Source: Georgenia sp. EYE_87
GTDB lineage: Bacteria > Actinomycetota > Actinomycetes > Actinomycetales > Actinomycetaceae
DNA length: 64,000 nt
Assembly: GCF_023148685.1 (NCBI RefSeq)
Contig: NZ_JAHXNL010000003.1
Span: 1 to 64,000 of the forward strand
Reading direction: 5' to 3'
The first letter of the stretch is position 1, and every line of letters begins with the position of its first letter. The translations under genes and the position numbers were made by a program. Below are positions 1-64,000 of this stretch, one piece after another. Under the pieces are notes generated by a model. It did no database searches. It saw only the letters and a program-made list of their open reading frames with translations, and had not been told where the DNA came from.

Positions 1-247
1 CGCCGTCGCCGTCCTCGTCCACCCAGGAGCGCTCGAACATCTCGTCGTGGCCGGAGATGACGGCCGCGACCCCGTACTCCTCGAACAGCGGGCTGTAGAC
101 GCGCATCGCGACGCCGGACTGGTTGTCCGCGTGCTCGTGGTTCGGCGGGGTGCCGTGCACACCGTTGGAGTAGGCGGCGTGGTGGAACTGGACGACGACG
201 ATCTGCCCCTGCTCGCGGGCGTCGGCCAGCTGCTCCTCGGCCCAGGC
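1..247 (-). pseudogene. Partial second copy of the secreted phosphoesterase gene
   Basis: These bases match 5720-5966 of the intact phosphoesterase gene almost exactly; the one mismatch seen is at 191 (G against C at 5910). The copy corresponds to residues about 419 to 501 and keeps the His-His and GHDE metal-site motifs. Identity stops abruptly after 247, so the 5' two thirds of the gene are absent. The downstream part would run off the left edge and cannot be seen. It is either a broken tandem duplicate or an assembly artefact at an edge. The sequence to its right is unrelated to the gene. Confidence 0.8.
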
Positions 248-645
248 ACCGCTCGGCGCGGCGCGTAGCGGGGAATTTTCCGGCTTGCTAAGAGCCCATG
301 GGGCACTCGGGTGCTGAGCCTCGAGCCCCGCCGAATCTTAGACGTCCTCCGGCGACGGCTTCTCGACGGCGACGAAAATTCCGTCTCCTCCTCAACTGAT
401 CGATCAACGAGTTGGATTGCACACATTGTCCGTTCGATCGGCTGGTCCGCTCGTTTCGTCAAGCCCGTAGGGACCGTCACAACGAATCGGGCAAATAGGT
501 CATTTCGGCTGATAACCGCGGCGGCGCGCGCACGTGCGGACCATCACGCAAATTCGGACGCCGTTCCGAACCTAAATCGGATGGGCCACGCCTAAAGTGG
601 GAGTGCGCCCTGAGGGCGTTCGAAACGTAAAGACAGGACTATGTG
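248..645. other. Non-coding stretch, nothing recognised
   Basis: No open frame here has a recognisable product or a convincing ribosome binding site. It holds the junction where the phosphoesterase copy ends and presumably the promoter of the gene at 646. Confidence 0.5.
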
Positions 646-1512
646 ATGCCTAAGTTCGTTGTGCCTCCGAGTTGGCCGGCTCCACCGGAAGGGTGGGTTC
701 CACCCGCCGGTTGGCGACCGGACCCGGCATGGGGACCAGCGCCTCCAGGATGGCAGTTCTGGCGCGATGATGAGGACCCCTTAGTAGTAGAGCACGAACG
801 CCCCAGCACCCGCCGGAAAGCCGCAATTGGCGTAGGTGTCGGAGTGGCAGCGCTTCTCATTGTCGGCAGCGTGGTCGCTGGGACCGTCGGTGATCGCTCC
901 GAACAGCAAGAGACATCGCTAACGACTGCAGCCACAGCATCTTCGGACGAGGCGACCAGTGAGGCTGCAGCGGGGGAAGACGCTAGCCGCGCGGCTGAGG
1001 AGGAGGCGAGCCGAAAGGCCGCCGAGGAGGAACAGCGCCGCGCTGAAGAGGAGGCGCAGCGGAAAGCTGAAGAGGAGGCGCAGCGCAAGGCTGAAGAGGA
1101 GGCGCAGCGCAAGGCTGAGGAGGAGGCCGCTGCCGAAGCCGCTCGGCTGGATCCGGGGACGTACGCCGCGATCAGTGACCGGGACTGGGCGCTTGTCGAG
1201 CGTGACCCAGACTCGCACGCCGGAAAGAAGTACGTGCTCTACGGGTACGTCACCCAGTTCGATTCCAACACGGGGCCTTCTACGTTCCGTGCGAACACGG
1301 GAGGCGAGGCGAAATCCGACTGGTACGACTATGACGTCAACACGATCGTCAGTGCTGAAGATCCGAGCATCCTCGCGAATGTAGTGACGGATGACATGGT
1401 GAAGATGTACGTCGAAGTTGTCAGTTCTTTCAGCTATGACACCACCATGGGTGGGAGTATGACGGTTCCGCTCGTGCAGGTGAATGTCATCGAAGTCACT
1501 GGTGGGATGTAA
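646..1512 (+). CDS. Membrane-anchored protein with Pro/Trp-rich N terminus and charged helical repeats
   Basis: No function is recognised. The first 45 residues are rich in Pro, Gly and Trp, with repeated PPxGW-like units of the kind seen in actinobacterial envelope proteins. One hydrophobic membrane segment follows at about residues 63-85, then a Ser/Thr/Ala/Glu linker, then an Ala-Glu-Arg-Lys-rich helical stretch containing an eight-residue unit repeated about four times. The C-terminal 120 residues form a separate folded-looking domain, probably outside the membrane. I chose the ATG at 646 because AGGA at 635-638 is spaced 7 nt from it; a GTG at 643 would add one residue. The gene stands alone. 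A role at the cell surface is an inference from the topology. Confidence 0.75.
   Translation: MPKFVVPPSWPAPPEGWVPPAGWRPDPAWGPAPPGWQFWRDDEDPLVVEHERPSTRRKAAIGVGVGVAALLIVGSVVAGTVGDRSEQQETSLTTAATASSDEATSEAAAGEDASRAAEEEASRKAAEEEQRRAEEEAQRKAEEEAQRKAEEEAQRKAEEEAAAEAARLDPGTYAAISDRDWALVERDPDSHAGKKYVLYGYVTQFDSNTGPSTFRANTGGEAKSDWYDYDVNTIVSAEDPSILANVVTDDMVKMYVEVVSSFSYDTTMGGSMTVPLVQVNVIEVTGGM
1042..1128 (+). repeat. 24-nt tandem repeat inside the 646-1512 gene
   Basis: A 24-nt unit encoding Ala-Glu-Glu-Glu-Ala-Gln-Arg-Lys is repeated about 3.6 times (from 1042, 1066, 1090 and 1114) with one or two base changes per unit. It encodes a charged, probably coiled-coil helix. There are no spacers, so it is not CRISPR. 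Copy number may vary between strains. Confidence 0.85.
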
Positions 1513-1611
1513 AGGCTTCCCCTGTATGCCGTCCGAGCGGAGGGCCAGGTAACCGCGGACGGCGGAAGCCGCTCAGGAGACCCGACGAGCATGCTGAGCC
1601 CCGCAGGACAA

Positions 1612-1651
1612 AGCGGCCGCGCCCTGTCTCTTCAACCGGGACACGGCCGCT
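1612..1651 (-). terminator. Possible terminator after the metallo-hydrolase gene
   Basis: Inverted repeat AGCGGCCG (1612-1619) and CGGCCGCT (1644-1651). Read leftward it is followed by TTTGTCC. It lies 37 nt past the stop of the gene ending at 1688. The loop is long and only partly paired, so this is tentative. Confidence 0.4.
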
Positions 1652-1687
1652 GTCGCGCGCTCCGCCGTCGTCTACAAGACAACGGAC

Positions 1688-2314
1688 CTAGACCTTCGCC
1701 TCCCACTCGGGCAGCGCCGGCTTCTCGGCCGCGATGGTGGTGTCCTCCCCGTGCCCGGTCTTGACCACGGTCTCCTCGGGCAGGGTGAGCAGCCGGTCGC
1801 GGATGGACGCGACGATCGTCGGGTAGTCCGAGTACGACCGGCCGGTCGCGCCGGGGCCGCCGTTGAACAACGTGTCCCCGGTGAAGACCACGCCGAGGTC
1901 TTCCGCGTAGAAGCTGGTCGAGCCGGGGGAGTGCCCCGGGGTGTGGAGGGCGACGAGCGTCGTGCCGGCCACCTCGAAGCGGTCGCCGTCGGCGATGTCC
2001 TGGTCCGGGGCGCCGTCGGGGAAGACCGCGTCCCACAGCATGTTGTCCGCGGGGTTGAGGTAGACCGGCGCCCCGACGAGGTCCCGGAATCCGGCGACCG
2101 CGCGGATGTGGTCGTCGTGGCCGTGGGTGAGCAGGACGGCCCTGACGGTGCGGCCGGCGACGGCGTTGGCGATCGCCTTCGCGTCGTGGGCGGGGTCGAT
2201 GACGACCACCTCGGCGTCGTCACCGACGATCCACACGTTGTTGTCCACGTCCCACGTCCCGCCGTCGAGCGAGAACGTCCCCGACGTCACGAGGTTGTCG
2301 ATGCGGGCGACCAT
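1688..2314 (-). CDS. MBL-fold metallo-hydrolase partnered with MscR
   Basis: A 208-residue metallo-beta-lactamase-fold hydrolase. The zinc-binding HxHxDH motif is seen as THGHDDH near residue 85, a later His in TPGHSPG and an Asp in FTGDTLF, and the last His in KTGHGED. This is the glyoxalase II-like arrangement. It lies 28 nt downstream of the S-(hydroxymethyl)mycothiol dehydrogenase gene on the same strand, a pairing common in actinobacteria. A thioester hydrolase acting on S-formylmycothiol is therefore plausible, but that is inferred from context. The start is supported by GGGAGG immediately upstream of the ATG. Confidence 0.88.
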   Translation of the reverse strand: MVARIDNLVTSGTFSLDGGTWDVDNNVWIVGDDAEVVVIDPAHDAKAIANAVAGRTVRAVLLTHGHDDHIRAVAGFRDLVGAPVYLNPADNMLWDAVFPDGAPDQDIADGDRFEVAGTTLVALHTPGHSPGSTSFYAEDLGVVFTGDTLFNGGPGATGRSYSDYPTIVASIRDRLLTLPEETVVKTGHGEDTTIAAEKPALPEWEAKV

Positions 2315-2342
2315 GGCGCCTCCCTTTCTGGAGCGTTGGGCG

Positions 2343-3437
2343 TCAGTACTTCACGACGGAGCGCAGGACGGTGCCGTCGTGGATCTTGCCGAAGGCGGCC
2401 TCGATCTGGTCGGCGGAGATCGTCTCGGTGACGAACCTGTCCAGCGGCAGGCGGCCCTGAAGGTAGAGGTCGACGAGCATGGGGAAGTCGCGCTCGGGCA
2501 GGCAGTCGCCGTACCAGGAGGACTTCAGCGACCCGCCACGGCCGAAGACGTCGAGGAACGGCAGGGTGATCTCCGCCTTCGGGTGCGGGACGCCCACGAG
2601 GACGACGCGGCCCGCGAGGTCCCGGGCGTAGAACGCCTGCCGGTAGGTCTCCGGGCGTCCGACGGCATCGATGACGACGTCGGCACCGAACCCACCGGTG
2701 AGCCCCTGCACCGCGGCGACCACCTCCTCCTCGGAGAGGTCCTTGGTGTTGACGGTGTCGGTCGCGCCGAACTCCTTGGCGCCCTCGAGCTTGGCGTCGA
2801 CGACGTCGAGTGCGATGATCGTCGACGCCCCGGCGAGCTTGGCCCCGGCGATCGCCGCGTTGCCCACGCCGCCGCAGCCGATGACGGCCACGGACTCGCC
2901 GCGCTTCACCTCGCCGGTGTTGATCGCGGCGCCGATGCCCGCCATGACACCGCAGCCGAGCAGGCCCGCGACCTCGGGCGCCGCCTGCTCGTCGACCTTG
3001 GTGCACTGGCGCTCGTGGACGATCGTCTTCTCGATGAACGCGCCGATGCCGAGCGCGGGGGTGAGCTCGGTGCCGTCGGTCAGCGTCATCTTCCTGCTCG
3101 CGTTGTGGGTGGCGAAGCAGTACTTCAGGTCGCCGCGCTTGCACGCCCGGCACTCCCCGCAGACCGCGCGCCAGTTCAGCACGACGTAGTCGCCGACCTC
3201 GACGTGCGTGACGCCCTCGCCGACGGCGGAGACGCGCCCGGCCGCCTCGTGCCCGAGGAGGAACGGGAACTCGTCGTTGATGCCGCCGTCGCGGTAGGAG
3301 AGGTCGGTGTGGCAGACCCCGCACGCCTGGACGTCGACGATGACGTCGCCCGGGCCCGGGTCCGGGACCACCACGTCGACGATCTCCACCTCGGCGCCTT
3401 CGGCGCGGGCGATGGCTCCCTTGACGGTGTACGGCAA
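2343..3437 (-). CDS. mscR: S-(hydroxymethyl)mycothiol dehydrogenase (formaldehyde dehydrogenase)
   Basis: A zinc-dependent medium-chain alcohol dehydrogenase of 364 residues. Visible landmarks are the catalytic zinc site (ACGVCHTD and GHEAAG), the four-cysteine structural zinc loop ([15 protein letters not shown]) and the NAD-binding GCGGVGNA. Full-length similarity to the mycothiol-dependent family (MscR/AdhE2 in mycobacteria) is clear. The enzyme oxidises the spontaneous adduct of formaldehyde and mycothiol to S-formylmycothiol, detoxifying formaldehyde in the cytoplasm; MscR enzymes also reduce S-nitrosomycothiol. It begins with TTG 5 nt after GAGGAG. It heads a two-gene operon with the metallo-hydrolase. 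Its presence implies a mycothiol-producing host. Confidence 0.93.
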
Positions 3438-3600
3438 TGGTTCTCCTCAGCAGTCACGACCGGGCCGACAGGTGCCGCCCTCTCCCGTCCTCAACCTATG
3501 CGGAGAGATCAGGTGGCAGCGAACCGAGCCGCGGCCGGGCTGGCGACGCCGTCGAGATCTGTTCCTCTGCGTGCGCGTCCCTCTTCACCGAGGGTGCGGG

Positions 3601-4128
3601 TCAGCTTGCCGCGGCGAGCTCGGACTGCGGGGCGCTCGGCCGGATGCTCTGGAGAACAGCGGCGTCGACGGTGGCGGCGGCGTCGATCTCGCCGACCCCG
3701 AGCACGAGGGCAAGTTCCGCGACGAACGGGCCGAGCGCGTCCCGAAGCATCTTCGCCTCACCGAACGAGAGCCGCTTCTCCGCATTCCACCGGGTGAGGT
3801 CGCGGATCAGGCCGGCGATGATGCGGATGTCCCCGGTGCGCAGCCGGTCGGCGTTCTTCTTGACGCGGCGCGACCACACGGATTCCTTCTCCTCGCTCGG
3901 TGCGAGAAGCACGTCGAAGACCTCGCGGAGGCCGTCCGCGTCGAGCAACGGGCGCACACCAAGCTCTTCGGCACGCTCCAGCGGTACTCCCAGGGAGAGC
4001 TCGGCACCGTGCACGTCCAGCTTCAGATAACGCTGACGCCGCTCGCCGAGTCTCCGGCTGTCGATTTTCGAGACGGTTACCGGGCCGTGGTGGGGATGTA
4101 CAAGAACCTGACCAGGATAGAAATTCAA
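3601..4128 (-). CDS. CarD/CdnL-family RNA polymerase-binding regulator
   Basis: A 175-residue CarD-like protein. The N-terminal RNA-polymerase-interacting Tudor-like domain occupies roughly residues 1-70, with the HPHHGP stretch typical of the family. The C-terminal helical DNA-binding domain includes the conserved Trp in SVWSRR, which in CarD contacts the upstream edge of the transcription bubble. Known CarD proteins stabilise open promoter complexes. This one is longer at its C terminus and diverges from the usual essential CarD, so it may be a paralogue. The start appears to be TTG, with only a weak purine-rich stretch upstream. Monocistronic. Confidence 0.85.
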   Translation of the reverse strand: MNFYPGQVLVHPHHGPVTVSKIDSRRLGERRQRYLKLDVHGAELSLGVPLERAEELGVRPLLDADGLREVFDVLLAPSEEKESVWSRRVKKNADRLRTGDIRIIAGLIRDLTRWNAEKRLSFGEAKMLRDALGPFVAELALVLGVGEIDAAATVDAAVLQSIRPSAPQSELAAAS

Positions 4129-4632
4129 CGTGTAGCCCTTTCGACGAAGCGCCGCGCTCGGGTCGGCTCCACCGTCCCGAGGTAGCAGCCGACAACTCCG
4201 AGGTGTTTGCGCCAGATGCTGCGGCGCCCGGAGAGGTGGCGTCTGTGCGGCGGAGCAGGAACTTGCGGTTATCCAGGAGGAATTTCGACCTCAGCGAGCC
4301 AGCGAGGCAATTATGTCAGAAATTTCTGGAGAAATCTAGACCGAATTTGTTCGGCGGGCGATTAGCCATTTCGGGTGCTCTTCTCAGCCGGCTGCGGTGA
4401 CATCGGGCGCGCCGCACCTGCGGCCGTCTGCCATTGCCGGCGCAGCACGGCCGATCTCCAGGTCTGCGGCTGGCGTGCGTGGGGCTCATCTATCCCGGTG
4501 GCAAGCCACGCTGAGGGGCCCTTGCTCCGGGTTGTCCCGCGGGGGCGGGCTCGGTATCCGTGGAGACGAAGCCCAGGTTGTTTACGCAGAGCTGCGCCCG
4601 CTGTAACGCCCAGAACTGGGCGAGCGCTGTGC
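4129..4632. other. Non-coding stretch, nothing recognised
   Basis: About 500 bases without a recognisable gene on either strand. It should hold the CarD-like gene's promoter near 4129-4250. The right part, 4380-4630, is GC-rich and may be decayed coding sequence. Confidence 0.5.
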
Positions 4633-5163
4633 TCAGTCGCCGAGGCGGCCTCGGCGCGCGGCGTACTCGGTGAGCGGCAGCCGGTCACCGGACTCGATCC
4701 CCAGAAGCGCGGCGAGCTCCGGATCGCGGATGGGGGTCGTCATGTCGCCCTGCTTGAACAGGAACGAGACGTCGAGGATGTCGTAGCGGTGCTGCCCGTC
4801 AGGAAGCCGCTCCTCGAACCGCGAGGTCGACGGGCCGAACTCGCACTCGGCGTACGCGAAGGTCCGCGTCCTGTCGGCGGCGCGGTCCCACGTCCCCACG
4901 GAGGCGACGACGTCGGCCACCGCCTGCCCGTCGACCTCGGCGTTGGAGCGGACGGCGTCGGCAACGGTGCCGGGCATGCCGCCGAGCCGCTCGACCCCGG
5001 GCCAGCCGGAGGTCGCCGCTCGTTCGACGAACTCGCCCCAGTCGACGTCGCCACCCACCGTCACGTCGACGCCGCCGCATGGCGCGAGGTCATCCAGCTC
5101 GCACGCCGACGCATCGACGACGATCCGGGACCGCCGGGCGAAGATCGAGGCGCTGTCGCTCAT
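4633..5163 (-). pseudogene. MurB-like central-domain remnant
   Basis: The product reads like the middle of UDP-N-acetylenolpyruvoylglucosamine reductase (MurB): a Gly/Val stretch followed by DWGEFVERA, GVERLGGMPGTV, a QAVADVVASV region, then ECEFGPSTSRFE and YDILDVSFLF. It ends after LAALLGIESGDRLPL, just where MurB continues into its last domain. The N-terminal FAD-binding segment with GGGSNL and the C-terminal domain are both missing. The substrate-loop motif is altered (MPGTVADAV where MurB usually has IPGxxGAxP). I take it as a decayed fragment. It could instead be a divergent small paralogue, since the frame is open and could extend to an upstream ATG ending at 5241. The start is uncertain. 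Confidence 0.6.
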
Positions 5164-5249
5164 ATCGCCATCCCACCCCTCGGCCTGAGCTGCCGCAAGG
5201 TGTGCGCAAACGCTGGGCAGATCAGATCCTCTGGCCAACACGCGGCAGC

Positions 5250-5278
5250 GGCGGGCCGGTCACCTGGACCGGCCCGCC
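5250..5278 (-). terminator. Strong hairpin after the phosphoesterase gene
   Basis: A perfect 12-bp stem (5250-5261 with 5267-5278) and a 5-nt loop, placed 17 nt downstream of the phosphoesterase stop. No T-run follows, as is common in high-GC genomes. Confidence 0.7.
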
Positions 5279-5294
5279 GCCTAACACGCCGGAG

Positions 5295-7223
5295 CTACTT
5301 CTTCTGCTGCCCCGGCGCCGTGTCCCGGCCGGGCTGGCACTCGGTCGCCCCCGCAACCGGGGTGCCGTCGTCGTCAAGCGTCACGGTGACGACGTCGTCG
5401 TAGACCCGCCGCTCGGTGCGCACGAGGTCGTAGTTCTCGTCCAGGACCGGGAAGAGGTAGACCGGGCTGAGCGTCATCTCGGCGCCGCACCTCGTGTTCT
5501 CCAGGTCCATCTGCAGGTGGCCGTAGTGCAGGCCGCCGTCGACGAGCTGCGGGTTGCCGTTCTCGTCCACCTCCCACGTCTCGGGCTCGTCGGCCGCGGC
5601 GGTCCACTCGGAGCGGGTGTTGTACCGCAGCGGGACGTACTCGCCGGTCTCGTCCTGTACCAGCTGCTCCCCGCGCAGCCCGTCGGCGGCGACGCCGACG
5701 TCGTAGGAGTGGAAGCCGACGCCGTCGCCGTCCTCGTCCACCCAGGAGCGCTCGAACATCTCGTCGTGGCCGGAGATGACGGCCGCGACCCCGTACTCCT
5801 CGAACAGCGGGCTGTAGACGCGCATCGCGACGCCGGACTGGTTGTCCGCGTGCTCGTGGTTCGGCGGGGTGCCGTGCACACCGTTGGAGTAGGCGGCGTG
5901 GTGGAACTGCACGACGACGATCTGCCCCTGCTCGCGGGCGTCGGCCAGCTGCTCCTCGGCCCAGGCCCACTGCTCGGTGCCGGGGTTGAAGTTGGGCAGG
6001 TCGGAGTCCTCGGGGGTGGTTCCGGGGAAGACCTCGGTGAAGGCGCCGTCGTAGTTCTCTGCGGTGAACTCGCCCTGGGTGTCGGTGGTGCGCCGGGCCT
6101 CGTTGAGGTTGGTGTCGTCACCGGAGTAGATCTCGCCGGAAAGCATGCCGGTGTCGGCGTCCTCGTCCGGCACGCCGTTGGTGGAGTCGAGGGTGAGGAC
6201 CGTCAGCGGGCCGTAGTCGACGCGGTGGTAGGAGTCCTTGAACTGCGGGTTCGCCTCGTCGCCGGCGGTGTCGAAGTACTCGTGGTACCGGTTGCGCGAG
6301 ATGACGGCGGGGCTGCGGTCCTCGTCCGTGCCGTAGCCGCCGTTGAGGGCGGCGTAGGTCTCCCAGTTGCCCAGCGCGGTGATCAGCGGCGTGTGCGTGG
6401 CGAGGGTGCCGTACTCGCCGGCGAAGTGGCGCCAGAACTCGTCCCAGGCGGGCTGGTAGCCGGAGCCCTGGGCGAGGTCGCCGGCGATGAGCATGAGGTC
6501 GGGGTCGGCCTGCTCGATCCACTGCGTGTTCTCGATCAGCGCCCGCTGCTGGTCCATCGGGTAGCGCAGCGTGAACTCGCCGTAGCGGGTGGTCGATCCG
6601 TACTTCTCGGCCCACAGCGAGCCGGGACCGGGCCGCTCAGCCGAGCCGTCGGTGTAGCCGGTCTGCGGGTGCAGCTCCCACTCGCGGTGCTCGACGGCGC
6701 CGTAGGGCTCCGTCTCGCTGTCGGAGAAGGCGACGACGCGCAGGTCCTTCCACTTCTCCGCGGTCGGGGCGGTGGCGAACGTGCCGGAGTGCTTCTGCCC
6801 GCCCTGCTCGACGGTGTAGCGGTAGGTGTGGTCCGCCTTGAGGCCGTCGAGGGTGACCGCATGCTTGTAGTTGCTGTCGGCCAGCAACCACGAGCCCTGT
6901 TCCAGGCCGCGGATCTCCTGGGTGAGCTCGGCCTCGGTGTACTCCATGAGGTCGAGGTAGCGGGGCTCGGAGGTCAGCGTGGTCCTGCCCTCCAGGCCCG
7001 GGCCGCTGACTGTCACCGTGCCGGGCTCGTCGGTCTCCGAGACCCAGCTCAGCGTCATGGTGTCCTCGCCCGGCTGCTGCAGGTAGGGCAGCACCCGGAA
7101 GCCCGGCTGCGGCGCCGGCGCGGCGTCGACGGCGGACGTGGCTGCGGGGGCGGCGACGGCGCCCGCCCCCAGCGGAAGCGTCGCCATCCCGGCGACGACG
7201 GCGATCCGGACGAGTCTCTTCAT
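5295..7223 (-). CDS. Secreted metallophosphoesterase, purple-acid-phosphatase-like
   Basis: A 642-residue exported protein. A signal peptide (MKRLVRIAVVAG, hydrophobic to about residue 25) is followed by a fibronectin-like N-terminal domain (about 40-160) as in purple acid phosphatases, then a calcineurin-like phosphoesterase domain. Metal-site motifs are GDLAQG near residue 246, GNWET near 284, FHHAAYS near 439 and GHDEMFERS near 484. Standard enzymes have GNHE and GHxH, so two usual His ligands are replaced by Trp and Glu. These look like subfamily features, but substrate and activity cannot be assumed. AGGAG sits 5 nt before the ATG. Residues 419-501 are duplicated at 1-247. A strong hairpin ends the transcript. 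Confidence 0.88.
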   Translation of the reverse strand: MKRLVRIAVVAGMATLPLGAGAVAAPAATSAVDAAPAPQPGFRVLPYLQQPGEDTMTLSWVSETDEPGTVTVSGPGLEGRTTLTSEPRYLDLMEYTEAELTQEIRGLEQGSWLLADSNYKHAVTLDGLKADHTYRYTVEQGGQKHSGTFATAPTAEKWKDLRVVAFSDSETEPYGAVEHREWELHPQTGYTDGSAERPGPGSLWAEKYGSTTRYGEFTLRYPMDQQRALIENTQWIEQADPDLMLIAGDLAQGSGYQPAWDEFWRHFAGEYGTLATHTPLITALGNWETYAALNGGYGTDEDRSPAVISRNRYHEYFDTAGDEANPQFKDSYHRVDYGPLTVLTLDSTNGVPDEDADTGMLSGEIYSGDDTNLNEARRTTDTQGEFTAENYDGAFTEVFPGTTPEDSDLPNFNPGTEQWAWAEEQLADAREQGQIVVVQFHHAAYSNGVHGTPPNHEHADNQSGVAMRVYSPLFEEYGVAAVISGHDEMFERSWVDEDGDGVGFHSYDVGVAADGLRGEQLVQDETGEYVPLRYNTRSEWTAAADEPETWEVDENGNPQLVDGGLHYGHLQMDLENTRCGAEMTLSPVYLFPVLDENYDLVRTERRVYDDVVTVTLDDDGTPVAGATECQPGRDTAPGQQKK

Positions 7224-7918
7224 GGCGTCTCCTGGTCGTGTGGCCCCCTGGGCGCGTCGTCGCGCCCTTCCACCTCACCCGACCGAGTTGACCGCGGAGC
7301 ACACCGCGCCCAGCCGGCCGGGGAACGCTCGGTGAACGATGCGGACCAGGATGGTGCTATTCCCCTCGCCGCACCACTGGGGGGGGTCGCGGCCGCGAAG
7401 GGGCTCGTCGACCCGCTCCGCTAGTTTCCGGACACTCTCGACCTGCGGGTGTGGCCGCCGACCATCACTCTGGCCTCACCCGACAGGCGGCCCGATTCAG
7501 CTGCCGTTCTTCGCGGGCGCGGGGAAGTCGACGGACTTGATCATCTCTCCGTCCACGAAGTCCATACCTCCCCGCGCACCCGGTCCTCGAAGTCCTTCAT
7601 CCGCGCGCGCCGGTGGAGTTGCTCGCCCCGGCTCGTCACCTACGCCACCGAGGCCTACAAGCGCCGCTAGGTCGTCGAACGCCGCGCACTAGTCCGTTTG
7701 ACGTTAAGGCCCGACGTCGGAGATCGTTAAACGCGCTCGAGCGCGCGGTTACTCGGCTCGTTTGTACCTTGACCCGCCCTGATTTGACCTTCATAGGGAC
7801 TAAAGAGACACGCGCTAAGGAGCAGATGGTGTGGCAGCGGGCACCGGCCAGCAAGTTGCCCGCCGGGCATGGCTCGAACGGCCCATGCCCGATGGGCAAG
7901 GTGTCGAGCGACGGTGTG
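7224..7918. other. Gene-poor gap with possible coding debris
   Basis: About 700 bases with no convincing gene. On the minus strand at 7497-7565 a short open stretch, MDFVDGEMIKSVDFPAPAKN, ends at a stop and has coding-like codon use. It has no intact upstream gene and I cannot assign it. Nearer 7224 the promoter of the phosphoesterase gene is expected. Confidence 0.4.
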
Positions 7919-9186
7919 TCACCTCCCCACGAGGGTGAACTCCTCGGCGGCAGCAGCGTCCGGGTAAACAGTCTTCATGACGCCGTCGTGGTATTGCATG
8001 ATGTAGTACCCCGCTCGGACGTTCTGACCTGACTCGTCGAACTGGACGCCGTAGTACGTCGGGGTACCGCCGTCGGGGATGTCCAGCGCGCGAGCAGCGC
8101 TGAGGATGGAGTCCGGGTCCCCGGGGTCGGCGTTCGGCAGCACCTCCTCGAACAGCACGTACGCTCCGTGGAACCCCATGGTGGCGTGCGCCAGCGGTGG
8201 CCGGCCGATCATTTCCTCGTACTTCTCGATCCACTCGGATTGGGTGACCGAGACGTCGTCGTTCAGGAGCTCGTCCGTGATGCCCAGCGGAGCACCGTCA
8301 CCGGCGAGGACGCCGTTCACCCGGTCCCCGAGCGCCTCTGCGATGCAGGCGTCGTGAAACCGGCCCCGGAGCCAAACACCACGCTCGGCTCGAAGCCGAG
8401 CTCCTGCGACTGCTTCATGAGCAGGATGGCGTCGTTGACGTACGAGATCGCGTAGAGGAACTCCACGTCCGCGTTCTTCAGGTTCTCGATCACCGACGAC
8501 AGGTCGTTCGCGGTCGCTGTGTACGGCAGGTCGGCCACCAGGTTCCAGTCGTTGTCCCCCGCCATCTGCCGCACCGCGTCGGCGGACGAGGTTCCGAACG
8601 CGCTGTCCTCATAGACCATCCCGACCCGGACATCGCCGAAGTTCTTTCCCATCGCAGGTCCGACGACCTCCTCGAAGAACTGCGCGGCGGTCTCCTGGTA
8701 CGCCGGGAGGGCGACGCTGATGTTGGTGCGGAGGAGGTACTCCAGGCCGCGTTCCGTGGTCTCGGCGGCCGCGCTACCGGTCTCCCAGTACACGGTGCCG
8801 TTGCGGTTGGCCACCTCGGAGGCAAGGATGGCGATACCGCTGGAGTAGGAGCCCATGATCACCGACACGTCCGGATCCATGCTCAGGGTTCCAGCGACTG
8901 CCACGGCGTCCTCGGGCGTCGGCGCGTCGCTGACCTCAAACTCGATCGGGCGCCCGTCGATCCCGCCCTATTCGTTGACGAGTTCCTGTGCAACCTTGTA
9001 GCCGTTGAACATCTCGTTGCCGAGCGCGGACAGGCTTCCGGTGAGCGGGAGCAGCACACCGACGGTGATCGGATCCTCGCCGCCGGCACCATCCGGCTCA
9101 TCCCCGGCGCCGGACGAGCACGCCGCCAGCGCGAGCGCGACTCCCGCTCCGAGAGCGACGATCTGATGACTGCGAGAGACCTTCAC
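7919..9186 (-). pseudogene. Decayed branched-chain-type ABC substrate-binding protein (second livK)
   Basis: A broken paralogue of the intact binding-protein gene at 17025-18317, similar along its full length. It starts at a GTG (9186) 8 nt after AGGAG and encodes a lipoprotein signal (ALAACSS). Two lesions are visible by comparison. First, a nonsense codon near 8968, TAG where the intact gene has CAG. Second, loss of one base near 8347, which shifts the frame in the segment after AGFTTP. The C-terminal part past the shift is still open to a stop at 7919, so decay is recent. It lies at the far end of the same leftward operon as its intact relative, downstream of the aldehyde dehydrogenase. 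Confidence 0.88.
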
Positions 9187-9340
9187 TCCAACAGCTCCTA
9201 TGCGCATCATCGGGCATGTGGTCGCGAACCTCCGCGGCGGAGGTCTGCCATCGAGACGCGTTCCTGCTGCATGAGCAGGAACGGTGACACCCATCGCGAC
9301 CGGGACGAGGTACCCCTGGGCTCGTGTCGCGGGGCGTCGC

Positions 9341-10813
9341 TCACCGATCCGCGTACGGATCGGGTGTCAATGTGTACTTCACAGAGAGGTACTCGTGGAT
9401 CCCTTCGGAGCCGCCTTCTCGGCCGATGCCGGACTGCTTGACGCCACCGAAGGGCGCTGCGGCGTTGGAGATAGCGCCGACGTTCAAGCCCATCATCCCG
9501 GTCTCGAGCCGGTCGATCATCCGTTGGCCACGCGCGGGGTTCTGGGTGAAGACGTAGCTCACGAGGCCAAACTCGGTGCTGTTAGCGAGCCGGACGGCCT
9601 CGTCCTCGTCGGTGAACGGGACGATGGCCAGCACGGGGCCAAAGATCTCCTCGTGAAGGATGCGGCTGTCCGCGGTGACGTCGGCCAGGACCGTGGGCTC
9701 GAAGAACGTCCCCGGCCCCCCCGTGGCCTTCCCGCCCGCGCGCAGCAAGGCCCCCCGGGCCACGGCATCTTCGACGAGGTCGCGAGCCTTGCTCACCGCA
9801 CGATCGTCGATGAGGGGGCCGATCGTCACCCCATCCTCGGTGCCGCGCCCCGTGCGGAGCTCGCGCACCCGTGCCGTGACACGCTCGGCGAACTCATCAG
9901 CGACCTTCTCGTGCACGAGGAACCGGTTCGCGGCGGTGCACGCCTGGCCGATGTTGCGGAACTTGGCGAGCATGGCGCCGTCGACGGCACGGTCGAGGTC
10001 TGCGTCGTCGAACACGAGGAACGGCGCGTTGCCCCCCAACTCCATGGAGACCCGCAGGACGGAGCTGGCCGCCTGCCGCATGAGCAGCTTGCCCACCGGT
10101 GTCGAGCCGGTGAAGCTGAGCTTACGCAGACGCGGATCGCTGAGGATCGGCTCAGAGATGCCGGCGGCATCGGTCGTCGTCACCACGTTGACGACGCCGT
10201 CCGGCAGGCCGGCCTCCTGGAGGATCTTGGCGAACGCGATCGTGGTGAGCGGGGTCAGCTCAGCTGGCTTGATGACCACGGTGCACCCGGCCGCGAGCGC
10301 CGGGGCGATCTTGCGGGTGGCCATGGCGAGCGGGAAGTTCCACGGGGTCACGAGGTAGCAGGGCCCGACGGGCCGGTGGGAGACGATCATTCGCCCGGTC
10401 CCCTCAGGGGTGTCGCCGTAGCGGCCGGTGATACGTACCGCTTCCTCACTGAACCACCGCAGGAACTCCCCGCCGTAGGTGACCTCGGCGCGGGCCTCGG
10501 CCAGCGGTTTGCCCATCTCAGCCGTCATGAGTAGCGCGAGGTCCTCGGATTTCGCCTGCAGCAGCGTGAACGCTTGCCGCAGGATCTCGGCGCGGGCCCG
10601 GGGTGGGGTCGCCGCCCACGGGTCAGCGGCCGCGACGGCGGCATCGAGTGCAGCGACGCCGTCGGCGGGCGTGCCGTCCGCGACCTGCGTGATGACGCTT
10701 CCGGTCGCCGGGTCGATGACGTCCAGCCACGCGCCAGACGTGCTCGCACGCCACTGACCACCGACGAACAGCCGACCCTCCAGATCGGCGAGCACCTCGC
10801 TCGTGGTTGCCAC
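9341..10813 (-). CDS. NAD(P)-dependent aldehyde dehydrogenase, succinate-semialdehyde type
   Basis: A 490-residue aldehyde dehydrogenase superfamily enzyme oxidising an aldehyde to its acid. Landmarks are the VTPWNFP cofactor-domain motif, the general-base Glu in MELGGNAPF near residue 257, the nucleophilic Cys in GQACTAANR near 291, and HEEIFGPVL. The overall pattern, including GVKQSGIGREGG near the end, is that of GabD-type succinate-semialdehyde dehydrogenases; the true substrate may be another short aldehyde. I chose the GTG at 10813 because GGAGG lies 4 nt upstream. It follows the ThDP enzyme in the operon, so it probably oxidises an aldehyde made by 2-oxo-acid decarboxylation. Confidence 0.88.
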   Translation of the reverse strand: MATTSEVLADLEGRLFVGGQWRASTSGAWLDVIDPATGSVITQVADGTPADGVAALDAAVAAADPWAATPPRARAEILRQAFTLLQAKSEDLALLMTAEMGKPLAEARAEVTYGGEFLRWFSEEAVRITGRYGDTPEGTGRMIVSHRPVGPCYLVTPWNFPLAMATRKIAPALAAGCTVVIKPAELTPLTTIAFAKILQEAGLPDGVVNVVTTTDAAGISEPILSDPRLRKLSFTGSTPVGKLLMRQAASSVLRVSMELGGNAPFLVFDDADLDRAVDGAMLAKFRNIGQACTAANRFLVHEKVADEFAERVTARVRELRTGRGTEDGVTIGPLIDDRAVSKARDLVEDAVARGALLRAGGKATGGPGTFFEPTVLADVTADSRILHEEIFGPVLAIVPFTDEDEAVRLANSTEFGLVSYVFTQNPARGQRMIDRLETGMMGLNVGAISNAAAPFGGVKQSGIGREGGSEGIHEYLSVKYTLTPDPYADR

Positions 10814-10903
10814 CAGACCTCCTTGCTCGTACTTGTCGGCACCCGCCGGGCGCCCTGGAAGCACCCGGGCCCGCTGCGACGTCGCCGCCGCGGACCCGGG
10901 GGC

Positions 10904-12634
10904 TCACTTGCTGGCGACCTGCTCGTGGCTCACGCCCGCCATCGTGGTCTGGATGGTGAGGTAGGACTCGGTGAGGTTGGTCTTCACGACCAAGACGCTG
11001 ACACCGTCGTTCTCGCAAGCGGCGGCGACGCCGGTGCGCACCTCCTCGTCCGAGGTGGCTGTGATCGCGGTGCAGCCGATGGCCGCTGCGATCGCCCCGA
11101 GGTCGAAGGGAGCGAAGTCCGCGAGGAAGGGCCGCTCGCCCTGACCGTGCTTGACCCAGCCGAGCGCCTGGTTGTCCATGACGACGACGAGCAGCTTGCG
11201 CTTGTTTTCCACCGCCGTCATCAGCCCATGGAGGCTCATCGCGTAGCCGCCGTCGCCGGTGACGGCGACGGCCTGGCGGTCCGGGTGGGTGTAGGTCGCG
11301 GCAAGCGCGGCGGGGACCGCGTACCCCATGCCGCCACCGCCATTGGGCTGCATGAGCACCCCGTTCTGGCGGGTCTGGTAGTCGTGCAGCATGAAGATGC
11401 GGTTTTCCCCGGCGTCGCACATGACGACGGCGTCGGCCGGCAAGGTCTCCCCAAGGGTCCGGGCGAGCTGACGAGGGTTAACCACGCGCGCGCCCGGGTC
11501 GCTGGGGGCGATCTCCTCGAAGTAGCCCACCCGCTCGCGCACTTGCGCAACCCGCATCCGGCCACCGGCAGCAACGCCCGTCGCCGCCGCGGTCAGACGG
11601 GGCAGTATGTCGCTGACGCGGCCGAGCAGCCCATGCGCGACGGGATGAGTCCAGTTGATGTTGAGCGCCTCGACATCGATCTGGACGATCGTCTGCCGCC
11701 CGGCGTTTATTAGCTCGGGCTTCTCGTCGATGGTGTCCGTGGAGCCGAGCTTGGTCCCTACGGCGATGATGAGGTCGGCGTCGCCCACGATGGTATTGGC
11801 AGAGTTCTGCCCGAAGGACCCCATGACGCCGGCAGCAAGCGGGTGGTCCTCGGCGAACACGCTCTTGCCGCTCGTGGTGGTGGCGACGGGGATGTCGAGG
11901 GCCTCGGCGAACGTGAGGAGTGCGTCGAGGCCGGCGTCGTCGCGCACCCCGTTGCCGGCCACGACCACGGGACGCTCGGAGCCGCTGATGGCGGCCGCGG
12001 CGTCGGCGATCGCCGCGTCGGTGGTGGTCGGCACGGGTGAGAGGTAGTTGCGATCGATGAAGACGCGGGTGGCGTCAGCTTCGGTGAAGTTGTTGAGCAG
12101 CGCGTCGCTGTGGAAGACGACCGCGACCGGTCCGGGCTCACCCTCGAGGGCGTGCTTGGCAGCGAGTTGGGTCATCTGCACGGCTTGGACAGGGTCGGTC
12201 GCGACAAAGGTCCGCTTGGTGATGGCGGCCATGGCGGCGGGGAGGTCGTACGCGCCGTATCCGCCGAAACCGGACTGGTACGGGCCGTGGTGGGAGTAGG
12301 TCCCGCCTTCGGTGGTGTCGATGAGGACGACCATCGGGGATGAGCCGAGGTGGGCCTCCATGACTCCGATGCCGCCGGCGCCGAGCACCCAGGCGCCCTG
12401 GGCCATGACGACGGCGACGCGCCCGGAGAGGCGGCCATACGCCTCGGCCATGACGGTGCCGATGGACTCTTCGCGGACAAGTACGCTCTCGACGGTGTCC
12501 TGGTGGTCGCGCAGGGCGTCGTAGATCTGGACGGTGTGCCCGCCCGGCATGCCGAAGACGATGGGCTTCTCGAAGGTGGCGATGACCTCAGCGACACCCT
12601 GGGCGCCCGTGGTCGATGCGGTGATGGTCGTCAT
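10904..12634 (-). CDS. Thiamine-diphosphate enzyme of the acetolactate synthase/decarboxylase family
   Basis: A 576-residue ThDP-dependent enzyme with the three usual domains. The N-terminal pyrimidine-binding domain carries the cofactor-activating Glu in VREESIG near residue 51. The C-terminal pyrophosphate domain has the metal-binding GDGG...DN motif (VTGDGGYAMS to VMDNQ). Family members decarboxylate 2-oxo acids, add the resulting carbanion to an acceptor, or cleave C-C bonds; which applies here cannot be read from sequence. It lies between an SDR and an aldehyde dehydrogenase downstream of liv transporter genes, suggesting a 2-oxo-acid decarboxylase or lyase. GGAG is 8 nt upstream of the chosen ATG. 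It differs strongly from the second ThDP enzyme at 20470. Confidence 0.87.
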   Translation of the reverse strand: MTTITASTTGAQGVAEVIATFEKPIVFGMPGGHTVQIYDALRDHQDTVESVLVREESIGTVMAEAYGRLSGRVAVVMAQGAWVLGAGGIGVMEAHLGSSPMVVLIDTTEGGTYSHHGPYQSGFGGYGAYDLPAAMAAITKRTFVATDPVQAVQMTQLAAKHALEGEPGPVAVVFHSDALLNNFTEADATRVFIDRNYLSPVPTTTDAAIADAAAAISGSERPVVVAGNGVRDDAGLDALLTFAEALDIPVATTTSGKSVFAEDHPLAAGVMGSFGQNSANTIVGDADLIIAVGTKLGSTDTIDEKPELINAGRQTIVQIDVEALNINWTHPVAHGLLGRVSDILPRLTAAATGVAAGGRMRVAQVRERVGYFEEIAPSDPGARVVNPRQLARTLGETLPADAVVMCDAGENRIFMLHDYQTRQNGVLMQPNGGGGMGYAVPAALAATYTHPDRQAVAVTGDGGYAMSLHGLMTAVENKRKLLVVVMDNQALGWVKHGQGERPFLADFAPFDLGAIAAAIGCTAITATSDEEVRTGVAAACENDGVSVLVVKTNLTESYLTIQTTMAGVSHEQVASK

Positions 12635-12677
12635 ATCACTAACTCCGTTGTCGATCGGTAAGAGGAAGGATTCGGGT

Positions 12678-13490
12678 CTAGAGGGTGGAGCCGCCATCGA
12701 CGGGGATCACCGTGCCGGTGACGTAGGCGCCGAGGTCGGTAGCGAGGAACTCGACCACGCCGGCGCAGTCCTCGGGGGTGCCGAGGCGGCGCAGGGCGAC
12801 GCTGTCGGTGAGCTGTTCGCCACCGATGGTGTCGAAGAGCGGCATGAGGCGACCGGTGCCGATGTACCCCGGTGCGATGCAGTTGGCTGTGATGCCGTAG
12901 GGGCCGACCTCCTGTGCCAGATACCTGGTGTACATGGCGATCCCGGCCTTTGCGGCGCCGTAGTGGGCGTAGCCGCCCGTGCGGTCGGCGCGGCGGCCTG
13001 CCTGGCTGGAGACCGTGATGAGGCGGCCTGAACGTTGCTTCTTCATTGGCGCGGCGGCGGCCTTGCAGGTGTAGATGGTGCCGTAGAGGTTGCGCTGCAG
13101 GACGCCGTCGAGGACGTCGTCGGCGACCTCGGTGGCCTTCGTCTCGGAGATAGCGCCGATCCCGCCGCCCGCGTTGCAGACGGCGATGTCCAGTCGACCC
13201 CACGCGTTCAGGATCTCGTCGACCGCGGCCTGCATGGCCTCCGGCTTGGTTACATCCGCCTCGATGGCGAGGGACTTGCGACCAAGGGTCTGGATCTCGG
13301 CTGCGGTTGAGTCTCCCTGCATCGAGCTCTTCTCCAGCTCGAAGGCCTCGTAGGACTTGAGGTCAAAGTCGAGCACGGCGACGTCGGCACCCAACTCGGC
13401 GAGCCGAAGCGCGTAGGACCGCCCGATCCCGCGCCCGGCGCCGGTTACCAGCGCGGTCCTTCCCTGAAGCTTCAAGTTTCCGTTCTTCAC
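12678..13490 (-). CDS. Short-chain dehydrogenase/reductase (classical SDR)
   Basis: A 270-residue classical SDR. The nucleotide-binding TGAGRGIG lies at about residues 16-23, the NAGG motif near 105, the catalytic Ser in TVSSQAG, and the Tyr/Lys pair in YAHYGAAKAG. The end PVDGGSTL is typical. It interconverts an alcohol and a ketone with NAD(P)H. An acidic residue after the second beta strand (VLDFD) favours NAD(H). An insert of some 15 residues follows that strand. In the operon it comes just after livF and before the ThDP enzyme, so it may oxidise an imported hydroxy acid to the oxo acid the ThDP enzyme uses (inference). Confidence 0.87.
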   Translation of the reverse strand: MKNGNLKLQGRTALVTGAGRGIGRSYALRLAELGADVAVLDFDLKSYEAFELEKSSMQGDSTAAEIQTLGRKSLAIEADVTKPEAMQAAVDEILNAWGRLDIAVCNAGGGIGAISETKATEVADDVLDGVLQRNLYGTIYTCKAAAAPMKKQRSGRLITVSSQAGRRADRTGGYAHYGAAKAGIAMYTRYLAQEVGPYGITANCIAPGYIGTGRLMPLFDTIGGEQLTDSVALRRLGTPEDCAGVVEFLATDLGAYVTGTVIPVDGGSTL

Positions 13491-13553
13491 GTCTGTCCTG
13501 CCCTTCGTCCGGAAGTGAAATGGGTTCGTGAGTGCAATGGTCGAGACGGCGCC

Positions 13554-14282
13554 TCAGGTATGCGCGATCTCGGCGATGCCGAGCATGACGTCCGTGAGCC
13601 CCGGGTCGTTGAGCAGGCCGACGCCGGTCCCCTCCATGACGACCTGTCCCTCCTGCAGCGCGTACCCGCGGTCGCAGATGCTCAGCGCGTGCCGGACGTT
13701 CTGCTCGACGAGCAGGATCGTCGTGCCCTGCTGCCTGATATCCGTGATGAGCTCGAAGAGCTGGGAGACGATGATGGGGGCGAGCCCGAGCGAGGGTTCG
13801 TCTAGCAGGAGTAGGCGGGGCTGCGCCATGAGGGCCCGGCCGATCGCGAGCATCTGCTGCTGGCCACCACTCATTGACCCGGCCCGTTGTCTGCGCCGTT
13901 CCTGCAGCGCCGGGAGCAGCTCGTAGATCCACTCCTCGGTCTCCTTCGACCGGCCCCGGGCGTTCTTCGCGAAGGCCCCGAGCCTGAGGTTGTCCTCGAC
14001 CGTGAGATAAGGGAAGAGGTGCCGATTCTCCGGAACCTGGACAAGGCCAAGCTCGGGGAGGGTGTGGGCGGGCTTGCCGTGGATCGGGGCGCCGTCGAAG
14101 GAGATGGTGCCGGCACTGATGCGGTGCACCCCCGAGATCGCGTTCATGAGGGTCGTCTTCCCGGCGCCGTTAGCGCCGACGAGGGCGACGATCTCTCCCT
14201 CCTGGATCTGCAAGGTCGCACCCTTGAGCGCCTGGACCTCGCCGTAGTGGAACTCGACCGCATTCACCTCAAGCAGTGGCAT
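13554..14282 (-). CDS. livF: Branched-chain-type ABC transporter ATPase LivF
   Basis: A 242-residue ABC ATPase of the LivF type, one of two ATPases of a polar-amino-acid/organic-acid importer. Walker A is GANGAGKTT (about 36-44), the signature MSGGQQQML, and Walker B LLLLDEPSLGLAP. It starts inside the last 14 nt of livG, so the two are translationally coupled. It sits on the inner membrane face with LivG, driving LivHM. With catabolic genes downstream, the substrate is more likely a carboxylic acid or aromatic compound than leucine. Confidence 0.92.
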   Translation of the reverse strand: MPLLEVNAVEFHYGEVQALKGATLQIQEGEIVALVGANGAGKTTLMNAISGVHRISAGTISFDGAPIHGKPAHTLPELGLVQVPENRHLFPYLTVEDNLRLGAFAKNARGRSKETEEWIYELLPALQERRRQRAGSMSGGQQQMLAIGRALMAQPRLLLLDEPSLGLAPIIVSQLFELITDIRQQGTTILLVEQNVRHALSICDRGYALQEGQVVMEGTGVGLLNDPGLTDVMLGIAEIAHT

Positions 14283-15003
14283 AGCTCTCTCCCAGGTAAG
14301 ACTCGATGACGCGGGGATCCTTCATGACGTCGTCGGGCAGGCCGTCGGCGATCTTTCGGCCCTGGTTCATCACGACGATGCGCTGGGCCAGCTGGGTGAC
14401 CGCGCGCATGACGTGCTCGACGACGACGATCGTGACGCCCGAACGGTTGATGCCTCGGACGGTCTCGATGAAGCTGTCGAGCTCAGCGGGGTTGAGGCCG
14501 GCCATCATCTCGTCGAGCAGGAGGACCTTCGGCTGGGTCGCTAGCGCACGCGCCACCTCGAGCCGCTTGCGGCTGGACAGCGTGAGGCTTGCGGCGGAGA
14601 CTTCGGCGAGGTCTTCAAGCCCGACGAGTCGGATGGCGCGCATCGCAGCCTCGCGGGCGGTGTCCACCGCAGCGGTACGGACGAACGCCCCGACCATGAC
14701 GTTCTCCAGGGCGGTCATGCCCTGCAGCGGACGGACCACCTGGAAGGTGCGCGCCACTCCCAGGCGGCACATGTCGTAGTCCCGCGTGTTGGTGACGTCC
14801 TGGCCAAACGCTGTGATTGTCCCCAGCGTCGGCCTGAAGGCACCGGCGATGAGGTTGAACATCGTGCTCTTGCCGGCGCCGTTGGCGCCGACCAGGGCGA
14901 GCAACTCACCGTTGCGCACCTCGAGGTCGACCTCATCGACCGCCTTGACGCCGCCGAAGTGCTTGCTGACCTTGATGGCGGTGATCACGGACTCGGTGTT
15001 CAC
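14269..15003 (-). CDS. livG: Branched-chain-type ABC transporter ATPase LivG
   Basis: A 244-residue ABC ATPase of the LivG type. Walker A is GANGAGKST (about 39-47) and Walker B VLLLDEMMAGLNP. The signature segment reads LTLSSRKRLEVARAL instead of the usual LSxGxQ form; relatives with an RKRLE-type signature exist in this subfamily, so it need not be defective. It begins with GTG, overlapping the livM stop by 4 nt (GTGA). Partner of LivF in the same importer. Confidence 0.91.
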   Translation of the reverse strand: MNTESVITAIKVSKHFGGVKAVDEVDLEVRNGELLALVGANGAGKSTMFNLIAGAFRPTLGTITAFGQDVTNTRDYDMCRLGVARTFQVVRPLQGMTALENVMVGAFVRTAAVDTAREAAMRAIRLVGLEDLAEVSAASLTLSSRKRLEVARALATQPKVLLLDEMMAGLNPAELDSFIETVRGINRSGVTIVVVEHVMRAVTQLAQRIVVMNQGRKIADGLPDDVMKDPRVIESYLGESYATA

Positions 15004-16082
15004 ACCAGCTCTCCTTCCTTGACCTGCTCGACTTCACCGACGGTGACCGGTACGCCGCGCCGAGCGCGAAAGCGCAGCTTGACCCGTTCCACGAGGCTCC
15101 AGAGCCCACCGGGTACGAGCAGGACCACCACAATGAGCACGACGGAGTAGACAAGCGTGTGGACACCGGGCGCGTCGCCACCGAACTGCGCCAGCACGAT
15201 GTGGCTGATCGGGACGAGCACCGCGGCTCCCACGAGCGGACCGAAGACAAAGCCGGCCCCTCCGACGACCGCCAGGGCGAGGGCTTCGATAGACACCGTG
15301 ATTCCGAAAACGCTGTCCGGGGAGAGAAAGAGGATGTACTGGCTGTAGATCGTTCCCACACCGGCCGCCATGGCGCCGCTGAAGACGGCTGCGACGAGCT
15401 TGACCCGGCCGGTGTTGACACCCAGCGCCCGGGCGGCATCCTCGTCGTCACGCACCGCGGCGAGCCGGTAGCCAATACGAGATCGGGCGATGACCTGAGA
15501 GACGGCCAGGCACACCACGAGGAAGGCGCCCGCGAGGATGACGTACTGCCAGCGGTCCGGGAAGATCATGTTCCCGAAACTGGGGTCGTAAGGCACGGGC
15601 ACACCCACCTGCCCGTAGGTCAGGTCCCGAAGGTGGACCGAGAGGTGGAAGACGATTAGTCCGAACGCCAGCGTGACGAGCGCGAAGTACGGGCCCCGCA
15701 GGCGGAAGGAGGGGACTCCGATCGCCCAAGCGGTTAGCGCCCCGAGGACGACGGCGACGACCAGCCCGAACCACGGGGAGATGCCGTAGTCGATGTAGAG
15801 CAAGGTGCTCGCATAGGCGCCGATGCCGAAAAAGCCGGCATGGCCGAGAGAGATCTGACCGGCGAAGCCACCGACGACATTCCATGCGGTTGCCAGGCAC
15901 GCCCAGATCAGGGTCATGACGATCATGTGGCCCCACATCGAGGGCAGCTGTGAAGCCGCCAGGGTGAGAGCGCCGAGCAGGACCACGATGACGATCATGG
16001 CGATCACCGCTCCATGGGGGCTTAGGACGCCGGTCTTGCGTGTGGTGCGCGCCTGGCGCGCACTGCGTGTCTCCGTGGCCAT
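15000..16082 (-). CDS. livM: Branched-chain-type ABC transporter permease LivM
   Basis: A 360-residue inner-membrane permease with about eight to ten hydrophobic segments and the LivM hallmark GYRLAAVRDDEDAARALG in a cytoplasmic loop, where the ATPases dock. A 25-residue basic, Ser/Thr-rich N-terminal tail precedes the first membrane segment. The ATG at 16082 shares one base with the livH stop codon. It forms the translocation pore with LivH. Confidence 0.91.
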   Translation of the reverse strand: MATETRSARQARTTRKTGVLSPHGAVIAMIVIVVLLGALTLAASQLPSMWGHMIVMTLIWACLATAWNVVGGFAGQISLGHAGFFGIGAYASTLLYIDYGISPWFGLVVAVVLGALTAWAIGVPSFRLRGPYFALVTLAFGLIVFHLSVHLRDLTYGQVGVPVPYDPSFGNMIFPDRWQYVILAGAFLVVCLAVSQVIARSRIGYRLAAVRDDEDAARALGVNTGRVKLVAAVFSGAMAAGVGTIYSQYILFLSPDSVFGITVSIEALALAVVGGAGFVFGPLVGAAVLVPISHIVLAQFGGDAPGVHTLVYSVVLIVVVLLVPGGLWSLVERVKLRFRARRGVPVTVGEVEQVKEGELV

Positions 16083-16948
16083 CAGGCTGCCTCTGCTTTC
16101 ATCAGGCCTTGCGGGAGCACGAGCAGGATGACCCCGAACAGTGCAAGGACCACCACCTGGCTCATGGCTGCACCGGCAAGGAAACCGGACAGGGCCTCGA
16201 CGACCCCGATGATCAGACCTCCATACAAGGCACCGATGACGCTGCCGAGCCCGCCGAGCACCACAACGACGAAGGCGATCGTGAGCATGTTGAGCCCGAT
16301 CGTCGGGTAGACGGGGTAGATCGGCATGAGGACGGCGGCTGCAACGCCGGCCATGGCCGCACCGATGCCCATGGTGAGCAGGTAGATCCGGTTGACCGGG
16401 ATCGCCATGAGCTGGGCGGCATAGCCGTCCATGGCGGTGGCACGGATCGCCTTGCCGATGAGCGTCCTGTCCAGGAAGAGCAGGAGCGCCCCAGTCATCA
16501 CCAGCGCGATGATGAAAGCCGCTAACCGGGTGGTGCCGATGTTGATACCGAGCAGCTGCAGGGAGCCACCCATGAGCGGCTCGAGCTGCACCGAGCGGTA
16601 GTTGCCGCCAAACGCCATAAGAGCCACGCTCTGCAGGAAGATGCCGATGCCGAGCGTGAGCACGATCTGGCGTGAGTGACCGCCGGAGATCGTCCACCGA
16701 ATCAGGCCTGCGTGCATAGCCGCACCGACAGCAAACAGCAGCACGGCGACGATCGGGACCGCAACATAGGGGTGGATCCCGAAGATCTGGTTGAGGAAGA
16801 ACGTGGTGTACATGCCGATCATGAGGAGCTCGCCGTGGGCGAAGTTCACGACCTTGAGCACCCCGAAGATGAGGGTGATGCCTGCCGCGAGGAGGGCGTA
16901 GATGCCGCCAATGAGTAGCCCGGAGACGATGACTTGCACTATTGCCAT
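16082..16948 (-). CDS. livH: Branched-chain-type ABC transporter permease LivH
   Basis: A 288-residue inner-membrane permease with about eight membrane segments. Family landmarks include the N-terminal GGIYALLAAGITLIFGVLK run, VNFAHGELLM, and GKAIRATAMD in the ATPase-contact loop. AAAGGA lies 6 nt before the ATG. It is separated from livK by a long hairpin that probably lowers read-through, so the binding protein would be made in excess over the membrane parts. Confidence 0.91.
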   Translation of the reverse strand: MAIVQVIVSGLLIGGIYALLAAGITLIFGVLKVVNFAHGELLMIGMYTTFFLNQIFGIHPYVAVPIVAVLLFAVGAAMHAGLIRWTISGGHSRQIVLTLGIGIFLQSVALMAFGGNYRSVQLEPLMGGSLQLLGINIGTTRLAAFIIALVMTGALLLFLDRTLIGKAIRATAMDGYAAQLMAIPVNRIYLLTMGIGAAMAGVAAAVLMPIYPVYPTIGLNMLTIAFVVVVLGGLGSVIGALYGGLIIGVVEALSGFLAGAAMSQVVVLALFGVILLVLPQGLMKAEAA

Positions 16949-16966
16949 AAGAGTTCCTTTGTTCGG

Positions 16967-17007
16967 CGCCCCCAGGTGCTCGAGTCGGTGCGGAGCACCT
17001 GGGGGCG
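16967..17007 (-). terminator. Hairpin between livK and livH (partial terminator or mRNA stabiliser)
   Basis: A perfect 15-bp stem (16967-16981 with 16993-17007) and an 11-nt loop, 17 nt after the livK stop and 19 nt before the livH start. Its position inside the operon fits attenuation or 3' protection of the livK message. Confidence 0.75.
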
Positions 17008-17024
17008 AAGGAGCGGATGTGGCG

Positions 17025-18317
17025 TTACTTGCCTGCGAGTACGAAGCCGGTCGCGGCGGTCTCTTCCGGGAAAACGGTCGTGAGCTTGCCGTCCGTGTAC
17101 TGCATGACGAAGAAGCCCGCGCGCTCGTTCTGCCCGGTCTCGTCGAACTTGGTGCCGTAGTAGGCGACCGAGCCGCCGTTGGGGATGTCGACGGCGCGGG
17201 CGGCTTCAACGATCGAGTCGGGGTCACCGGCGTCGGCGTTGGGCAGGACCTCCTGGAAGAGGACCATCGCTCCCTGGAAGCCGATGGTTGCGTGGACGAG
17301 CGGGTCGCGGCCGATCATCTCGTTGTAGGTGTCAATGAACTCGCTGTAGGTGGGCGTGAGGTCGTCATTGAGGAGGTCATCGGTGATGTTCAGTGGTGCA
17401 CCGTCGGCAGCGATGATGCCGTTGACGTCGTCGCCGAGAGCCTGGGCGATGTCGGGCGTGGTGAAGCCGGCACCGAATCCGTAGACGACGTCGGGCTCGA
17501 AGCCGAGCTCCTTCGACTGCTTCATCAGGAGGATGGCGTCGTTGACGTAGGACGCGGCGTAGAGGAACTCGACGTCGGCGCTCTTGAGGCTCTGGACCAC
17601 CGAAGAGAGGTCGTTCGTGGTGGCGGTGTAGGGCTCCTCGGCCACGATGTTCCAACCGTTCGCCTCGGCATTGGCGTGGAAGGCGTCGACGGCGGAGGTG
17701 CCGAAGGCGCTGTCCTCGTGAGCGATGCCGATGCGCACGTCGCTGAAATCCTTGCCCAGCGCCGGGCCGACGACCTCCTCGAAGAAGTCGATGTTGATCT
17801 GGTTGTAGCTCTCCATCGCTACGCTGGCGTTGGTGCGGAAGAGGTACTCCAGGCCCCGCTCGGTGGTCTCAGCCGCGGCACTGCCGGTCTCCCAGTAGGG
17901 CTTCCCGTTGCGGTTTGCGACCTCCGAGGCGGGAATGGCGATGCCACTGGAGTAGGAACCCATGATGACCGAGACGTCCGGGTCCATGCTCAGAGTGCCG
18001 GCGACGGCGACTGCGTCCTCGGGGGTGGGGGCGTCGGAGACCTCGAACTCGATCGGCCGGCCGTCAATGCCGCCCTGCTCGTTGATGATTTCCTGCGCCA
18101 CCTTATACCCGTTGTACATCTCGTTGCCGAGGGCGGCGAGGTTTCCTGTCAGCGGGAGAAGAACTCCGACGGTAATGGGATCGCCACCCGGCCCACCAGC
18201 GTTTCCGTCATTGCTCTCGCCGGATGCATCGGCACCATTTCCTGAGCATGCGGAAAGGACAAGCGCAATTCCAGCACCCGCAGCAAGCATTTCACGATGA
18301 CGTCGCGAATTTTTCAT
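17025..18317 (-). CDS. livK: Branched-chain-type ABC substrate-binding lipoprotein
   Basis: A 430-residue extracytoplasmic solute receptor of the LivK/periplasmic-binding class I family. A lipoprotein signal ends in LVLSACSG, with Cys at residue 24 as the probable lipid anchor. The mature domain begins DPITVGVLLPLTGNLAALG, typical of these receptors. The closest relative in view is the decayed copy at 7919-9186. As first gene of the leftward liv-catabolic operon it captures the substrate outside the membrane for LivHMGF. The substrate is unknown; the downstream enzymes suggest a small hydroxy or oxo acid or related compound. Confidence 0.92.
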   Translation of the reverse strand: MKNSRRHREMLAAGAGIALVLSACSGNGADASGESNDGNAGGPGGDPITVGVLLPLTGNLAALGNEMYNGYKVAQEIINEQGGIDGRPIEFEVSDAPTPEDAVAVAGTLSMDPDVSVIMGSYSSGIAIPASEVANRNGKPYWETGSAAAETTERGLEYLFRTNASVAMESYNQINIDFFEEVVGPALGKDFSDVRIGIAHEDSAFGTSAVDAFHANAEANGWNIVAEEPYTATTNDLSSVVQSLKSADVEFLYAASYVNDAILLMKQSKELGFEPDVVYGFGAGFTTPDIAQALGDDVNGIIAADGAPLNITDDLLNDDLTPTYSEFIDTYNEMIGRDPLVHATIGFQGAMVLFQEVLPNADAGDPDSIVEAARAVDIPNGGSVAYYGTKFDETGQNERAGFFVMQYTDGKLTTVFPEETAATGFVLAGK

Positions 18318-18379
18318 GGCAACTCCTCATGCGCATCTTTGAGCACGGCTCAGCGATCCACCTTTAGATCACTCTGAGA

Positions 18380-18407
18380 AGCATAAGTACGACAAACAGT
18401 AGGTCAA
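18380..18407 (-). promoter_or_regulatory. Putative sigma-70 promoter of the liv-catabolic operon
   Basis: Reading leftward: TTGACC (18407-18402), a 16-nt spacer, then TATGCT (18385-18380), about 60 nt upstream of the livK start. It lies in the divergent region shared with the IclR gene, where the regulator is likely to bind. No clear operator palindrome was found. Confidence 0.5.
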
Positions 18408-18502
18408 CGCACGGCTCCGTAATCACCCGCAGATCGGTACTTCGTTGTCCGCCTGGTGGTATATCGTCTGCGTCACTTGTCTCTCAAAGTCGAGGTGATC
18501 GC

Positions 18503-19288
18503 GTGTCATCGGAAGGTGTGCAGGTCCTGCACAAGGCCACCGCGCTGCTCCGCGAGCTCGGGGATGGCACCCCGATGTCTGCCGCCGAGCTCGCCACGGC
18601 TCTGGGCCAACCGCGGACCACGGTGTACCGCTTACTCAACACGCTCATCGAGCTCGGATGGGTGCAGGAGACGCACCAGCGTGGGAGGTTTGCGCTCGAC
18701 GTGGGCATGTTCGCCACGGCCCGCGGTGCGTTGGACTGCTCCCCGCTGCGCCTCGCGGCAATCTCGTTCATGCGGGCGCTGCGGAACCGGACGCAGAAGC
18801 TGGTGCTCCTCACCGTCCGCCGCGGCACGGAGGCGATCTGCATCGAGCGCATGGACGGCTCCGAGGTGTACCCCGTGGGCATGCAGCTCGGCGGCCGGCT
18901 CCCGCTCCACGCGGGGGCGGGGCCCCGCGTACTGCTCGCGCTCAGCTCCCCTGCCGTCATCCAGGCCTGGGAGGACGAGGCGCGCGCGAACGGTGAGGCG
19001 AAGGCGATCACGCCCCATACGTTGGTCGACATTGAGGCGATCACGAACCGGCTGCAACTCATCCGGGCACGTGGCTATGAGCTGAGCATGGGTGACAGCG
19101 TCGTCGGGCTGGGTTCCGTCGCCGCTCCAGTCATTGGCCCCGACGGCGTCTGCGTGGCCGCCATCACGCTAGCCGGGCGGTCCGAGGACGTGACCGGGGA
19201 GACCGGGGGCACGCCGCACCGCGACCTCGTCATCGCCACAGCGAAGGCACTGAGCGACAAGCTGGCCAGGACCGCCCCGACCCGCTGA
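18503..19288 (+). CDS. IclR-family regulator of the liv-catabolic locus
   Basis: A 261-residue IclR-type regulator. The N-terminal winged helix-turn-helix (about 1-65) includes SAAELATALGQPRTTVYRLL; the C-terminal effector domain follows. Members bind small organic effectors and repress or activate adjacent catabolic operons. It is divergent from the livK operon across a 185-nt gap, the usual arrangement for control of that operon and of itself. It starts with GTG 5 nt after GAGGTG. The stop is only 2 nt from the convergent stop of the next gene. Confidence 0.88.
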   Translation: MSSEGVQVLHKATALLRELGDGTPMSAAELATALGQPRTTVYRLLNTLIELGWVQETHQRGRFALDVGMFATARGALDCSPLRLAAISFMRALRNRTQKLVLLTVRRGTEAICIERMDGSEVYPVGMQLGGRLPLHAGAGPRVLLALSSPAVIQAWEDEARANGEAKAITPHTLVDIEAITNRLQLIRARGYELSMGDSVVGLGSVAAPVIGPDGVCVAAITLAGRSEDVTGETGGTPHRDLVIATAKALSDKLARTAPTR

Positions 19289-19290
19289 CC

Positions 19291-20283
19291 TCACCCCATG
19301 GTCATGACGATCTTTCCGCCCGGCCCCATGCCGTTGGCCGATTCGGCGTGGACCTGGGAGGCGTCGCGGACCGACCTCGTGGCCCCAACCGTAGGTACCA
19401 CGGCCCCGGCCTCGACGAGAGGCCAGAGGCTCTCCTGGACGGCCGCCACGATCGCGGCCTTCGACCCCTTCCCGAGCACTGGCCGGCTACGCAGGTTGGT
19501 GGCGATGAGGGCGCCTCGGCGCATCATCAGCGCGCGCAGGTCCAGCTCCGCCACCGTGCCGCCCTGGATACCAATGACCGCGAGCCGGCCGTCAAGGGCG
19601 AGGACGTCGACGTTGCGTGCAAGGTAAGACGCGCCGAGGACGTCGAGGATGACGTCGGCACCATGGCCGTCGGTCGCCTCACGTACCCGGTCGACGAAGT
19701 CCTCCTCGTTGTAGTTGACGAGGATAGTGGCGCCGAGCTCGCGGCACAGGGCGAGCTTGGCAGCAGAGCCGGCGGTGACCGCCACCGTGCAGCCGAGCGC
19801 GACCCCAATCTGGATGGCCATGGTGCCGAGACCACCCGCGCCGCCGTGGACGAGCAAGATTTCACCCTTGGTGAGGCGGGCCTGCATGACCATGTTCGAC
19901 CAGAGGGTGCACGCGGCCTCAGGCAGTGCGGCCGCCGTCACGAGGTCGATCCCGGCTGGGATGCGCATCACCTGCTCGGCTGGCACGGCCACCTTCTCGG
20001 CGTAGCCACCGCCGGCGAGCAGCGCGCACACCTCCTGGCCAACGTGCCAGCCGTCGACGCCCGGACCGACCGAGCTGATAACGCCGGAGCACTCCAATCC
20101 GAGAATCTCGCTCGACCCCGGCGGTGGCGGGTAGAGGCCTTGACGTTGGAGCGTGTCCGCCCGGTTCAGGGCCGTGGCGGCCACATCGATGACGATCTCG
20201 CCCTCCGCCGGCACGAGATCATCCACCTCGCTCCAGCGCAGGACGTCGGGGCCGCCAAAGCAATCCATCGTGATTGCGTACAT
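19291..20283 (-). CDS. NAD(P)H:quinone oxidoreductase-like medium-chain reductase
   Basis: A 330-residue zinc-independent medium-chain reductase of the quinone oxidoreductase/PIG3 group. Landmarks are NRADTLQRQGLYPPPPG, GLECSGV and the NADPH-binding HGGAGGLGTMA near residue 145. No zinc-binding cysteine lobe is present. Such enzymes reduce quinones or conjugated enones. It points away from the second ThDP enzyme gene across a 186-nt region. Its role in the catabolic locus is unknown; it may reduce an unsaturated intermediate. Confidence 0.87.
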   Translation of the reverse strand: MYAITMDCFGGPDVLRWSEVDDLVPAEGEIVIDVAATALNRADTLQRQGLYPPPPGSSEILGLECSGVISSVGPGVDGWHVGQEVCALLAGGGYAEKVAVPAEQVMRIPAGIDLVTAAALPEAACTLWSNMVMQARLTKGEILLVHGGAGGLGTMAIQIGVALGCTVAVTAGSAAKLALCRELGATILVNYNEEDFVDRVREATDGHGADVILDVLGASYLARNVDVLALDGRLAVIGIQGGTVAELDLRALMMRRGALIATNLRSRPVLGKGSKAAIVAAVQESLWPLVEAGAVVPTVGATRSVRDASQVHAESANGMGPGGKIVMTMG

Positions 20284-20398
20284 GGCGACGAAGTATGCAT
20301 GGCAAGCATCACCCACTTCCCACGCCTTGCGACTATTACCACCATGCGGACTTCTATGGCCTGGCCACCGGGACAAGGGTGGAAGCGCCTTCCTGAAG

Positions 20399-20426
20399 TT
20401 GTGACCGGTCTGCTTACATCTGATAA
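20399..20426 (+). promoter_or_regulatory. Possible promoter for the second ThDP-enzyme operon
   Basis: TTGTGA (20399-20404), a 16-nt spacer, then TGATAA (20421-20426), 43 nt upstream of the ATG at 20470. Weak match; position is the main support. Confidence 0.3.
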
Positions 20427-20469
20427 CACACCTCATCACCAAGCCCTTTCGGTACAAAGGAATGAATCG

Positions 20470-22200
20470 ATGACGATACTCACGCGTACACGTACTGCCG
20501 CCGATGTCATCGTTGCCGCACTCCAACGGCACGGAATCACAGATCTATTCGGCCAGAGCCTCCCGTCCGCGGTATTCCTCGCCGCAGAGGAAGCGGGGCT
20601 GCGTCAGGTGGTGTACCGAACGGAGAATGCAGGCGGTGCGATGGCCGACGGCTTTGCCCGCGTCGCGAACCGCATCACGGTGGTGGGCGCCCAAAACGGG
20701 CCCGCCGCGACGCTCCTTGTGCCGCCGATGGCCGAGGCGCTCAAGGCCTCGGTGCCGATGCTGTCGCTCGTCCTCGAGGTGCCCGCGGCGAAGCGGGACA
20801 AGAACGCGTTTCAGGAACTCGATCACTTCGGCCTGTTCGCCGGCGTGTCGAAATGGACCCGGCGCCTCGACGACGCGGACCGTGCCGACGAGTACATCGA
20901 TATGGCCATCACGGCCGCCACCTCGGGGCGGCCCGGACCGGTCGCACTCTTGCTCCCCGCTGACGTCCTCGAGACTCCCACCTCACGCACGGTGACGCCG
21001 CGCCACTCGGTGCTCGGGCACTTCCCGCTCGACCGCCCACGCCCGGACGGGGCCGCCGTGGCACGTGCGGCGAAGCTCCTTGCCGACGCCGAGCGTCCGA
21101 TCGTCATCGCCGGCGGCGGGGTCAACCGGGCCGACGCGGCCGTTCAACTGTCCGAGCTCCAGCGCGTGGCGGCCATCCCCGTTGCCACCACCCCGATGGG
21201 CAAGGGTGCCACCGACGAGACAAACGACCTCTCCATGGGGGTGGTCGGCAACTACATGGGCACCAACAGTGCCACGAAGTTCCTGCGCACGATGGTCACC
21301 GATGCCGACGTCGTCCTCCTCATCGGCACCCGGACCAACGAGAACGGCACGGACGGCTGGTCCCTCATCCCGCGCCGCGCCCAGCTCATCCATGTCGACA
21401 TCGACGGGCAGGAGATCGGACGGAACTACGAGGGAATCCGTCTCGTCGGGGATGCCGGGGCTGCGCTGACGGACCTGACCGATGCGATTCAGCAGGAGGA
21501 CCTCACCAAGCGACGCGGTGTGGCGAACGACGTACGGGCGGCCATCGCAATCGCCCGTGAGGAGCACCGCCGCGAGTCCGCACGCGTGCGGCAGGCGGCG
21601 ACCACGCCCATCCGCCCCGAACGTGTGGTAGCCGAGCTCGACCAGCTCATCGACGAGAACACCATCCTCGTCGCGGACGCCAGCTACTCCTCCAACTGGA
21701 TCGGCAACTACGTCACTAGCCGCCGCGCCGGCCAGAAGTTCCTGCTGCCCCGAGGGCTCGCCGGGCTGGGCTGGGGGTTTCCGATGGCGCTCGGCGCGCA
21801 GGTTGCTGAGCCTGACAGCAAGGTCGTGGTGCTCTCGGGCGACGGCGGCTTCGGCCACGTCTGGGCCGAGCTGGAGACTGCTGTGCGCGAGCGGCTCCCC
21901 GTCGTCTCGATCGTACTGAACAACTCCATCTTGGGTTACCAGAAGCACGGCGAGAACTTCCTGTTCGGGGCGCACACGAGCGCCGTGGATTTCCTGGCCG
22001 TGGACCACGCGGCAATCGCCCGCGCGGTCGGTGCGGAGGGAGTGCGGATCAGCGATCCCGCCGAGCTGGCACCGGCCCTCGCCAAGGCGCTTGCGTCCGA
22101 CGTCCCGACGCTAGTCGAGGTTATTACGGACCCCACCGCGTACCCGCCGATCACGGCCTGGGACGGCATGGAGGACACCCTGCTCAAGGACTACCGGTGA
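20470..22200 (+). CDS. Second thiamine-diphosphate enzyme, acetolactate synthase-like
   Basis: A 576-residue ThDP enzyme of the IlvB-like superfamily. The activating Glu lies in VYRTENAGGAM near residue 53. The central FAD/nucleotide-fold domain includes PIVIAGGGVNRADA, and the cofactor-metal motif is LSGDGGFGHVW to VLNNS. The N-terminal DLFGQSLPSAVFLAAE segment sets it apart from biosynthetic acetolactate synthase. AAAGGA lies 8 nt upstream of the ATG. It heads a rightward set with an aldo/keto reductase whose GTG overlaps its TGA by 4 nt. The ATPase-transporter operon nearby has a different ThDP enzyme of identical length, so two distinct C-C bond steps seem to be involved. Confidence 0.87.
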   Translation: MTILTRTRTAADVIVAALQRHGITDLFGQSLPSAVFLAAEEAGLRQVVYRTENAGGAMADGFARVANRITVVGAQNGPAATLLVPPMAEALKASVPMLSLVLEVPAAKRDKNAFQELDHFGLFAGVSKWTRRLDDADRADEYIDMAITAATSGRPGPVALLLPADVLETPTSRTVTPRHSVLGHFPLDRPRPDGAAVARAAKLLADAERPIVIAGGGVNRADAAVQLSELQRVAAIPVATTPMGKGATDETNDLSMGVVGNYMGTNSATKFLRTMVTDADVVLLIGTRTNENGTDGWSLIPRRAQLIHVDIDGQEIGRNYEGIRLVGDAGAALTDLTDAIQQEDLTKRRGVANDVRAAIAIAREEHRRESARVRQAATTPIRPERVVAELDQLIDENTILVADASYSSNWIGNYVTSRRAGQKFLLPRGLAGLGWGFPMALGAQVAEPDSKVVVLSGDGGFGHVWAELETAVRERLPVVSIVLNNSILGYQKHGENFLFGAHTSAVDFLAVDHAAIARAVGAEGVRISDPAELAPALAKALASDVPTLVEVITDPTAYPPITAWDGMEDTLLKDYR

Positions 22201-23234
22201 CCGCGACGAGCGCGCCCATCGTTGACGGCTCGGGACGGCACGAGGGGCACACCGCACCGAGACGCTCCTCGACAGCCCCGCGGAGACTGGGCAGGTCGGG
22301 TCTCGCGGTCTCGCCCATCGGGCTGGGCTGCAACAATTTCGGCCGGCCCGGTGTCGCGACGGAGTCACTCGAGGGCACCCGTGCCGTGATTGACGCTGCC
22401 ATCGACGCCGGCGTAACGCTATTCGACACGGCCGACTGCTATCTGCGCCCTCCGGGGATGAGCGAAACGTTCATGGGGCACGCCTTCAAGGGCAAGCGCG
22501 ATCGCATCGTCGTGGCAACAAAGTTTGGCATGGACATGGCCGGGGCCAACGGCCCGGACTGGGGCGCACGTGGGTCCCGCAGATATGTGCGGCTCGCTGT
22601 GGAAGCGTCGTTGCGGCGCCTGCAGACGGACTGGATCGATCTTTACCAGATACATGCTCCCGACCCGCTCACACCGATCGGCGAGACGCTTTCGGTCCTG
22701 GACGACCTGATCCGTGAGGGAAAAATCCGCTACATAGGGCACTCGAACTTCGCCGCATGGCAGGCGGCCGAGGCGGAGTACGTGGCCGAGTTGCAGGGGC
22801 ACACGAAGTTCATCTCGGCACAGAACGAGTACAGCCTTTTGGTGCGCGGCGCGGAGAAGGAACTGCTGCCCGCGCTCACGCAGCTGGGGATTGGGTTCCT
22901 TCCCTTCTACCCGCTGCAGAACGGGCTGCTCACCGGCAAGTTCACCCGGGACGGCGGCCCCGCCGAGAGCCGCATCATGCAGATCCGGAAATACCTCGTG
23001 GACGAGGCCCCGTGGGACAGGCTCGACCTGTACCGCACTTTGTGCGGCGATCACGGGGTCAGCATGCTGACCGGGTCCCTGACCTGGTTGGTGCGGCAGC
23101 AGGCGGTGACCAGCGTCATCGCCGGTGCCACGCGGCCAGAACAGGTGGTCGAGAACGTTGCGGCGGCCGCGGAGTGGGACCCGACAGACGAGGTGATAGC
23201 GGAGATCTCCGCGATCTTCGACCCTGACGTGTGA
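22197..23234 (+). CDS. Aldo/keto reductase
   Basis: A 345-residue NADPH-dependent (beta/alpha)8-barrel aldo/keto reductase. The catalytic tetrad is seen as Asp in LFDTAD, Tyr in CYLRPPG, Lys in VVATKFG and His in YQIHAPD. Near the C terminus, QQAVTSVIAGATRPEQV is the usual cofactor-binding end of the AKR fold. It begins at GTG overlapping the ThDP gene stop, which implies translational coupling. It may reduce the aldehyde or ketone made by that enzyme. Confidence 0.9.
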   Translation: MTATSAPIVDGSGRHEGHTAPRRSSTAPRRLGRSGLAVSPIGLGCNNFGRPGVATESLEGTRAVIDAAIDAGVTLFDTADCYLRPPGMSETFMGHAFKGKRDRIVVATKFGMDMAGANGPDWGARGSRRYVRLAVEASLRRLQTDWIDLYQIHAPDPLTPIGETLSVLDDLIREGKIRYIGHSNFAAWQAAEAEYVAELQGHTKFISAQNEYSLLVRGAEKELLPALTQLGIGFLPFYPLQNGLLTGKFTRDGGPAESRIMQIRKYLVDEAPWDRLDLYRTLCGDHGVSMLTGSLTWLVRQQAVTSVIAGATRPEQVVENVAAAAEWDPTDEVIAEISAIFDPDV

Positions 23235-23249
23235 GAGGACGACGAATCA

Positions 23250-23543
23250 ATGACCGCGTATGTCATCGCTCGTATTCGGGAGATCACGGACCCTGACCTC
23301 TTCAACGAGTACCGCAAGCAGATGCCAGTGGTCCTCGCGCAGTATGGCGGGCGCTACCTCGCCCGGGGCCCCGAAGAGGATCTCCTGGCGGGCAGTGGCC
23401 CAGAGAAGGTCGCCATCATCGAGTTCCCGTCACGGGCGGCGGCCGACAAGTTCTGGACCTCACCTGAATACACCGAGGTCCGCAAACTCCGCGAGAGATC
23501 GGCCGACTCGAAGATCGGCGTCGTCGAAGGATTTCCGTTGTAA
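23250..23543 (+). CDS. DUF1330 family small protein
   Basis: A 97-residue protein of the DUF1330 family, a dimeric ferredoxin-like (alpha-beta barrel) fold. It has the characteristic opening [14 protein letters not shown], a central GGRYLARGP and [12 protein letters not shown]. No catalytic role is established for the family; many members sit in catabolic operons. It lies 15 nt after the aldo/keto reductase and is probably the last gene of that operon, before a perfect hairpin. Confidence 0.88.
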
Positions 23544-23588
23544 GCTGCCGGGCGGCACCACGAGCACGCTAACATAACCCCGAACGAC

Positions 23589-23615
23589 AATCGGCCAACA
23601 GCGTGTTGGCCGATT
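23589..23615 (+). terminator. Terminator of the ThDP-AKR-DUF1330 operon
   Basis: A perfect 12-bp inverted repeat (23589-23600 with 23604-23615) with a 3-nt loop, 46 nt after the DUF1330 stop. It is AT-rich at its base. Confidence 0.75.
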
Positions 23616-23778
23616 ACCGCCCATAAGTATTCGCCACGAAAGCCGATCTGGTGCCGTGCGTCGACCGTTACCCCACGAGCGCCACCGCGATCTCCTCCGA
23701 GTTCGACGACGGATGCAGTGTCATGGAGGCGACGGCGTCCCCTCCCGTCCGGCTCGCTCGGCCCGGCGCCCCTAGCGC

Positions 23779-24028
23779 GACCACGTCCGCGGCCGGGTGG
23801 CTGCGCCGGTGGCCCTCGGTGGAGTACGGGGAGGACTATGAGTGCGCGTTGCGGCCGCGCGACCGGTGCGCTGAAGGAGGCGTTCGAACACTTCGGCGAC
23901 GAGATGCGGTACATCTTCCGGCACCTGCCGCTGCCTGACGTCCACCCCCAGGCTGAGCTCGCTGCCGCTGCCGCCGAGGTCACCGGCACGGAGGGGCGGT
24001 TCTGGGAGATGCACGCTCTGCACTTCTC
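23779..24028 (+). pseudogene. DsbA/thioredoxin-like domain fragment, inverted relative to NhaA
   Basis: In frame segments the + strand reads [13 protein letters not shown], then VEYG, then [36 protein letters not shown] and GRFWEMHAL. This is the DsbA-like domain found at the C terminus of many actinobacterial NhaA antiporters. It is broken: a one-base shift near 23818 and loss of two bases inside the CxxC active site near 23849. It ends near 24028, where NhaA debris on the opposite strand begins. It has no start of its own. Confidence 0.72.
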
Positions 24029-24094
24029 CCCCAGGGGTGCTCGATGCAGGGCACGTGCAGCCGGGGGGTCAGCTGGAACACCACCCCACCGCGT

Positions 24095-25317
24095 CGGTTC
24101 CTGCTGCAGCCGCTCGTCGCCGAACGCGAGGCTGATGTTGAGCAGCGCCACCGTGAAGCCGATGCCGGACAGCGCGGCGCCGCCGAGGATCTGCCCCGGC
24201 CCGACGCCCTGCGGAAGCTGCCCCAGCCCGGCCCGCGCACCGTCGAGGGCGAAGGTGCCGATGCCGACGAACTTGCCCACCACGAGCCCGACCACCACCG
24301 CCCACGTCAGCGGGGACGCGAGCGCGTCGGCCAGCACGCCCCCGCGCAGGTCGACCCCCGCGTTGGCGAGGGCGAAGACCGCACGATGACGTAGCTGGTC
24401 CAGGGGTGCAGCACGAGCTGGAGCCGTTCGTTGACGGACACCGCGCGGGTGAGCGCCTCCTGCGCGGAGCACCCCACCTCCGGCATCGGCGACTGCCGGA
24501 AGGCACGGACCCGCTTGGCCGCGCCCTCGACGTCGTGCCGGCTCGGCCGGAACGCCGGGATCAGCAGGCCCGCCAGCATGCCGGCGATGGAGGCGTGCAG
24601 GCCCGAGGCCAGGGTGGCGACCCAGACGACGACGGCGATCCACATATACGCCCAGGTGCGCCAGACGCCGAGGCGCCCGATCACGACGAGCGCCAGGATC
24701 CCGGTGGCCGCGAGGAGGACGGGGACAAGGTCGATCTCGTCGGAGTACACGAGGCCGATGACGCTGACGGCCACGAAGTCGTCGACGACCGTGAGAGAGA
24801 GCAGGAAGATCCGCAGCTGCGTGGAGCAGTTAGGCCCGACGAGGGCGAGCGTGCCGAGGAGGAACGCCGTGTCGGTGCCGATCACGACGCCCCAGCCCTG
24901 GGCGGCGTCGGACGGTGCGATCAGCAGGTAGAGCAGGGCGGGGACGAGCATGCCGTCGATGCCGGCGAGGACGGGGAGCACCACGCGTCTTCGGTCGGTC
25001 AGCTCGCCGACCGCGAGGTCGCGCCGCACCTCGAGGCCGACGACGAAGAAGAAGATGGCCATGAGGCCGTCGTTGACCCAGTGGTCGAGGTCCATCGAGA
25101 GGCCGGCGTCACCGATGCGCACCGACGCCGTAGCGCTCCAGATGTTCTAATACGTGGCCGACCACGGGGAGTTCGCCCAGAGGAGGGCGACGACGGTCGC
25201 ACCGACCAGCAGGATCGCGCTGGCCGACTCCGTGGCGAGGAACCGTCGCAGCTGAACGGACAGCTGCCCCGAGAGCTTGCGCCGGCGGGTCTGCGAATCT
25301 GTGGCGATCGCGGTCAC
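24095..25317 (-). pseudogene. Decayed NhaA Na+/H+ antiporter
   Basis: Read leftward from a GTG at 25317, the product is recognisable NhaA: a first membrane helix, then [14 protein letters not shown], the GTDTAFLLG and TVVDDFVAV motifs (the paired Asp residues are the ion-binding site in NhaA), [15 protein letters not shown] and, in another frame, ALANAGVDL and [13 protein letters not shown]. Two lesions are visible: a nonsense TAG at 25147-25149 (about residue 57, where Glu is expected) and loss of one base near 24385. Homology stops near 24095 at an inversion junction with the DsbA-like domain. Not functional. Confidence 0.85.
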
Positions 25318-25326
25318 CAGGTCACG

Positions 25327-26094
25327 CTAGACACGGCCGGTCGTCATCGCGCGTCCTTCGCGCCACATGACCACCGCCGTGCCGACCAGGAAGACCGCGC
25401 CGAGCACGGCCGCCGGCTGCAGCACGAGGGCCGCCGGCGGCGAGAAGCCCGTGTAGGCGACGACGACGCTTCCAGGGAGCGCCCCGAGCCCCGCTATCAC
25501 GCCTACCCAGCCGAGCCATCGCGGGAACGTCCGGCCGAGCACCATGGCCAGCCCAACCATGAGGAACGCAACGCGGTTGAGGAGCTGGAAGAACGCACTC
25601 AGCCCCTTCTCGGTCCAGCGGACCGCTTCGGCCGCGAAGAACGCCGCCTGCCGGTTCGCCTCGGCGGCGTTGACCCACGTGTCCACGGCGCCTTTGAGCG
25701 CGACGCCGTCGACGGCCATCTGGACCGCGAAGACCGCGCCGACGAGCACGGCGGCGAGTCCTGCGACAACCGCGGCGGCGCCGGCGCCACCGGCCTGCCG
25801 GGCCAGGTGGCGGCTGAGTGCGACGACGCCGATGACGATGAGCAGCGTGCCCACGAACTGGCCGATGTGGACGGCGGTCCAGGCGTCCGATCTCGCGTAC
25901 TCGGCGAACGCGGCGGCCGAGTCGTTGGGGTCCGCCCGCGAGGGGTGCAGCAGCCCCATCACGACCTGCAGCACGAGCCCGAGAACGATCGTCACCGCCC
26001 CGAGCCGGAGCAGCGAACGGTCCTCCCCCACCGCCGGCGGCACCTGCCCGGGGCGTGGCCCCAGGTCACCCGGTCGTAACTCTGCCTTGCTCAT
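25327..26094 (-). CDS. Multi-pass membrane protein, DUF4386-like
   Basis: A 255-residue integral membrane protein with about six hydrophobic segments: near 28-45, 75-95, 110-130, 170-190, 195-215 and 220-240. A hydrophilic loop between the first two carries LHPSRADPND. The look is that of the DUF4386 group, which has no assigned function; I am not certain of the family. GGAGG is 7 nt upstream of the ATG at 26094. It ends only 10 nt before the start of the broken NhaA gene. Confidence 0.72.
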   Translation of the reverse strand: MSKAELRPGDLGPRPGQVPPAVGEDRSLLRLGAVTIVLGLVLQVVMGLLHPSRADPNDSAAAFAEYARSDAWTAVHIGQFVGTLLIVIGVVALSRHLARQAGGAGAAAVVAGLAAVLVGAVFAVQMAVDGVALKGAVDTWVNAAEANRQAAFFAAEAVRWTEKGLSAFFQLLNRVAFLMVGLAMVLGRTFPRWLGWVGVIAGLGALPGSVVVAYTGFSPPAALVLQPAAVLGAVFLVGTAVVMWREGRAMTTGRV

Positions 26095-26185
26095 GGCGGG
26101 ACCTCCCGACGGTGCGTGCCCGTTGGCGGCAACTGCCACCGGCAGTGTGCGCCCGGGAGGTGCGCGCGTCTACGTCCGCAGGGGG

Positions 26186-26476
26186 TCAGAGAGGCGTGAC
26201 ATCTCCGAGCAGCACCATTCCTTCGGGGTATTGGCCGTCGACGACCGCCTGCACCCGACAGCGGACCTCGCCCGCCCCGTCGCCGTGCACCTGGAGTTCC
26301 CGCGTCGTCGGGCCTGGGTCGGGACGGTCCGCGTCATCACCACGGTCCACGAGGTCACGTTCGTTGGCCGCTTCCGCATTCAGTCCGGCCGTGCGCAGGG
26401 CATCGAGCACGATGCGGAAGTCCGTCTTCGCCGTGTCGAGGTCCAGGAAGATCATCGGAACGATGTACCTCTCCAT
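26186..26476 (-). CDS. Small hypothetical protein
   Basis: A 96-residue protein with high-GC third codon positions like its leftward neighbours, so probably a real gene, but unrecognised. The N terminus MIFLDLDTAKTDFRIVLDAL suggests a beta-alpha unit, the middle is acidic and polar, and the end YPEGMVLLGDVTPL is hydrophobic. The start could be the ATG at 26476 or one 7 codons further in. It lies 91 nt upstream of the membrane protein gene. Confidence 0.45.
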   Translation of the reverse strand: MERYIVPMIFLDLDTAKTDFRIVLDALRTAGLNAEAANERDLVDRGDDADRPDPGPTTRELQVHGDGAGEVRCRVQAVVDGQYPEGMVLLGDVTPL

Positions 26477-26746
26477 GGGCGCCCATGCTCCTCGCCCCAA
26501 TGGTGGAGGCAACCTGGCCCAATGCAACGACCGTCGGGGCCGGGCGCCGACAACCTACGGCGGGAGTTCCCAGTCGGACAATCATGCCCAAGGACCGGCG
26601 CTTCGGCATTCTTCCACGAGAAACGGACAGCAGTCTGATCACAGGTTCTCGTGACCAGCGCACCTCTCGTTACACACGCAAGGGCGGAACGACCCGAATG
26701 CCGAAAGGTGCCCTGGTTCAAGTGCGTAGCTGTCACAATCGGAAGC

Positions 26747-27634
26747 ATGCTGACCGTTTCTGAGGACCTGGTGCTCCGCGAGGCGATCATGAATCTCCTG
26801 GCGTCGCGCACTGCAGAGGCTGGCGGGTTCCTCACACGCGCCGAGCTCAGCTCGTTTCCCGTGGGTAGCGAGACCCGGCGGCTGATCGATACATCACGCG
26901 GTATCTGGAACCCACGAGACCTCAACGCCACACTGTCGATCGTGAGCTCACCTGATGGTCCGTACGACGATCGAGACGTGGACGGAGGTCTGTTCCGTTA
27001 CGACTACCGGGCCGGCAGCACAGCGGGGGATAATACGAAATTACGTCGTGCCCTAGAGCTGCAGCTGCCTGTCATTCTGCTTCGAAAGTTCGCCACGGGG
27101 TCGTACGTCCCGATCTTTCCGGTATACGTTGTGGATGATGATCTGGCCAAGCGCCAGTTCGTCGTCGCGGTAGATGAGGCTCTTCGCTTCATTGGCCGGC
27201 CTGACGAACTTTCGGAAGTAGAACGCCGTTACGCTGAGCGCGTTACACGCCATCGTCTACATCAGTCGATGTTTCGGGGAATGGTGCTTCACGCGTACAA
27301 CGTCAAGTGCGCAGTCTGTCACCTGAAGCACGGCGACCTGCTTGACGCTGCGCACATAACGGCAGATTCCAAGGAAACAGGACTCGCGGTTGTATCAAAC
27401 GGTCTAAGCCTCTGCAAGATCCATCACGCCGCGTATGATCGGAACCTGATGGGAATTTCGCCCGACTATCAGGTCGCCATCAACCGCAAACTGCTTGACG
27501 AAGTCGACGGTCCCATGTTGAAGCATGGCCTGCAGGAGATGCATGGGGCCCGCATTGCGCTACCGCATGACACCAAAGCTCGACCAGATCCCGAGAGGCT
27601 GGCGCTACGCTTCAACACTTTCCTTTCGGTGTAG
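26747..27634 (+). CDS. HNH endonuclease, restriction-type
   Basis: A 295-residue protein with a C-terminal HNH nuclease domain. A zinc-binding pair CAVC lies at residues 188-191, LDAAHI contains the catalytic His, and SLCKIHHAAYD carries the Asn/His region. The long N-terminal domain (1-175) has no clear motif and probably recognises DNA. Similar layouts occur in HNH restriction enzymes. It is the first gene of the lower-GC accessory island and faces the cytosine methyltransferase across an ISL3-type remnant. It may be that methyltransferase's restriction partner or an independent defence gene. Confidence 0.83.
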   Translation: MLTVSEDLVLREAIMNLLASRTAEAGGFLTRAELSSFPVGSETRRLIDTSRGIWNPRDLNATLSIVSSPDGPYDDRDVDGGLFRYDYRAGSTAGDNTKLRRALELQLPVILLRKFATGSYVPIFPVYVVDDDLAKRQFVVAVDEALRFIGRPDELSEVERRYAERVTRHRLHQSMFRGMVLHAYNVKCAVCHLKHGDLLDAAHITADSKETGLAVVSNGLSLCKIHHAAYDRNLMGISPDYQVAINRKLLDEVDGPMLKHGLQEMHGARIALPHDTKARPDPERLALRFNTFLSV

Positions 27635-27637
27635 CGG

Positions 27638-27770
27638 CTGGCCGACGCAGAAGACCTCACCGACAAGCAGCTGAACCGGCTCATCGCCGCGAGGGCGGAC
27701 GACTAAGCCCGCCAGGCGGTCTACGTCGCCTGGTGCAGCGCCCAGGGTCTCCGGGCGGCCTACCGCACCA
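27638..27770 (+). pseudogene. Remnant of an ISL3-type transposase
   Basis: The + frame reads EDLTDKQLNRLIAARADD, a stop, then VYVAWCSAQGLRAAYRT. This resembles the segment of ISL3-family transposases that begins with a (L/W)TDKQ motif and continues with AW.CAQ.LR..Y. Only about 45 codons survive, with an in-frame TAA. No terminal inverted repeats were found. Confidence 0.55.
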
Positions 27771-27932
27771 CCGGCCTGGCCGGGGCGGGTGCGCCGACCG
27801 AACTCGCGAGCGGAGCGCGGCCTGCCCGGCGCGCTCGAGCCAGTAAGGAAAGGTCTCACGGCACCGCTTCAGGACACGCCAGGGAGCGACGGCGGCCCCC
27901 TGGCCACAACGAGCGCGCGCCGAGGTCAGTCG

Positions 27933-29087
27933 CTAAGCCGATCGCTGGAGCGGTTTGACTTCCGGGACAGGGAGGACACCTGCCTCAAGCAGTCGCCCCG
28001 TGAGAACTCGAGCGAGTGCTGGCGGCACGGCGTTGCCGATGATCACTGAGAGCTGAGTACGGGTGACGATGTCGTCGAACTGAAAGAAGTCAGGGAAGCC
28101 CTGGATGCGAGCCGCCTCGTGGGGCGTGAGCGTCCTTGGCTGAGAGGGGTGACCGTAGCGGCCCTGTCCCATGCTTCCGAACCCGCTGGTGATGGTTTGA
28201 GCGGGCAGGTCCCAGGACAGTCTGCCGTACATGGACACGTACGAGTGGTCGCCGCGGTGACACGGAGGTCGGAAGTGGTTGGGAAGGTTCACCTCGCGGT
28301 TGTTGATGAGCCACTGGATGCGTTGGCGATTCTCAGGGCTCATCCTCGACGGCCGGTCTATCCCCCGTGTGGAATCGATGTGCTCTAGGTCGCCGATCGC
28401 CCATCGAAGGTCGTGCACCGGCTCCGGCTCAAACTCAAGGAAGTCCGAGGCTGCGCCCCCACCGAGCAGGTCGCTCCGGACGGCGAGCAGAATGTGTCGG
28501 CGCCGCGTCTGAGGGATTCCGAGCTTGACAAGCTCAACCCGCATTGTCGCGACATCGTATCCCAGTGCCGTGAGGTGAGCGCTTGCGCGAGCCACAACCT
28601 GCTGCGAGTCGTGAACGACCGCTGGCACGTTCTCAATCACCAAAACACGCGGTCTCAACACCTCGGCGGCACGGGCCATCCGGAGGTAGAGACGGTTCTT
28701 GGGGTCGTCTCTGCGGGTGTGGTTGTTGAGGTTGCTGTGGCCCTGGCACGGCGGGCCGCCTATGAGGAGGTCGACCTCGCCAACTTCTTGCCTTGTGACA
28801 CTCTCGGTCTGCGTCGGGGTGGCACCGAGATCCCCGTCAAAGTAGCTTTCGACGGCCCCTACCTGAACATTTGCTTCGGGAAAATTGGCCCTATATACGT
28901 CGACCGGTGCCTTGTCGAAGTCAAGGGCAAGCGGGACCTGGAGGCCGAGCCCACGCTCATGGGCGGCTTGCGCTACCCCAAGCGTCAGGCCTCCGCAGCC
29001 TGCGAACAAGTCGACAACGACGAGCTGCTGCTCGCCACGCTCGAACTCGGGGCGCACGCGCTCGCGAAGGGGATGCTCGGTGACCAT
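27933..29087 (-). CDS. DNA (cytosine-5) methyltransferase
   Basis: A 384-residue C5-cytosine DNA methyltransferase. Motif I is DLFAGCGGLTLG (26-37), motif IV GGPPCQGHS with the catalytic Cys at 114, motif VI VIENVPAVV, motif VIII QTRRRHILLAVR, and motif X GNAVPPALARVL near the C terminus. The target recognition domain lies between about 260 and 315. It methylates cytosine in a specific site in host DNA, using S-adenosylmethionine. It diverges from the three-gene ATPase operon across a 254-nt gap, and an HNH nuclease lies on its other side. Proposed role: marking self DNA for that ATPase module or for the HNH nuclease. Confidence 0.92.
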   Translation of the reverse strand: MVTEHPLRERVRPEFERGEQQLVVVDLFAGCGGLTLGVAQAAHERGLGLQVPLALDFDKAPVDVYRANFPEANVQVGAVESYFDGDLGATPTQTESVTRQEVGEVDLLIGGPPCQGHSNLNNHTRRDDPKNRLYLRMARAAEVLRPRVLVIENVPAVVHDSQQVVARASAHLTALGYDVATMRVELVKLGIPQTRRRHILLAVRSDLLGGGAASDFLEFEPEPVHDLRWAIGDLEHIDSTRGIDRPSRMSPENRQRIQWLINNREVNLPNHFRPPCHRGDHSYVSMYGRLSWDLPAQTITSGFGSMGQGRYGHPSQPRTLTPHEAARIQGFPDFFQFDDIVTRTQLSVIIGNAVPPALARVLTGRLLEAGVLPVPEVKPLQRSA

Positions 29088-29341
29088 GACCGTGCCCCCC
29101 CTCTGCTGCGACCAACTATCTGACCGAGACGCAGCCTACTCGAGCCGCAGGCGTGTTGGGCGCGGCGAGCGGGCGGGTGTGGACAATGCGGCGAGGCGAA
29201 TCCCGGCAGACTTCAGGCGCCGGGTCGGCACGCTGTCAGGTGCAGGCCGCAACGCAGTCCGTGCCCTGCGATTGCTGGGCAGTCGGATCCCATAGGCTTC
29301 CATTGCGGAGATGCACGCTCGACGGCGAGGAAGTTCACTTT
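29088..29341. other. Divergent control region between methyltransferase and ATPase operon
   Basis: 254 bases between the two starts. It must hold both promoters. I see no strong palindrome, and no C-protein-like gene is nearby. Confidence 0.4.
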
Positions 29342-31174
29342 ATGACGCTCGTGATCAACAAGCACGTCCAACGAATCCGGCGGTACCAGCCGTTTGACGT
29401 GGACTCGACCGAGATGATCTACGAGCTGCAGGAGGATCGCGAGCAGCCCCTGTACCCGGTGGTGACGCTGGAATTCCTGTTGCACGCCATCGAAAGTCCC
29501 ATGGTGAGAATCGTCGTGCTCACGGGCGACGCCGGTCACGGCAAGACGAGCTTGTGCGCCAGCGTGCTCGGAAGGCTGCGTGCGGGTTCGGAGCAGGTAT
29601 CCACTGAAATCCAGAGAGAAGTGTCTCAGGATCTGCGCACTACGGGAGTCACCGCCGACCGGCCCGTCGGGTCGACTCGTGCCGGCAGGCCACTGTACGT
29701 TCTCAGCGACCTGAGCGCGTTCACGCCTGGAGAAGGCGCCCGCAAGTTGGTCAACCTCCTCGAACTGCCTGACAACGGTGTCGCAATCGTCTGCGCGAAC
29801 GAGGGCCAACTCCGGAAGTGCGTCGCGGCGGAGAATGCGTCAGACGGCGACGACCGCACGCGTTTAAGGGTCTTGGTGACGACCTTGACCGAAGGCGTCG
29901 AGCGGGGGCAGGTCAGAGATTTTGACGGCTCGGCGATCGTCATCAACCTCAACTACCAATCTGTTGCAGCCGACGGCGGAAACGGCGGACTCGTCCGATG
30001 GGTGCTGAAGCAGTGGAACCATAGAGGAAAGTGGAAGTCATGCGACTCGTGCGACGCGCGTGACATCTGTCCGATCCTCGCAAATCACAGAGAACTTAGT
30101 GACAACATCCGAGGACCGCAGAGACAGGAGGCGGTACGCGATCTTTTTGCTGCTGCCGAACGCTCGGGTGCTGTCGTCACTACACGCCAAGCTCTATCCG
30201 TTTTAAGCTACATGGTCACCGGAGGTATCTCGTGCGAGTCCGTTCACGCGAAATACCGCTGGTCGCGTTTGGACACGACGTGGCAAGCACCTCACCTGTA
30301 TCACCAGTCGATCTTTGGGGATCTACTTAGCCAGAGTGATCGCCACCTCGTTCCAGCATTCCTCGCCCTGCGGCGCCTAGACCCTGGCAGGGTCTCGCGT
30401 CGTCAGGTAGACGACCAGTTGGACCAGGAGAGTGCTGGGACCTTCGGGCCGCGAGACCCCAGCAGCGCCCCCCAGAGGGTCCGGACCGCACGTGACGCGC
30501 AGAAACGGGCGGAGCAACTGCGCGCGCTGTACACGTTCTTGCGCCGCCTCGACTTCTTCGACAACGGTGATCGGACTAACCGGTTTGCTCGCATGGGTCT
30601 CTTAGCTGGCGACGACTTCGTCAGGGTTCAGGACAAGGATCGCGACCCATCCGACACCAAGGTGCGAGATCGATTCCTGAAGGGCCTCGAGGCAGTTCAA
30701 GGGGTCCATCGAGCTGGTAGCAACCCTGACTTCTTCGTGCTTGACCCGGCCTTCTTTGCACATCGCGCTCAAGCAGTCGTGCTCTCTCGACGGGTGTCCA
30801 GCAAGGGAATTGAGGTCGTTGATCAAACCACTCAGTGGCAAGCAGAGGGTGCACGGGTCGGTGTGGTGCCGGAGATGCACGACGCCGTTGAATGGCTGAA
30901 CCGCGCCATCTACATCCGCATCCCAGCAGTGGGCCTTAACCCCGGAACCGTGTCGCTTGAGGCGGACCTCCTGCGCTTCGAACTCCTAACGCGCTGGGCC
31001 GCTGGCTTGCGGAGCGAGGTGCAGCATGAGGCCGAGATTCGTGGTCTCACTGGCGCCCTTGCGGACTTGGCCGACACTTCCAACGGGGAAGATGAAATTC
31101 AAGTGCTAGTTGGAACCGTGATGAGAAAGCTCATGATCGACGTCGGAGACAAGATCAGATCGGTGCGTGCTTGA
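29342..31174 (+). CDS. P-loop ATPase with Cys cluster, DptF-like first gene of defence module
   Basis: A 610-residue protein. Walker A is GDAGHGKTS at residues 62-69, preceded by a hydrophobic strand RIVVLT. A Walker B-like strand YVLSDLSAF lies near 120 and a sensor-like VAIVCANEGQL near 147. A cysteine cluster C234-x2-C237-x5-C243 is followed by PILANHREL; a [4Fe-4S] or zinc site is possible. The second half has no clear domain. AGGAAG is 8 nt upstream of the ATG. It overlaps the next gene by one base. Size, order and partner genes resemble DptF of phosphorothioate-linked restriction, but the assignment rests on architecture. Probably an ATP-driven sensor or loader within the complex. Confidence 0.7.
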   Translation: MTLVINKHVQRIRRYQPFDVDSTEMIYELQEDREQPLYPVVTLEFLLHAIESPMVRIVVLTGDAGHGKTSLCASVLGRLRAGSEQVSTEIQREVSQDLRTTGVTADRPVGSTRAGRPLYVLSDLSAFTPGEGARKLVNLLELPDNGVAIVCANEGQLRKCVAAENASDGDDRTRLRVLVTTLTEGVERGQVRDFDGSAIVINLNYQSVAADGGNGGLVRWVLKQWNHRGKWKSCDSCDARDICPILANHRELSDNIRGPQRQEAVRDLFAAAERSGAVVTTRQALSVLSYMVTGGISCESVHAKYRWSRLDTTWQAPHLYHQSIFGDLLSQSDRHLVPAFLALRRLDPGRVSRRQVDDQLDQESAGTFGPRDPSSAPQRVRTARDAQKRAEQLRALYTFLRRLDFFDNGDRTNRFARMGLLAGDDFVRVQDKDRDPSDTKVRDRFLKGLEAVQGVHRAGSNPDFFVLDPAFFAHRAQAVVLSRRVSSKGIEVVDQTTQWQAEGARVGVVPEMHDAVEWLNRAIYIRIPAVGLNPGTVSLEADLLRFELLTRWAAGLRSEVQHEAEIRGLTGALADLADTSNGEDEIQVLVGTVMRKLMIDVGDKIRSVRA

Positions 31175-32619
31175 TGGCCGATCGTTCAAAGGCCGAGGTG
31201 GTTCTGCGCCTCTTTGGGGTGAACCTTGAGGAACAGGGGCGTGGCTTCTATGTTGCGCTGGAGATGCTCGCGATCGCGCGAGGTGTCTACCTTGCTAATA
31301 ACGATGACCCAGATCAGTTCTCGGGACTCTTGGACGACACCACAGCCACGGTGACCTACAGCAGGACGTCGCACGACCTTGCAAGGCGGATTGCTACTGG
31401 CACGTCCATCGTGGAAGGTGTCGAGGAGCTCGGCAAAGCCGTCGAACTTGAGGACTCCGAGACGGTCGAGACGCTTCGTGCGCTCTTCTCATCTCTCCTC
31501 GTACAAGTTCCGGGACGGCGGACCCAGCCGAGCTGGTTCGGTGCGCACATCTACCCGTTCGTTGGCGAACTGATCCATTACGACGCAGCCGACCGACGGA
31601 TCAAGAAGAGCGACAAGAGTTCGACGAGCTCGAAGAAGCGCGCGCAGGCGGAGCTTGTTCCAGCTGATGTGAATGCCCCGAACATCGAGAGGTACAGGTT
31701 CCGGGGTGGCGGAGCCTGGGCGTATGAGGTTCTGCGCCGTGACGAAGACATCACTCGTAAGGCCGCCGCACGACGCGGTCTTACCGACTTGGTTGGCGAC
31801 AGCGGCACTCCGCTGGGCAATCTGGCAAGGGCTCTCAGTGCGCATGACTTCGACTACGACGAGTCACCGTACGTAGATGACGGTCCGAAGGACCTGGTGT
31901 TGCATGAAGACCTCAGCCCATGGCCGGGCCTGCTTAGAGAGGGTGTGCACAACATCGTCTCAAGGGTGAACGTGCCTAGGGCAAAGAGAACCGAAAGTCT
32001 GATGCACTGGGTTCCGTTCTGCCTCGCACGGCACCAGCTTCACCTCGCCCGGCTCAAGGTTACTGGCGCGGGTCGGGAGTCGCTTCTGCTGGACTTCGGA
32101 AGCGAAGCGACCCCTCTTCGCCGTCGGTCACAAAAGGACCTCTTCGATTTCCGGAACGACATCGTTAACGCGATCAACGCGCAGGCCAAGGAGATGATCG
32201 CGGAGGCCGGTGGTGACGAGCAGAAGGTTCAACGCTACGAAAAGTTTACGAGGGAGAACGGGACGGCAGTCACCTCGCCTCGTGGGTTCTTCACGGAAAC
32301 CATGGCCGCAATCGGAGCGCTCAATGCTCCGGTCGGTCGGCGCCACTTCACGATGAAGCCACCAATGCTTGAGGCCTTGGTATCAGCCACGATTCCTCAG
32401 GACGCTGAGATGGAGTTCGGGCGATTCTGTGCCGTGCTCTACGAGAAGTACAGGATCGTGGTGGAGGACAAGGTTGCGATCCGTGACCCGTTGGCTTATG
32501 ACGTCGACCCGTCCTTCTTGAATCGCAACGGTGAGGCCTTCAAGGACAGGCTGACCGCAATCGGTTTGCTCACGCAGTACTCAGACGCAACCAGCATGGT
32601 CCGAGGAGAACCCCGGTGA
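31174..32619 (+). CDS. Uncharacterised middle protein of defence module, DptG-like by position
   Basis: A 481-residue soluble protein with no motif I recognise. The N-terminal half is mixed alpha/beta. A Lys/Ser-rich linker lies near 145-160, and the C-terminal 150 residues are helical with a final segment (ALVSATIP to LTAIGLLT) that reads like a winged helix. The ATG overlaps the TGA of the upstream ATPase (TGATG), and its own TGA overlaps the next GTG by 4 nt, so the three products should be made in fixed ratio and probably form one complex. Position and size match DptG between DptF and DptH; sequence homology could not be tested. Confidence 0.6.
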   Translation: MADRSKAEVVLRLFGVNLEEQGRGFYVALEMLAIARGVYLANNDDPDQFSGLLDDTTATVTYSRTSHDLARRIATGTSIVEGVEELGKAVELEDSETVETLRALFSSLLVQVPGRRTQPSWFGAHIYPFVGELIHYDAADRRIKKSDKSSTSSKKRAQAELVPADVNAPNIERYRFRGGGAWAYEVLRRDEDITRKAAARRGLTDLVGDSGTPLGNLARALSAHDFDYDESPYVDDGPKDLVLHEDLSPWPGLLREGVHNIVSRVNVPRAKRTESLMHWVPFCLARHQLHLARLKVTGAGRESLLLDFGSEATPLRRRSQKDLFDFRNDIVNAINAQAKEMIAEAGGDEQKVQRYEKFTRENGTAVTSPRGFFTETMAAIGALNAPVGRRHFTMKPPMLEALVSATIPQDAEMEFGRFCAVLYEKYRIVVEDKVAIRDPLAYDVDPSFLNRNGEAFKDRLTAIGLLTQYSDATSMVRGEPR

Positions 32620-35600
32620 CACATCGCAGTACCCAAGTCCTGGGCCGCTTCGTCGGCGACGAAGCCCTCCGAAGGATCGAAGAGAACACCGGACCACTCG
32701 CTGTCTTGCGAGTCGGCGGGTTCGACGAGGCCACCGTTTCAGAAGCGCTCCGGCACGTGGCTGTGCGTCTGAAACGTGAGCCTGGACTTGACGTACTCGT
32801 CAAGGTCGGCACTGCCGAACTCATCGAAGGTGTTCCCGATTGCTACCTTCTGGGGCCTAACGAGCAGTTGACCACATGGCGGAACAGAGGTACCGGCGAC
32901 GGGGTGCTGCTCTTCGAGTGGGCTGACCCGCCGGACGCACAAGGCCTTGCGTCGATGAATGCCCTGACGGATGGCACCATCCTCGGCGGTCCACAAGACG
33001 CCAGTAGCCATCAGATATTCGACAGGTTCATGGCAGAGGCCTGGCAGGAAGCCGGCGGATCGGGCGCGCTCCCGGCGGTAATGGCCGAGACGTTGTCTTC
33101 CATCTGGCGAGCGATCCCAAGTGACGAGTCGCGGTCGCTGCGTCGCTGGGCTGACTTCCTTGTCGACACCGCTCGCGCTGTGGCTGACCTGCAAGTCCGG
33201 ACGGCGGATCGAGTGGAAGCCGCAATCTCCGCGATGCTGCCAGCGCTTGATCTATTCCCGGACCGTGACCTCTTCGTTAAGCCCGCAGCTCTGGAAGCAC
33301 GGGTCAAGAAGAACGTTTGGGTGAGCGCCTTCAAGCAGCCAAACGGCAAGGAGATCACCGACGACGATTTGCTCGATCGTATTGGTGCGATTGAGTTGAG
33401 CGAAGAATCCTTGGCCCATGTGGGGGTGGACTCGAAGACCGCCAAGGAGCGAATGCGCGGATTAGTGTTGAGTCGTGGCGGACGCGACAGGGAAACACGT
33501 CGCCACCTCCGCAGCGAGCAGGACCTCATCCTGTGGTTGGAAATGTTCGAGCACAAGTCAAAGAGGCTCGGACTCGGCCAACAGCTCCGCCAGGAACTCG
33601 AGAAGAACGCCCCGAGTCGCGTCGACGAGTTTGACGCGATGATGGTCGAAGGCTCCCTCGACAGCGGCGACCAGGAGGCCGCGCAACGGTTTCTCGATGA
33701 AGCACCCGCGAACGGCCTTGACGCACTCGCTGACTTGGTGAACAAGCGAGCTCGCCGGAAGGTCGAGAAACTCGCGTATCCAGATTCACAGTTTGTTCAG
33801 GATCCGCTGCGGGCTCTGCTCCGCGAACTCACGTACTTCTCGGACGAGAACGAGGGCACGGTCGTCGTCGGCTTAGAGGGAGATCGGGAGTCTGGGCGGT
33901 GGAGCCGTTGGCTGTTCGCTTTCCTTTACTCCCGAACCTTGCAGGACATCCAGCTCTCCACGGGGCTGCGACTGTCGCTTGAGGTCCGGGACTGCCTGCT
34001 GGACGTGACGAGGCCCGAACTGCACGAAACGGATCAGAACGAGCCGGCCGATCTCTTCGACGCGACGAGGGAGTGGGCGCCGCTCCGGATCGTCGTCGAA
34101 ATGGAGGGAGGTGCCCAGCGCCGATTTCGGTGGGACCCGCTCGGGATCCCCGGGCAGATCGCGTTCGCCGCCCTCATCCTTGGATACCGAACGATCCCTG
34201 GCCAAGTCTTTGACCTGACTTTCGATTCCTTTCTCGATAATTTCAACGACCCGCAGCATTGGGACGTCGACGCTCCGATCCCGAGGAGCCACTACGCCAG
34301 CGAAATGGAAAAGCTCAAGAGGGAGCATTTCCTTCGTCTTACCGATGGGCTCGACTCGGAAAGGCTTGACGACTATGTAAGCGACTGGGAGGGCATCATA
34401 CGAGAGGCCCGAAGCGTTCTTGTACCGCAGAACGCTCCCGATCGGGACCTTGATGCCGTTGTACTGAGCGATGTCGTAGGGCTCGCCGACCGTCGCCTGA
34501 TGATGCTGGGTACGCATCCGCTGAAACTGCGCTGGTTCGCTCGCAACTACGAGCACGTCGCCACGAGCCTTAAGACCGCGCTGAACGAAGAGGGGGGTCT
34601 GCGCCTCAACCGGGAGAACGAGGACCTCTACTTCGATGCTCTGGACCGGGTGTCGTCCCACGGAACGCCGGCGGCCGTGGTCGGTCCAGGTGGAACCATC
34701 GCAATCCCGATGCGGGAGTCGGCTGGGCATGAGGAGTATGCCCCCGTCAGGCACGCCGGAAACGAATCGAAAGAGTGGCTTTCAAGCGTCGACGACGCGG
34801 CGATCGACGAGATGGTTCGAGTCATCACCGACTATCTGGCGACCTATCCGCACAAACTCGACGGTCTGCGGGTCTTGCTGCTGAACCGCAACGGCGATCC
34901 GGCGCTTCCCCTGCGGGTTGCGAAGCAAGTTCGCTCCAAGCAGCCCGGACTGAAGCTGGACTTGGTCGTCCTCGCGCCTCAGGCCACCCACCACGAGATC
35001 ATCCTCGGCTTCGATCTGCAGTTCTCAGGTGCCGAGATGTCCGGGGATAGATTCCTTCCGGATCTTCAACTCATCTTGCAGGCTTGGGAACCTGAGCAAA
35101 GCGCCGACTTGGCGGGTCTACAGGACTCTATCGACATCGCACTCGCGCCAGCACTATTCGGTACGCAGACGAGCGTCAAGGAGAGTACGAAAAAGGCGTC
35201 GCTCTCCGGTTACTTCGACCCATGGAAGCATGCGGCGGCCCATAACCTCGCTCAGACGCGCGAGAACGTCGTTCGGGCGCTGTTGCCGGAGATTGCAGAC
35301 GAGACGCTTGAGTCGTGGTCCACCCTCTGCGTGCGCTATGACCGACGATCTCCGGTCTCGTACGAGGGAGTCGACGGTATCGATTACTTCGAGATGCAGG
35401 TTCAGTTCGACCAGCACCAAGAACTGTTCACCGATTTGCATCGCGTAGCGCATTGGGTCGTCACCCTCGACAGCTTCATCGGCCGAGAGCAGATCGATTC
35501 GCTGCACAATCGCCCGGACGTAATCCTTGTGAAGCCTTCCGTTGGGAAAAACGAGTCGTACACGCTAATCGTCAGCTCACAAACGGGCCGTAAGTTGGTT

Positions 35601-37622
35601 GTCCAACGGCTTCGTCGGCGTCTCGAGAGCATCAATGTCGTCAGTCCGCCCGAGTCCGAGGACACAGCGAGGCGAATCTATGAGGTTGGGCGGAACGTGG
35701 TGCCTGGGGCTGTTCTCCGCTCCCTCGGTATCGGGACAACGGTCAATGAGATTGTTGGTCTCGTCACCACGCGGTTCGTGATCAGCCAGCAGTTCCCGGT
35801 TTCGGCGGAGGCTACGAGCCTCGTTTCGTGGATCAGCTTCGACGAGCACCATCGCTGGTTTGGCCGCGGGCACAAGACGCGTGCCGATCTGGGACGGTTC
35901 GTCCTTACGGTGCAAGACGATGACTCGGTTCGCCTCGACGTTCTGGTCGTTGAATCGAAGTTCCGGCAGAGCTTCGAACTCGGGACTGCGCAAGAGCAGC
36001 TCAACCGAACGACCGACCTATGCATGGATGCCTACCGATCTGACGGTGAGGCGCGTCATGACCGCCCGTTCTGGCTCGATGAACTTGCAGCAGCAATCGC
36101 GCAGACGAGCGGGGATCGTGTCGGTGCATCCGAGTTGCCAGCGCGCATGGTTGTCGGTAGCGACCCACAGGTTGAAGCGAAGGTCCTAGACGCGCTGCGA
36201 TCCGGTGAGGTCCAGCTTGGGTACGTCCGGGGTGTCGCTGTCGCGATCGCGGCGGATGACGACCACACAGCCCGGCGTGGCGGGGCGCTTGGCCCTCATG
36301 ACGTGGTGCGGGTGAACCGCCGCGAGCTTGAGAGGCTCATCGGAGCTCTGCGGGCGAAGCAGTCACCTTCTGAGGCGGAACCGATTATCGCGCCGGAAAT
36401 AGTCTCGGGTCGCGCAGGGCGGCACCCTGCCACGCCAGCCGAAAATCCCGCCGCTGAGGAGTCGACCGCTGTACTGCCCGACTATGACAGCGAGGCGACA
36501 GAGTCGACGGGGCTCACCGGCGTGGAAACGGGCCGCGAGCCGGCAATCGCGCCAAGAGTGGTCGCGGCGGAAGGCATCGGCGAGAACGAACTCCGGAACA
36601 GGTACAACAAGGTCGTCGACGTCTTCGCGCGACACAGGGTCGGTGTCACTGCACCAGAGATAGGAAAGTGGCAAGAGGGCCCAGGGTTCTACGTCCTGAG
36701 ATTTATCCCCCAACCTGGAGTAACGGTCGACAAGTTGACCAACAGGCGCGACGAGATTTTCCTTGCGCTGGCACTTCCGTCGGGCTTCAGCATCCGAACC
36801 CGGAGCGACCGGGGGGCCGTGCTGTTCGAGATACCCAAGATTGACGAAGAGAAGTACGGGGTGGACGCCGCTCGGCTCTGGGAGCAGTGCCCGATCGACG
36901 CGGAAAGCCTTGTCACCCCGCTGGGTGCCGACATTGAGGGAAACCCCGTCAGTATCGATCTGTCGTCTGCCGACTCGCCTCACCTCCTCGTAGCCGGCAC
37001 GACCGGTTCGGGTAAGTCAGTAGCGCTCGAGACGATCCTCAAGGGCCTAACCCGATACGACCCTGGGATGTTGCGTCTCAGACTCGTGGACCCCAAGGGC
37101 ACCGAACTGGTCGACTTCGAAGACGACCCGCACCTTGACGGTGTGATCGGCATGGACGCCGCCGACGCTATCGAGATGCTTGAGGATGCCGTTGGGGAGA
37201 TGGCAGAGCGATACCAGGACATGAAGGCGGTTCGCGCCCGCAAGCTCGCGGAATATAACGCGGCCGTCGAGCCTCAAGACCGAAAGCCTTGGATCGTAAT
37301 CGTCCTAGACGAGTACGCCGACCTCACGAGCGACCCCGAGGAGAAGAAGCAGATCGAAGCGCTACTGAAGCGCTTGACGCAGAAGGCAAGAGCCGCAGGA
37401 ATCCACGTCATTACGGCCACGCAGCGACCGAGCGCGGACGTGATTTCGACAACGATCCGATCGAACTTTCCTGCCCAGCTCGCACTACGAGTCAAGTCTG
37501 CTACGGAGAGTCGCATCATTATCGATGAGACAGGTGCAGAAGCGCTAGCGGGGCAAGGCGACGCATTCCTGCACACCGCCAAGGGAACGGTCAGGGTGCA
37601 GGTCGCCTACGAGGGAAGCTGA
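32616..37622 (+). CDS. Giant protein with C-terminal FtsK-type DNA motor, DptH-like
   Basis: A 1668-residue protein. About the first 1,300 residues have no recognised catalytic motif and are mixed alpha/beta. A Pro/Glu-rich linker (about 1250-1310) leads to an FtsK-like unit: a beta domain (FIPQPGVTVDKLTN, LALALPSG) and then the RecA-type motor. Walker A is GTTGSGKSV near 1461-1468 and Walker B IVIVLDEYADL near 1562-1572. The segments ITATQRPSADVI and NFPAQLALRVKSATESRII closely match FtsK/SpoIIIE. The DNA-sequence-reading gamma domain of FtsK is absent. The start GTG overlaps the preceding stop. Architecture fits DptH: a large recognition body with a hexameric DNA translocase. Proposed role: ATP-driven recognition or processing of DNA lacking the host mark. 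Confidence 0.75.
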   Translation: MTHRSTQVLGRFVGDEALRRIEENTGPLAVLRVGGFDEATVSEALRHVAVRLKREPGLDVLVKVGTAELIEGVPDCYLLGPNEQLTTWRNRGTGDGVLLFEWADPPDAQGLASMNALTDGTILGGPQDASSHQIFDRFMAEAWQEAGGSGALPAVMAETLSSIWRAIPSDESRSLRRWADFLVDTARAVADLQVRTADRVEAAISAMLPALDLFPDRDLFVKPAALEARVKKNVWVSAFKQPNGKEITDDDLLDRIGAIELSEESLAHVGVDSKTAKERMRGLVLSRGGRDRETRRHLRSEQDLILWLEMFEHKSKRLGLGQQLRQELEKNAPSRVDEFDAMMVEGSLDSGDQEAAQRFLDEAPANGLDALADLVNKRARRKVEKLAYPDSQFVQDPLRALLRELTYFSDENEGTVVVGLEGDRESGRWSRWLFAFLYSRTLQDIQLSTGLRLSLEVRDCLLDVTRPELHETDQNEPADLFDATREWAPLRIVVEMEGGAQRRFRWDPLGIPGQIAFAALILGYRTIPGQVFDLTFDSFLDNFNDPQHWDVDAPIPRSHYASEMEKLKREHFLRLTDGLDSERLDDYVSDWEGIIREARSVLVPQNAPDRDLDAVVLSDVVGLADRRLMMLGTHPLKLRWFARNYEHVATSLKTALNEEGGLRLNRENEDLYFDALDRVSSHGTPAAVVGPGGTIAIPMRESAGHEEYAPVRHAGNESKEWLSSVDDAAIDEMVRVITDYLATYPHKLDGLRVLLLNRNGDPALPLRVAKQVRSKQPGLKLDLVVLAPQATHHEIILGFDLQFSGAEMSGDRFLPDLQLILQAWEPEQSADLAGLQDSIDIALAPALFGTQTSVKESTKKASLSGYFDPWKHAAAHNLAQTRENVVRALLPEIADETLESWSTLCVRYDRRSPVSYEGVDGIDYFEMQVQFDQHQELFTDLHRVAHWVVTLDSFIGREQIDSLHNRPDVILVKPSVGKNESYTLIVSSQTGRKLVVQRLRRRLESINVVSPPESEDTARRIYEVGRNVVPGAVLRSLGIGTTVNEIVGLVTTRFVISQQFPVSAEATSLVSWISFDEHHRWFGRGHKTRADLGRFVLTVQDDDSVRLDVLVVESKFRQSFELGTAQEQLNRTTDLCMDAYRSDGEARHDRPFWLDELAAAIAQTSGDRVGASELPARMVVGSDPQVEAKVLDALRSGEVQLGYVRGVAVAIAADDDHTARRGGALGPHDVVRVNRRELERLIGALRAKQSPSEAEPIIAPEIVSGRAGRHPATPAENPAAEESTAVLPDYDSEATESTGLTGVETGREPAIAPRVVAAEGIGENELRNRYNKVVDVFARHRVGVTAPEIGKWQEGPGFYVLRFIPQPGVTVDKLTNRRDEIFLALALPSGFSIRTRSDRGAVLFEIPKIDEEKYGVDAARLWEQCPIDAESLVTPLGADIEGNPVSIDLSSADSPHLLVAGTTGSGKSVALETILKGLTRYDPGMLRLRLVDPKGTELVDFEDDPHLDGVIGMDAADAIEMLEDAVGEMAERYQDMKAVRARKLAEYNAAVEPQDRKPWIVIVLDEYADLTSDPEEKKQIEALLKRLTQKARAAGIHVITATQRPSADVISTTIRSNFPAQLALRVKSATESRIIIDETGAEALAGQGDAFLHTAKGTVRVQVAYEGS

Positions 37623-37802
37623 ACCTGGGGCGATCAAACTCCGCGCCTGTGCTGCGATGGTGCGGCAGAACGAGGCTGCCGGGGCTGGCCAGTATCTCGC
37701 TGTGCCTCTACAACCTGACGACGTTGTACTTCGACCTGAGTTTGGCCACCGTGTCGCTTCCCGGCGAAGTGCAGCGCGCTGACCTGGGGTGATGCGCTGG
37801 TG

Positions 37803-37824
37803 TTAGTGCGTTTTCACGCACTAA
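37803..37824 (+). terminator. Hairpin downstream of the defence operon
   Basis: A perfect 9-bp stem (37803-37811 with 37816-37824) and TTTC loop, 180 nt after the operon's last stop. It could end the transcript or mark an element boundary. Confidence 0.5.
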
Positions 37825-37887
37825 GGGGTCCTCTACTCTCGCCGTGTGGCCTGAGTTGGCTCACGGGTGGACGCACCGTCATCGGCC

Positions 37888-37946
37888 GGTCGATCACCCG
37901 CCGGACCGTCTCCTCGGCGTTGTTCTGCACGTGCCGCATGTACGCC
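37888..37946 (-). repeat. 59-bp fragment of a HyuB-type gene, second copy of 42594-42652
   Basis: 57 of 59 bases match 42594-42652 in the HyuA-HyuB gene. The minus frame still reads AYMRHVQNNAEETVRRVID. Sequence on either side is unrelated. It is a stranded piece of a related gene or the scar of a rearrangement, 4.6 kb from the full copy. Confidence 0.85.
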
Positions 37947-38040
37947 GAGATCATTCGGCACGCTCGACCGCGAAGAGCCACATTAGGGACGGAGACGCTA
38001 AGTTGCCTCAGTGGGCGAGAACCAGCACTCAGGGGGCGAA

Positions 38041-38370
38041 GTGGGCGATCAACGCGAGTGGTCATCTGAGCCGGACCCGGCGTTCGAAAGTGCGGCCGAG
38101 TCCTGGCGATGGGCGGAGGAGAAAGCGGAGGGCCACGTCTATTGGGTGAAGTCCGGTACGTGCCCAACATGCGGACACACCACCAGCAAACGCCTCTCCG
38201 GCGGCGTGTCGTACTTCCGCTCACGAAAGGCACTGCCCTGGCGGCGGAAGCGGGCGTCGTCCCGGAAAGTGCTAATCGCATGCGATTGTCGCATGTCGCA
38301 CCCTGGGCGTCCGGAAGGCGAGGGCCATGCCGGATGTGGCCAGGCAGCCTGGATTGCGAGACCGACATGA
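38041..38370 (+). CDS. Zinc-ribbon-like small protein
   Basis: A 109-residue protein with a Cys-rich core: TCPTCGH in the middle, then ACDCRMSHPGRPEGEGHAGCG near the end, seven Cys and His positions suited to one or two zinc sites. The N-terminal part is acidic with a WRWAEEKAEG helix. AGGGGG lies 4 nt before the GTG at 38041; another GTG at 38011 would add 10 residues. Its TGA overlaps the ATG of the membrane protein gene by 4 nt, so the two are coupled. No function is assigned; it may be the cytosolic partner of that protein. Confidence 0.65.
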   Translation: MGDQREWSSEPDPAFESAAESWRWAEEKAEGHVYWVKSGTCPTCGHTTSKRLSGGVSYFRSRKALPWRRKRASSRKVLIACDCRMSHPGRPEGEGHAGCGQAAWIARPT

Positions 38371-38951
38371 CCGTCACCGCGTCAACCCGGACCCACGTCA
38401 CGAGTGAGGATCTGCGTTGGGAGCGAGAGGCGGAAGACCTCCGGCACGGTGCCGTACTTCGTGTCCACTCCACGGCGTCCAAATGGCTTGCCGCTAGTGC
38501 ATCGATAACCGGCGTGGCTTCGGTCACCGGCCTCCTCAGCCCCGGCGCGCTCGCCGCGCTGGAGGAGACGACGCGTGACTGCGTTGTAGCATTGCTCGGC
38601 CTGGGTTTGCTCATGGCGTTCGCTGGTCTAGTGCTCGCAAGCTTGGCCAGCCAGGGCACGCCCCGCTCGATGGAAATTCTCGATGGCGTCGCATTGAGGA
38701 ACCACGTTCAGCGGCGCTCAAGCGTTGCCGCCAAGCAACTGCGCGTGTCGCGATTTGTGGTCGTTGCCTCCACGGTGATCCTAGCCGCGGCCGGACTCAT
38801 CGTCGCAATTACGCCGCCACAGCCCCCTAAACAGCTGTACCTGCTTGTGACGGACTCCGGGCGCGTTGCATGCGGTGAACTTAGCGACCTAGGTGCTGCT
38901 GGGAAGGGCACGGTTAACGTTCGCTCCCTCGCCCCCGTACCAGCCTGCTGA
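38367..38951 (+). CDS. Membrane protein coupled to the zinc-ribbon protein
   Basis: A 194-residue membrane protein, unrecognised. A charged N-terminal region (1-40) is followed by two hydrophobic segments (about 47-67 and 72-95), a basic cytoplasmic stretch (SVAAKQLRVSR), a third segment (VVASTVILAAAGLIVAI, about 130-148), and a short extracellular tail with two Cys residues. Two-gene units of a small cytosolic protein with a helical membrane protein are common in phage defence, where the membrane part acts as effector; that is only a suggestion. Confidence 0.65.
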   Translation: MTVTASTRTHVTSEDLRWEREAEDLRHGAVLRVHSTASKWLAASASITGVASVTGLLSPGALAALEETTRDCVVALLGLGLLMAFAGLVLASLASQGTPRSMEILDGVALRNHVQRRSSVAAKQLRVSRFVVVASTVILAAAGLIVAITPPQPPKQLYLLVTDSGRVACGELSDLGAAGKGTVNVRSLAPVPAC

Positions 38952-39088
38952 CGCAGTGCTAGGCGCGGAGGCCTTTAGTCAAGGGCCGGCAGTCAACCGA
39001 AGATCGATACCGACTCGCCGCGAGCTCGCACGCGGGCGCGCCACAGGTGTGCAAGGATGCGAACGTCAGGCTTGAGGAGGAGCGCACC

Positions 39089-39541
39089 ATGCCCGTACTA
39101 GCAGCGGCTAGAGCGGTTCCCCGGATCCAGTCCCGGCACACCCATCGATCGGACGTGCTCAGAGATGCATCGCGACTAACCGAAATCAGCAGAATCGCAG
39201 ATGACGCGCAACTCGCTCTCGTTGCGGTCCAGCACGGTCGGCCGACGCCGAATGATAAGGCGGCGCTCAATCGTGTCCTCGAATTGCTCAAAGCGCTCAA
39301 CACCTACGAGGCCGCCGCGCCCGAGTCGAGCGTTGCGTCGCGCATGCGAACAGCCGCGCCATGGCTTTTGGTCGAAGAAGTGGCGTCGGAAACTCATCGC
39401 CAACGGCAGTTGCTGCCAACACTCTTGCAGGAAGCCTTGACCGGAAGCGTGTCCGACGACCCAGAGAATTCCCTCTCGACCTTCCTGGAGCACCTCGCTG
39501 ACGCAGCATTGCGGTTGGCGACTGAGAAAATGCGATCCTGA
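39089..39541 (+). CDS. Small helical protein, first gene of protease/deaminase-like operon
   Basis: A 150-residue protein, predicted mostly helical, unrecognised. It opens MPVLAAARAVPRIQS and later carries a Leu-rich stretch (NRVLELLKALNTYEAA) that could form a coiled coil. GAGGAG lies 6 nt before the ATG at 39089. The next gene starts 6 nt after its stop, so they are probably one transcript. It may be an adaptor or substrate for the metalloprotease downstream. Confidence 0.6.
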   Translation: MPVLAAARAVPRIQSRHTHRSDVLRDASRLTEISRIADDAQLALVAVQHGRPTPNDKAALNRVLELLKALNTYEAAAPESSVASRMRTAAPWLLVEEVASETHRQRQLLPTLLQEALTGSVSDDPENSLSTFLEHLADAALRLATEKMRS

Positions 39542-39547
39542 CACTAA

Positions 39548-40822
39548 GTGTTCCCAATAGCACTGGACCACATCCGAATCATCGTGCAGTCGCGCGCCGA
39601 TGAACTTGACGGAATGCTGGATTCCACGAGAGCCAAACAAGACAGTGCGCACGTACGGCTGTTCAAGCGCCAAGCGGCAATAATCAGGTCGCGCCTTAAT
39701 GGCATCCCCACGGTTCCGCAAGAAACACACGGGATGAAGGTTGCTTTCCGCGAACTTCACCGCCTCTTGAACGAGTTGGACACACTTCATGAGACGTTCA
39801 GTACTTACCGGGAAGATCTGAACTCGGCACATCCGGTTGGCCTTCTCTACTTAGCCCGATCAGTTGTGCACGACCTCGCTGAAGCGCCGTTGGATGTCCG
39901 CACCGAGATTTTGATACACACTGACGCTGCCCGAAATTACTCCGTACAGAATCTTGCAGAATTGTTTGCGGACGGCTTCGAAGTTCCGTTAATAAGCCCA
40001 GCGGGTACTGACCGGCTCGTTGACGGGGAGATGCCAATTGTTCTCGGCGTCCCCGCCTTCGACCCCTATAATGCTTTCCTAGCACCAATCCTGGCCCACG
40101 AGGTCGCGCACTTAGCAACCGATATTAGTCTATTGGCCCTATTGGAAGAACAACTCGGGCAGGTCCCGTCGACGGCGCTACTCTCGGACGAAGTCGACAG
40201 TCGGGGAGTTCGCTCAGCGAATGCCCGTCTCTGGCGGTGGCTCGAGGAGATCCTATGCGACAGTCTTGCGGCATGGGCGACCGGACCGTCGTGGCTATTC
40301 GCCCTCGCTGCATTCCTTCCTGTCCCCAGCTCTGCCGCTGACGAGCATCATCCGTCGGCAAACGTACGCACGGCCTGGGCCTGGCGAGCGCTTAAGCGTT
40401 GGGGCTGGGAGGACTTCATGCGGGCGAAGTTTCCCGAGTTTGTTGAGTTTGTATCGGGAATTGCCCTTGAGGATGCTCCCGATGACGATAGCCCATTGAA
40501 TGACCGTCTCTGGAAGTCCTTCGACGCCGTGATGAAGGTCGTCGAGAGCAGCGAAGCGCCTCGCCTGGATCCAACCGAATACGAAGCAACCGAAAAGCAG
40601 CACGGGTTGCAGGTGTCGTTCGAGCGTTCGTACATGCCGCCGGGGTTGGCGGCCGATCCGCCTGGTGCCTGGACGCTACTGCTCGCGGCATGGGTTGCGT
40701 GCGCGGAGAATTCAGGAATTGAGTACGTCGCAAGGACTGTGGCGAATCAACCATACAATCAATTTTTGATAAAGTCCTTCGAGCTGTCTGGCATTGCGCG
40801 AATATGGCGGACATTACCATGA
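39548..40822 (+). CDS. HExxH zinc metalloprotease-like protein
   Basis: A 424-residue protein with a zincin signature: LAHEVAHLATD with HExxH at residues 184-188, and a third-ligand candidate in LEEILCDSLAAW (E234xxxD238), as in gluzincins. No signal peptide is present, so it should act in the cytoplasm. The first 150 residues are helical; after the active site comes a long region containing several Trp residues. It starts with GTG at 39548 without a clear Shine-Dalgarno. Its TGA overlaps the ATG of the dCTP-deaminase-like gene by 4 nt. Cytoplasmic HExxH proteins in defence islands often cleave a repressor or toxin partner; that role here is inferred. Confidence 0.72.
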   Translation: MFPIALDHIRIIVQSRADELDGMLDSTRAKQDSAHVRLFKRQAAIIRSRLNGIPTVPQETHGMKVAFRELHRLLNELDTLHETFSTYREDLNSAHPVGLLYLARSVVHDLAEAPLDVRTEILIHTDAARNYSVQNLAELFADGFEVPLISPAGTDRLVDGEMPIVLGVPAFDPYNAFLAPILAHEVAHLATDISLLALLEEQLGQVPSTALLSDEVDSRGVRSANARLWRWLEEILCDSLAAWATGPSWLFALAAFLPVPSSAADEHHPSANVRTAWAWRALKRWGWEDFMRAKFPEFVEFVSGIALEDAPDDDSPLNDRLWKSFDAVMKVVESSEAPRLDPTEYEATEKQHGLQVSFERSYMPPGLAADPPGAWTLLLAAWVACAENSGIEYVARTVANQPYNQFLIKSFELSGIARIWRTLP

Positions 40823-41514
40823 CTATCCTAACAAGTGCTATGATTAAGAGCGCGCTTTCGGCCGAGACAATAGAAGACCGCTTAATCGTGACTCCGCTAC
40901 TCGAGCCTGACACGCAGATCGGACCTTCGAGCGTAGATCTTCGTTTAGGCACGGAGATCGTTGAGATGGATCGATACAACCGCTCAGCAAGCGACCCGAG
41001 GGCGGAGGATCCGCTGACACCGGTTCAGCGACGTGTAGTTGTGCCGCTCGGTCAGCGGATCGCCCTCCATCCCGGTCAGTTCCTGCTGGCTAGCACGCTC
41101 GAGTTTGTCCGTCTCCCGGCTTTCCTCGTGGGCCAGGTCCACGGAAGGTCGTCCTGGGGTCGTCTTGGGGTCCAGGTGGCAACCGCGGCCGCTGTACAAG
41201 CAGGTTACGCTGGCATGATCACCTTGCAGCTCACCAACGTCGCGACAGTTCCGGTGCATCTATACCCTGGGATGCGGCTCGCACAATTGTTCCTTTGGTG
41301 GGCAAATGAGCCTGCACCTACACCGTACGAGTCCGGCCGGGCGAAGTACCGATACCCCCTCGGTCCGCAAGAAAGCCAGATCCCTGCTGAGCGGGGAGAA
41401 CTCGCGAAGTTCGAGGAATTGGGACGCCGTCTTGGTTCGGCACAGCGGCGAAACGTCGGAGCGCCCGACAAAGAACCGGACGGGTTGCTCGACGAGCAGG
41501 GCGCTCCACTATAA
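40819..41514 (+). CDS. dCTP deaminase/dUTPase-fold protein with altered active site
   Basis: A 231-residue protein of the trimeric dCTP deaminase/dUTPase family. Motifs seen are IGPSSVDLRLG near 34, HPGQFLLAST, GRSSWGRLG at about 109-117 and the YPGMRLAQLFLW loop. With this start, Ser111 and Arg115 fall at the same numbers as catalytic residues of E. coli Dcd. The essential Glu138 of Dcd is replaced by Gln137 (ITLQLTN where deaminases have LEL), which should prevent deamination. A C-terminal tail of about 45 residues is extra. ATG at 40819 overlaps the protease stop; an ATG at 40804 is possible. It may bind nucleotides as a sensor or be a dUTPase-like enzyme. Confidence 0.78.
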   Translation: MTILTSAMIKSALSAETIEDRLIVTPLLEPDTQIGPSSVDLRLGTEIVEMDRYNRSASDPRAEDPLTPVQRRVVVPLGQRIALHPGQFLLASTLEFVRLPAFLVGQVHGRSSWGRLGVQVATAAAVQAGYAGMITLQLTNVATVPVHLYPGMRLAQLFLWWANEPAPTPYESGRAKYRYPLGPQESQIPAERGELAKFEELGRRLGSAQRRNVGAPDKEPDGLLDEQGAPL

Positions 41515-41757
41515 GGACGGCTTTCGCAAATATGGCATCACCACCGGGTGTGGCATCGCCTCGAAACGGCCTCGCGAGTTTTCAAACTTCAACGATTCGT
41601 CCGAAGCATGTGGCGAGTCCTATCTTCCGATGATTAGCGCTGGCCACTCCCCAAGGCGCGCGCTGCCACGCACGATTGCCACCCCAACGCATCTGCGTCA
41701 GCAAGCGACGAAGTGAATGAACCCCTTCGCAAGCCGTAATCGCTGCCCTCCTTCCAC

Positions 41758-44700
41758 TTACACTTCTGGCGCATAACCTCCTCCGCCAGGCGTCTCAACC
41801 AAGAGCACGTCCCCGGCCCAGACCTCGGCCACGTCGCTCCCACCTAGCTGAACCACGCCGCCGTCGGCCCGCTCGGTCGAGTTCCGCCCAAGCGCACCGG
41901 GTTGGCCACCGGCCATGCCGTACGGCGGCACCCGCCGGTGGTTGGTCAGCAGGCTGACGGTCATCGGCTCGCGGAAGCGGATCCGCCGCACCCCGCCGTC
42001 GCCGCCGCGCCACCGGCCCGCTCCCCCGCTGCCGCGGCGGATCGCGTGGGACTCGAGCAGCACGGGCAGGCGCCACTCCAGCACCTCGGGGTCGGTCAGC
42101 CGGGAGTTCGTCATGTGCGTCTGCACCACGTCGGTCCCGTCGAACCCCGGCCCGGCGCCCGACCCCGACGCCACCGTCTCGTAGTACTGGTGCCGTTCGT
42201 TGCCGAACGTCACGTTGTTCATCGTCCCGGACCCCTCGGCCATCACCCCGAGCGCCGCGTACAGCGCCCCGGTGACCGCCTGGGAGGTCTCGACGTTCCC
42301 GCCGACCACCGCCGCCGGGTACTCCGGCGCCAGAATGGACGGCTCCGGCAGCACGATCCGCAGCGGCCGCAGGCACCCGTCGTTGAGCGGGATGTCCGCG
42401 TCCACGAGAGTGCGGAACACGTACAGCACCGCCGCCGTCGTTACCGCGGAGGGGGCGTTGAGGTTTGTGCCCAGCTGGCCGGAGGTGCCGGTGAAGTCGA
42501 TCGTCGCCGACCGCGCCTCCCGGTCCACCGCCATCCGCACCCGGATGTGCGCGCCGGCGTCGGTCTCGTAGTCGTACGCGCCGTCGTCGAGCAGGTCGAT
42601 CACCCGCCGGACCGCCTCCTCGGCGTTGTCCTGCACGTGCCGCATGTACGCCTGCACCACGTCGAGCCCGAAGTGGTCGATCATCGCCCGCACCTCGTGC
42701 ACGCCCTTGGCGTTGGCGGCCACCTGGGCGCGCAGGTCGGCGAGGTTGGTGGCGGGGTCGCGCGACGGGTACGGCCCACCGGTCAGCAGCGCCTCGGTCT
42801 CCGCCTCGCGGAACCGCCCACCGTCGACGAGGAGCCAGTTGTCGAACAGCACGCCCTCCTCCTCGAGCGTGGTGGAGAACGCCGGCATGGAGCCGGGCGT
42901 GAGCCCGCCGATCTCGGCGTGGTGCCCGCGGGAGGCGACGAAGAAGAGCACCCGGGCGCCGTCGTCGTCGAAGACCGGCGTGACCACGGTGACGTCGGGC
43001 AGGTGGGTGCCGCCGTGGTACGGGTCGTTCACCGCGTACACCTGCCCGGGGCGGATCTCCTCCCCGCGGCGGCGGATGACCTCCTGCACCGTCGCGCCCA
43101 TCGAGCCCAGGTGCACCGGCATGTGCGGAGCGTTGGCGATGAGGTGCCCGCCGACGTCGAACAGGGCGCAGGAGAAGTTCAGCCGCTCCTTGATGTTGAC
43201 CGACTGCGCGGTCGACTCCAGCCGGGCGCCCATCTGCTCGGCGACCGACATGAACAGGTTGTTGAAGATCTCCAGCAGCACCGGGTCCGCCGCGGTGGTC
43301 GCCGAGGGCCGCTCCCGCTCCCCCGTGCGGTCCAGCCGCAGGGCGCCGTCGGGCAGGACGACGGCGGACCAGCGGTCCTCGACCACCGTCGTGGCGTTGG
43401 CCTCGGCCACGATCACCGGGCCGTTCACCGCGGTCCCGGCGGGCAGGTGCTCCCGACGGCGCAGCGGGACCTTCCGGGCCCGCCCGCCGAGGTGGACGGT
43501 CACCTCGGCTCCGCCGTCGTCCCCCTCCTCGGCCGCGACGGCCACGGCCGGGCGCGGCGCGCGGGCGACCACCTCGACGGAGACCGCCTCGACGACGAGC
43601 GGGCGGTCCATGAGGAAGGAGTAGGTGCGCAGGTACGCGCCCTCGAACTCCCCGCGCATCGCGGCCGGGTCGGCGAGGAGCACCTGGACGGCGGTGTCGG
43701 TGCGCTCGTAGCGCAGGTGCGCGCGGCGCACCACGTCGATGTCCGTGCCGCGGGAGGCGGCGCCGTCGTCCAGCTCGGTGCGGGCGGCGGCCTCGAGCTC
43801 GGCAGCGACGGCCTCGAGGCGGGGCACGACGGCGTCGTCGAGCTCGGCCTCGACGGACTGCTCGCGCATGGCGGTGACGTCGGCCAGGCCCATGCCCAGC
43901 GCCGAGAGCACGCCGGCGAGGGGCGGGACGAGGACGGTGCGGACGCCGAGGGCGTCGGCGACGGCGCAGGCGTGCTGACCGCCGGCGCCGCCGAAGGTGG
44001 TCAGGGCGTAGGTGGTGACGTCGTGCCCCTTGGCGACGGAGATCTTCTTGACCGCGTTCGCCATGTTGGCGACGGCGACCGCGAGGAAGCCCTCGGCCAC
44101 CTCCTCGGGTGTGCGGTCGTCGCCGGTCAGCTCGCGCATACGAGCGGCGAGCTCGGCGAAGCGGTCCCGGACGACGTCGGCGTCGAGCGGCTCGTCGCCG
44201 TTGGGCCCGAAGACGGCCGGGAAGTGCGCGGGCTGGATGCGGCCGAGCATGACGTTGGCGTCGGTGACGGTCAGCGGTCCGCCGCGGCGGTAGCAGGCGG
44301 GGCCGGGGTCGGCGCCGGCGGAGTCGGGGCCGACGACGTAGCGGTCGCCGTCGACGTGCAGGACCGACCCGCCGCCCGCCGCGACGGTGTGGATGGCGAG
44401 CATCGGGGCGCGCAGCCGCACGCCGGCGATCTCGGTGTGGAAGACGCGCTCGAGCTCGCCGGCGTGGTGGGAGACGTCGGTGGAGGTGCCGCCCATGTCG
44501 AACCCGATGACGTGGTCGAGGCCGGCGGCCGCGGACATCTCCGCCATGCCGACGATGCCGCCGGCGGGGCCGGAGAGGATCGCGTCCTTGCCGCGGAAGT
44601 GGCGGGCCTCGGTCAGGCCGCCGTTGGACTGCATGAACAGCAGCCGCACGCCGGGTAGCTCGGCGGCCACCTGGTCCACGTAGCGGCGCAGGATCGGGCT

Positions 44701-45337
44701 GAGGTAGGCGTCCACCACGGTGGTGTCGCCGCGCGGGACCACCTTCATCAGCGGGCTGACCTCGGCGGAGAGGGAGACCTGGCCGAAGCCGAGCCGGCGG
44801 GCGAGCTCGCCGACGGCCCGCTCGTGCGCCGGGTAGAGGTGGCTGTGCAGGCAGACGACGGCGACGGCGTCGATGCCGTCATCCTTGGCGCGGCGGAGCG
44901 CGGGCTCGAGCGCGGCGAGGTCGGGCTCGGTGAGCACCTCGCCCTGGGCGGTGACGCGCTCATCGACCTCGACGACCCGCGCGTAGAGCATCTCGGGCAG
45001 GACGATGTGCCGGTCGAAGATGCGCGGGCGCTCCTGGTAGCCGATGCGCAGGGCGTCCGCGAAGCCCCTGGTGATGACGAGGAGAGTGGGCTCGCCCGTG
45101 CGCTCGAGGAGGGCGTTGGTGGCGACGGTGGTGCCCATGCGGACGACGTCGATCCGCCCGGTGGGGACCGGTGCGCCGGGCGCGACGCCGAGGAGGTGGC
45201 GGATGCACGGCGGCGTCGCGGTAGCGGGCCGGGTCCTCGGAGAGCAGCTTGTGGGTGACCAGGGTGCCGTCCGGGCGGCGCGCGACGACGTCCGTGAACG
45301 TGCCGCCACGGTCGATCCAGAACTGCCAGCCGGTCAT
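41758..45337 (-). pseudogene. HyuA-HyuB fused hydantoinase/5-oxoprolinase, frameshifted
   Basis: A gene of about 1,190 codons fusing ATP-dependent HyuA and HyuB units, as in 5-oxoprolinase and N-methylhydantoinase. From the ATG ending at 45337 the first 42 codons ([26 protein letters not shown]) are in one frame. Near 45205 about five bases appear to be missing between the DAAVH and IRHLLG segments, and the rest runs in another frame with no further stop to 41758. HyuA shows [12 protein letters not shown] and GPACYRRGG; HyuB shows [12 protein letters not shown] and [13 protein letters not shown]. Only the N-terminal frameshift breaks it. It is either a fresh pseudogene, a sequencing error, or reinitiates downstream with loss of the first domain. 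Confidence 0.82.
42594..42652 (-). repeat. HyuB segment duplicated at 37888-37946
   Basis: The resident copy of the 59-bp near-identical repeat (57/59), inside the HyuB part of the gene. Confidence 0.85.
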
Positions 45338-45535
45338 GGTGTGGACCCTAGCCAGTCGGGCGGGATTGCCCTCGAGAGCTGGGCCGATAGTCCCTGGCGG
45401 AGCCCTCCGTCGCGCGAAAGGATGGTGACGAAACACCCCAAAGCGGCGCATATGGGGTCCCGCACAGGCAGCCGGCCCGGGGGACGGCGCCCGCCCCTCC
45501 TCCCGCGGGCAACTTCGCCGCAGAGAGATGCCGAG

Positions 45536-46117
45536 ATGGCAACCGTGAGTGCCTTCACGGAGAAGAACCTGAACGCCCAGGGTTTTGACTACCTCGACCA
45601 GGAGGCCAAGGCCCGCTACGCGTTGCCGCTGCGGTTCACGCCAGCGGTGTGCATCATCCTGCTCTCGATCGGGCTGGCCCTGCAGTCTCCCGTCTGGCTG
45701 GCGCTGCTGGTGCCGATCGGTCTCAGCGGTGCCCTGCTCCCCAGGGGCATGGTCATCGACGTCCTCTACAACGTCGGCGTCCGTCACCTGTTCGGCGCCC
45801 CGAAGCTGCCGCCCACGCCGGCGCCCAGGCGGTTCTCCTACCTCATCTCCACCACGCTGACGGCGGGTGCGGCCCTGTCCTTCCAGTTCGGGCTGCCCGT
45901 GCTGGGGTTCGTTCTTGGCGGGGCAGTCATCGTCGGCGCGACGATCCTGGCCACGACGCTCTGGTGCCTCGGGTCGTGGATCTACTGGAAGATCTTCGGC
46001 GGCGGCGGGGCGCCTTCGGCCCGGTCGCGCAGGTTGAGCAGCATCTTGCGCATCATCCAGATGTCGCCGAACTCCAGCAGCACGGAGAAGGCGATGGCCG
46101 GGGAGAACCACCGGTAG
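45536..46117 (+). CDS. DUF4395 family membrane protein
   Basis: A 193-residue DUF4395 protein. A short soluble N terminus ([14 protein letters not shown]) leads to about four membrane segments in two pairs (45-75 and 105-150), with [19 protein letters not shown] in the loop between them. DUF4395 members often accompany thiosulfate sulfurtransferases or thioredoxins; none is adjacent here. The family usually ends soon after WKIFG. This copy runs another 37 residues, overlapping the convergent gene by 136 nt, so its original stop was probably lost in a rearrangement. GAGAG lies about 9 nt upstream of the ATG. Confidence 0.78.
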
Positions 46118-46608
46118 CGGGACCGCACCCGGGTGATCAGCCGGGTCGAGCCGTCCGGCCGGGGGTCGAGCTGCCACGTCCACGTGGTGTCCCCCGGCGT
46201 GCCCCAGATCATGGACGACGGCGGATCCATCGCGTGGACCCGCATGCCGTGCCTCCCGTCCGGGCTCATCGGGACGACGTCGCCCACGGCGAGGTGCTGC
46301 AGCTCGGGGACGATGCGCCGGGCGCTGGGGCGGCCGAGGTTGTCGAGGAGGTCGTAGCTGTACCAGCCGGCGCGGGTCACCCCGGCCTGGACCAGCCACG
46401 GCCAGATCCGCTCCGGCGGTGCGGCCACGGTGACCGCCCGCGTGGCGTTGAAGGTCGGCGCCGGGACGAGCTCGTCGCCGGGCAGGGCCCGGGCGACCTC
46501 GTCCGGGGTCGCGCCCCAGGTGAGCTGCCAGGGCCGGAGGTACCGGGCGTAGAGGACCGCCGCCCCGACGGCGGCAGCAACGAGGGTCGGGCGCGTGCGT
46601 GGCCTCAC
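45982..46608 (-). CDS. SRPBCC-fold (START/polyketide cyclase-like) protein
   Basis: A 208-residue protein. A short N-terminal hydrophobic segment (about 8-22) may anchor it. Then comes an SRPBCC ligand-binding fold beginning [22 protein letters not shown], the usual opening strand and helix, and ending with a long helix ([18 protein letters not shown]). Such proteins bind hydrophobic ligands. It starts with GTG. Its 3' end overlaps the convergent DUF4395 gene. Confidence 0.78.
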
Positions 46609-46707
46609 GACGCCAGCCTTCGGGCGCGACGGGCACGGGGCAAGGACCGAAGGTCCCCGGCGTCCGTCCTCAGACGCTGGGGTCGCCGGGCTGAGCGGTT
46701 GCCGCGG

Positions 46708-47625
46708 TCAGCGAACCTCCGGGGCGAGGACGATGTCGAAGCGGGTGCGGGCCCAGGTCTGGTCGCCGAGGTCGCGTCCGTCCGGGGTGGGGGTGCCGGG
46801 TGCCTGGTCCTCGAAGCGCTTGATGAGGGAGTCCTTGACGCCAAAGACGGAGTCGCCGATCTTGAGCTGGGGGTCACCCTCGAGGAAGATGTGGGTCACC
46901 AGGGTGCGGTAGCCGGGGGCGGTGACCATGAAGTGCAGGTGCGCCGCGCGCACCGGCGAGCGGCCGACCGACTCGAGCATCTTGCCCACCGGGCCGTCGT
47001 GGGGGATGGGGTACGGGGTCGGGGTCAGGCCCCAGAAGGCGTACCGGCCGTTCTCGTCCGAGGGGAGCCACGCCCGGCCGGCGACGCGGCCGTCGTCGTA
47101 CTGGACGTCGTAGAAGCCGTCCTCGTCGGCCTCCCACACCTCGATCCGGGCGTTGGGGACCACGTTGCCCTCCGTGTCCGTCACGGTGCCCTCGACCCAG
47201 CACGGCGTGCCGTGCGCGCCGCCCGCGATGTCACCGCCGCGGGGGATCTCCGGGGCGTCGTCGACGAAGAACGGCCCGAAGACGGTGGCCTCGGTGGCGT
47301 TCTTGTATGCCTCGTTGTTCACCGCGATGGTCTGCATCGACGCCCCGAGCACGTCCGAGAGCAGGATGAACTCCTGGCGGCGCTCGTCGGTGATGTGCCC
47401 GGCGTCGGTGAGGAACGCGATGGCGGTGTTCCACTCCTCCTCGGTCAGGCGCACGTCGCGGACGAAGGCGTGCAGGTGACGCGTCAGGGACTGCATCAGC
47501 TGGCGCAGCCGCGGGCTCTCACACCCGTCGAAGCTGGCGACGACACGGTCGGTCAGCTCCTGCTCGCGTGCGGCCTGCTCCACGCTCGCGTTCGTCGCAG
47601 TGGCTGGGATGGCGGTCTCGGTCAT
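46708..47625 (-). CDS. Hydroxyquinol 1,2-dioxygenase (intradiol)
   Basis: A 305-residue intradiol ring-cleavage dioxygenase. An N-terminal helical dimerisation domain (about 20-100) contains [13 protein letters not shown]. The catalytic beta-sandwich carries the Fe(III) ligands: a Tyr in FYDVQYDDG, a Tyr in GRYAFWG and His residues in AAHLHFMV. The [14 protein letters not shown] segment favours hydroxyquinol over catechol. It cleaves 1,2,4-trihydroxybenzene to maleylacetate. It lies 29 nt downstream of maleylacetate reductase, the next step, on the same strand. GGGAGC lies 6 nt before the ATG. Confidence 0.9.
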
Positions 47626-47654
47626 GGTGGTGCTCCCGTCTGGTAGGTGCCGGC

Positions 47655-48764
47655 TCAGCGGACGAGCTGGAGGCCGGCGCTCGGCGTGACGCCCTCGAGG
47701 GCTTCACGGAGCAAGGTGGTGAGGTTCTCGCGGGTCACGGGCGTGGGGTTCGAGGGCGGGGCCGCCTCGAGCACGCGGCTCGCCGCCTCGGGGAGGTCGC
47801 GCTCCGTCAGGCCGTGGTCAGCCAGGCGCCGCGGGGCGTCCAGCCTCTCGTAGAGCCGGTTGAGCGTCTCGACCGCTGCCGCAGCGGGGTCCTGGCCCTT
47901 GGCGGCTGGGCCCCCCAGCGCAGCCGCGAGGCGGCCGGCCAGCTCCGGGACGGCGGGCGCGTTCAGCGCCACGACGTAACGCAGCACGATCGCGTGCGTC
48001 TCGGCGTGCGGCAGGTCGAAGGTGCCGCCCAGCACGTGGCAGATCTTGTGGTGCAGGCCCGACCCGGCGGAGGCGAACGCCACCGCCGAGAGGTAGCAGC
48101 CGTACAGCGCCCGCTCCCGCGCCTCCAGGTCCGCCGGGTCCGACACGACCCCCGGCAGGGCGAGCGCCAGGGCCCGGGCACCCTCCAGGGCGAGCGCCTG
48201 GTTGATCGGGTCCGCCCGCGGCGCCCACAGCGAGTCCACGCAGTGCGCCAGGCCGTTGAGCCCCGACGCCACCGACATCCCCACCGGCAGCGACGTCGTC
48301 AGGGTCGCGTCGTAGACCACCGTGGCCGGCAGGACCCGGTCGTCCACGCCGGTGGTCTTGGTCCGGTCCTGCGTGAGCCCCCACACGTTCGTCGCCTCCG
48401 AGCCCGCGTATGTCGTCGGGACGGCGACGATCGGGATGCCCGTCGTCAGGGCGACCGCCTTCGCCAGGCCGACGGTCGACCCGCCGCCCACGCTGACGAG
48501 CAGGTCCACGCCGTGCTCGGCCGCCACCGCACGAGCCGTCTCGGCCTTCTCCACCGGCACGTGCTGCACGACGTCGTCGAACCACACCGCGACATCGATG
48601 CGCGCGCACACCCGCTCGGCGATCTCACGCTCCCGCGGCGAGGCAACCACCATCGCGCGGGCCGCGCCGCGGCGCGCGACCTCGACGGCGACGTGCTCCG
48701 CGGCTCGGCCCGCACCGAAGACCACCCGCTGGCCCAGCGTGACATGCTCGAACACATCAAGCAC
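47655..48764 (-). CDS. Maleylacetate reductase
   Basis: A 369-residue member of the iron-type alcohol dehydrogenase fold, reducing maleylacetate to 3-oxoadipate with NAD(P)H. Landmarks are the dinucleotide-binding [14 protein letters not shown] near 90, [11 protein letters not shown], and the metal-site region [12 protein letters not shown] and LPHAETHA. It starts with GTG 9 nt after AAAGGA. It lies just upstream of hydroxyquinol dioxygenase in one operon and 109 nt downstream of an ABC transporter ATPase gene, giving a transporter-plus-ring-cleavage unit. Confidence 0.92.
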
Positions 48765-48873
48765 TATTGTCGTTCCTTTCGTCTTACCGCGAGCAATTCA
48801 ACCATTGAGTGCTTAACGGCTCGGGCATGTCAGTTGCGCATTACCCGTGCGCACCGAAGCATGAATTAGCACC

Positions 48874-49773
48874 TCACAGAGGGGTCGCTAGCCCGGCTGT
48901 CAGCGAAGGCCGATTCACCGTCTCCATAGCTGCACCCGTCTCGTCGGGGCGGTGGCCGCGCTTAGCCTTCTGGACGAGGTCGTAGACGTGGGCGCGCAGG
49001 CGGGCGAACTCGGGGTCGTTGCGGGTGGTGAGCTGGTCGCGCTCGTCGGGGAGGTTGACGGTGACGTCCTCCATGATCACGGTGGGCCGGCCGGACAGGA
49101 CGAGGACGCGTTGGCCGAGGTAGATGGACTCGTCGATGTCGTGGGTGACGAAGAGCAGGGTCAGGCCGAGGCGGTGCCACAGGTCGCGGACGAGGTCCTC
49201 GAGGTCGGCGCGGGTCTGGGCGTCGACGGCGGCGAAGGGCTCGTCCATGAGCAGGATGTGCGGCTCGTAGGCCACCGCGCGGGCGATCGCGACGCGCTGC
49301 TGCATGCCGCCGCTCAGCTGCCAGGGGTAAGACCGTGGGACGTCGGCCAGGCCAACGGCCTCCAGGGCGGCGGCGACCTTGGGGCCGCGCTGGGACTTCG
49401 GCACGCCCTTCTCCTTCAGGGGCAGCTCAACGTTCTGCGCCACGGTCAGCCAGGGGAACAGGGAGCGGGCGTACTCCTGGAACACCATGGCCATGCCCTT
49501 GGGCGGGCCCTTGACGACCTGGCCCTCCAGGGACACGGTCCCGTGGGTCGGGGCCAGCAGCCCGGACAGGCAGCGCAGCAGGGTGGTCTTGCCGGCGCCG
49601 GAGGGGCCGACGATGCAGACCATCTCCCCGGCCTTGACCGTGAAGGTGAGGTCGCGGATGGCCTCGGTGTCCCCGGCGTCGGAGTGGTAGACCTTGTTCA
49701 GCCCGGTCACGTCGAGCATGTCGGTCCCGGCGGCGGGCCGGTAGGCGCTCTCGGCGGTGGTGTTCGAGCTCAT
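48874..49773 (-). CDS. NitT/TauT-type ABC transporter ATPase
   Basis: A 299-residue ABC ATPase of the SsuB/TauB class. Walker A is GPSGAGKTT near 52-60, the Q-loop MVFQEYARSLFPW, the signature LSGGMQQR and Walker B ILLMDEPFAAVD. A C-terminal tail of about 30 residues is extra. The ATG at 49773 shares one base with the stop of the permease gene. With two permeases it forms an importer for a small anionic or aromatic solute. No binding-protein gene is in this operon; two candidates lie at 56084 and 60227. Confidence 0.9.
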   Translation of the reverse strand: MSSNTTAESAYRPAAGTDMLDVTGLNKVYHSDAGDTEAIRDLTFTVKAGEMVCIVGPSGAGKTTLLRCLSGLLAPTHGTVSLEGQVVKGPPKGMAMVFQEYARSLFPWLTVAQNVELPLKEKGVPKSQRGPKVAAALEAVGLADVPRSYPWQLSGGMQQRVAIARAVAYEPHILLMDEPFAAVDAQTRADLEDLVRDLWHRLGLTLLFVTHDIDESIYLGQRVLVLSGRPTVIMEDVTVNLPDERDQLTTRNDPEFARLRAHVYDLVQKAKRGHRPDETGAAMETVNRPSLTAGLATPL

Positions 49774-50606
49774 TAGTTGCCTCCTCGTTGGGACTGGCGC
49801 AGGCCGCGGTACCAGGCCAGCACGGGGCGCTCGACGGCGCGGAAGATGATCGAGAGCACGACCCCGACGAGGCCGAGCAGGATGATGCCGGTCCACATCT
49901 GCGGGATCGCGAAGGACCGCTGGAACTGCACGATGGTGAAGCCCAGGCCGTTGGTCGCGGCGAACATCTCCGAGATCACCATCAGGATGATCCCGATCGA
50001 GAGGGCCTGGCGGGCGCCGGTCATGATCTGCGGGGACGCCCCGCGCAGCACCAGGGTGTGCAGCTGGGTGCTCTTGCGCAGCCGGTAGACCTGGGAGGTG
50101 TCGCGCAGCACGTCGTCGATGCTGCGCACGCCCTCGATGGTGTTCAGCAGGATCGGCCACAGGCAGCCCGTGGCGATGACGAAGACCTTCATGGTGGTGA
50201 AGATGCCCAGGAACAGCATGAGGATCGGGATCATCACCGGCGGCGGGATGGCCCGGAAGAACTCCAGCGCGGGCTCGGTGAACGCCCGCACCGTCGGCGA
50301 CAGGCCGATCGCCATGCCCAGGGCGATCCCCACCACCAGCGCGATGGCGTAGCCGATGAGCAGCCGGATCACCGAGGGCAGGACGTCGGAGGTCAGCCGG
50401 CCCTCCAGCCAGGTGGAGGGGAACGCGGCCACGATGTCCGCCAGCGGCGGGGCGAAGAAGGACTCGCTGTCCGCCGACCAGAGCCACCAACCGGCGACCA
50501 GCGCCACAGGCAAGGCCAGGATGACGATGAGGGGCCGTAGCAGGGAGTCCCGGCGGCTATCGCTCAAGTTTGCCCGCGCCTTGGGAACGGTCGTGATCGT
50601 GGTCAT
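49773..50606 (-). CDS. NitT/TauT-type ABC transporter permease (second)
   Basis: A 277-residue inner-membrane permease with six predicted membrane segments and the EAA-type loop (LRKSTQLHTLVLRGASPQIM) that contacts the ATPase. Its relative lies directly upstream, with a 4-nt overlap (ATGA). The two probably form a heterodimeric pore. Confidence 0.88.
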   Translation of the reverse strand: MTTITTVPKARANLSDSRRDSLLRPLIVILALPVALVAGWWLWSADSESFFAPPLADIVAAFPSTWLEGRLTSDVLPSVIRLLIGYAIALVVGIALGMAIGLSPTVRAFTEPALEFFRAIPPPVMIPILMLFLGIFTTMKVFVIATGCLWPILLNTIEGVRSIDDVLRDTSQVYRLRKSTQLHTLVLRGASPQIMTGARQALSIGIILMVISEMFAATNGLGFTIVQFQRSFAIPQMWTGIILLGLVGVVLSIIFRAVERPVLAWYRGLRQSQRGGN

Positions 50607-51436
50607 GCTGCGTTCTCCCGCCGGATCGAGGGGTGCCAGCGCAGGATCCTGCGTTCCAGGGCACGGGCCAGAAGGTTCACGCCGACGCCCAGCAGCCCGG
50701 TCACGATCACCAGGGCGTACATCGACGCCGTGGCACCGGAGGACTGGGCCACCGCGAGCAGCTTGCCCAGCCCCGGGGTGCCGATGATCAGCTCGCCCGT
50801 CACCGTCAGGATCAGCGCCACGGTCGCGGCCAGCCGGAAGCCGGTGACGATGTAGGGCAGGGCGGTCGGCCAGATCACCGTCCGGGCCTGCGTCAGCGCC
50901 GAGAACCGGTAGGACCGCGCGGTGTCCCGCGCGACCGGGTCGACGTCCTGGACGCCGTAGAGGACCTGGACCAGCACCTGCCAGAACGAGGCGTAGATGA
51001 CCAGCAGGAGCGTGGCCTCCCGGCCCGTGCCGTACAGCAGCACCGCCAGGGGGATCAGCGCGACGGACGGGATGGGCCGCAGGAACTCGATCGTCGAGGA
51101 CGTCGCCTCCCGCAGCACCCGGACCGAGCCGACCACGATGCCGACGACGATGCCGGCGACCATCGCGATCACGAGCCCGATCGCCCAGGTGGTCAGCGTG
51201 TCACCCAGCGCCGTCCAGAACTCCGGCGTCTGCAACCGCGTCACCAGGGCGGAGAACATCTCCGAGAACGGCGGCATGAACCGCCGGTCCACCACCCCCA
51301 GCCGGGGCAGCGCCTCCAGCAGCACCAGCACGCACAGCACACCCGCGAGCCCGAGCAGCGCGCTCGGCGTCCCACGGCGCAGCGGCCGAGCGACCCCCCG
51401 GGCTACAGGCGTGCGTGTCACAGTTGCGGTGCTCAC
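50603..51436 (-). CDS. NitT/TauT-type ABC transporter permease (first)
   Basis: A 277-residue inner-membrane permease with six predicted membrane segments and an EAA-type loop near AQARTVIWPTALPYIV. It is the first gene of the transporter-ring cleavage operon and starts with GTG. A basic, Arg-rich N-terminal stretch precedes the first membrane segment. The 260-nt region upstream (51437-51699) has no gene and should hold the promoter. Confidence 0.88.
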   Translation of the reverse strand: MSTATVTRTPVARGVARPLRRGTPSALLGLAGVLCVLVLLEALPRLGVVDRRFMPPFSEMFSALVTRLQTPEFWTALGDTLTTWAIGLVIAMVAGIVVGIVVGSVRVLREATSSTIEFLRPIPSVALIPLAVLLYGTGREATLLLVIYASFWQVLVQVLYGVQDVDPVARDTARSYRFSALTQARTVIWPTALPYIVTGFRLAATVALILTVTGELIIGTPGLGKLLAVAQSSGATASMYALVIVTGLLGVGVNLLARALERRILRWHPSIRRENAA

Positions 51437-51699
51437 GGCAGCTGGTCCCTATCACCGACTTGAGACGAACGCAAATCACCGTACGGAAATAGCATCATGA
51501 GCACCTCATCCGGAGTTCTTCCTGTCATTCTCAGCCAACTTTCGAGGAAATACGTCACTCGGCCGTCGATCGCAATGGCCAGGGCCGACAACACAGGCTT
51601 TCGCATTTTGACACCTACCCGGCCCCTTCCGACTTCTTCGCTCGCTCGGACACGGGCACGCTAGTTTGTTGGGGACCACAATCATGCTCACGCCAACCG

Positions 51700-52779
51700 T
51701 CACGGCATATGTGATGACACGTACGCTGGGTCGAAGCGCACAGTTTTACCTGTTCGATGCGACTCGTAAATTGCCTCTACCACCCTCAGAGACTTCATCG
51801 CTTCGACTCCTGTGACTGCCGGCTCGCGATTCTCTCTAAGAGCCGCGATGAAGTCCGACACCTGTAACACGTGGTAGGGCTTAAGCGCATCGTTTATGAC
51901 GGAGGACGACACATCGGCGTTGATAGCACGTCCGAGAACAGGAGCGTGGAAAACCTGACCCGGCACGTCCCAAATCTCCAGTTGGCCGGTACCCTCTGGG
52001 TATTCCGCCAGTGCCACGGTAGCTCCGGATGATCCCGTGATCCGGATCTGCACTCCCTCGGAGGGAGTTAGCCCAGTCGTGGCGGAAATCGTGGCCATCG
52101 CGCCAGAAGTAAACGTCAATAGTGCGGTCGCAGCATCCTCGACCTCGATGTACTCGCCGTGAATGTACGTACCACATCGGCCTGTGACCTCGGCGACGGG
52201 ACCCATGAACCACTGCAGCAGGTCTATATAATGGATGGCCTGCGTCATGAGAACGCCACCGCCATCTGTGTCCCATTTTCCTCGCCATGGATCTCTCGTG
52301 AAGTAGTCCGGGTCGCGGTGCAGGAGCACTGAACAGTGCGCAAGAAATGGCGTGCCTAGGACGTCCTCATCAATGATCTTCCGGACCCTCTGGCTAGCCG
52401 GCCAGAAACGACGCTGAAAGAGGACACCGAGGGTTACGCCTGCAGTCTCGCAGGCATCGACCATCCGCTGTGCGGCTGAAGTTGTGAGAGCGATGGGTTT
52501 CTCGCACAGGACGTGCACTCCTGCTTGTGCCGCGTCGACAACCGCATGCTCGTGCGTGGGGTGCGGCGTACACACGCTCAGTACATCGATGCCCGCCTCG
52601 AGCAAGGCACCGAGTGATCCAAACCAGTTCGGCACTTCGTACTTCTCAGCGAACGATGTGGCCCGGGGGTGGTCGATGTCCGCACATGCAACTACCTCAA
52701 CTTCGGCGATGCGCCGGTATGCCTCCACGTGATTACCCGCGATGCCGCCACAGCCTAGGATCCCGACTCGGATGGTCAC
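51700..52779 (-). CDS. Gfo/Idh/MocA-family NAD(P)-dependent oxidoreductase
   Basis: A 359-residue Gfo/Idh/MocA oxidoreductase. The Rossmann motif GCGGIAGNHVEAY lies at the start (9-21), the conserved EKPIA near 95 holds the family's Lys, and the C-terminal beta-sheet substrate domain follows. The family oxidises or reduces sugars, inositols and related alcohols. It is the last gene of the six-gene leftward operon, with a GTG start 6 nt after the preceding stop. With an epimerase-like TIM barrel in the same operon, a cyclic polyol or glycoside substrate is possible. Confidence 0.88.
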   Translation of the reverse strand: MTIRVGILGCGGIAGNHVEAYRRIAEVEVVACADIDHPRATSFAEKYEVPNWFGSLGALLEAGIDVLSVCTPHPTHEHAVVDAAQAGVHVLCEKPIALTTSAAQRMVDACETAGVTLGVLFQRRFWPASQRVRKIIDEDVLGTPFLAHCSVLLHRDPDYFTRDPWRGKWDTDGGGVLMTQAIHYIDLLQWFMGPVAEVTGRCGTYIHGEYIEVEDAATALLTFTSGAMATISATTGLTPSEGVQIRITGSSGATVALAEYPEGTGQLEIWDVPGQVFHAPVLGRAINADVSSSVINDALKPYHVLQVSDFIAALRENREPAVTGVEAMKSLRVVEAIYESHRTGKTVRFDPAYVSSHMP

Positions 52780-52785
52780 GGCGCC

Positions 52786-53418
52786 TCAGCCGGTTATCCC
52801 GACGACGTCAACGTGAGCCGCGCTCTCTCCGGGCAGACTTTGGCCGTCGAGCCAAGCAGCGCCATCGCGATAGAGCCGCTCCGTAGCCGCTCCAGTGAGT
52901 TCAGGCAGACCTGTCCGCACCTTCATCCCGAGCTGTTCTTGAAGGTAACCGAGGTTCCTGTAGCCGGATGGCAGCGACTCCCAACGCTCCATGTCGATTA
53001 CTGGAGCCACGCCGGGCACAACCGGGACCATCCGATCCAGCTCGTAGATCGGTTGCCGCCGCCTCAGCAGCCATTCTCCGGCCTCACGGATAAAGAAGTC
53101 ATAGAAGCGTCCGGTGCAGATGACATCGACGAGTACACCGTGAACCTCGGCGCGTTGGGTGATCGTCATCTTCGTCTCGCTCACCGCGCGATCGACCGCC
53201 ACGTCAACAGCCGATCCACCCAGGAAGTGCAGGATCCGCACGCCGGCGTCAAAGCCTCGACGGCTCGCTTCAATGAAGTCCCTGTAGCCGCCCACGAACC
53301 AGGTGGCACTCATGGTGCCTTCGTCGTGCCAGAGGGTTGCGAACCTGTCCCAGTAACCGGCATCGCGCCAGACCGCCCATTGCTCGACCGCCTGCCGGAT
53401 CTTGTATGCGTCGTTCAC
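52786..53418 (-). CDS. SnoaL/NTF2-like protein
   Basis: A 210-residue protein whose first 140 residues look like the SnoaL/NTF2-like cone fold: AVEQWAVWRDAGYWDRFATLWHDEG is its usual opening, followed by HFLGGSAVDV and a central TGRFYDFF strand. Members include dehydratases, isomerases and ring-hydroxylating dioxygenase beta-subunit relatives. The extra C-terminal 65 residues are unusual. It starts with GTG overlapping the SDR stop by 4 nt. The reaction is unknown. Confidence 0.72.
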   Translation of the reverse strand: MNDAYKIRQAVEQWAVWRDAGYWDRFATLWHDEGTMSATWFVGGYRDFIEASRRGFDAGVRILHFLGGSAVDVAVDRAVSETKMTITQRAEVHGVLVDVICTGRFYDFFIREAGEWLLRRRQPIYELDRMVPVVPGVAPVIDMERWESLPSGYRNLGYLQEQLGMKVRTGLPELTGAATERLYRDGAAWLDGQSLPGESAAHVDVVGITG

Positions 53419-54227
53419 GATCTCGCCTCCGATTCTATTGCTGCATGCTGTTCAACCCGCCGCTGGGCGGCTGTCTTTACCCGGACCGCCATCTGCGATC
53501 CAGCTGCTACGTGCACGACCTCACCTGTGATGGCCCGCGCACCGGGTGAGGCAAGGAACGCGACGGTTTCCGCAACGTCCTCTGGGGTCACCGGCCGATT
53601 AAGCGGGCTGGCCTCCATGAATCGCTGTGCGAAGTCCTCGACCTGAGCAGGGTCACCCTTGACGTGGCTCAGTTGCGACTTGACGAATCCCGGAGCAACG
53701 GCGTTGCTCGTCACGCCGAGGTACCCGAGCTCGGACGCGAGTGCACGCGTCAGCCCGACGAGCGCCGCCTTCGAAGAGACGTAGGCAGCGTCGCTTCCAC
53801 CACTCAACCAGGTCCGTGACGAGATGTTCACGATGGTGCCAGTTCTAGTTCGACGCCAAATCGGTAGAGCGGCGCGCGCGAGCAAGAACGGTCCGGTGAC
53901 GTTGACCTCGAAGATTCGCCTCCAGTCGCCTGCTGAGAGGTCAGCTAGAAGCGCTCCGCTCTCGATTCCGGCATTGTTGACGAGCACATCAAGATGACCG
54001 TTATCATTGCCGATGCGGCCCATCATCTGGCTGACGGACCCCTCGTCCGTTACGTCGCACTGGTGGATTTCCCAGGAGCCGGGCAGCGTTTGTGCGATGC
54101 GCTCCAAACCCTCGGTCTCGACATCGACAAGCAGAATATGAAAGCCAGCTTCGGAGAGCCTGCGAGAGACTACAGACCCTAGTCCACCGCCCGCACCCGT
54201 GACGAGGGCGATCGCCTTCTCTGTCAT
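53415..54227 (-). CDS. Short-chain dehydrogenase/reductase of the coupled operon
   Basis: A 270-residue classical SDR. TGAGGGLG lies at 11-18, an Asp after the second strand (LLVDVET) suggests NAD(H), NNAGI lies near 85, the catalytic Ser in ISSRTWLSG and Tyr/Lys in AAYVSSKAA. The C terminus is slightly extended past the usual GG end. ATG overlaps the hydrolase stop by 4 nt and its own stop overlaps the next GTG. Confidence 0.87.
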   Translation of the reverse strand: MTEKAIALVTGAGGGLGSVVSRRLSEAGFHILLVDVETEGLERIAQTLPGSWEIHQCDVTDEGSVSQMMGRIGNDNGHLDVLVNNAGIESGALLADLSAGDWRRIFEVNVTGPFLLARAALPIWRRTRTGTIVNISSRTWLSGGSDAAYVSSKAALVGLTRALASELGYLGVTSNAVAPGFVKSQLSHVKGDPAQVEDFAQRFMEASPLNRPVTPEDVAETVAFLASPGARAITGEVVHVAAGSQMAVRVKTAAQRRVEQHAAIESEARS

Positions 54228-55132
54228 CGGGACACGCTCGCTGCTCCAGAGACAGTGAGCGCCGCCTCAGAACCTCGGCCATCCGGCTCGCTGAGGAAGG
54301 CCTTGAGCACACGTGCGAGCTCTTCTGGCTGCTCCTCCGGCACCCAGTGCCCACAGTCTTCGATCACCGCACCCGTCACGTCGAGGGCGAATTCGCGCAT
54401 GATCGATTCCATCTGGGAGCCCCACCGTGCGCGCCCCCCGACAGCAAGCACAGGGAGTGTTAGCTTACCCAATTCGAGGCGGCCCCGATTGTCTTCGGCA
54501 TCGTCGGGAAACGCTCGGTACCAGCCGAGCATCCCGTGCTTAGTGCCAGGAGCCGCGAAATTCTGCGTGTATGTGTCAAGAAGCCCGTTCTCGAACGCGT
54601 CCAGGTTAACCGCCCGCTCACGAACGAACTCATGAACGTAAAGAGCCTCCTTGCCCTCCAGCAAAGCCTCAGGAAGATTTTCCTTCATGTGGAATGCGAA
54701 GTGCCATAGGAGGGGGTCCCTCAGGGCGTCGTCCCAGAAACTCACGCCAGGGATCGGAACGTCGATCACCGCGATGCGAGAGACCCTCTCGGGATAAAAG
54801 GCTGCCCACGAGTACGCGATCATTCCACCAATGTCGTGGCCGATCACGGCCACCTGGTCCAGGCCAAGCTGATGGCATGCCGCATCAATCTCAGCGGCGA
54901 GGCGCTTCTTGTCGTAGCCGGCCGCTGTTTTTGAAGATCCACCGCTGCCCTTGAGGTCGAACGCGATTAGTTCGTATTCATCCTGGAGCAGCGGTGAGAC
55001 CTGGTCCCACTCATGGAGATCCTGGGGAAATCCGTGCAGGAGCACGACCGGGTAGCCGTGGCCCATACGCACACCATGAAGCACAACCCCGTCATCGACC
55101 TCGATCTTGAAATGCCTTCTGGACTTGCTCAC
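54224..55132 (-). CDS. Alpha/beta hydrolase, epoxide hydrolase/dehalogenase-like
   Basis: A 302-residue alpha/beta hydrolase. The oxyanion HGFPQ lies near 33, the nucleophile elbow is GHDIGG (Asp, as in epoxide hydrolases and haloacid/haloalkane dehalogenases, rather than Ser), and the catalytic His lies in EDCGHWVPEEQP. A helical cap with WHFAFHMKENLPEALL fits the epoxide hydrolase and fluoroacetate-dehalogenase branch. I chose the GTG at 55132 because GGAGAGG lies 6 nt upstream; a TTG at 55147 is possible. It acts within the coupled catabolic operon on an unknown substrate. Confidence 0.85.
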   Translation of the reverse strand: MSKSRRHFKIEVDDGVVLHGVRMGHGYPVVLLHGFPQDLHEWDQVSPLLQDEYELIAFDLKGSGGSSKTAAGYDKKRLAAEIDAACHQLGLDQVAVIGHDIGGMIAYSWAAFYPERVSRIAVIDVPIPGVSFWDDALRDPLLWHFAFHMKENLPEALLEGKEALYVHEFVRERAVNLDAFENGLLDTYTQNFAAPGTKHGMLGWYRAFPDDAEDNRGRLELGKLTLPVLAVGGRARWGSQMESIMREFALDVTGAVIEDCGHWVPEEQPEELARVLKAFLSEPDGRGSEAALTVSGAASVSR

Positions 55133-55221
55133 TTGTTGCCTCTCCAATCAACTTGCTTGAATGACGCGAACGTACTGTCAACGGTCCGTGAATAGCCATA
55201 CTCGCCTAACTCGGGACGTCC

Positions 55222-56028
55222 TTAGGAGGCCAGCCCACGCCCGAGAACGTCCGTCGCCGCCGCGTACAGTTGCTGGGCCACTTCGCTCTGGTCGAGCTCA
55301 TTGAGGCCGTCCGACCACACTTCAACGGCATACCGCGGCGTGTGGCCCAGACGGTCGAGCCTTTCGACGAGTTGACGAGACTGCTCGCCGGGCAGCTGCC
55401 GGCGGTGACGCGCCTCCCACCTGACATCCGCCGCGGCTTGCCCCTCGGCGTCGCACAACTGCACCGAGCAGATCGAACCGATCGGAATGTTGTGAAGCTC
55501 CGACCAGGCCGCTGTTCTCTCCACGTGCCATGTGTCGAGCAGCAGCCCGACGCTGCCACTTTCCACGGATTCCAGAATGGTGAGAGCGCTTCGCAGATCG
55601 GCCACCTGGCCGAAGGGCATGAACTCCAGAGCGATCACGGAGTCCCGCTCCTGCACGAGCGTCGCCCACCGACGTAAGCCCGCCCGAATTCCGCTGCCGG
55701 TTGTCGGGGCCAGCTGCACCGCAGTGACCTGTAGGGGCCCGAACGCGTTAACTAGTTCCACCATCAGCGCGTCTTCCTCGTTCAAGTCGCCTTGGTGTGC
55801 CCAGTCCCATGGGCCCTCGATTTCCGTCAGGACCAAGCCGTTGTCTGCGAGGATCGCCTTGATCGTTTGCACGTCCGCGCCTCGGTCGCGCTCGGTCAGC
55901 CATTGGCGGAGGCTGAGGCCTATCCCGGTGAATCCCGCCGTCGCCGCTGCTCGACACCTTTCTTGGAAGTTCAATTGCGGCAAGTTCATCGCCGAGAGCG
56001 TGACATCGAACGCCACCGAGTTTTGCAT
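55222..56028 (-). CDS. Sugar phosphate isomerase/epimerase-like TIM barrel
   Basis: A 268-residue AP endonuclease 2-type TIM barrel. It opens with VAFDVTLSAMNLPQL, has Glu in TEIEGPWDW and ALEFMPFG, and the metal-site His in LLLDTWHVER. Members epimerise or isomerise sugars, inosose or hydroxypyruvate and are usually Mn-dependent. The ATG at 56028 follows GGGGTGAGG closely. It lies second in the operon, directly after the binding-protein gene. Confidence 0.83.
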   Translation of the reverse strand: MQNSVAFDVTLSAMNLPQLNFQERCRAAATAGFTGIGLSLRQWLTERDRGADVQTIKAILADNGLVLTEIEGPWDWAHQGDLNEEDALMVELVNAFGPLQVTAVQLAPTTGSGIRAGLRRWATLVQERDSVIALEFMPFGQVADLRSALTILESVESGSVGLLLDTWHVERTAAWSELHNIPIGSICSVQLCDAEGQAAADVRWEARHRRQLPGEQSRQLVERLDRLGHTPRYAVEVWSDGLNELDQSEVAQQLYAAATDVLGRGLAS

Positions 56029-56083
56029 TACCTCACCCCTAGCAGGACAGGACCGCGGGGCCACCGCTCCAGTAGCAGCTGCC

Positions 56084-57064
56084 TCAATTGGCGGCAATTA
56101 GTTCGTCGACGTCGATGGGGGCCTCGACCAGTCCGTCCTTTTGGGCGAGCTCAGCCTGCGTACGGATCGACTCGGCGTTGACGCTTTCCGGATACTGGGG
56201 AAGCAACACCTTGGCCGTCAGCTCCTCGTCCATCTCTGTAAAGTTGGAGACCTGAGCCCGCACCTCGTCGGGGTTCTCGGAGGCGAACTTAGAAGCCTCC
56301 GAGATCGCGGCGGTGAACCGCTCAACGGCGTCTGGCTGCTGCTCGACGGTCTGCTGCATCGCGAAGTAGACGCCGGCCACGTTGTTGGGGCTGGTGTCCA
56401 GGAAAGGCCAGGACAGGACTTTGTTACCCGCATCCTTGTGAAGAGACACGAAGGGTTCGACGGCGAACGCGGCGTCCACGCGCGATTCAGCCAGCGCCGG
56501 GACCATATCCGGATAGTTGAGCTCGACGAAGTTCACCTTGTCGGGGTCGCCCCCGGCGGCCCTGATGGACTGGCGGGTCGTGACATAGGCATTGCCTGCC
56601 AGGGTGTTCACCGCGACCGTCTTGCCTTCGAGTTCCTTGGCCGAGGTCAGCGTGCTCTGCCCATTCACCAGGACAGCACTGTAGTCGGGTTCCTCATTCA
56701 GCGACGCACTGCCGGCGGCGATGATTGTTACATCCATACCGCGCCCACGAGCAACAGCAAGCGACACCGGGTTGCTGAATCCAATGTCATATTGTCCGCT
56801 GACCACACTCGGGAGTAGGGCGGCGCCACCCTCAGCGATTTCGAAGGTCACGTCAAGACCGTGCTCGTCAAACATGCCGAGTTCCTCGGCCAGGTAAGCC
56901 GGCGCCACGTCGAGGCTCGTGAGAATGCCTACGGTGAGCGGAATGGTTTCCGCTGCAGAGCCCTCCGCTTCCGGCGCACTTCCGGCGGAGGAGCCGCAGG
57001 CCGCCGTGGTGGCCAGCACAGAAGCAGCGGCGATGAGAATGATCGAACGTCTACGAAGCGGCAT
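56084..57064 (-). CDS. ABC substrate-binding lipoprotein, SsuA/NMT1-like (first)
   Basis: A 326-residue class II binding protein of the SsuA/THI5 type. The lipoprotein signal ends TTAACG with Cys23. The mature start TIPLTVGILTSLDVAPAYLAEELG is typical, as are GGAALLPSVVSGQYDIGF and AFAVEPFVS. AGGAGG lies 5 nt before the chosen ATG. It is the first gene of the six-gene operon, which lacks its own permease and ATPase; those at 48874-51436 are the probable partners. Likely ligand: the operon's starting compound. Confidence 0.88.
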   Translation of the reverse strand: MPLRRRSIILIAAASVLATTAACGSSAGSAPEAEGSAAETIPLTVGILTSLDVAPAYLAEELGMFDEHGLDVTFEIAEGGAALLPSVVSGQYDIGFSNPVSLAVARGRGMDVTIIAAGSASLNEEPDYSAVLVNGQSTLTSAKELEGKTVAVNTLAGNAYVTTRQSIRAAGGDPDKVNFVELNYPDMVPALAESRVDAAFAVEPFVSLHKDAGNKVLSWPFLDTSPNNVAGVYFAMQQTVEQQPDAVERFTAAISEASKFASENPDEVRAQVSNFTEMDEELTAKVLLPQYPESVNAESIRTQAELAQKDGLVEAPIDVDELIAAN

Positions 57065-57173
57065 CTTTGCCTCCTGGTAAGTCACGGAGTGGCTCTGGGG
57101 GACGAGCCGGGCAAGACGCTAGCTCGGAGAAGGACGGCATAGTTCACACCCTCCCGCTGAGCGGAAGTGACCC

Positions 57174-57944
57174 TTACGAGCCGCCCCCCACGGCGGGGGA
57201 CAACCGGCGGCCGATCGCCGATGCGGACGTCCGAAGCGCTGGGACGAGACGTGAGTAGTTTGTCCCGGCCCGAGCGACGATGGTGAGCGCGGCCGCAAAT
57301 TCTCCGGCCGAATTAAAAACCGGCACCGCAACGGAACTGACACCGATCGTGAACTCACTGTGCACTGCAGCGATCTGTTCTTCTTTCACCGTCCCTACAA
57401 CCTGGCAGAGGCGCCTGTAGTTGGTGATGGTATAGGGGGTGTATTGACGCAGGGATGTCTCGCCGACTGACGCCAGGAGGTCATCACCACCGAACGCGAG
57501 CATTACCTTCCCGACGCTCGTTGCGTGTAAGGGTGCTCTCCGCCCGATGTTCGTCTCCGTACGAACGGACTTATGGCCGGAAATTACTTCGATGTAGAGA
57601 GCCTCCAGCCCATCCTCCACGGCGAGATGCACATTTTCATGCGTTGCCTCGTAGAGGTCCTGCATGTACGGCAGGGCGACTCGCTGCAGTTGGGCTCGAA
57701 ATGGTATCAAAGATGCAAGCTCCCAGAGGTGAACTCCGATTCGGTAACGCCCTGCAGAAGTGCGTTCTAGCGCTTTGACATCAACGAGCTCGGCGGCAAG
57801 TCGATGTACCGTGGAAAGCGGAATTCCTGTCACGCTGGCTATTTCCGTCAGCGTCATCGTCGGCCGCGTCGATTCAAATGCGCCCAAGACAGACCACGCG
57901 CGATGGATCGTCGTTCGTCCTGGCTCTCTGGAGTTACCACTCAT
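57174..57944 (-). CDS. IclR-family regulator (second)
   Basis: A 256-residue IclR-type regulator. The winged helix-turn-helix includes TLTEIASVTGIPLSTVHRLA (about 33-52), and the effector domain has HATSVGKVMLAFG. It lies on the same strand as, and immediately upstream of, the binding-protein gene, 109 nt apart, so it is the likely regulator of the six-gene operon and perhaps of the transporter. Confidence 0.87.
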   Translation of the reverse strand: MSGNSREPGRTTIHRAWSVLGAFESTRPTMTLTEIASVTGIPLSTVHRLAAELVDVKALERTSAGRYRIGVHLWELASLIPFRAQLQRVALPYMQDLYEATHENVHLAVEDGLEALYIEVISGHKSVRTETNIGRRAPLHATSVGKVMLAFGGDDLLASVGETSLRQYTPYTITNYRRLCQVVGTVKEEQIAAVHSEFTIGVSSVAVPVFNSAGEFAAALTIVARAGTNYSRLVPALRTSASAIGRRLSPAVGGGS

Positions 57945-58327
57945 ACGAGCACGTCCAAGTCTTCTTCTTGTCGGACACTTACACCACCCATCACCGAGTG
58001 GACGTGATGATGGACGCCAGCGGTGTCTCGCAGACTTTCCGTAACCGCCGCTAAGGGACGAAACGGCTGGGACTGCCATCACTGGCTCCTGCTCCTACGG
58101 TAGCGCCACCCGCCTCGGCGTCACCGAACACGGCGCTATGTGTGATGGGTGAACGAATCGATGACGAGCGAATCGAGCAGTGAGCGTGCGTCCGGGTCAG
58201 GGTTCGACTGGCTCCTCGGCAACCGCGCGCCCCGACCTCCTCCCGACTCCGTGGCTCTCCAATCGACGCTTCGAGGATTCTGCCGACTGTCACAGGCGTA
58301 GTGCCCCGTAGTGATCCGGGGGCGGTT
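57945..58327. other. Non-coding stretch
   Basis: About 380 bases with no recognised gene. It separates the IclR gene from the transposase fragment and probably includes IS debris; I found no terminal inverted repeats. Confidence 0.4.
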
Positions 58328-58740
58328 AATCGAGGAGGCGCGCGGGCCTCGCGCGTGATGGTCGGGTCGGCGCGGTCTGGGGACCGTCGATGCCGATGGC
58401 GACGGTGCGCAGCAGTCGGAGGGTCCGGACGATCTTCTTGATGGACTCGCCGGGCTCGCGTGTGAGGAAGTGGGTGATGACCAGCGCGGCGAAGACGACG
58501 GTCAGGTGTGCCCCGATGGCATCTCGCTGGCGGTGGAACACCGGCCTGGCGCGCAGGTCCGACTTGGTGATGCGGAACGAGGCCTCGACCCGCCACGGGT
58601 CGTGGTACGCCGCGATGACAGCGTGGCCGGTCGTCTCCACAGGCAGATTTGTCACGTAGTCCTTCGTGCGACCAACCCCCAGCTCATCGACATCCTCGGC
58701 CCACGTGCCTCCCAAGACCTGCGGATCGGCGTCGAGCGCG
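58328..58740 (-). pseudogene. C-terminal fragment of a DDE transposase (IS1634-like)
   Basis: The minus frame reads KDYVTNLPVETTGHAVIAAY, then DPWRVEASFRITKSDLRARP and IKKIVRTLRLLRTVAI, the conserved end of DDE transposases of the IS1634/IS1380 kind; the Glu of VEASF is the third catalytic acid. About 135 codons survive. The first two Asp and the rest of the enzyme are missing, and upstream bases (58741-58998) are unrecognised. It marks past insertion between two catabolic units. Confidence 0.72.
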
Positions 58741-58998
58741 GTCGATTCGTCGTCCCGACGTCGAGGTGGCCACCTCGTGCACCCTCGGCGCTCTGCTGGC
58801 GATCCTCCACCTCCCGCTCTCCACCGCCGCCCGCGAGAACATCGACCAGATCTTCCCGAGTCGACGCTCACCATGGTCGGCGTGCCAGCCGACGACGCGC
58901 TCGAAGTCGCCTCGCGCCCACTCCCGCCTCTGCCCGCCGGGGTCTGATCGTTCTCTGGGGGCGCACCCTGGGGCGGACGGCCGCGCGGCGCTCGAATC

Positions 58999-60198
58999 TC
59001 AGGCAGGCGTCCCCGTGAACTCGGCCTCCGGGTCGTGGCCGTAGATCCAGCCGTTGGCGACCAGCGGGTCACCGTCCGCAAGGGCGGCGTCCCGCGACTC
59101 CTGCTCCGGCCCGTCGGGCAGGTGGTTGATGTGTGCGCGGGCGTGGCTGACCTGCTGGATCCGGGTGGTCCGCGGCAGGCGGATCTCCTCATACCGGCGC
59201 AGCGCCTGCCCCGGGTCGGGCTCGGCGGCGAGGCAGGCCGCCAAGGTGGCGGCATCCTCCAGGGCCTGCGCCGCCCCCTGGGCGTAGAACGGGAACATCG
59301 GGTGCGCCGCGTCGCCGAGCAGGGTCACGCGCCCCGAGGTCCAGCGGGTGAGGGGTGCCCGATCCAGCAGCGCCCACCGTCCCGGGGTGCCCGCGGCACT
59401 GATGAGCTCCGTGAGTCGCGGGTCCCACCCCTCGAACTCGGAGAGGAACTCCTCGACCGTCGCAGTCGCGCTCCAGGACTCGTCGGTGTAGTCCCCGGCC
59501 GGCGCGAAAGCCACGAGGTTGACCAGCCGACCGGCAGAGATCGGGTAGTGCACCAGGTGATGGTCGGGCCCGATCCACAGCGTGTGCGCGTGCCGACGGG
59601 CGAAGGCGGGGGCCACGTCCGCCGGGACGAGCGCCCGGAAGGCGCAGATGCCGGAGTACTCCGGCGGCGACGGGTCCGTCACAGTGCTCCGAACCACCGA
59701 GTGGACCCCGTCGGCACCGACGACGACGTCGGCCCTGTCCACACTGCCGTCGGCGAACGTGAGGCGGACACCGTCGTCGTCCTGCTCGACGGCGACGCAC
59801 CGGGCGCCGAGGCGGACGGCACCGTCCGGCACCGCGGCCCGGATCACGTCGAGGAAGTCGGCACGGTGGACCGTGTAGGTGTGCTCGCCGTAGAGGTGTT
59901 CGCACGCCTCGGTGAGATTTTCCGAGGAGATGACCTCACCGTCCTTCCACCGCCGGAACTCCCAGCCCACCTCCATCCGCACGGCCGATTCCTCGAGGAG
60001 GTCCATCACCCCCAGGCGCCGGACCAGTCTGCCTGCGTTGGGCGCGACGACCAGACCGGCTCCCACCTCCCCCAGCTCACCGGCCTGCTCGTACACCGTC
60101 GCGCCGATCCCGGCGCGGTGCAGGAAGGCAGCCGTCGCCATGCCGCCGATTCCGCCGCCCACCACGGCGACGCGCGGACCATCTGATCTCGTGCTCAT
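58999..60198 (-). CDS. FAD-dependent aromatic monooxygenase (salicylate hydroxylase-like)
   Basis: A 399-residue group A flavoprotein hydroxylase. The FAD-binding GGGIGGMAT lies at 14-22, the DG motif in VVGADGVHS near 160, and the GD motif with LLGDAAHPMFPFYAQG near 298. Such enzymes hydroxylate, sometimes with loss of a carboxylate, a phenolic or N-heteroaromatic acid using NAD(P)H and oxygen. Close types include salicylate 1-hydroxylase, 3-hydroxybenzoate 6-hydroxylase and 6-hydroxynicotinate 3-monooxygenase. Here it could supply hydroxyquinol for the dioxygenase at 46708. It follows a binding-protein gene by 28 nt. Confidence 0.88.
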   Translation of the reverse strand: MSTRSDGPRVAVVGGGIGGMATAAFLHRAGIGATVYEQAGELGEVGAGLVVAPNAGRLVRRLGVMDLLEESAVRMEVGWEFRRWKDGEVISSENLTEACEHLYGEHTYTVHRADFLDVIRAAVPDGAVRLGARCVAVEQDDDGVRLTFADGSVDRADVVVGADGVHSVVRSTVTDPSPPEYSGICAFRALVPADVAPAFARRHAHTLWIGPDHHLVHYPISAGRLVNLVAFAPAGDYTDESWSATATVEEFLSEFEGWDPRLTELISAAGTPGRWALLDRAPLTRWTSGRVTLLGDAAHPMFPFYAQGAAQALEDAATLAACLAAEPDPGQALRRYEEIRLPRTTRIQQVSHARAHINHLPDGPEQESRDAALADGDPLVANGWIYGHDPEAEFTGTPA

Positions 60199-60226
60199 CT
60201 CGCTCCTCGGCCTCCGCTCGGCCCGG

Positions 60227-61201
60227 TCACGGCAGGAGGGCCGCGACGTCGACCGGCTCGGTCACCAGCCCGTACTCGAGCGCGAGGTCGGCGTGCAGGT
60301 CGACCGCCGCGGCGCTGAGCTCGGTCGGGAACTCCGGCATGACGAGCTGCTCGCGGACCTCGGGAGAGATCTCGGTGTACTCGCCGAGGATGGCGCGCGC
60401 CTCGTCCGGGTTGTCCCGGGCGAACGACTGGGACTCGACCATGGCGGCGGTGAACGCCTCGACCGTGTCGGAGTTCTTCGCGGCGTAGTCGCCGGTGGTG
60501 AAGTACGCGGCGATGAGGAGCTCGGGGTCGGTCTCGGCGTAGTTGTGGCTGATCACCCGCCCGCCGTCGTTCTTGGCGATCGTGAGGAAGGGCTCCAGCA
60601 CCCAGATGGCGTCGACCCGCCCGGAGGCGAGCGCGGCGGGCATGTCGGGGAATGGCATCTCGACGAACTCGACCGCCGAGGGGTCTCCTCCCGCGCCCTT
60701 GACGACGTGGCTGACAGTGACGTCCCCGATGTTCTTCAGCGTCGAGACCGCAACCGTGCGCCCGGCCAGGTCGCTCGGGCTCTGGATGTCCGAGCCCTCC
60801 GGCACGACGACGGCACTGAAGTCCGACGTCGTGTCGCCGGTCGTGGTGTTGGCCGGTGCGATGAGCCGCAGCGGCAGGCCCTGGCCCGTGGCGACGATGA
60901 GGGAGGGGACGTTGGAGAAGCCGAAGTCGTAGGTACCGCTGACGACCGCGGGAATGATTGCCGCTCCTCCCTGCGCCATCTCGAAGGTCAGGTCGAGGCC
61001 GTGCTCGGCGAAGATGCCCTCCTTCTCGCCGAGGAAGATTGCTGCGGTGTCGACGATGGGCATCACGCCCACGGTGACAGGGGTGAGCGAGCCGGTCGTG
61101 GGTGCCTCACCACCTCCGCTCTCGGCTGCCCCGCCACCGCCGCAGGCAGCAAGGGCGACAGCAGCGGCCAGTGCGCCGACCGGGCCGAGTGTCTTCTTCA
61201 A
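60227..61201 (-). CDS. ABC substrate-binding lipoprotein, SsuA/NMT1-like (second)
   Basis: A 324-residue class II binding protein, a paralogue of the one at 56084. The lipoprotein signal ends ALAACG with Cys20. Shared stretches include GGAAIIPAVVSGTYDFGF and DAIWVLEPFL. It has no permease or ATPase beside it and is first in a two-gene unit with the FAD monooxygenase, so it probably delivers the aromatic substrate of that enzyme to the transporter at 48874-51436. Confidence 0.88.
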   Translation of the reverse strand: MKKTLGPVGALAAAVALAACGGGGAAESGGGEAPTTGSLTPVTVGVMPIVDTAAIFLGEKEGIFAEHGLDLTFEMAQGGAAIIPAVVSGTYDFGFSNVPSLIVATGQGLPLRLIAPANTTTGDTTSDFSAVVVPEGSDIQSPSDLAGRTVAVSTLKNIGDVTVSHVVKGAGGDPSAVEFVEMPFPDMPAALASGRVDAIWVLEPFLTIAKNDGGRVISHNYAETDPELLIAAYFTTGDYAAKNSDTVEAFTAAMVESQSFARDNPDEARAILGEYTEISPEVREQLVMPEFPTELSAAAVDLHADLALEYGLVTEPVDVAALLP

Positions 61202-61330
61202 CGGCGGACTCCTTTGTCGCGGTGAAAACGTGCTTATCCGGGTGAAGCCCCGATGCTTCCCGAGCCTGCGATCGTGGGGGAACGGCTATGTTCATTCAAC
61301 GATCAATGACGGGTGCGGCGGAGGAGGAGC

Positions 61331-62104
61331 ATGCCGCGGACGAGCCAACCCGGCCGGAGCGTGAGTTCCAAGCTGTTCGAGATCCTCTATGCGTTTCAGC
61401 CAGGGCGGACGCGGCTGTCGCTCGCCGAGCTGACTCGCATCACCGGCCTGCCCCACGCGACCGTGCGGCGGCTCGTCCTCGAGCTTGTGCAGGTGGGTGC
61501 CCTCCACCGCGCCACCGACGGCACGTTCACGGTCGGACTCCGGCTGTGGCGGCTCGGCACGCTCGCGCCGTTGACGGTCCCGTTACGCTCGGCCGCGCTG
61601 CCGTTCATGGAGGACCTCTACACGGCCCTGAAACAGCACGTTCAGCTCGCGGTGCGAGAGGGCACCGAGGCGGTGATCGTGGAGCGGCTGTCGGCGAGCC
61701 CCGCGGTCGACGTCGTGTCCCAGGTCGGTGGCCACCTGCCGCTGCACAGCTCGGGAGTGGGGAAGGTGCTCCTGGCACACGCGCCGGAGGAGATCGTCCA
61801 GCGGGTGATCGGTGACGGGCTTCCTCGGTTGACACCGCGGACCATCACGGACCCGCAGCGGCTCGGGCAGGTGCTGGCAGAGTGCCGAGGCACCGGCGTC
61901 GCCACCGTCCGTGAGGAGACGAGCAGCATGGCCGACTCGGTGGCCTCGCGGATCATGGATGCCGACGGCAACGTCGTGGCTGCCCTGTCGGTGGTCGTCA
62001 GGTCGGGCACCGTCTACCTGCGGGCCGTCACGCCAACCGTGATCGCGTCGGCGCTCGGCATCTCCCGACGGCTCGGCTGGACCCCAAGAGCCGGAGTTCG
62101 GTAG
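61331..62104 (+). CDS. IclR-family regulator (third)
   Basis: A 257-residue IclR-type regulator. The N-terminal winged helix-turn-helix includes LAELTRITGLPHATVRRLV, and the effector-binding domain has PLHSSGVGKVLLAHA. GGAGGAG lies just before the ATG at 61331; an upstream ATG at 61313 would add six Arg-rich residues. It diverges from the binding-protein/monooxygenase pair across 129 nt and most likely controls it. It resembles the IclR at 57174 more than the one at 18503. Confidence 0.87.
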   Translation: MPRTSQPGRSVSSKLFEILYAFQPGRTRLSLAELTRITGLPHATVRRLVLELVQVGALHRATDGTFTVGLRLWRLGTLAPLTVPLRSAALPFMEDLYTALKQHVQLAVREGTEAVIVERLSASPAVDVVSQVGGHLPLHSSGVGKVLLAHAPEEIVQRVIGDGLPRLTPRTITDPQRLGQVLAECRGTGVATVREETSSMADSVASRIMDADGNVVAALSVVVRSGTVYLRAVTPTVIASALGISRRLGWTPRAGVR

Positions 62105-62255
62105 CGGCGCGAGGCGGGGCGGCCTGGCCACGTACCACTCACTCGCCCGGACGTGGCCGGCAGGTCATTCGGAGAGCTGGGCTCGGTCCCCGAGTTGTGA
62201 CCCGACCCACCTCCAATTCGGAAACATCAGGCAGTAATCGACGGTTCAACCACTT

Positions 62256-62879
62256 GTGACCACTACTGCTGACCTTCAGACCCAGAACGCGCTCGTCCTC
62301 GACGAGCGCGCCCAGGACCTGCTCTTCCGCGAGGCCCGCACGGCCAACGCGTTCACGGACGAGCCCGTCACCGACGAGCAGATCGACGCGATCTTCCAGC
62401 TCGTGAAGTGGGCGCCCACGTCGATGAACACCCAGCCGCTCCGGGTCGTCGTCGTCCGTTCCGCCGAGGCCAAGGCCCGCCTCCTCCCCCATATGTCCGA
62501 GGGCAACCGGGCCAAGACGGCGGCCGCCCCCGCCACCGCCCTTCTTGCCGCGGACATCGACTTCCACGACGAGCTCCCGCGGACGTTCCCGCACTTCCCC
62601 GGCGCCCGCGACATGTTCGCCGGTGACGAGGAGTCGCGCGCCCGCACCGCCGAGCTCAACACGGGCCTCCAGGTGGGCTACGCGATCATCGGCATCCGTG
62701 CGGCCGGCCTCGCCGCCGGCCCGATGACCGGCTTCGACGCCGACGCGATCTCCCGCGAGTTCTTCCCGGACGGCCGTCACCGCGTGCTGGTCGCCATCAA
62801 CATGGGCAAGCCCGCCGAGGACGCCTGGCACGACCGCCTGCCGCGGCTCGGCTTCGACGAGGTCGTCACGACGCTCTGA
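62256..62879 (+). CDS. Nitroreductase-family reductase (RutE/malonic semialdehyde reductase-like)
   Basis: A 207-residue FMN-dependent nitroreductase-family enzyme. The WAPTSMNTQPLRVVVV segment near 50 is the family's FMN-binding opening, and GIRAAGLAAGPMTGFD is typical of the RutE/HadB-like branch annotated as malonic semialdehyde reductase. It starts with GTG. It is followed by a strong hairpin and stands alone; involvement in the aromatic pathway is not evident. Confidence 0.85.
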   Translation: MTTTADLQTQNALVLDERAQDLLFREARTANAFTDEPVTDEQIDAIFQLVKWAPTSMNTQPLRVVVVRSAEAKARLLPHMSEGNRAKTAAAPATALLAADIDFHDELPRTFPHFPGARDMFAGDEESRARTAELNTGLQVGYAIIGIRAAGLAAGPMTGFDADAISREFFPDGRHRVLVAINMGKPAEDAWHDRLPRLGFDEVVTTL

Positions 62880-62893
62880 GCCTCTGAGCTGAC

Positions 62894-62931
62894 CGACGGG
62901 CGCGGCCTCCGACCGGGGGCCGCGCCCGTCG
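62894..62931 (+). terminator. Terminator after the nitroreductase gene
   Basis: A perfect 14-bp stem (62894-62907 with 62918-62931) and 10-nt loop, 14 nt after the stop. It may also serve the convergent GNAT gene. Confidence 0.78.
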
Positions 62932-62995
62932 CTCGTCCATCCCCCGGCGCCTCAGCCGCTACCCCGACAGACCGCCTCCAGCGCGGTCTCGAGGC

Positions 62996-63571
62996 TCAGG
63001 GGATGTCTCTGCGCATGACGATCCGCGGCATCCTGCTCGCCACGGCGTCGGTCGTCCCGATCACCCGGAACCCCACCTTCTCGAACATGGACCGCGTGCC
63101 GACGAACGCCATCGTCAGGTCCATGCGCCCGGGCGGGTCCACCGGGTAGGCCTCGACCGCCGGCGCGCCGCGGGACGCCGCGTACGCCACCGCGCCCTCG
63201 ATGAGCTGGCCCGTGACTCCCTTCTTCCGGTGCCCGCTGCGCACGACGACGCAGATGATGCTCCACACCGGCACGTCGTCGACCGGGCGGATGAGCTTCG
63301 AGCCGGCGAGGCGGGGTATCTCGGCACGGGCCCCGACGTTGCACCAGCCGACCGGCACGCCGTCGAGATAGGTGACCACCCCAGGCGGGTTCTCGCGCTC
63401 GCACAGGGCCCGCATCGCCTGTTCCCGGTCACCGCCGCCGAGCTCCTCGATGTCCTTGGCCCGTAGCCGGTGCGAGAGGCACCAGCAGTGTGTCGCCCGG
63501 CGGTTCGGGTTGATGACGTCGGCGAAGTCCTCGAACCGGTCGGGCGTCACGGGATGCGTCTCCCAGGTCAT
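62996..63571 (-). CDS. GNAT-family acetyltransferase
   Basis: A 191-residue GNAT-like protein. The acetyl-CoA-binding core is VWSIICVVVRSGHRKKGVTGQLIEGAVAYA (written here in parts: a V-rich strand, then RxxGxxG as RSGHRKKGVTG). An N-terminal Cys/Trp motif (THCWCLSH) is shared by a subgroup. The acceptor substrate is unknown. Convergent with the nitroreductase gene. Confidence 0.82.
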   Translation of the reverse strand: MTWETHPVTPDRFEDFADVINPNRRATHCWCLSHRLRAKDIEELGGGDREQAMRALCERENPPGVVTYLDGVPVGWCNVGARAEIPRLAGSKLIRPVDDVPVWSIICVVVRSGHRKKGVTGQLIEGAVAYAASRGAPAVEAYPVDPPGRMDLTMAFVGTRSMFEKVGFRVIGTTDAVASRMPRIVMRRDIP

Positions 63572-63679
63572 CGGTGACCTCCCCGGCCCGGCCTGTGATG
63601 TCGTCGTGCGCGCATGGTCACAGTGTGGCGCGACCCTCCGACACGTGGCGGCTGCGCCGTCGTCACTAGGCTGCCTGGC

Positions 63680-64000
63680 ATGCACAGGGACGGGCTGGGG
63701 CGGCTGCAGGTGGTCTGCGGGCCGATGTTCGCCGGGAAGTCCGAGGAGCTGCTGCGCCGGGTGCGCCGCGCCCAGCTCGCCGGGCTCGCCGTCGAGGTGG
63801 TCAACCACGCGCTCGACGAGCGGCACGGCGCCGGCCAGGTGGCCTCGCACTCCGGGCTCAGCGTCCCGTCCCGCGCGGCGCCGGACGTCCCCTCGCTGGT
63901 GGAGCTCGTCGCCGGCCAGCAGCTGGACCTGCTCGCGATCGACGAGGCACAGTTCTTCGGCGCGGACCTCGTCCCGGTGGTCGGCGACCTGGCGCTGCGG
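63680..64000 (+). CDS. tdk: Thymidine kinase (partial, runs off the window)
   Basis: The first 107 residues of a type II thymidine kinase. The Walker A loop is GPMFAGKSEELLR near 14-26 and the Walker B/catalytic region DLLAIDEAQFFG near 90-101, which holds the catalytic Glu. It phosphorylates thymidine in the salvage pathway with ATP. The zinc-binding C-terminal lasso domain lies beyond the right edge. The ATG at 63680 has no strong Shine-Dalgarno. Confidence 0.9.
   Translation, partial: MHRDGLGRLQVVCGPMFAGKSEELLRRVRRAQLAGLAVEVVNHALDERHGAGQVASHSGLSVPSRAAPDVPSLVELVAGQQLDLLAIDEAQFFGADLVPVVGDLALR

Follow-up and report, generated by a model that had tools for sequence, protein, structure and literature searches.

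A C5-cytosine methyltransferase paired with an SspFGH-like restriction module in Georgenia sp. EYE_87

A 64,000-nucleotide stretch of the genome of Georgenia sp. EYE_87 (the window) carries a C5-cytosine methyltransferase gene divergent from three overlapping genes, F, G and H, whose products match the profiles of SspF, SspG and SspH in the same gene order. Judged by its gene content, the locus is probably a methylation-based restriction-modification system, the restriction half of which would be a translocating nuclease of the SspFGH type, with 5-methylcytosine (5mC) replacing phosphorothioate (PT) as the self mark. No description of an SspFGH module paired with a C5 methyltransferase was recognised in the literature searched.

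The divergent layout, already described in a sequence-only reading, was confirmed by coordinates, motifs and profiles (Table 1). F, which starts with ATG, overlaps G by 4 nt, and G overlaps H by the same length. The 481 aa first given for G is the length from ATG, extended by one residue if the TTG one codon earlier is the start. Both promoters presumably lie between the methyltransferase gene and F; aligned with five relatives, this region showed little conservation except at the start of F, and no conserved operator was visible upstream of F. A direct-repeat search of positions 23000-42200 gave no convincing att pair.

Table 1. Features of the locus, with positions in the window
Feature	Position	Strand	Evidence
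HNH gene adjoining the methyltransferase gene	26651-27634		PADLOC HNH models, 72.7 bits
C5-cytosine DNA methyltransferase, 384 aa	27933..29087	-	PF00145, 152.6 bits; PADLOC DruM2, 366 bits; C5 motifs
Intergenic region methyltransferase/F, 254 nt, between divergent genes	29088..29341	.	Coordinates
F, SspF-like, 610 aa, P-loop NTPase with large variable C-terminal part	29342..31174	+	SspF models, 96.3, 83.4 and 77.9 bits
Walker A of F, residues 62-69	29525..29548	+	G62, A64, G65, G67, K68, T69 invariant (17 sequences)
Cys cluster of F (C234, C237, C243)	30041..30070	+	Invariant (17 sequences)
G, SspG-like, 482 aa from TTG	31171..32619	+	SspG, 52.4 bits, best stretch 390-477
H, SspH-like, 1668 aa, with a region of methyltransferase-like fold, a nuclease and an FtsK motor	32616..37622	+	SspH, 323 bits
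Nuclease residues of H, PD-(D/E)xK type (D1091, E1113, K1115)	35886..35960	+	Conservation
Translocase domain of H (FtsK/HerA type), residues 1429-1664	36900..37607	+	PF01580; Walker A GTTGSGKS

The description of F as a P-loop ATPase with a Cys cluster held up, the residues of both motifs being invariant in an alignment of 17 F proteins, of which all matched the SspF profile and one weakly matched DndF. The Cys cluster is possibly a zinc site in the lid; DndF has a zinc-chelating insert in its lid (PMC10853773). A Pfam profile search found no kinase match in the 610 aa of F. G is presumed to be the DNA-binding reader subunit. Its AlphaFold2 model (pLDDT 85.9) was matched best in the PDB by DndG (7exx), a match that ranked first but was weak (E 0.25, TM 0.29), and had no match among viral structures at E 0.001 or better. 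The terminal FtsK-type motor reported for H was borne out by FtsK_SpoIIIE (PF01580; 123.9 bits, residues 1429-1606), and an FtsK model gave 167.8 bits, below its equivalog cut-off. The D, E and K of the nuclease and the Q that follows were invariant in 29 of 29 H sequences. A model of residues 540-1290 of H matched mainly SAM-methyltransferase folds, several at probability 0.95-1.0, with a best E of 1.9e-3 and none at 0.001 or below; the motif [DNS]PP[YFW] was absent from H. The alignments used for structure searches were author-chosen (34 rows for G, 29 for H). PDB sequence searches returned nothing useful with the F and G alignments, and FtsK/HerA-type motors only with that of H.

The module had been called DptF/G/H-like. 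A restriction module of the Dpt/Ssp-FGH type stands, but by profile the proteins are SspF, SspG and SspH, and neither PADLOC nor NCBIfam gave a Dnd or Dpt model match to F, G or H, so that the similarity to DptF/G/H profiles expected at the outset was not found. A link to Dpt shows only in the weak fold match between G and DndG, in a motif-level agreement with the published architecture of DndF and DndH, and in the statement of a review that SspFGH are homologues of DndFGH.

The methyltransferase has the C5 motifs FAGCGG, PPCQ, ENVP, QTRRR and GNAVP, and no other protein of the genome matches PF00145. Relatives were scanned in the best 80 of 123 confirmed genomes, ranked by likeness to the window F, and the 86 loci obtained were labelled with author-set bit-score thresholds (N6 150, Ssp 45, C5 23) as 19 C5, 13 PT, 38 N6 and 16 unlabelled, several of the last being cut contigs and two (L063 and L079) fragments. 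At least 16 loci, in 15 genomes of three phyla, belong to the F clade of the window within these best 80 of 123. Conservation of the methyltransferase beside the operon was seen throughout, a C5-type enzyme lying within 1.5 kb of FGH (-2 to 1459 nt) in 16/16 clade loci of this sample, in divergent, co-directional or convergent layouts. The enzymes fall into six groups with a mutual identity of at most 33%, all C5. The one in L024 is weak (23.7 bits, PEC motif), adjoins an AspBHI-like modification-dependent endonuclease, and may belong to that enzyme rather than to FGH. Between a Nonomuraea locus (L016) and a Streptomyces locus (L014) FGH are 89-91% identical and the methyltransferases 28%; the L016 methyltransferase was the only match of the window enzyme in its whole genome. 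Of the 51 loci labelled SspBCD (PT) or N6, one had a C5 match, which was incomplete and lay at the edge of a contig. A pattern scan printed no amino-methylase motif in the non-FGH ORFs of the C5 loci. A chance neighbourhood of the genes is ruled out by the F-G-H trios that recur in the same order in the 16 clade loci (best 80 of 123 relatives).

A tree of F was built from 18 of the 19 C5 loci (L018, a copy of L017, was omitted), all 13 PT, 18 of 38 N6 and 6 of 16 unlabelled loci. The C5 rows formed one side of a branch (92/87, not starred), and the tree sorted by modification label, with 9 changes over 5 groups against a shuffled mean of 29.3 and as low a value in 0 of 200 shuffles of this sample. 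Holding the 13 PT rows together was rejected (p-AU 6e-5), with possibly-PT unlabelled rows counted as others, and nothing was concluded from it. The H tree used the first 77% of H ORFs of at least 1500 aa (18 C5, 12 PT, 15 N6 and 2 unlabelled); in it L010 and L041 stood apart from the other C5 rows, which may mean that the coupling to C5 enzymes arose on two occasions. In both these loci, genes for the C5 methyltransferase, F, G, H and Vsr lie in a row. Vsr repairs the T:G mismatches that arise by deamination of 5mC, and a single Vsr query found a homologue in 12/19 C5 loci versus 0/67 others, a count for which Fisher values ignore kinship. The Vsr-like protein of L010 scored 68.1 bits against a Pfam cut-off of 27, and that of the Cellulomonas locus L019 reached 92.5 bits, below the 97.85 required by a Vsr model. 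The window locus has no Vsr nearby; the genome carries one on another contig.

The exchange of the modification half, with 5mC as the self mark, had been proposed at the outset and is supported in its genome context by this recurrent C5 pairing and by the lack of DndC and DUF4007 matches in the genome. That no DndA-E gene lies in the window was upheld as far as tested: SspA-D queries matched no ORF of positions 20001-45000, and PADLOC named no Dnd protein among ten neighbouring ORFs. Nor did dnd modification genes appear elsewhere in the genome among those searched, the genome-wide PT-gene search covering DndC and DUF4007/SspB, and SspC and SspD being sought locally. DndC gave no match, in a search that detected control genomes only below the cut-off, and none above the cut-off in 16 relative genomes (one weak match below it); DUF4007/SspB gave no match, although an SspB-containing record scored 226 bits in the same search. 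Since an N6_Mtase match was found on contig C38 (41 bits) and SspD was sought only locally, another mark in the genome is possible.

Single-protein searches with G hit one of 59 relatives' genomes and one of 396 genomes of the phylum, both being the genome itself, and the SspF profile matched 4/396 phylum genomes, this one included. By tblastn, F was found on two plasmids and H through its FtsK part only, among the 30 matches listed of 968. F had no relative in viral contigs.

Several known systems resemble the locus. MADS, a methylation-associated system attributed to Maestri et al. 2024, is said to combine an N6 methylase with G, H and an F that is fused to a kinase. The locus shares the association with methylation, and the MAD7 and MAD8 models match G and H weakly or via the motor only; MADS differs in its N6-type methylase, its kinase-fused F, an identity of about 20% in G, and the separate branch of N6 loci in the F and H trees. 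Membership in MADS was rejected, as F has no kinase match, the locus bears no N6 methylase label, and MAD7 scored 15.7 bits against a cut-off of 410. The relatives include loci (L007, L012 and others) in which an N6 methylase accompanies a kinase-fused F together with G and H; these may be MADS. Druantia type II was likewise rejected: the best PADLOC model of the methyltransferase is DruM2, but no Druantia protein was found among the ten neighbouring ORFs.

DndFGH/DptFGH reportedly occurs with DndABCDE, as attributed to Wu et al. 2022. DndG has a triple winged helix fold, and DndH a catalytically dead methyltransferase fold ahead of its nuclease. The locus resembles DndFGH (PMC10853773) in the three-gene order, in an F whose P-loop domain has Asn at the Walker B position and which bears a Cys cluster, in the weak DndG match of G, and in an H with a methyltransferase-like fold (weak matches), nuclease and FtsK-like ATPase; it differs in having neither Dnd/Dpt model matches nor a Dnd modification gene among those found. 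In the CxC-DndE systems (PMC10853773) cytosine methylases also replace PT modification in a Dnd-related setting, but there accompany a CxC ATPase-DndE core rather than FGH. The closest likeness by profile and order of F, G and H, and by the C-terminal FtsK domain of H, is to SspABCD-SspFGH (Wang et al. 2021, PMC8092258), the canonical layout of which is seen in L008; the window proteins are 24-25% identical to those of L008. The difference is that SspB, SspC and SspD were found neither in positions 20001-45000 nor in the other 18 C5 loci scanned, and that the place of the PT genes is taken by a C5 methyltransferase, in many cases accompanied by Vsr.

From this context we infer complex formation, nuclease action, the 5mC mark and phage defence. 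The methyltransferase would place 5mC on target sites in host DNA. F, as P-loop NTPase, G, as DNA-binding reader, and H, combining a degenerate methyltransferase-fold reader, a PD-(D/E)xK nuclease and an FtsK motor, would assemble into a single complex, load on DNA, move along it by the motor and nick or cut it; DndFGH is reported to have a 2:2:1 composition. 5mC would restrain FGH on host DNA, as PT does for DndFGH and SspFGH, and phage or plasmid DNA that lacks the methylation would be attacked. In keeping with this, SspFGH is toxic without PT (PMC8092258) and PT represses the DndFGH ATPase (PMC11662687). Vsr, where present, would repair the mismatches left by 5mC deamination.

The methyltransferase could instead form a type II restriction-modification pair with the HNH gene, FGH being an independent defence system beside it by chance. 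PADLOC HNH models recognise the HNH protein, one of these models being described as a type II restriction enzyme (38.0 bits), and the HNH gene ends 298 nt from the methyltransferase stop in the same low-GC stretch; its NF045808 score (64.8 bits) is below the cut-off of 180. Such a pair appears unlikely, since its HNH partner recurs only once in the 86 loci, weakly (51.6 bits) and in a non-C5 locus (L080), whereas FGH keeps company with all six distant methyltransferase groups in varied layouts. FGH could also act on its own against invaders, switched on by nucleotides or other signals, with the methyltransferase as a regulator or as protection against a different enzyme. Rakesh et al. 2024 (PMC10853773) argued that DndFGH functions with no modification module of its own, and the Walker A of F is intact. 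We consider this quite unlikely for the window, because F proteins of this sample group by modification label in their tree and because SspFGH needs PT to spare its host (PMC8092258); there may be a stand-alone minority among the loci, in view of the 16/86 unlabelled ones.

Action in the opposite sense, with FGH attacking phage DNA that carries 5mC or other methylation, or being activated by the mark, has precedents in SspE and DndI, which sense PT as a trigger according to PMC11662687, and in the AspBHI-like enzyme of L024. It is highly improbable here: with a C5 methyltransferase encoded alongside, FGH would turn on the host itself, and the SspFGH tested in PMC8092258 attacks unmodified DNA. 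Beyond the preferred reading, in which 5mC serves as the self mark of an SspFGH-type nuclease, it is conceivable, though rather doubtful, that FGH is a modification-agnostic restriction engine paired with three self marks (PT, N6-type methylation and 5mC), and that in the 5mC lineage it accepts C5 methyltransferases of distant kinship while its readers show no visible change. Given the closely similar FGH and divergent methyltransferases of L014 and L016, FGH may respond to whether DNA has any 5mC, or to how dense the mark is, and not to a single set sequence.

An FGH with an apparent 5mC mark would allow a direct test of how Dnd/Ssp FGH complexes distinguish self from non-self where PT occupies just part of the sites, and 5mC is practical for this, as cloned enzymes can introduce it and standard sequencing can map it. 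If true, the pairing would argue against a stand-alone FGH and for one restriction motor recombined with different DNA-marking chemistries across phyla, and it suggests that the same defence engine can pair with a different chemical self mark.

The four genes that the sequence-only reading had placed as a divergent C5-cytosine methyltransferase (MTase) and the three overlapping genes F, G and H were confirmed at their positions (table), as was the FtsK-type motor of H (Pfam FtsK domain, 123.9 bits). The module had been read as DptF-G-H-like: the Ssp/Dpt-type trio stood, but the profiles named it SspF, SspG and SspH, and searches with the window's three proteins gave no DptF/G/H or DndF/G/H hit (PADLOC, E ≤1; NCBIfam, E ≤0.1). 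Given the Ssp matches and the lack of Dpt or Dnd ones, the module is SspFGH-like by sequence. The aligned F proteins, the window's included, all matched SspF (17/17), with a weak DndF match in one (1/17), and no Pfam family scored over its cut-off in F or G. Excerpts of the discovery paper on SspFGH report no sequence homology to DndFGH (PMC8092258), and the two are termed homologues in a review (PMC12707154, excerpts).

Features of the locus and its surroundings in the window
Feature	Coordinates	Strand	Length	Observation
HNH protein	26651-27634	+		GC 0.58
MTase	27933-29087	minus	384 aa	C5 methylase 152.6 bits (Pfam); top PADLOC model DruM2, 366 bits
F	ATG at 29342		610 aa	SspF 96.3 bits (PADLOC)
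G	31171-32619			4-nt overlap with F; SspG 52.4 bits (PADLOC), best stretch in C-terminal part
H	32616-37622			4-nt overlap with G; SspH 323 bits (PADLOC)
Hydantoinase-like stretch	37871-37946		77 nt	just downstream of H; 92% identical to part of hydantoinase gene
Protein without profile match	39548-40822	+	424 aa	zinc-peptidase-like HEVAH motif; overlaps dCTP deaminase gene
dCTP deaminase	40804-41514	+		TIGR02274 137 bits, over cut-off
Hydantoinase gene	41758-45309

F retains Walker A as well as a CANEG motif in which Asn occupies the presumed Walker B position. Its C234, C237 and C243 are invariant in 17/17 aligned sequences. DndF is described as having this Asn too and, in a subset of versions, a zinc-chelating insert in the lid (Rakesh et al., PMC10853773, excerpts). 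The structure of G was predicted (pLDDT 85.9), and DndG (7exx) ranked first among 350,542 PDB chains, as a weak match (E 0.25, TM 0.29). Residues 540-1290 of H were modelled (pLDDT 81.5), and SAM methyltransferases predominated among the 50 Foldseek matches listed (best E 1.9e-3, none ≤0.001); this predicted fold would agree with the dead methyltransferase domain of DndH (PMC10853773, excerpts), and the [DNS]PP[YFW] motif is absent from the window's H. D1091, E1113, K1115 and the next Q are invariant in 29/29 H sequences, a pattern that fits a putative PD-(D/E)xK nuclease. The motor of H is similar to cellular FtsK (NCBIfam FtsK model, 167.8 bits, below its cut-off), and a weak FtsK-alpha match was obtained (Pfam, 19.2 bits, below cut-off), a domain present in the clade 2 DndH proteins of Rakesh et al. 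(PMC10853773, excerpts).

Phosphorothioate (PT) genes were searched genome-wide using DndC and DUF4007 (SspB). DndC was not matched in the window's genome and was over cut-off in 0/16 relative genomes, with one weak match below it; the control genomes likewise matched only below cut-off. No DUF4007 was found in the window's genome, and a positive control record with SspB scored 226 bits. The sole PF00145 match of the genome was the window MTase, and an N6_Mtase match lay on another contig (C38).

For comparative analysis, genome contigs were scanned with the F alignment, and the best 80 of 123 confirmed relatives, together with L007, L008, L010-L012 and the window, were scored with single phmmer queries (86 loci). 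By modification gene, 19 loci were labelled C5, 38 N6 and 12 PT (SspBCD); one further PT locus (L085) also matched C5, though partially and at the edge of its contig, and 16 were unlabelled, several being cut contigs. Among these best 80 relatives, the F clade of the window comprised 16 loci from 15 genomes (L013-L028), from Streptomyces, Herbidospora, Nonomuraea, Cellulomonas, seven Pseudomonadota and a Desulforhopalus. A C5-type MTase was kept beside FGH in all 16, at -2 to 1459 nt (ORF-to-ORF, nearest), as the earlier proposal anticipated, and none (0/16) carried an N6 or Ssp label. The weakest case was L024 from Marinobacter (MTase 23.7 bits, PEC motif), where an AspBHI-like modification-dependent endonuclease (18223-20415; PF18062, 200 bits) lies between MTase and H, by the C5-like MTase and a Vsr gene. 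The same FGH-MTase locus was found on two contigs of the Streptomyces carminius assembly (L017, L018), either a duplicate or an assembly artefact. A more distant pair (L010, L041) had the order C5 MTase, F, G, H, Vsr, with the MTase ORF abutting or overlapping that of F; a GmrSD-N (DUF262) protein (L010 5537-6538, minus; 75.2 bits) is encoded near this operon.

Vsr is a mismatch endonuclease that repairs deamination of 5-methylcytosine (5mC). A homologue was present in 12 of the 19 C5 loci vs 0 of the 67 others among the 86 scored, which include the best 80 of 123 relatives (Fisher p 3e-10, kinship ignored). None was detected near the window's FGH locus, and the one homologue of its genome lies on another contig.

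The F tree comprised 55 rows; its 18 C5 rows formed one side of a branch (support 92/87, not starred), and the five label groups required 9 changes vs a shuffled mean of 29.3. The 16-row clade including the window was starred (100/99), and the same rows grouped at 100 in a tree of H built from 47 rows by a quick method. There L010 and L041 fell elsewhere on long branches, where long-branch joining may play a part. One origin or two of the C5 coupling are both possible.

GC content is 0.58-0.63, by parts, across 26651-41514, vs 0.68 to the left and 0.71 to the right, with further low-GC stretches at about 52-58 kb. A genome of the same genus (G002) has alignable counterparts of the left flank (24076-26520) and of the right-hand hydantoinase gene, separated there by 4.9 kb of different DNA that encodes a NERD protein along with a PLD-ResIII-DUF3427 helicase (L103 13185-17839). 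The position appears to be an insertion site that defence genes have used more than once, and the G002 site is likely a defence hotspot. The 77-nt hydantoinase-like stretch is possibly an insertion relic. The C-terminus of the HNH protein scored 64.8 bits against a model for phosphorothioate-DNA restriction endonucleases (cut-off 180), and among the 86 loci (best 80 of 123 relatives included) this protein had one other match, a weak one. dCTP deaminases are known antiphage enzymes; the one in this low-GC stretch matched no PADLOC model, the 424-aa protein matched nothing in Pfam, PADLOC or NCBIfam, and the two may form a separate defence unit.

The clade MTases fell into six groups (five without L024) with between-group identity of at most 33%, placed upstream or downstream of FGH on either strand. 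L015 and L016 share 86-91% identity in FGH with L014 and only 28-29% in the MTase, and L013 carries both types. The window MTase matched solely the L016 MTase in the Nonomuraea genome; in the Herbidospora genome (L015) it gave five matches, none of the window type, the top one (130 bits) being the MTase beside FGH. H of L014 and L015 is at least 74% identical per 50-column window, except at residues 571-617 (58%) and in the linker at about 1259-1345 (64 and 41%). The MTase change is thus not accompanied by a clear exchange of a recognition domain in H. The simplest readings are a methylation site common to both MTase types, or an FGH that reads no fixed site.

The literature searched, judged from its listings and from the papers cited here, including excerpts of PMC12904381, PMC12707154, PMC12926258 and PMC11842806, showed no account of FGH paired with a C5 methyltransferase; subscription papers and preprints lay mostly beyond its scope. 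Cytosine methylases accompany CxC-DndE cores, and DndFGH is regarded as stand-alone (Rakesh et al. 2024, PMC10853773, excerpts); the former point is repeated in PMC12839542 (excerpts), and the words Vsr, MADS, SspFGH and SspH do not occur in the main text of PMC10853773. DndFGH forms a 2:2:1 complex in which nicking is coupled to translocation and the ATPase is repressed by PT (PMC11662687, excerpts), and SspFGH causes damage to DNA that is unmodified, with toxicity when PT is lacking (PMC8092258, excerpts). Gene content and conservation were observed here, and every further step of the mechanism we infer. Because the same FGH parts occur with a C5 MTase where SspBCD would stand, it is most economical to suppose that 5mC stands in for PT at this locus.
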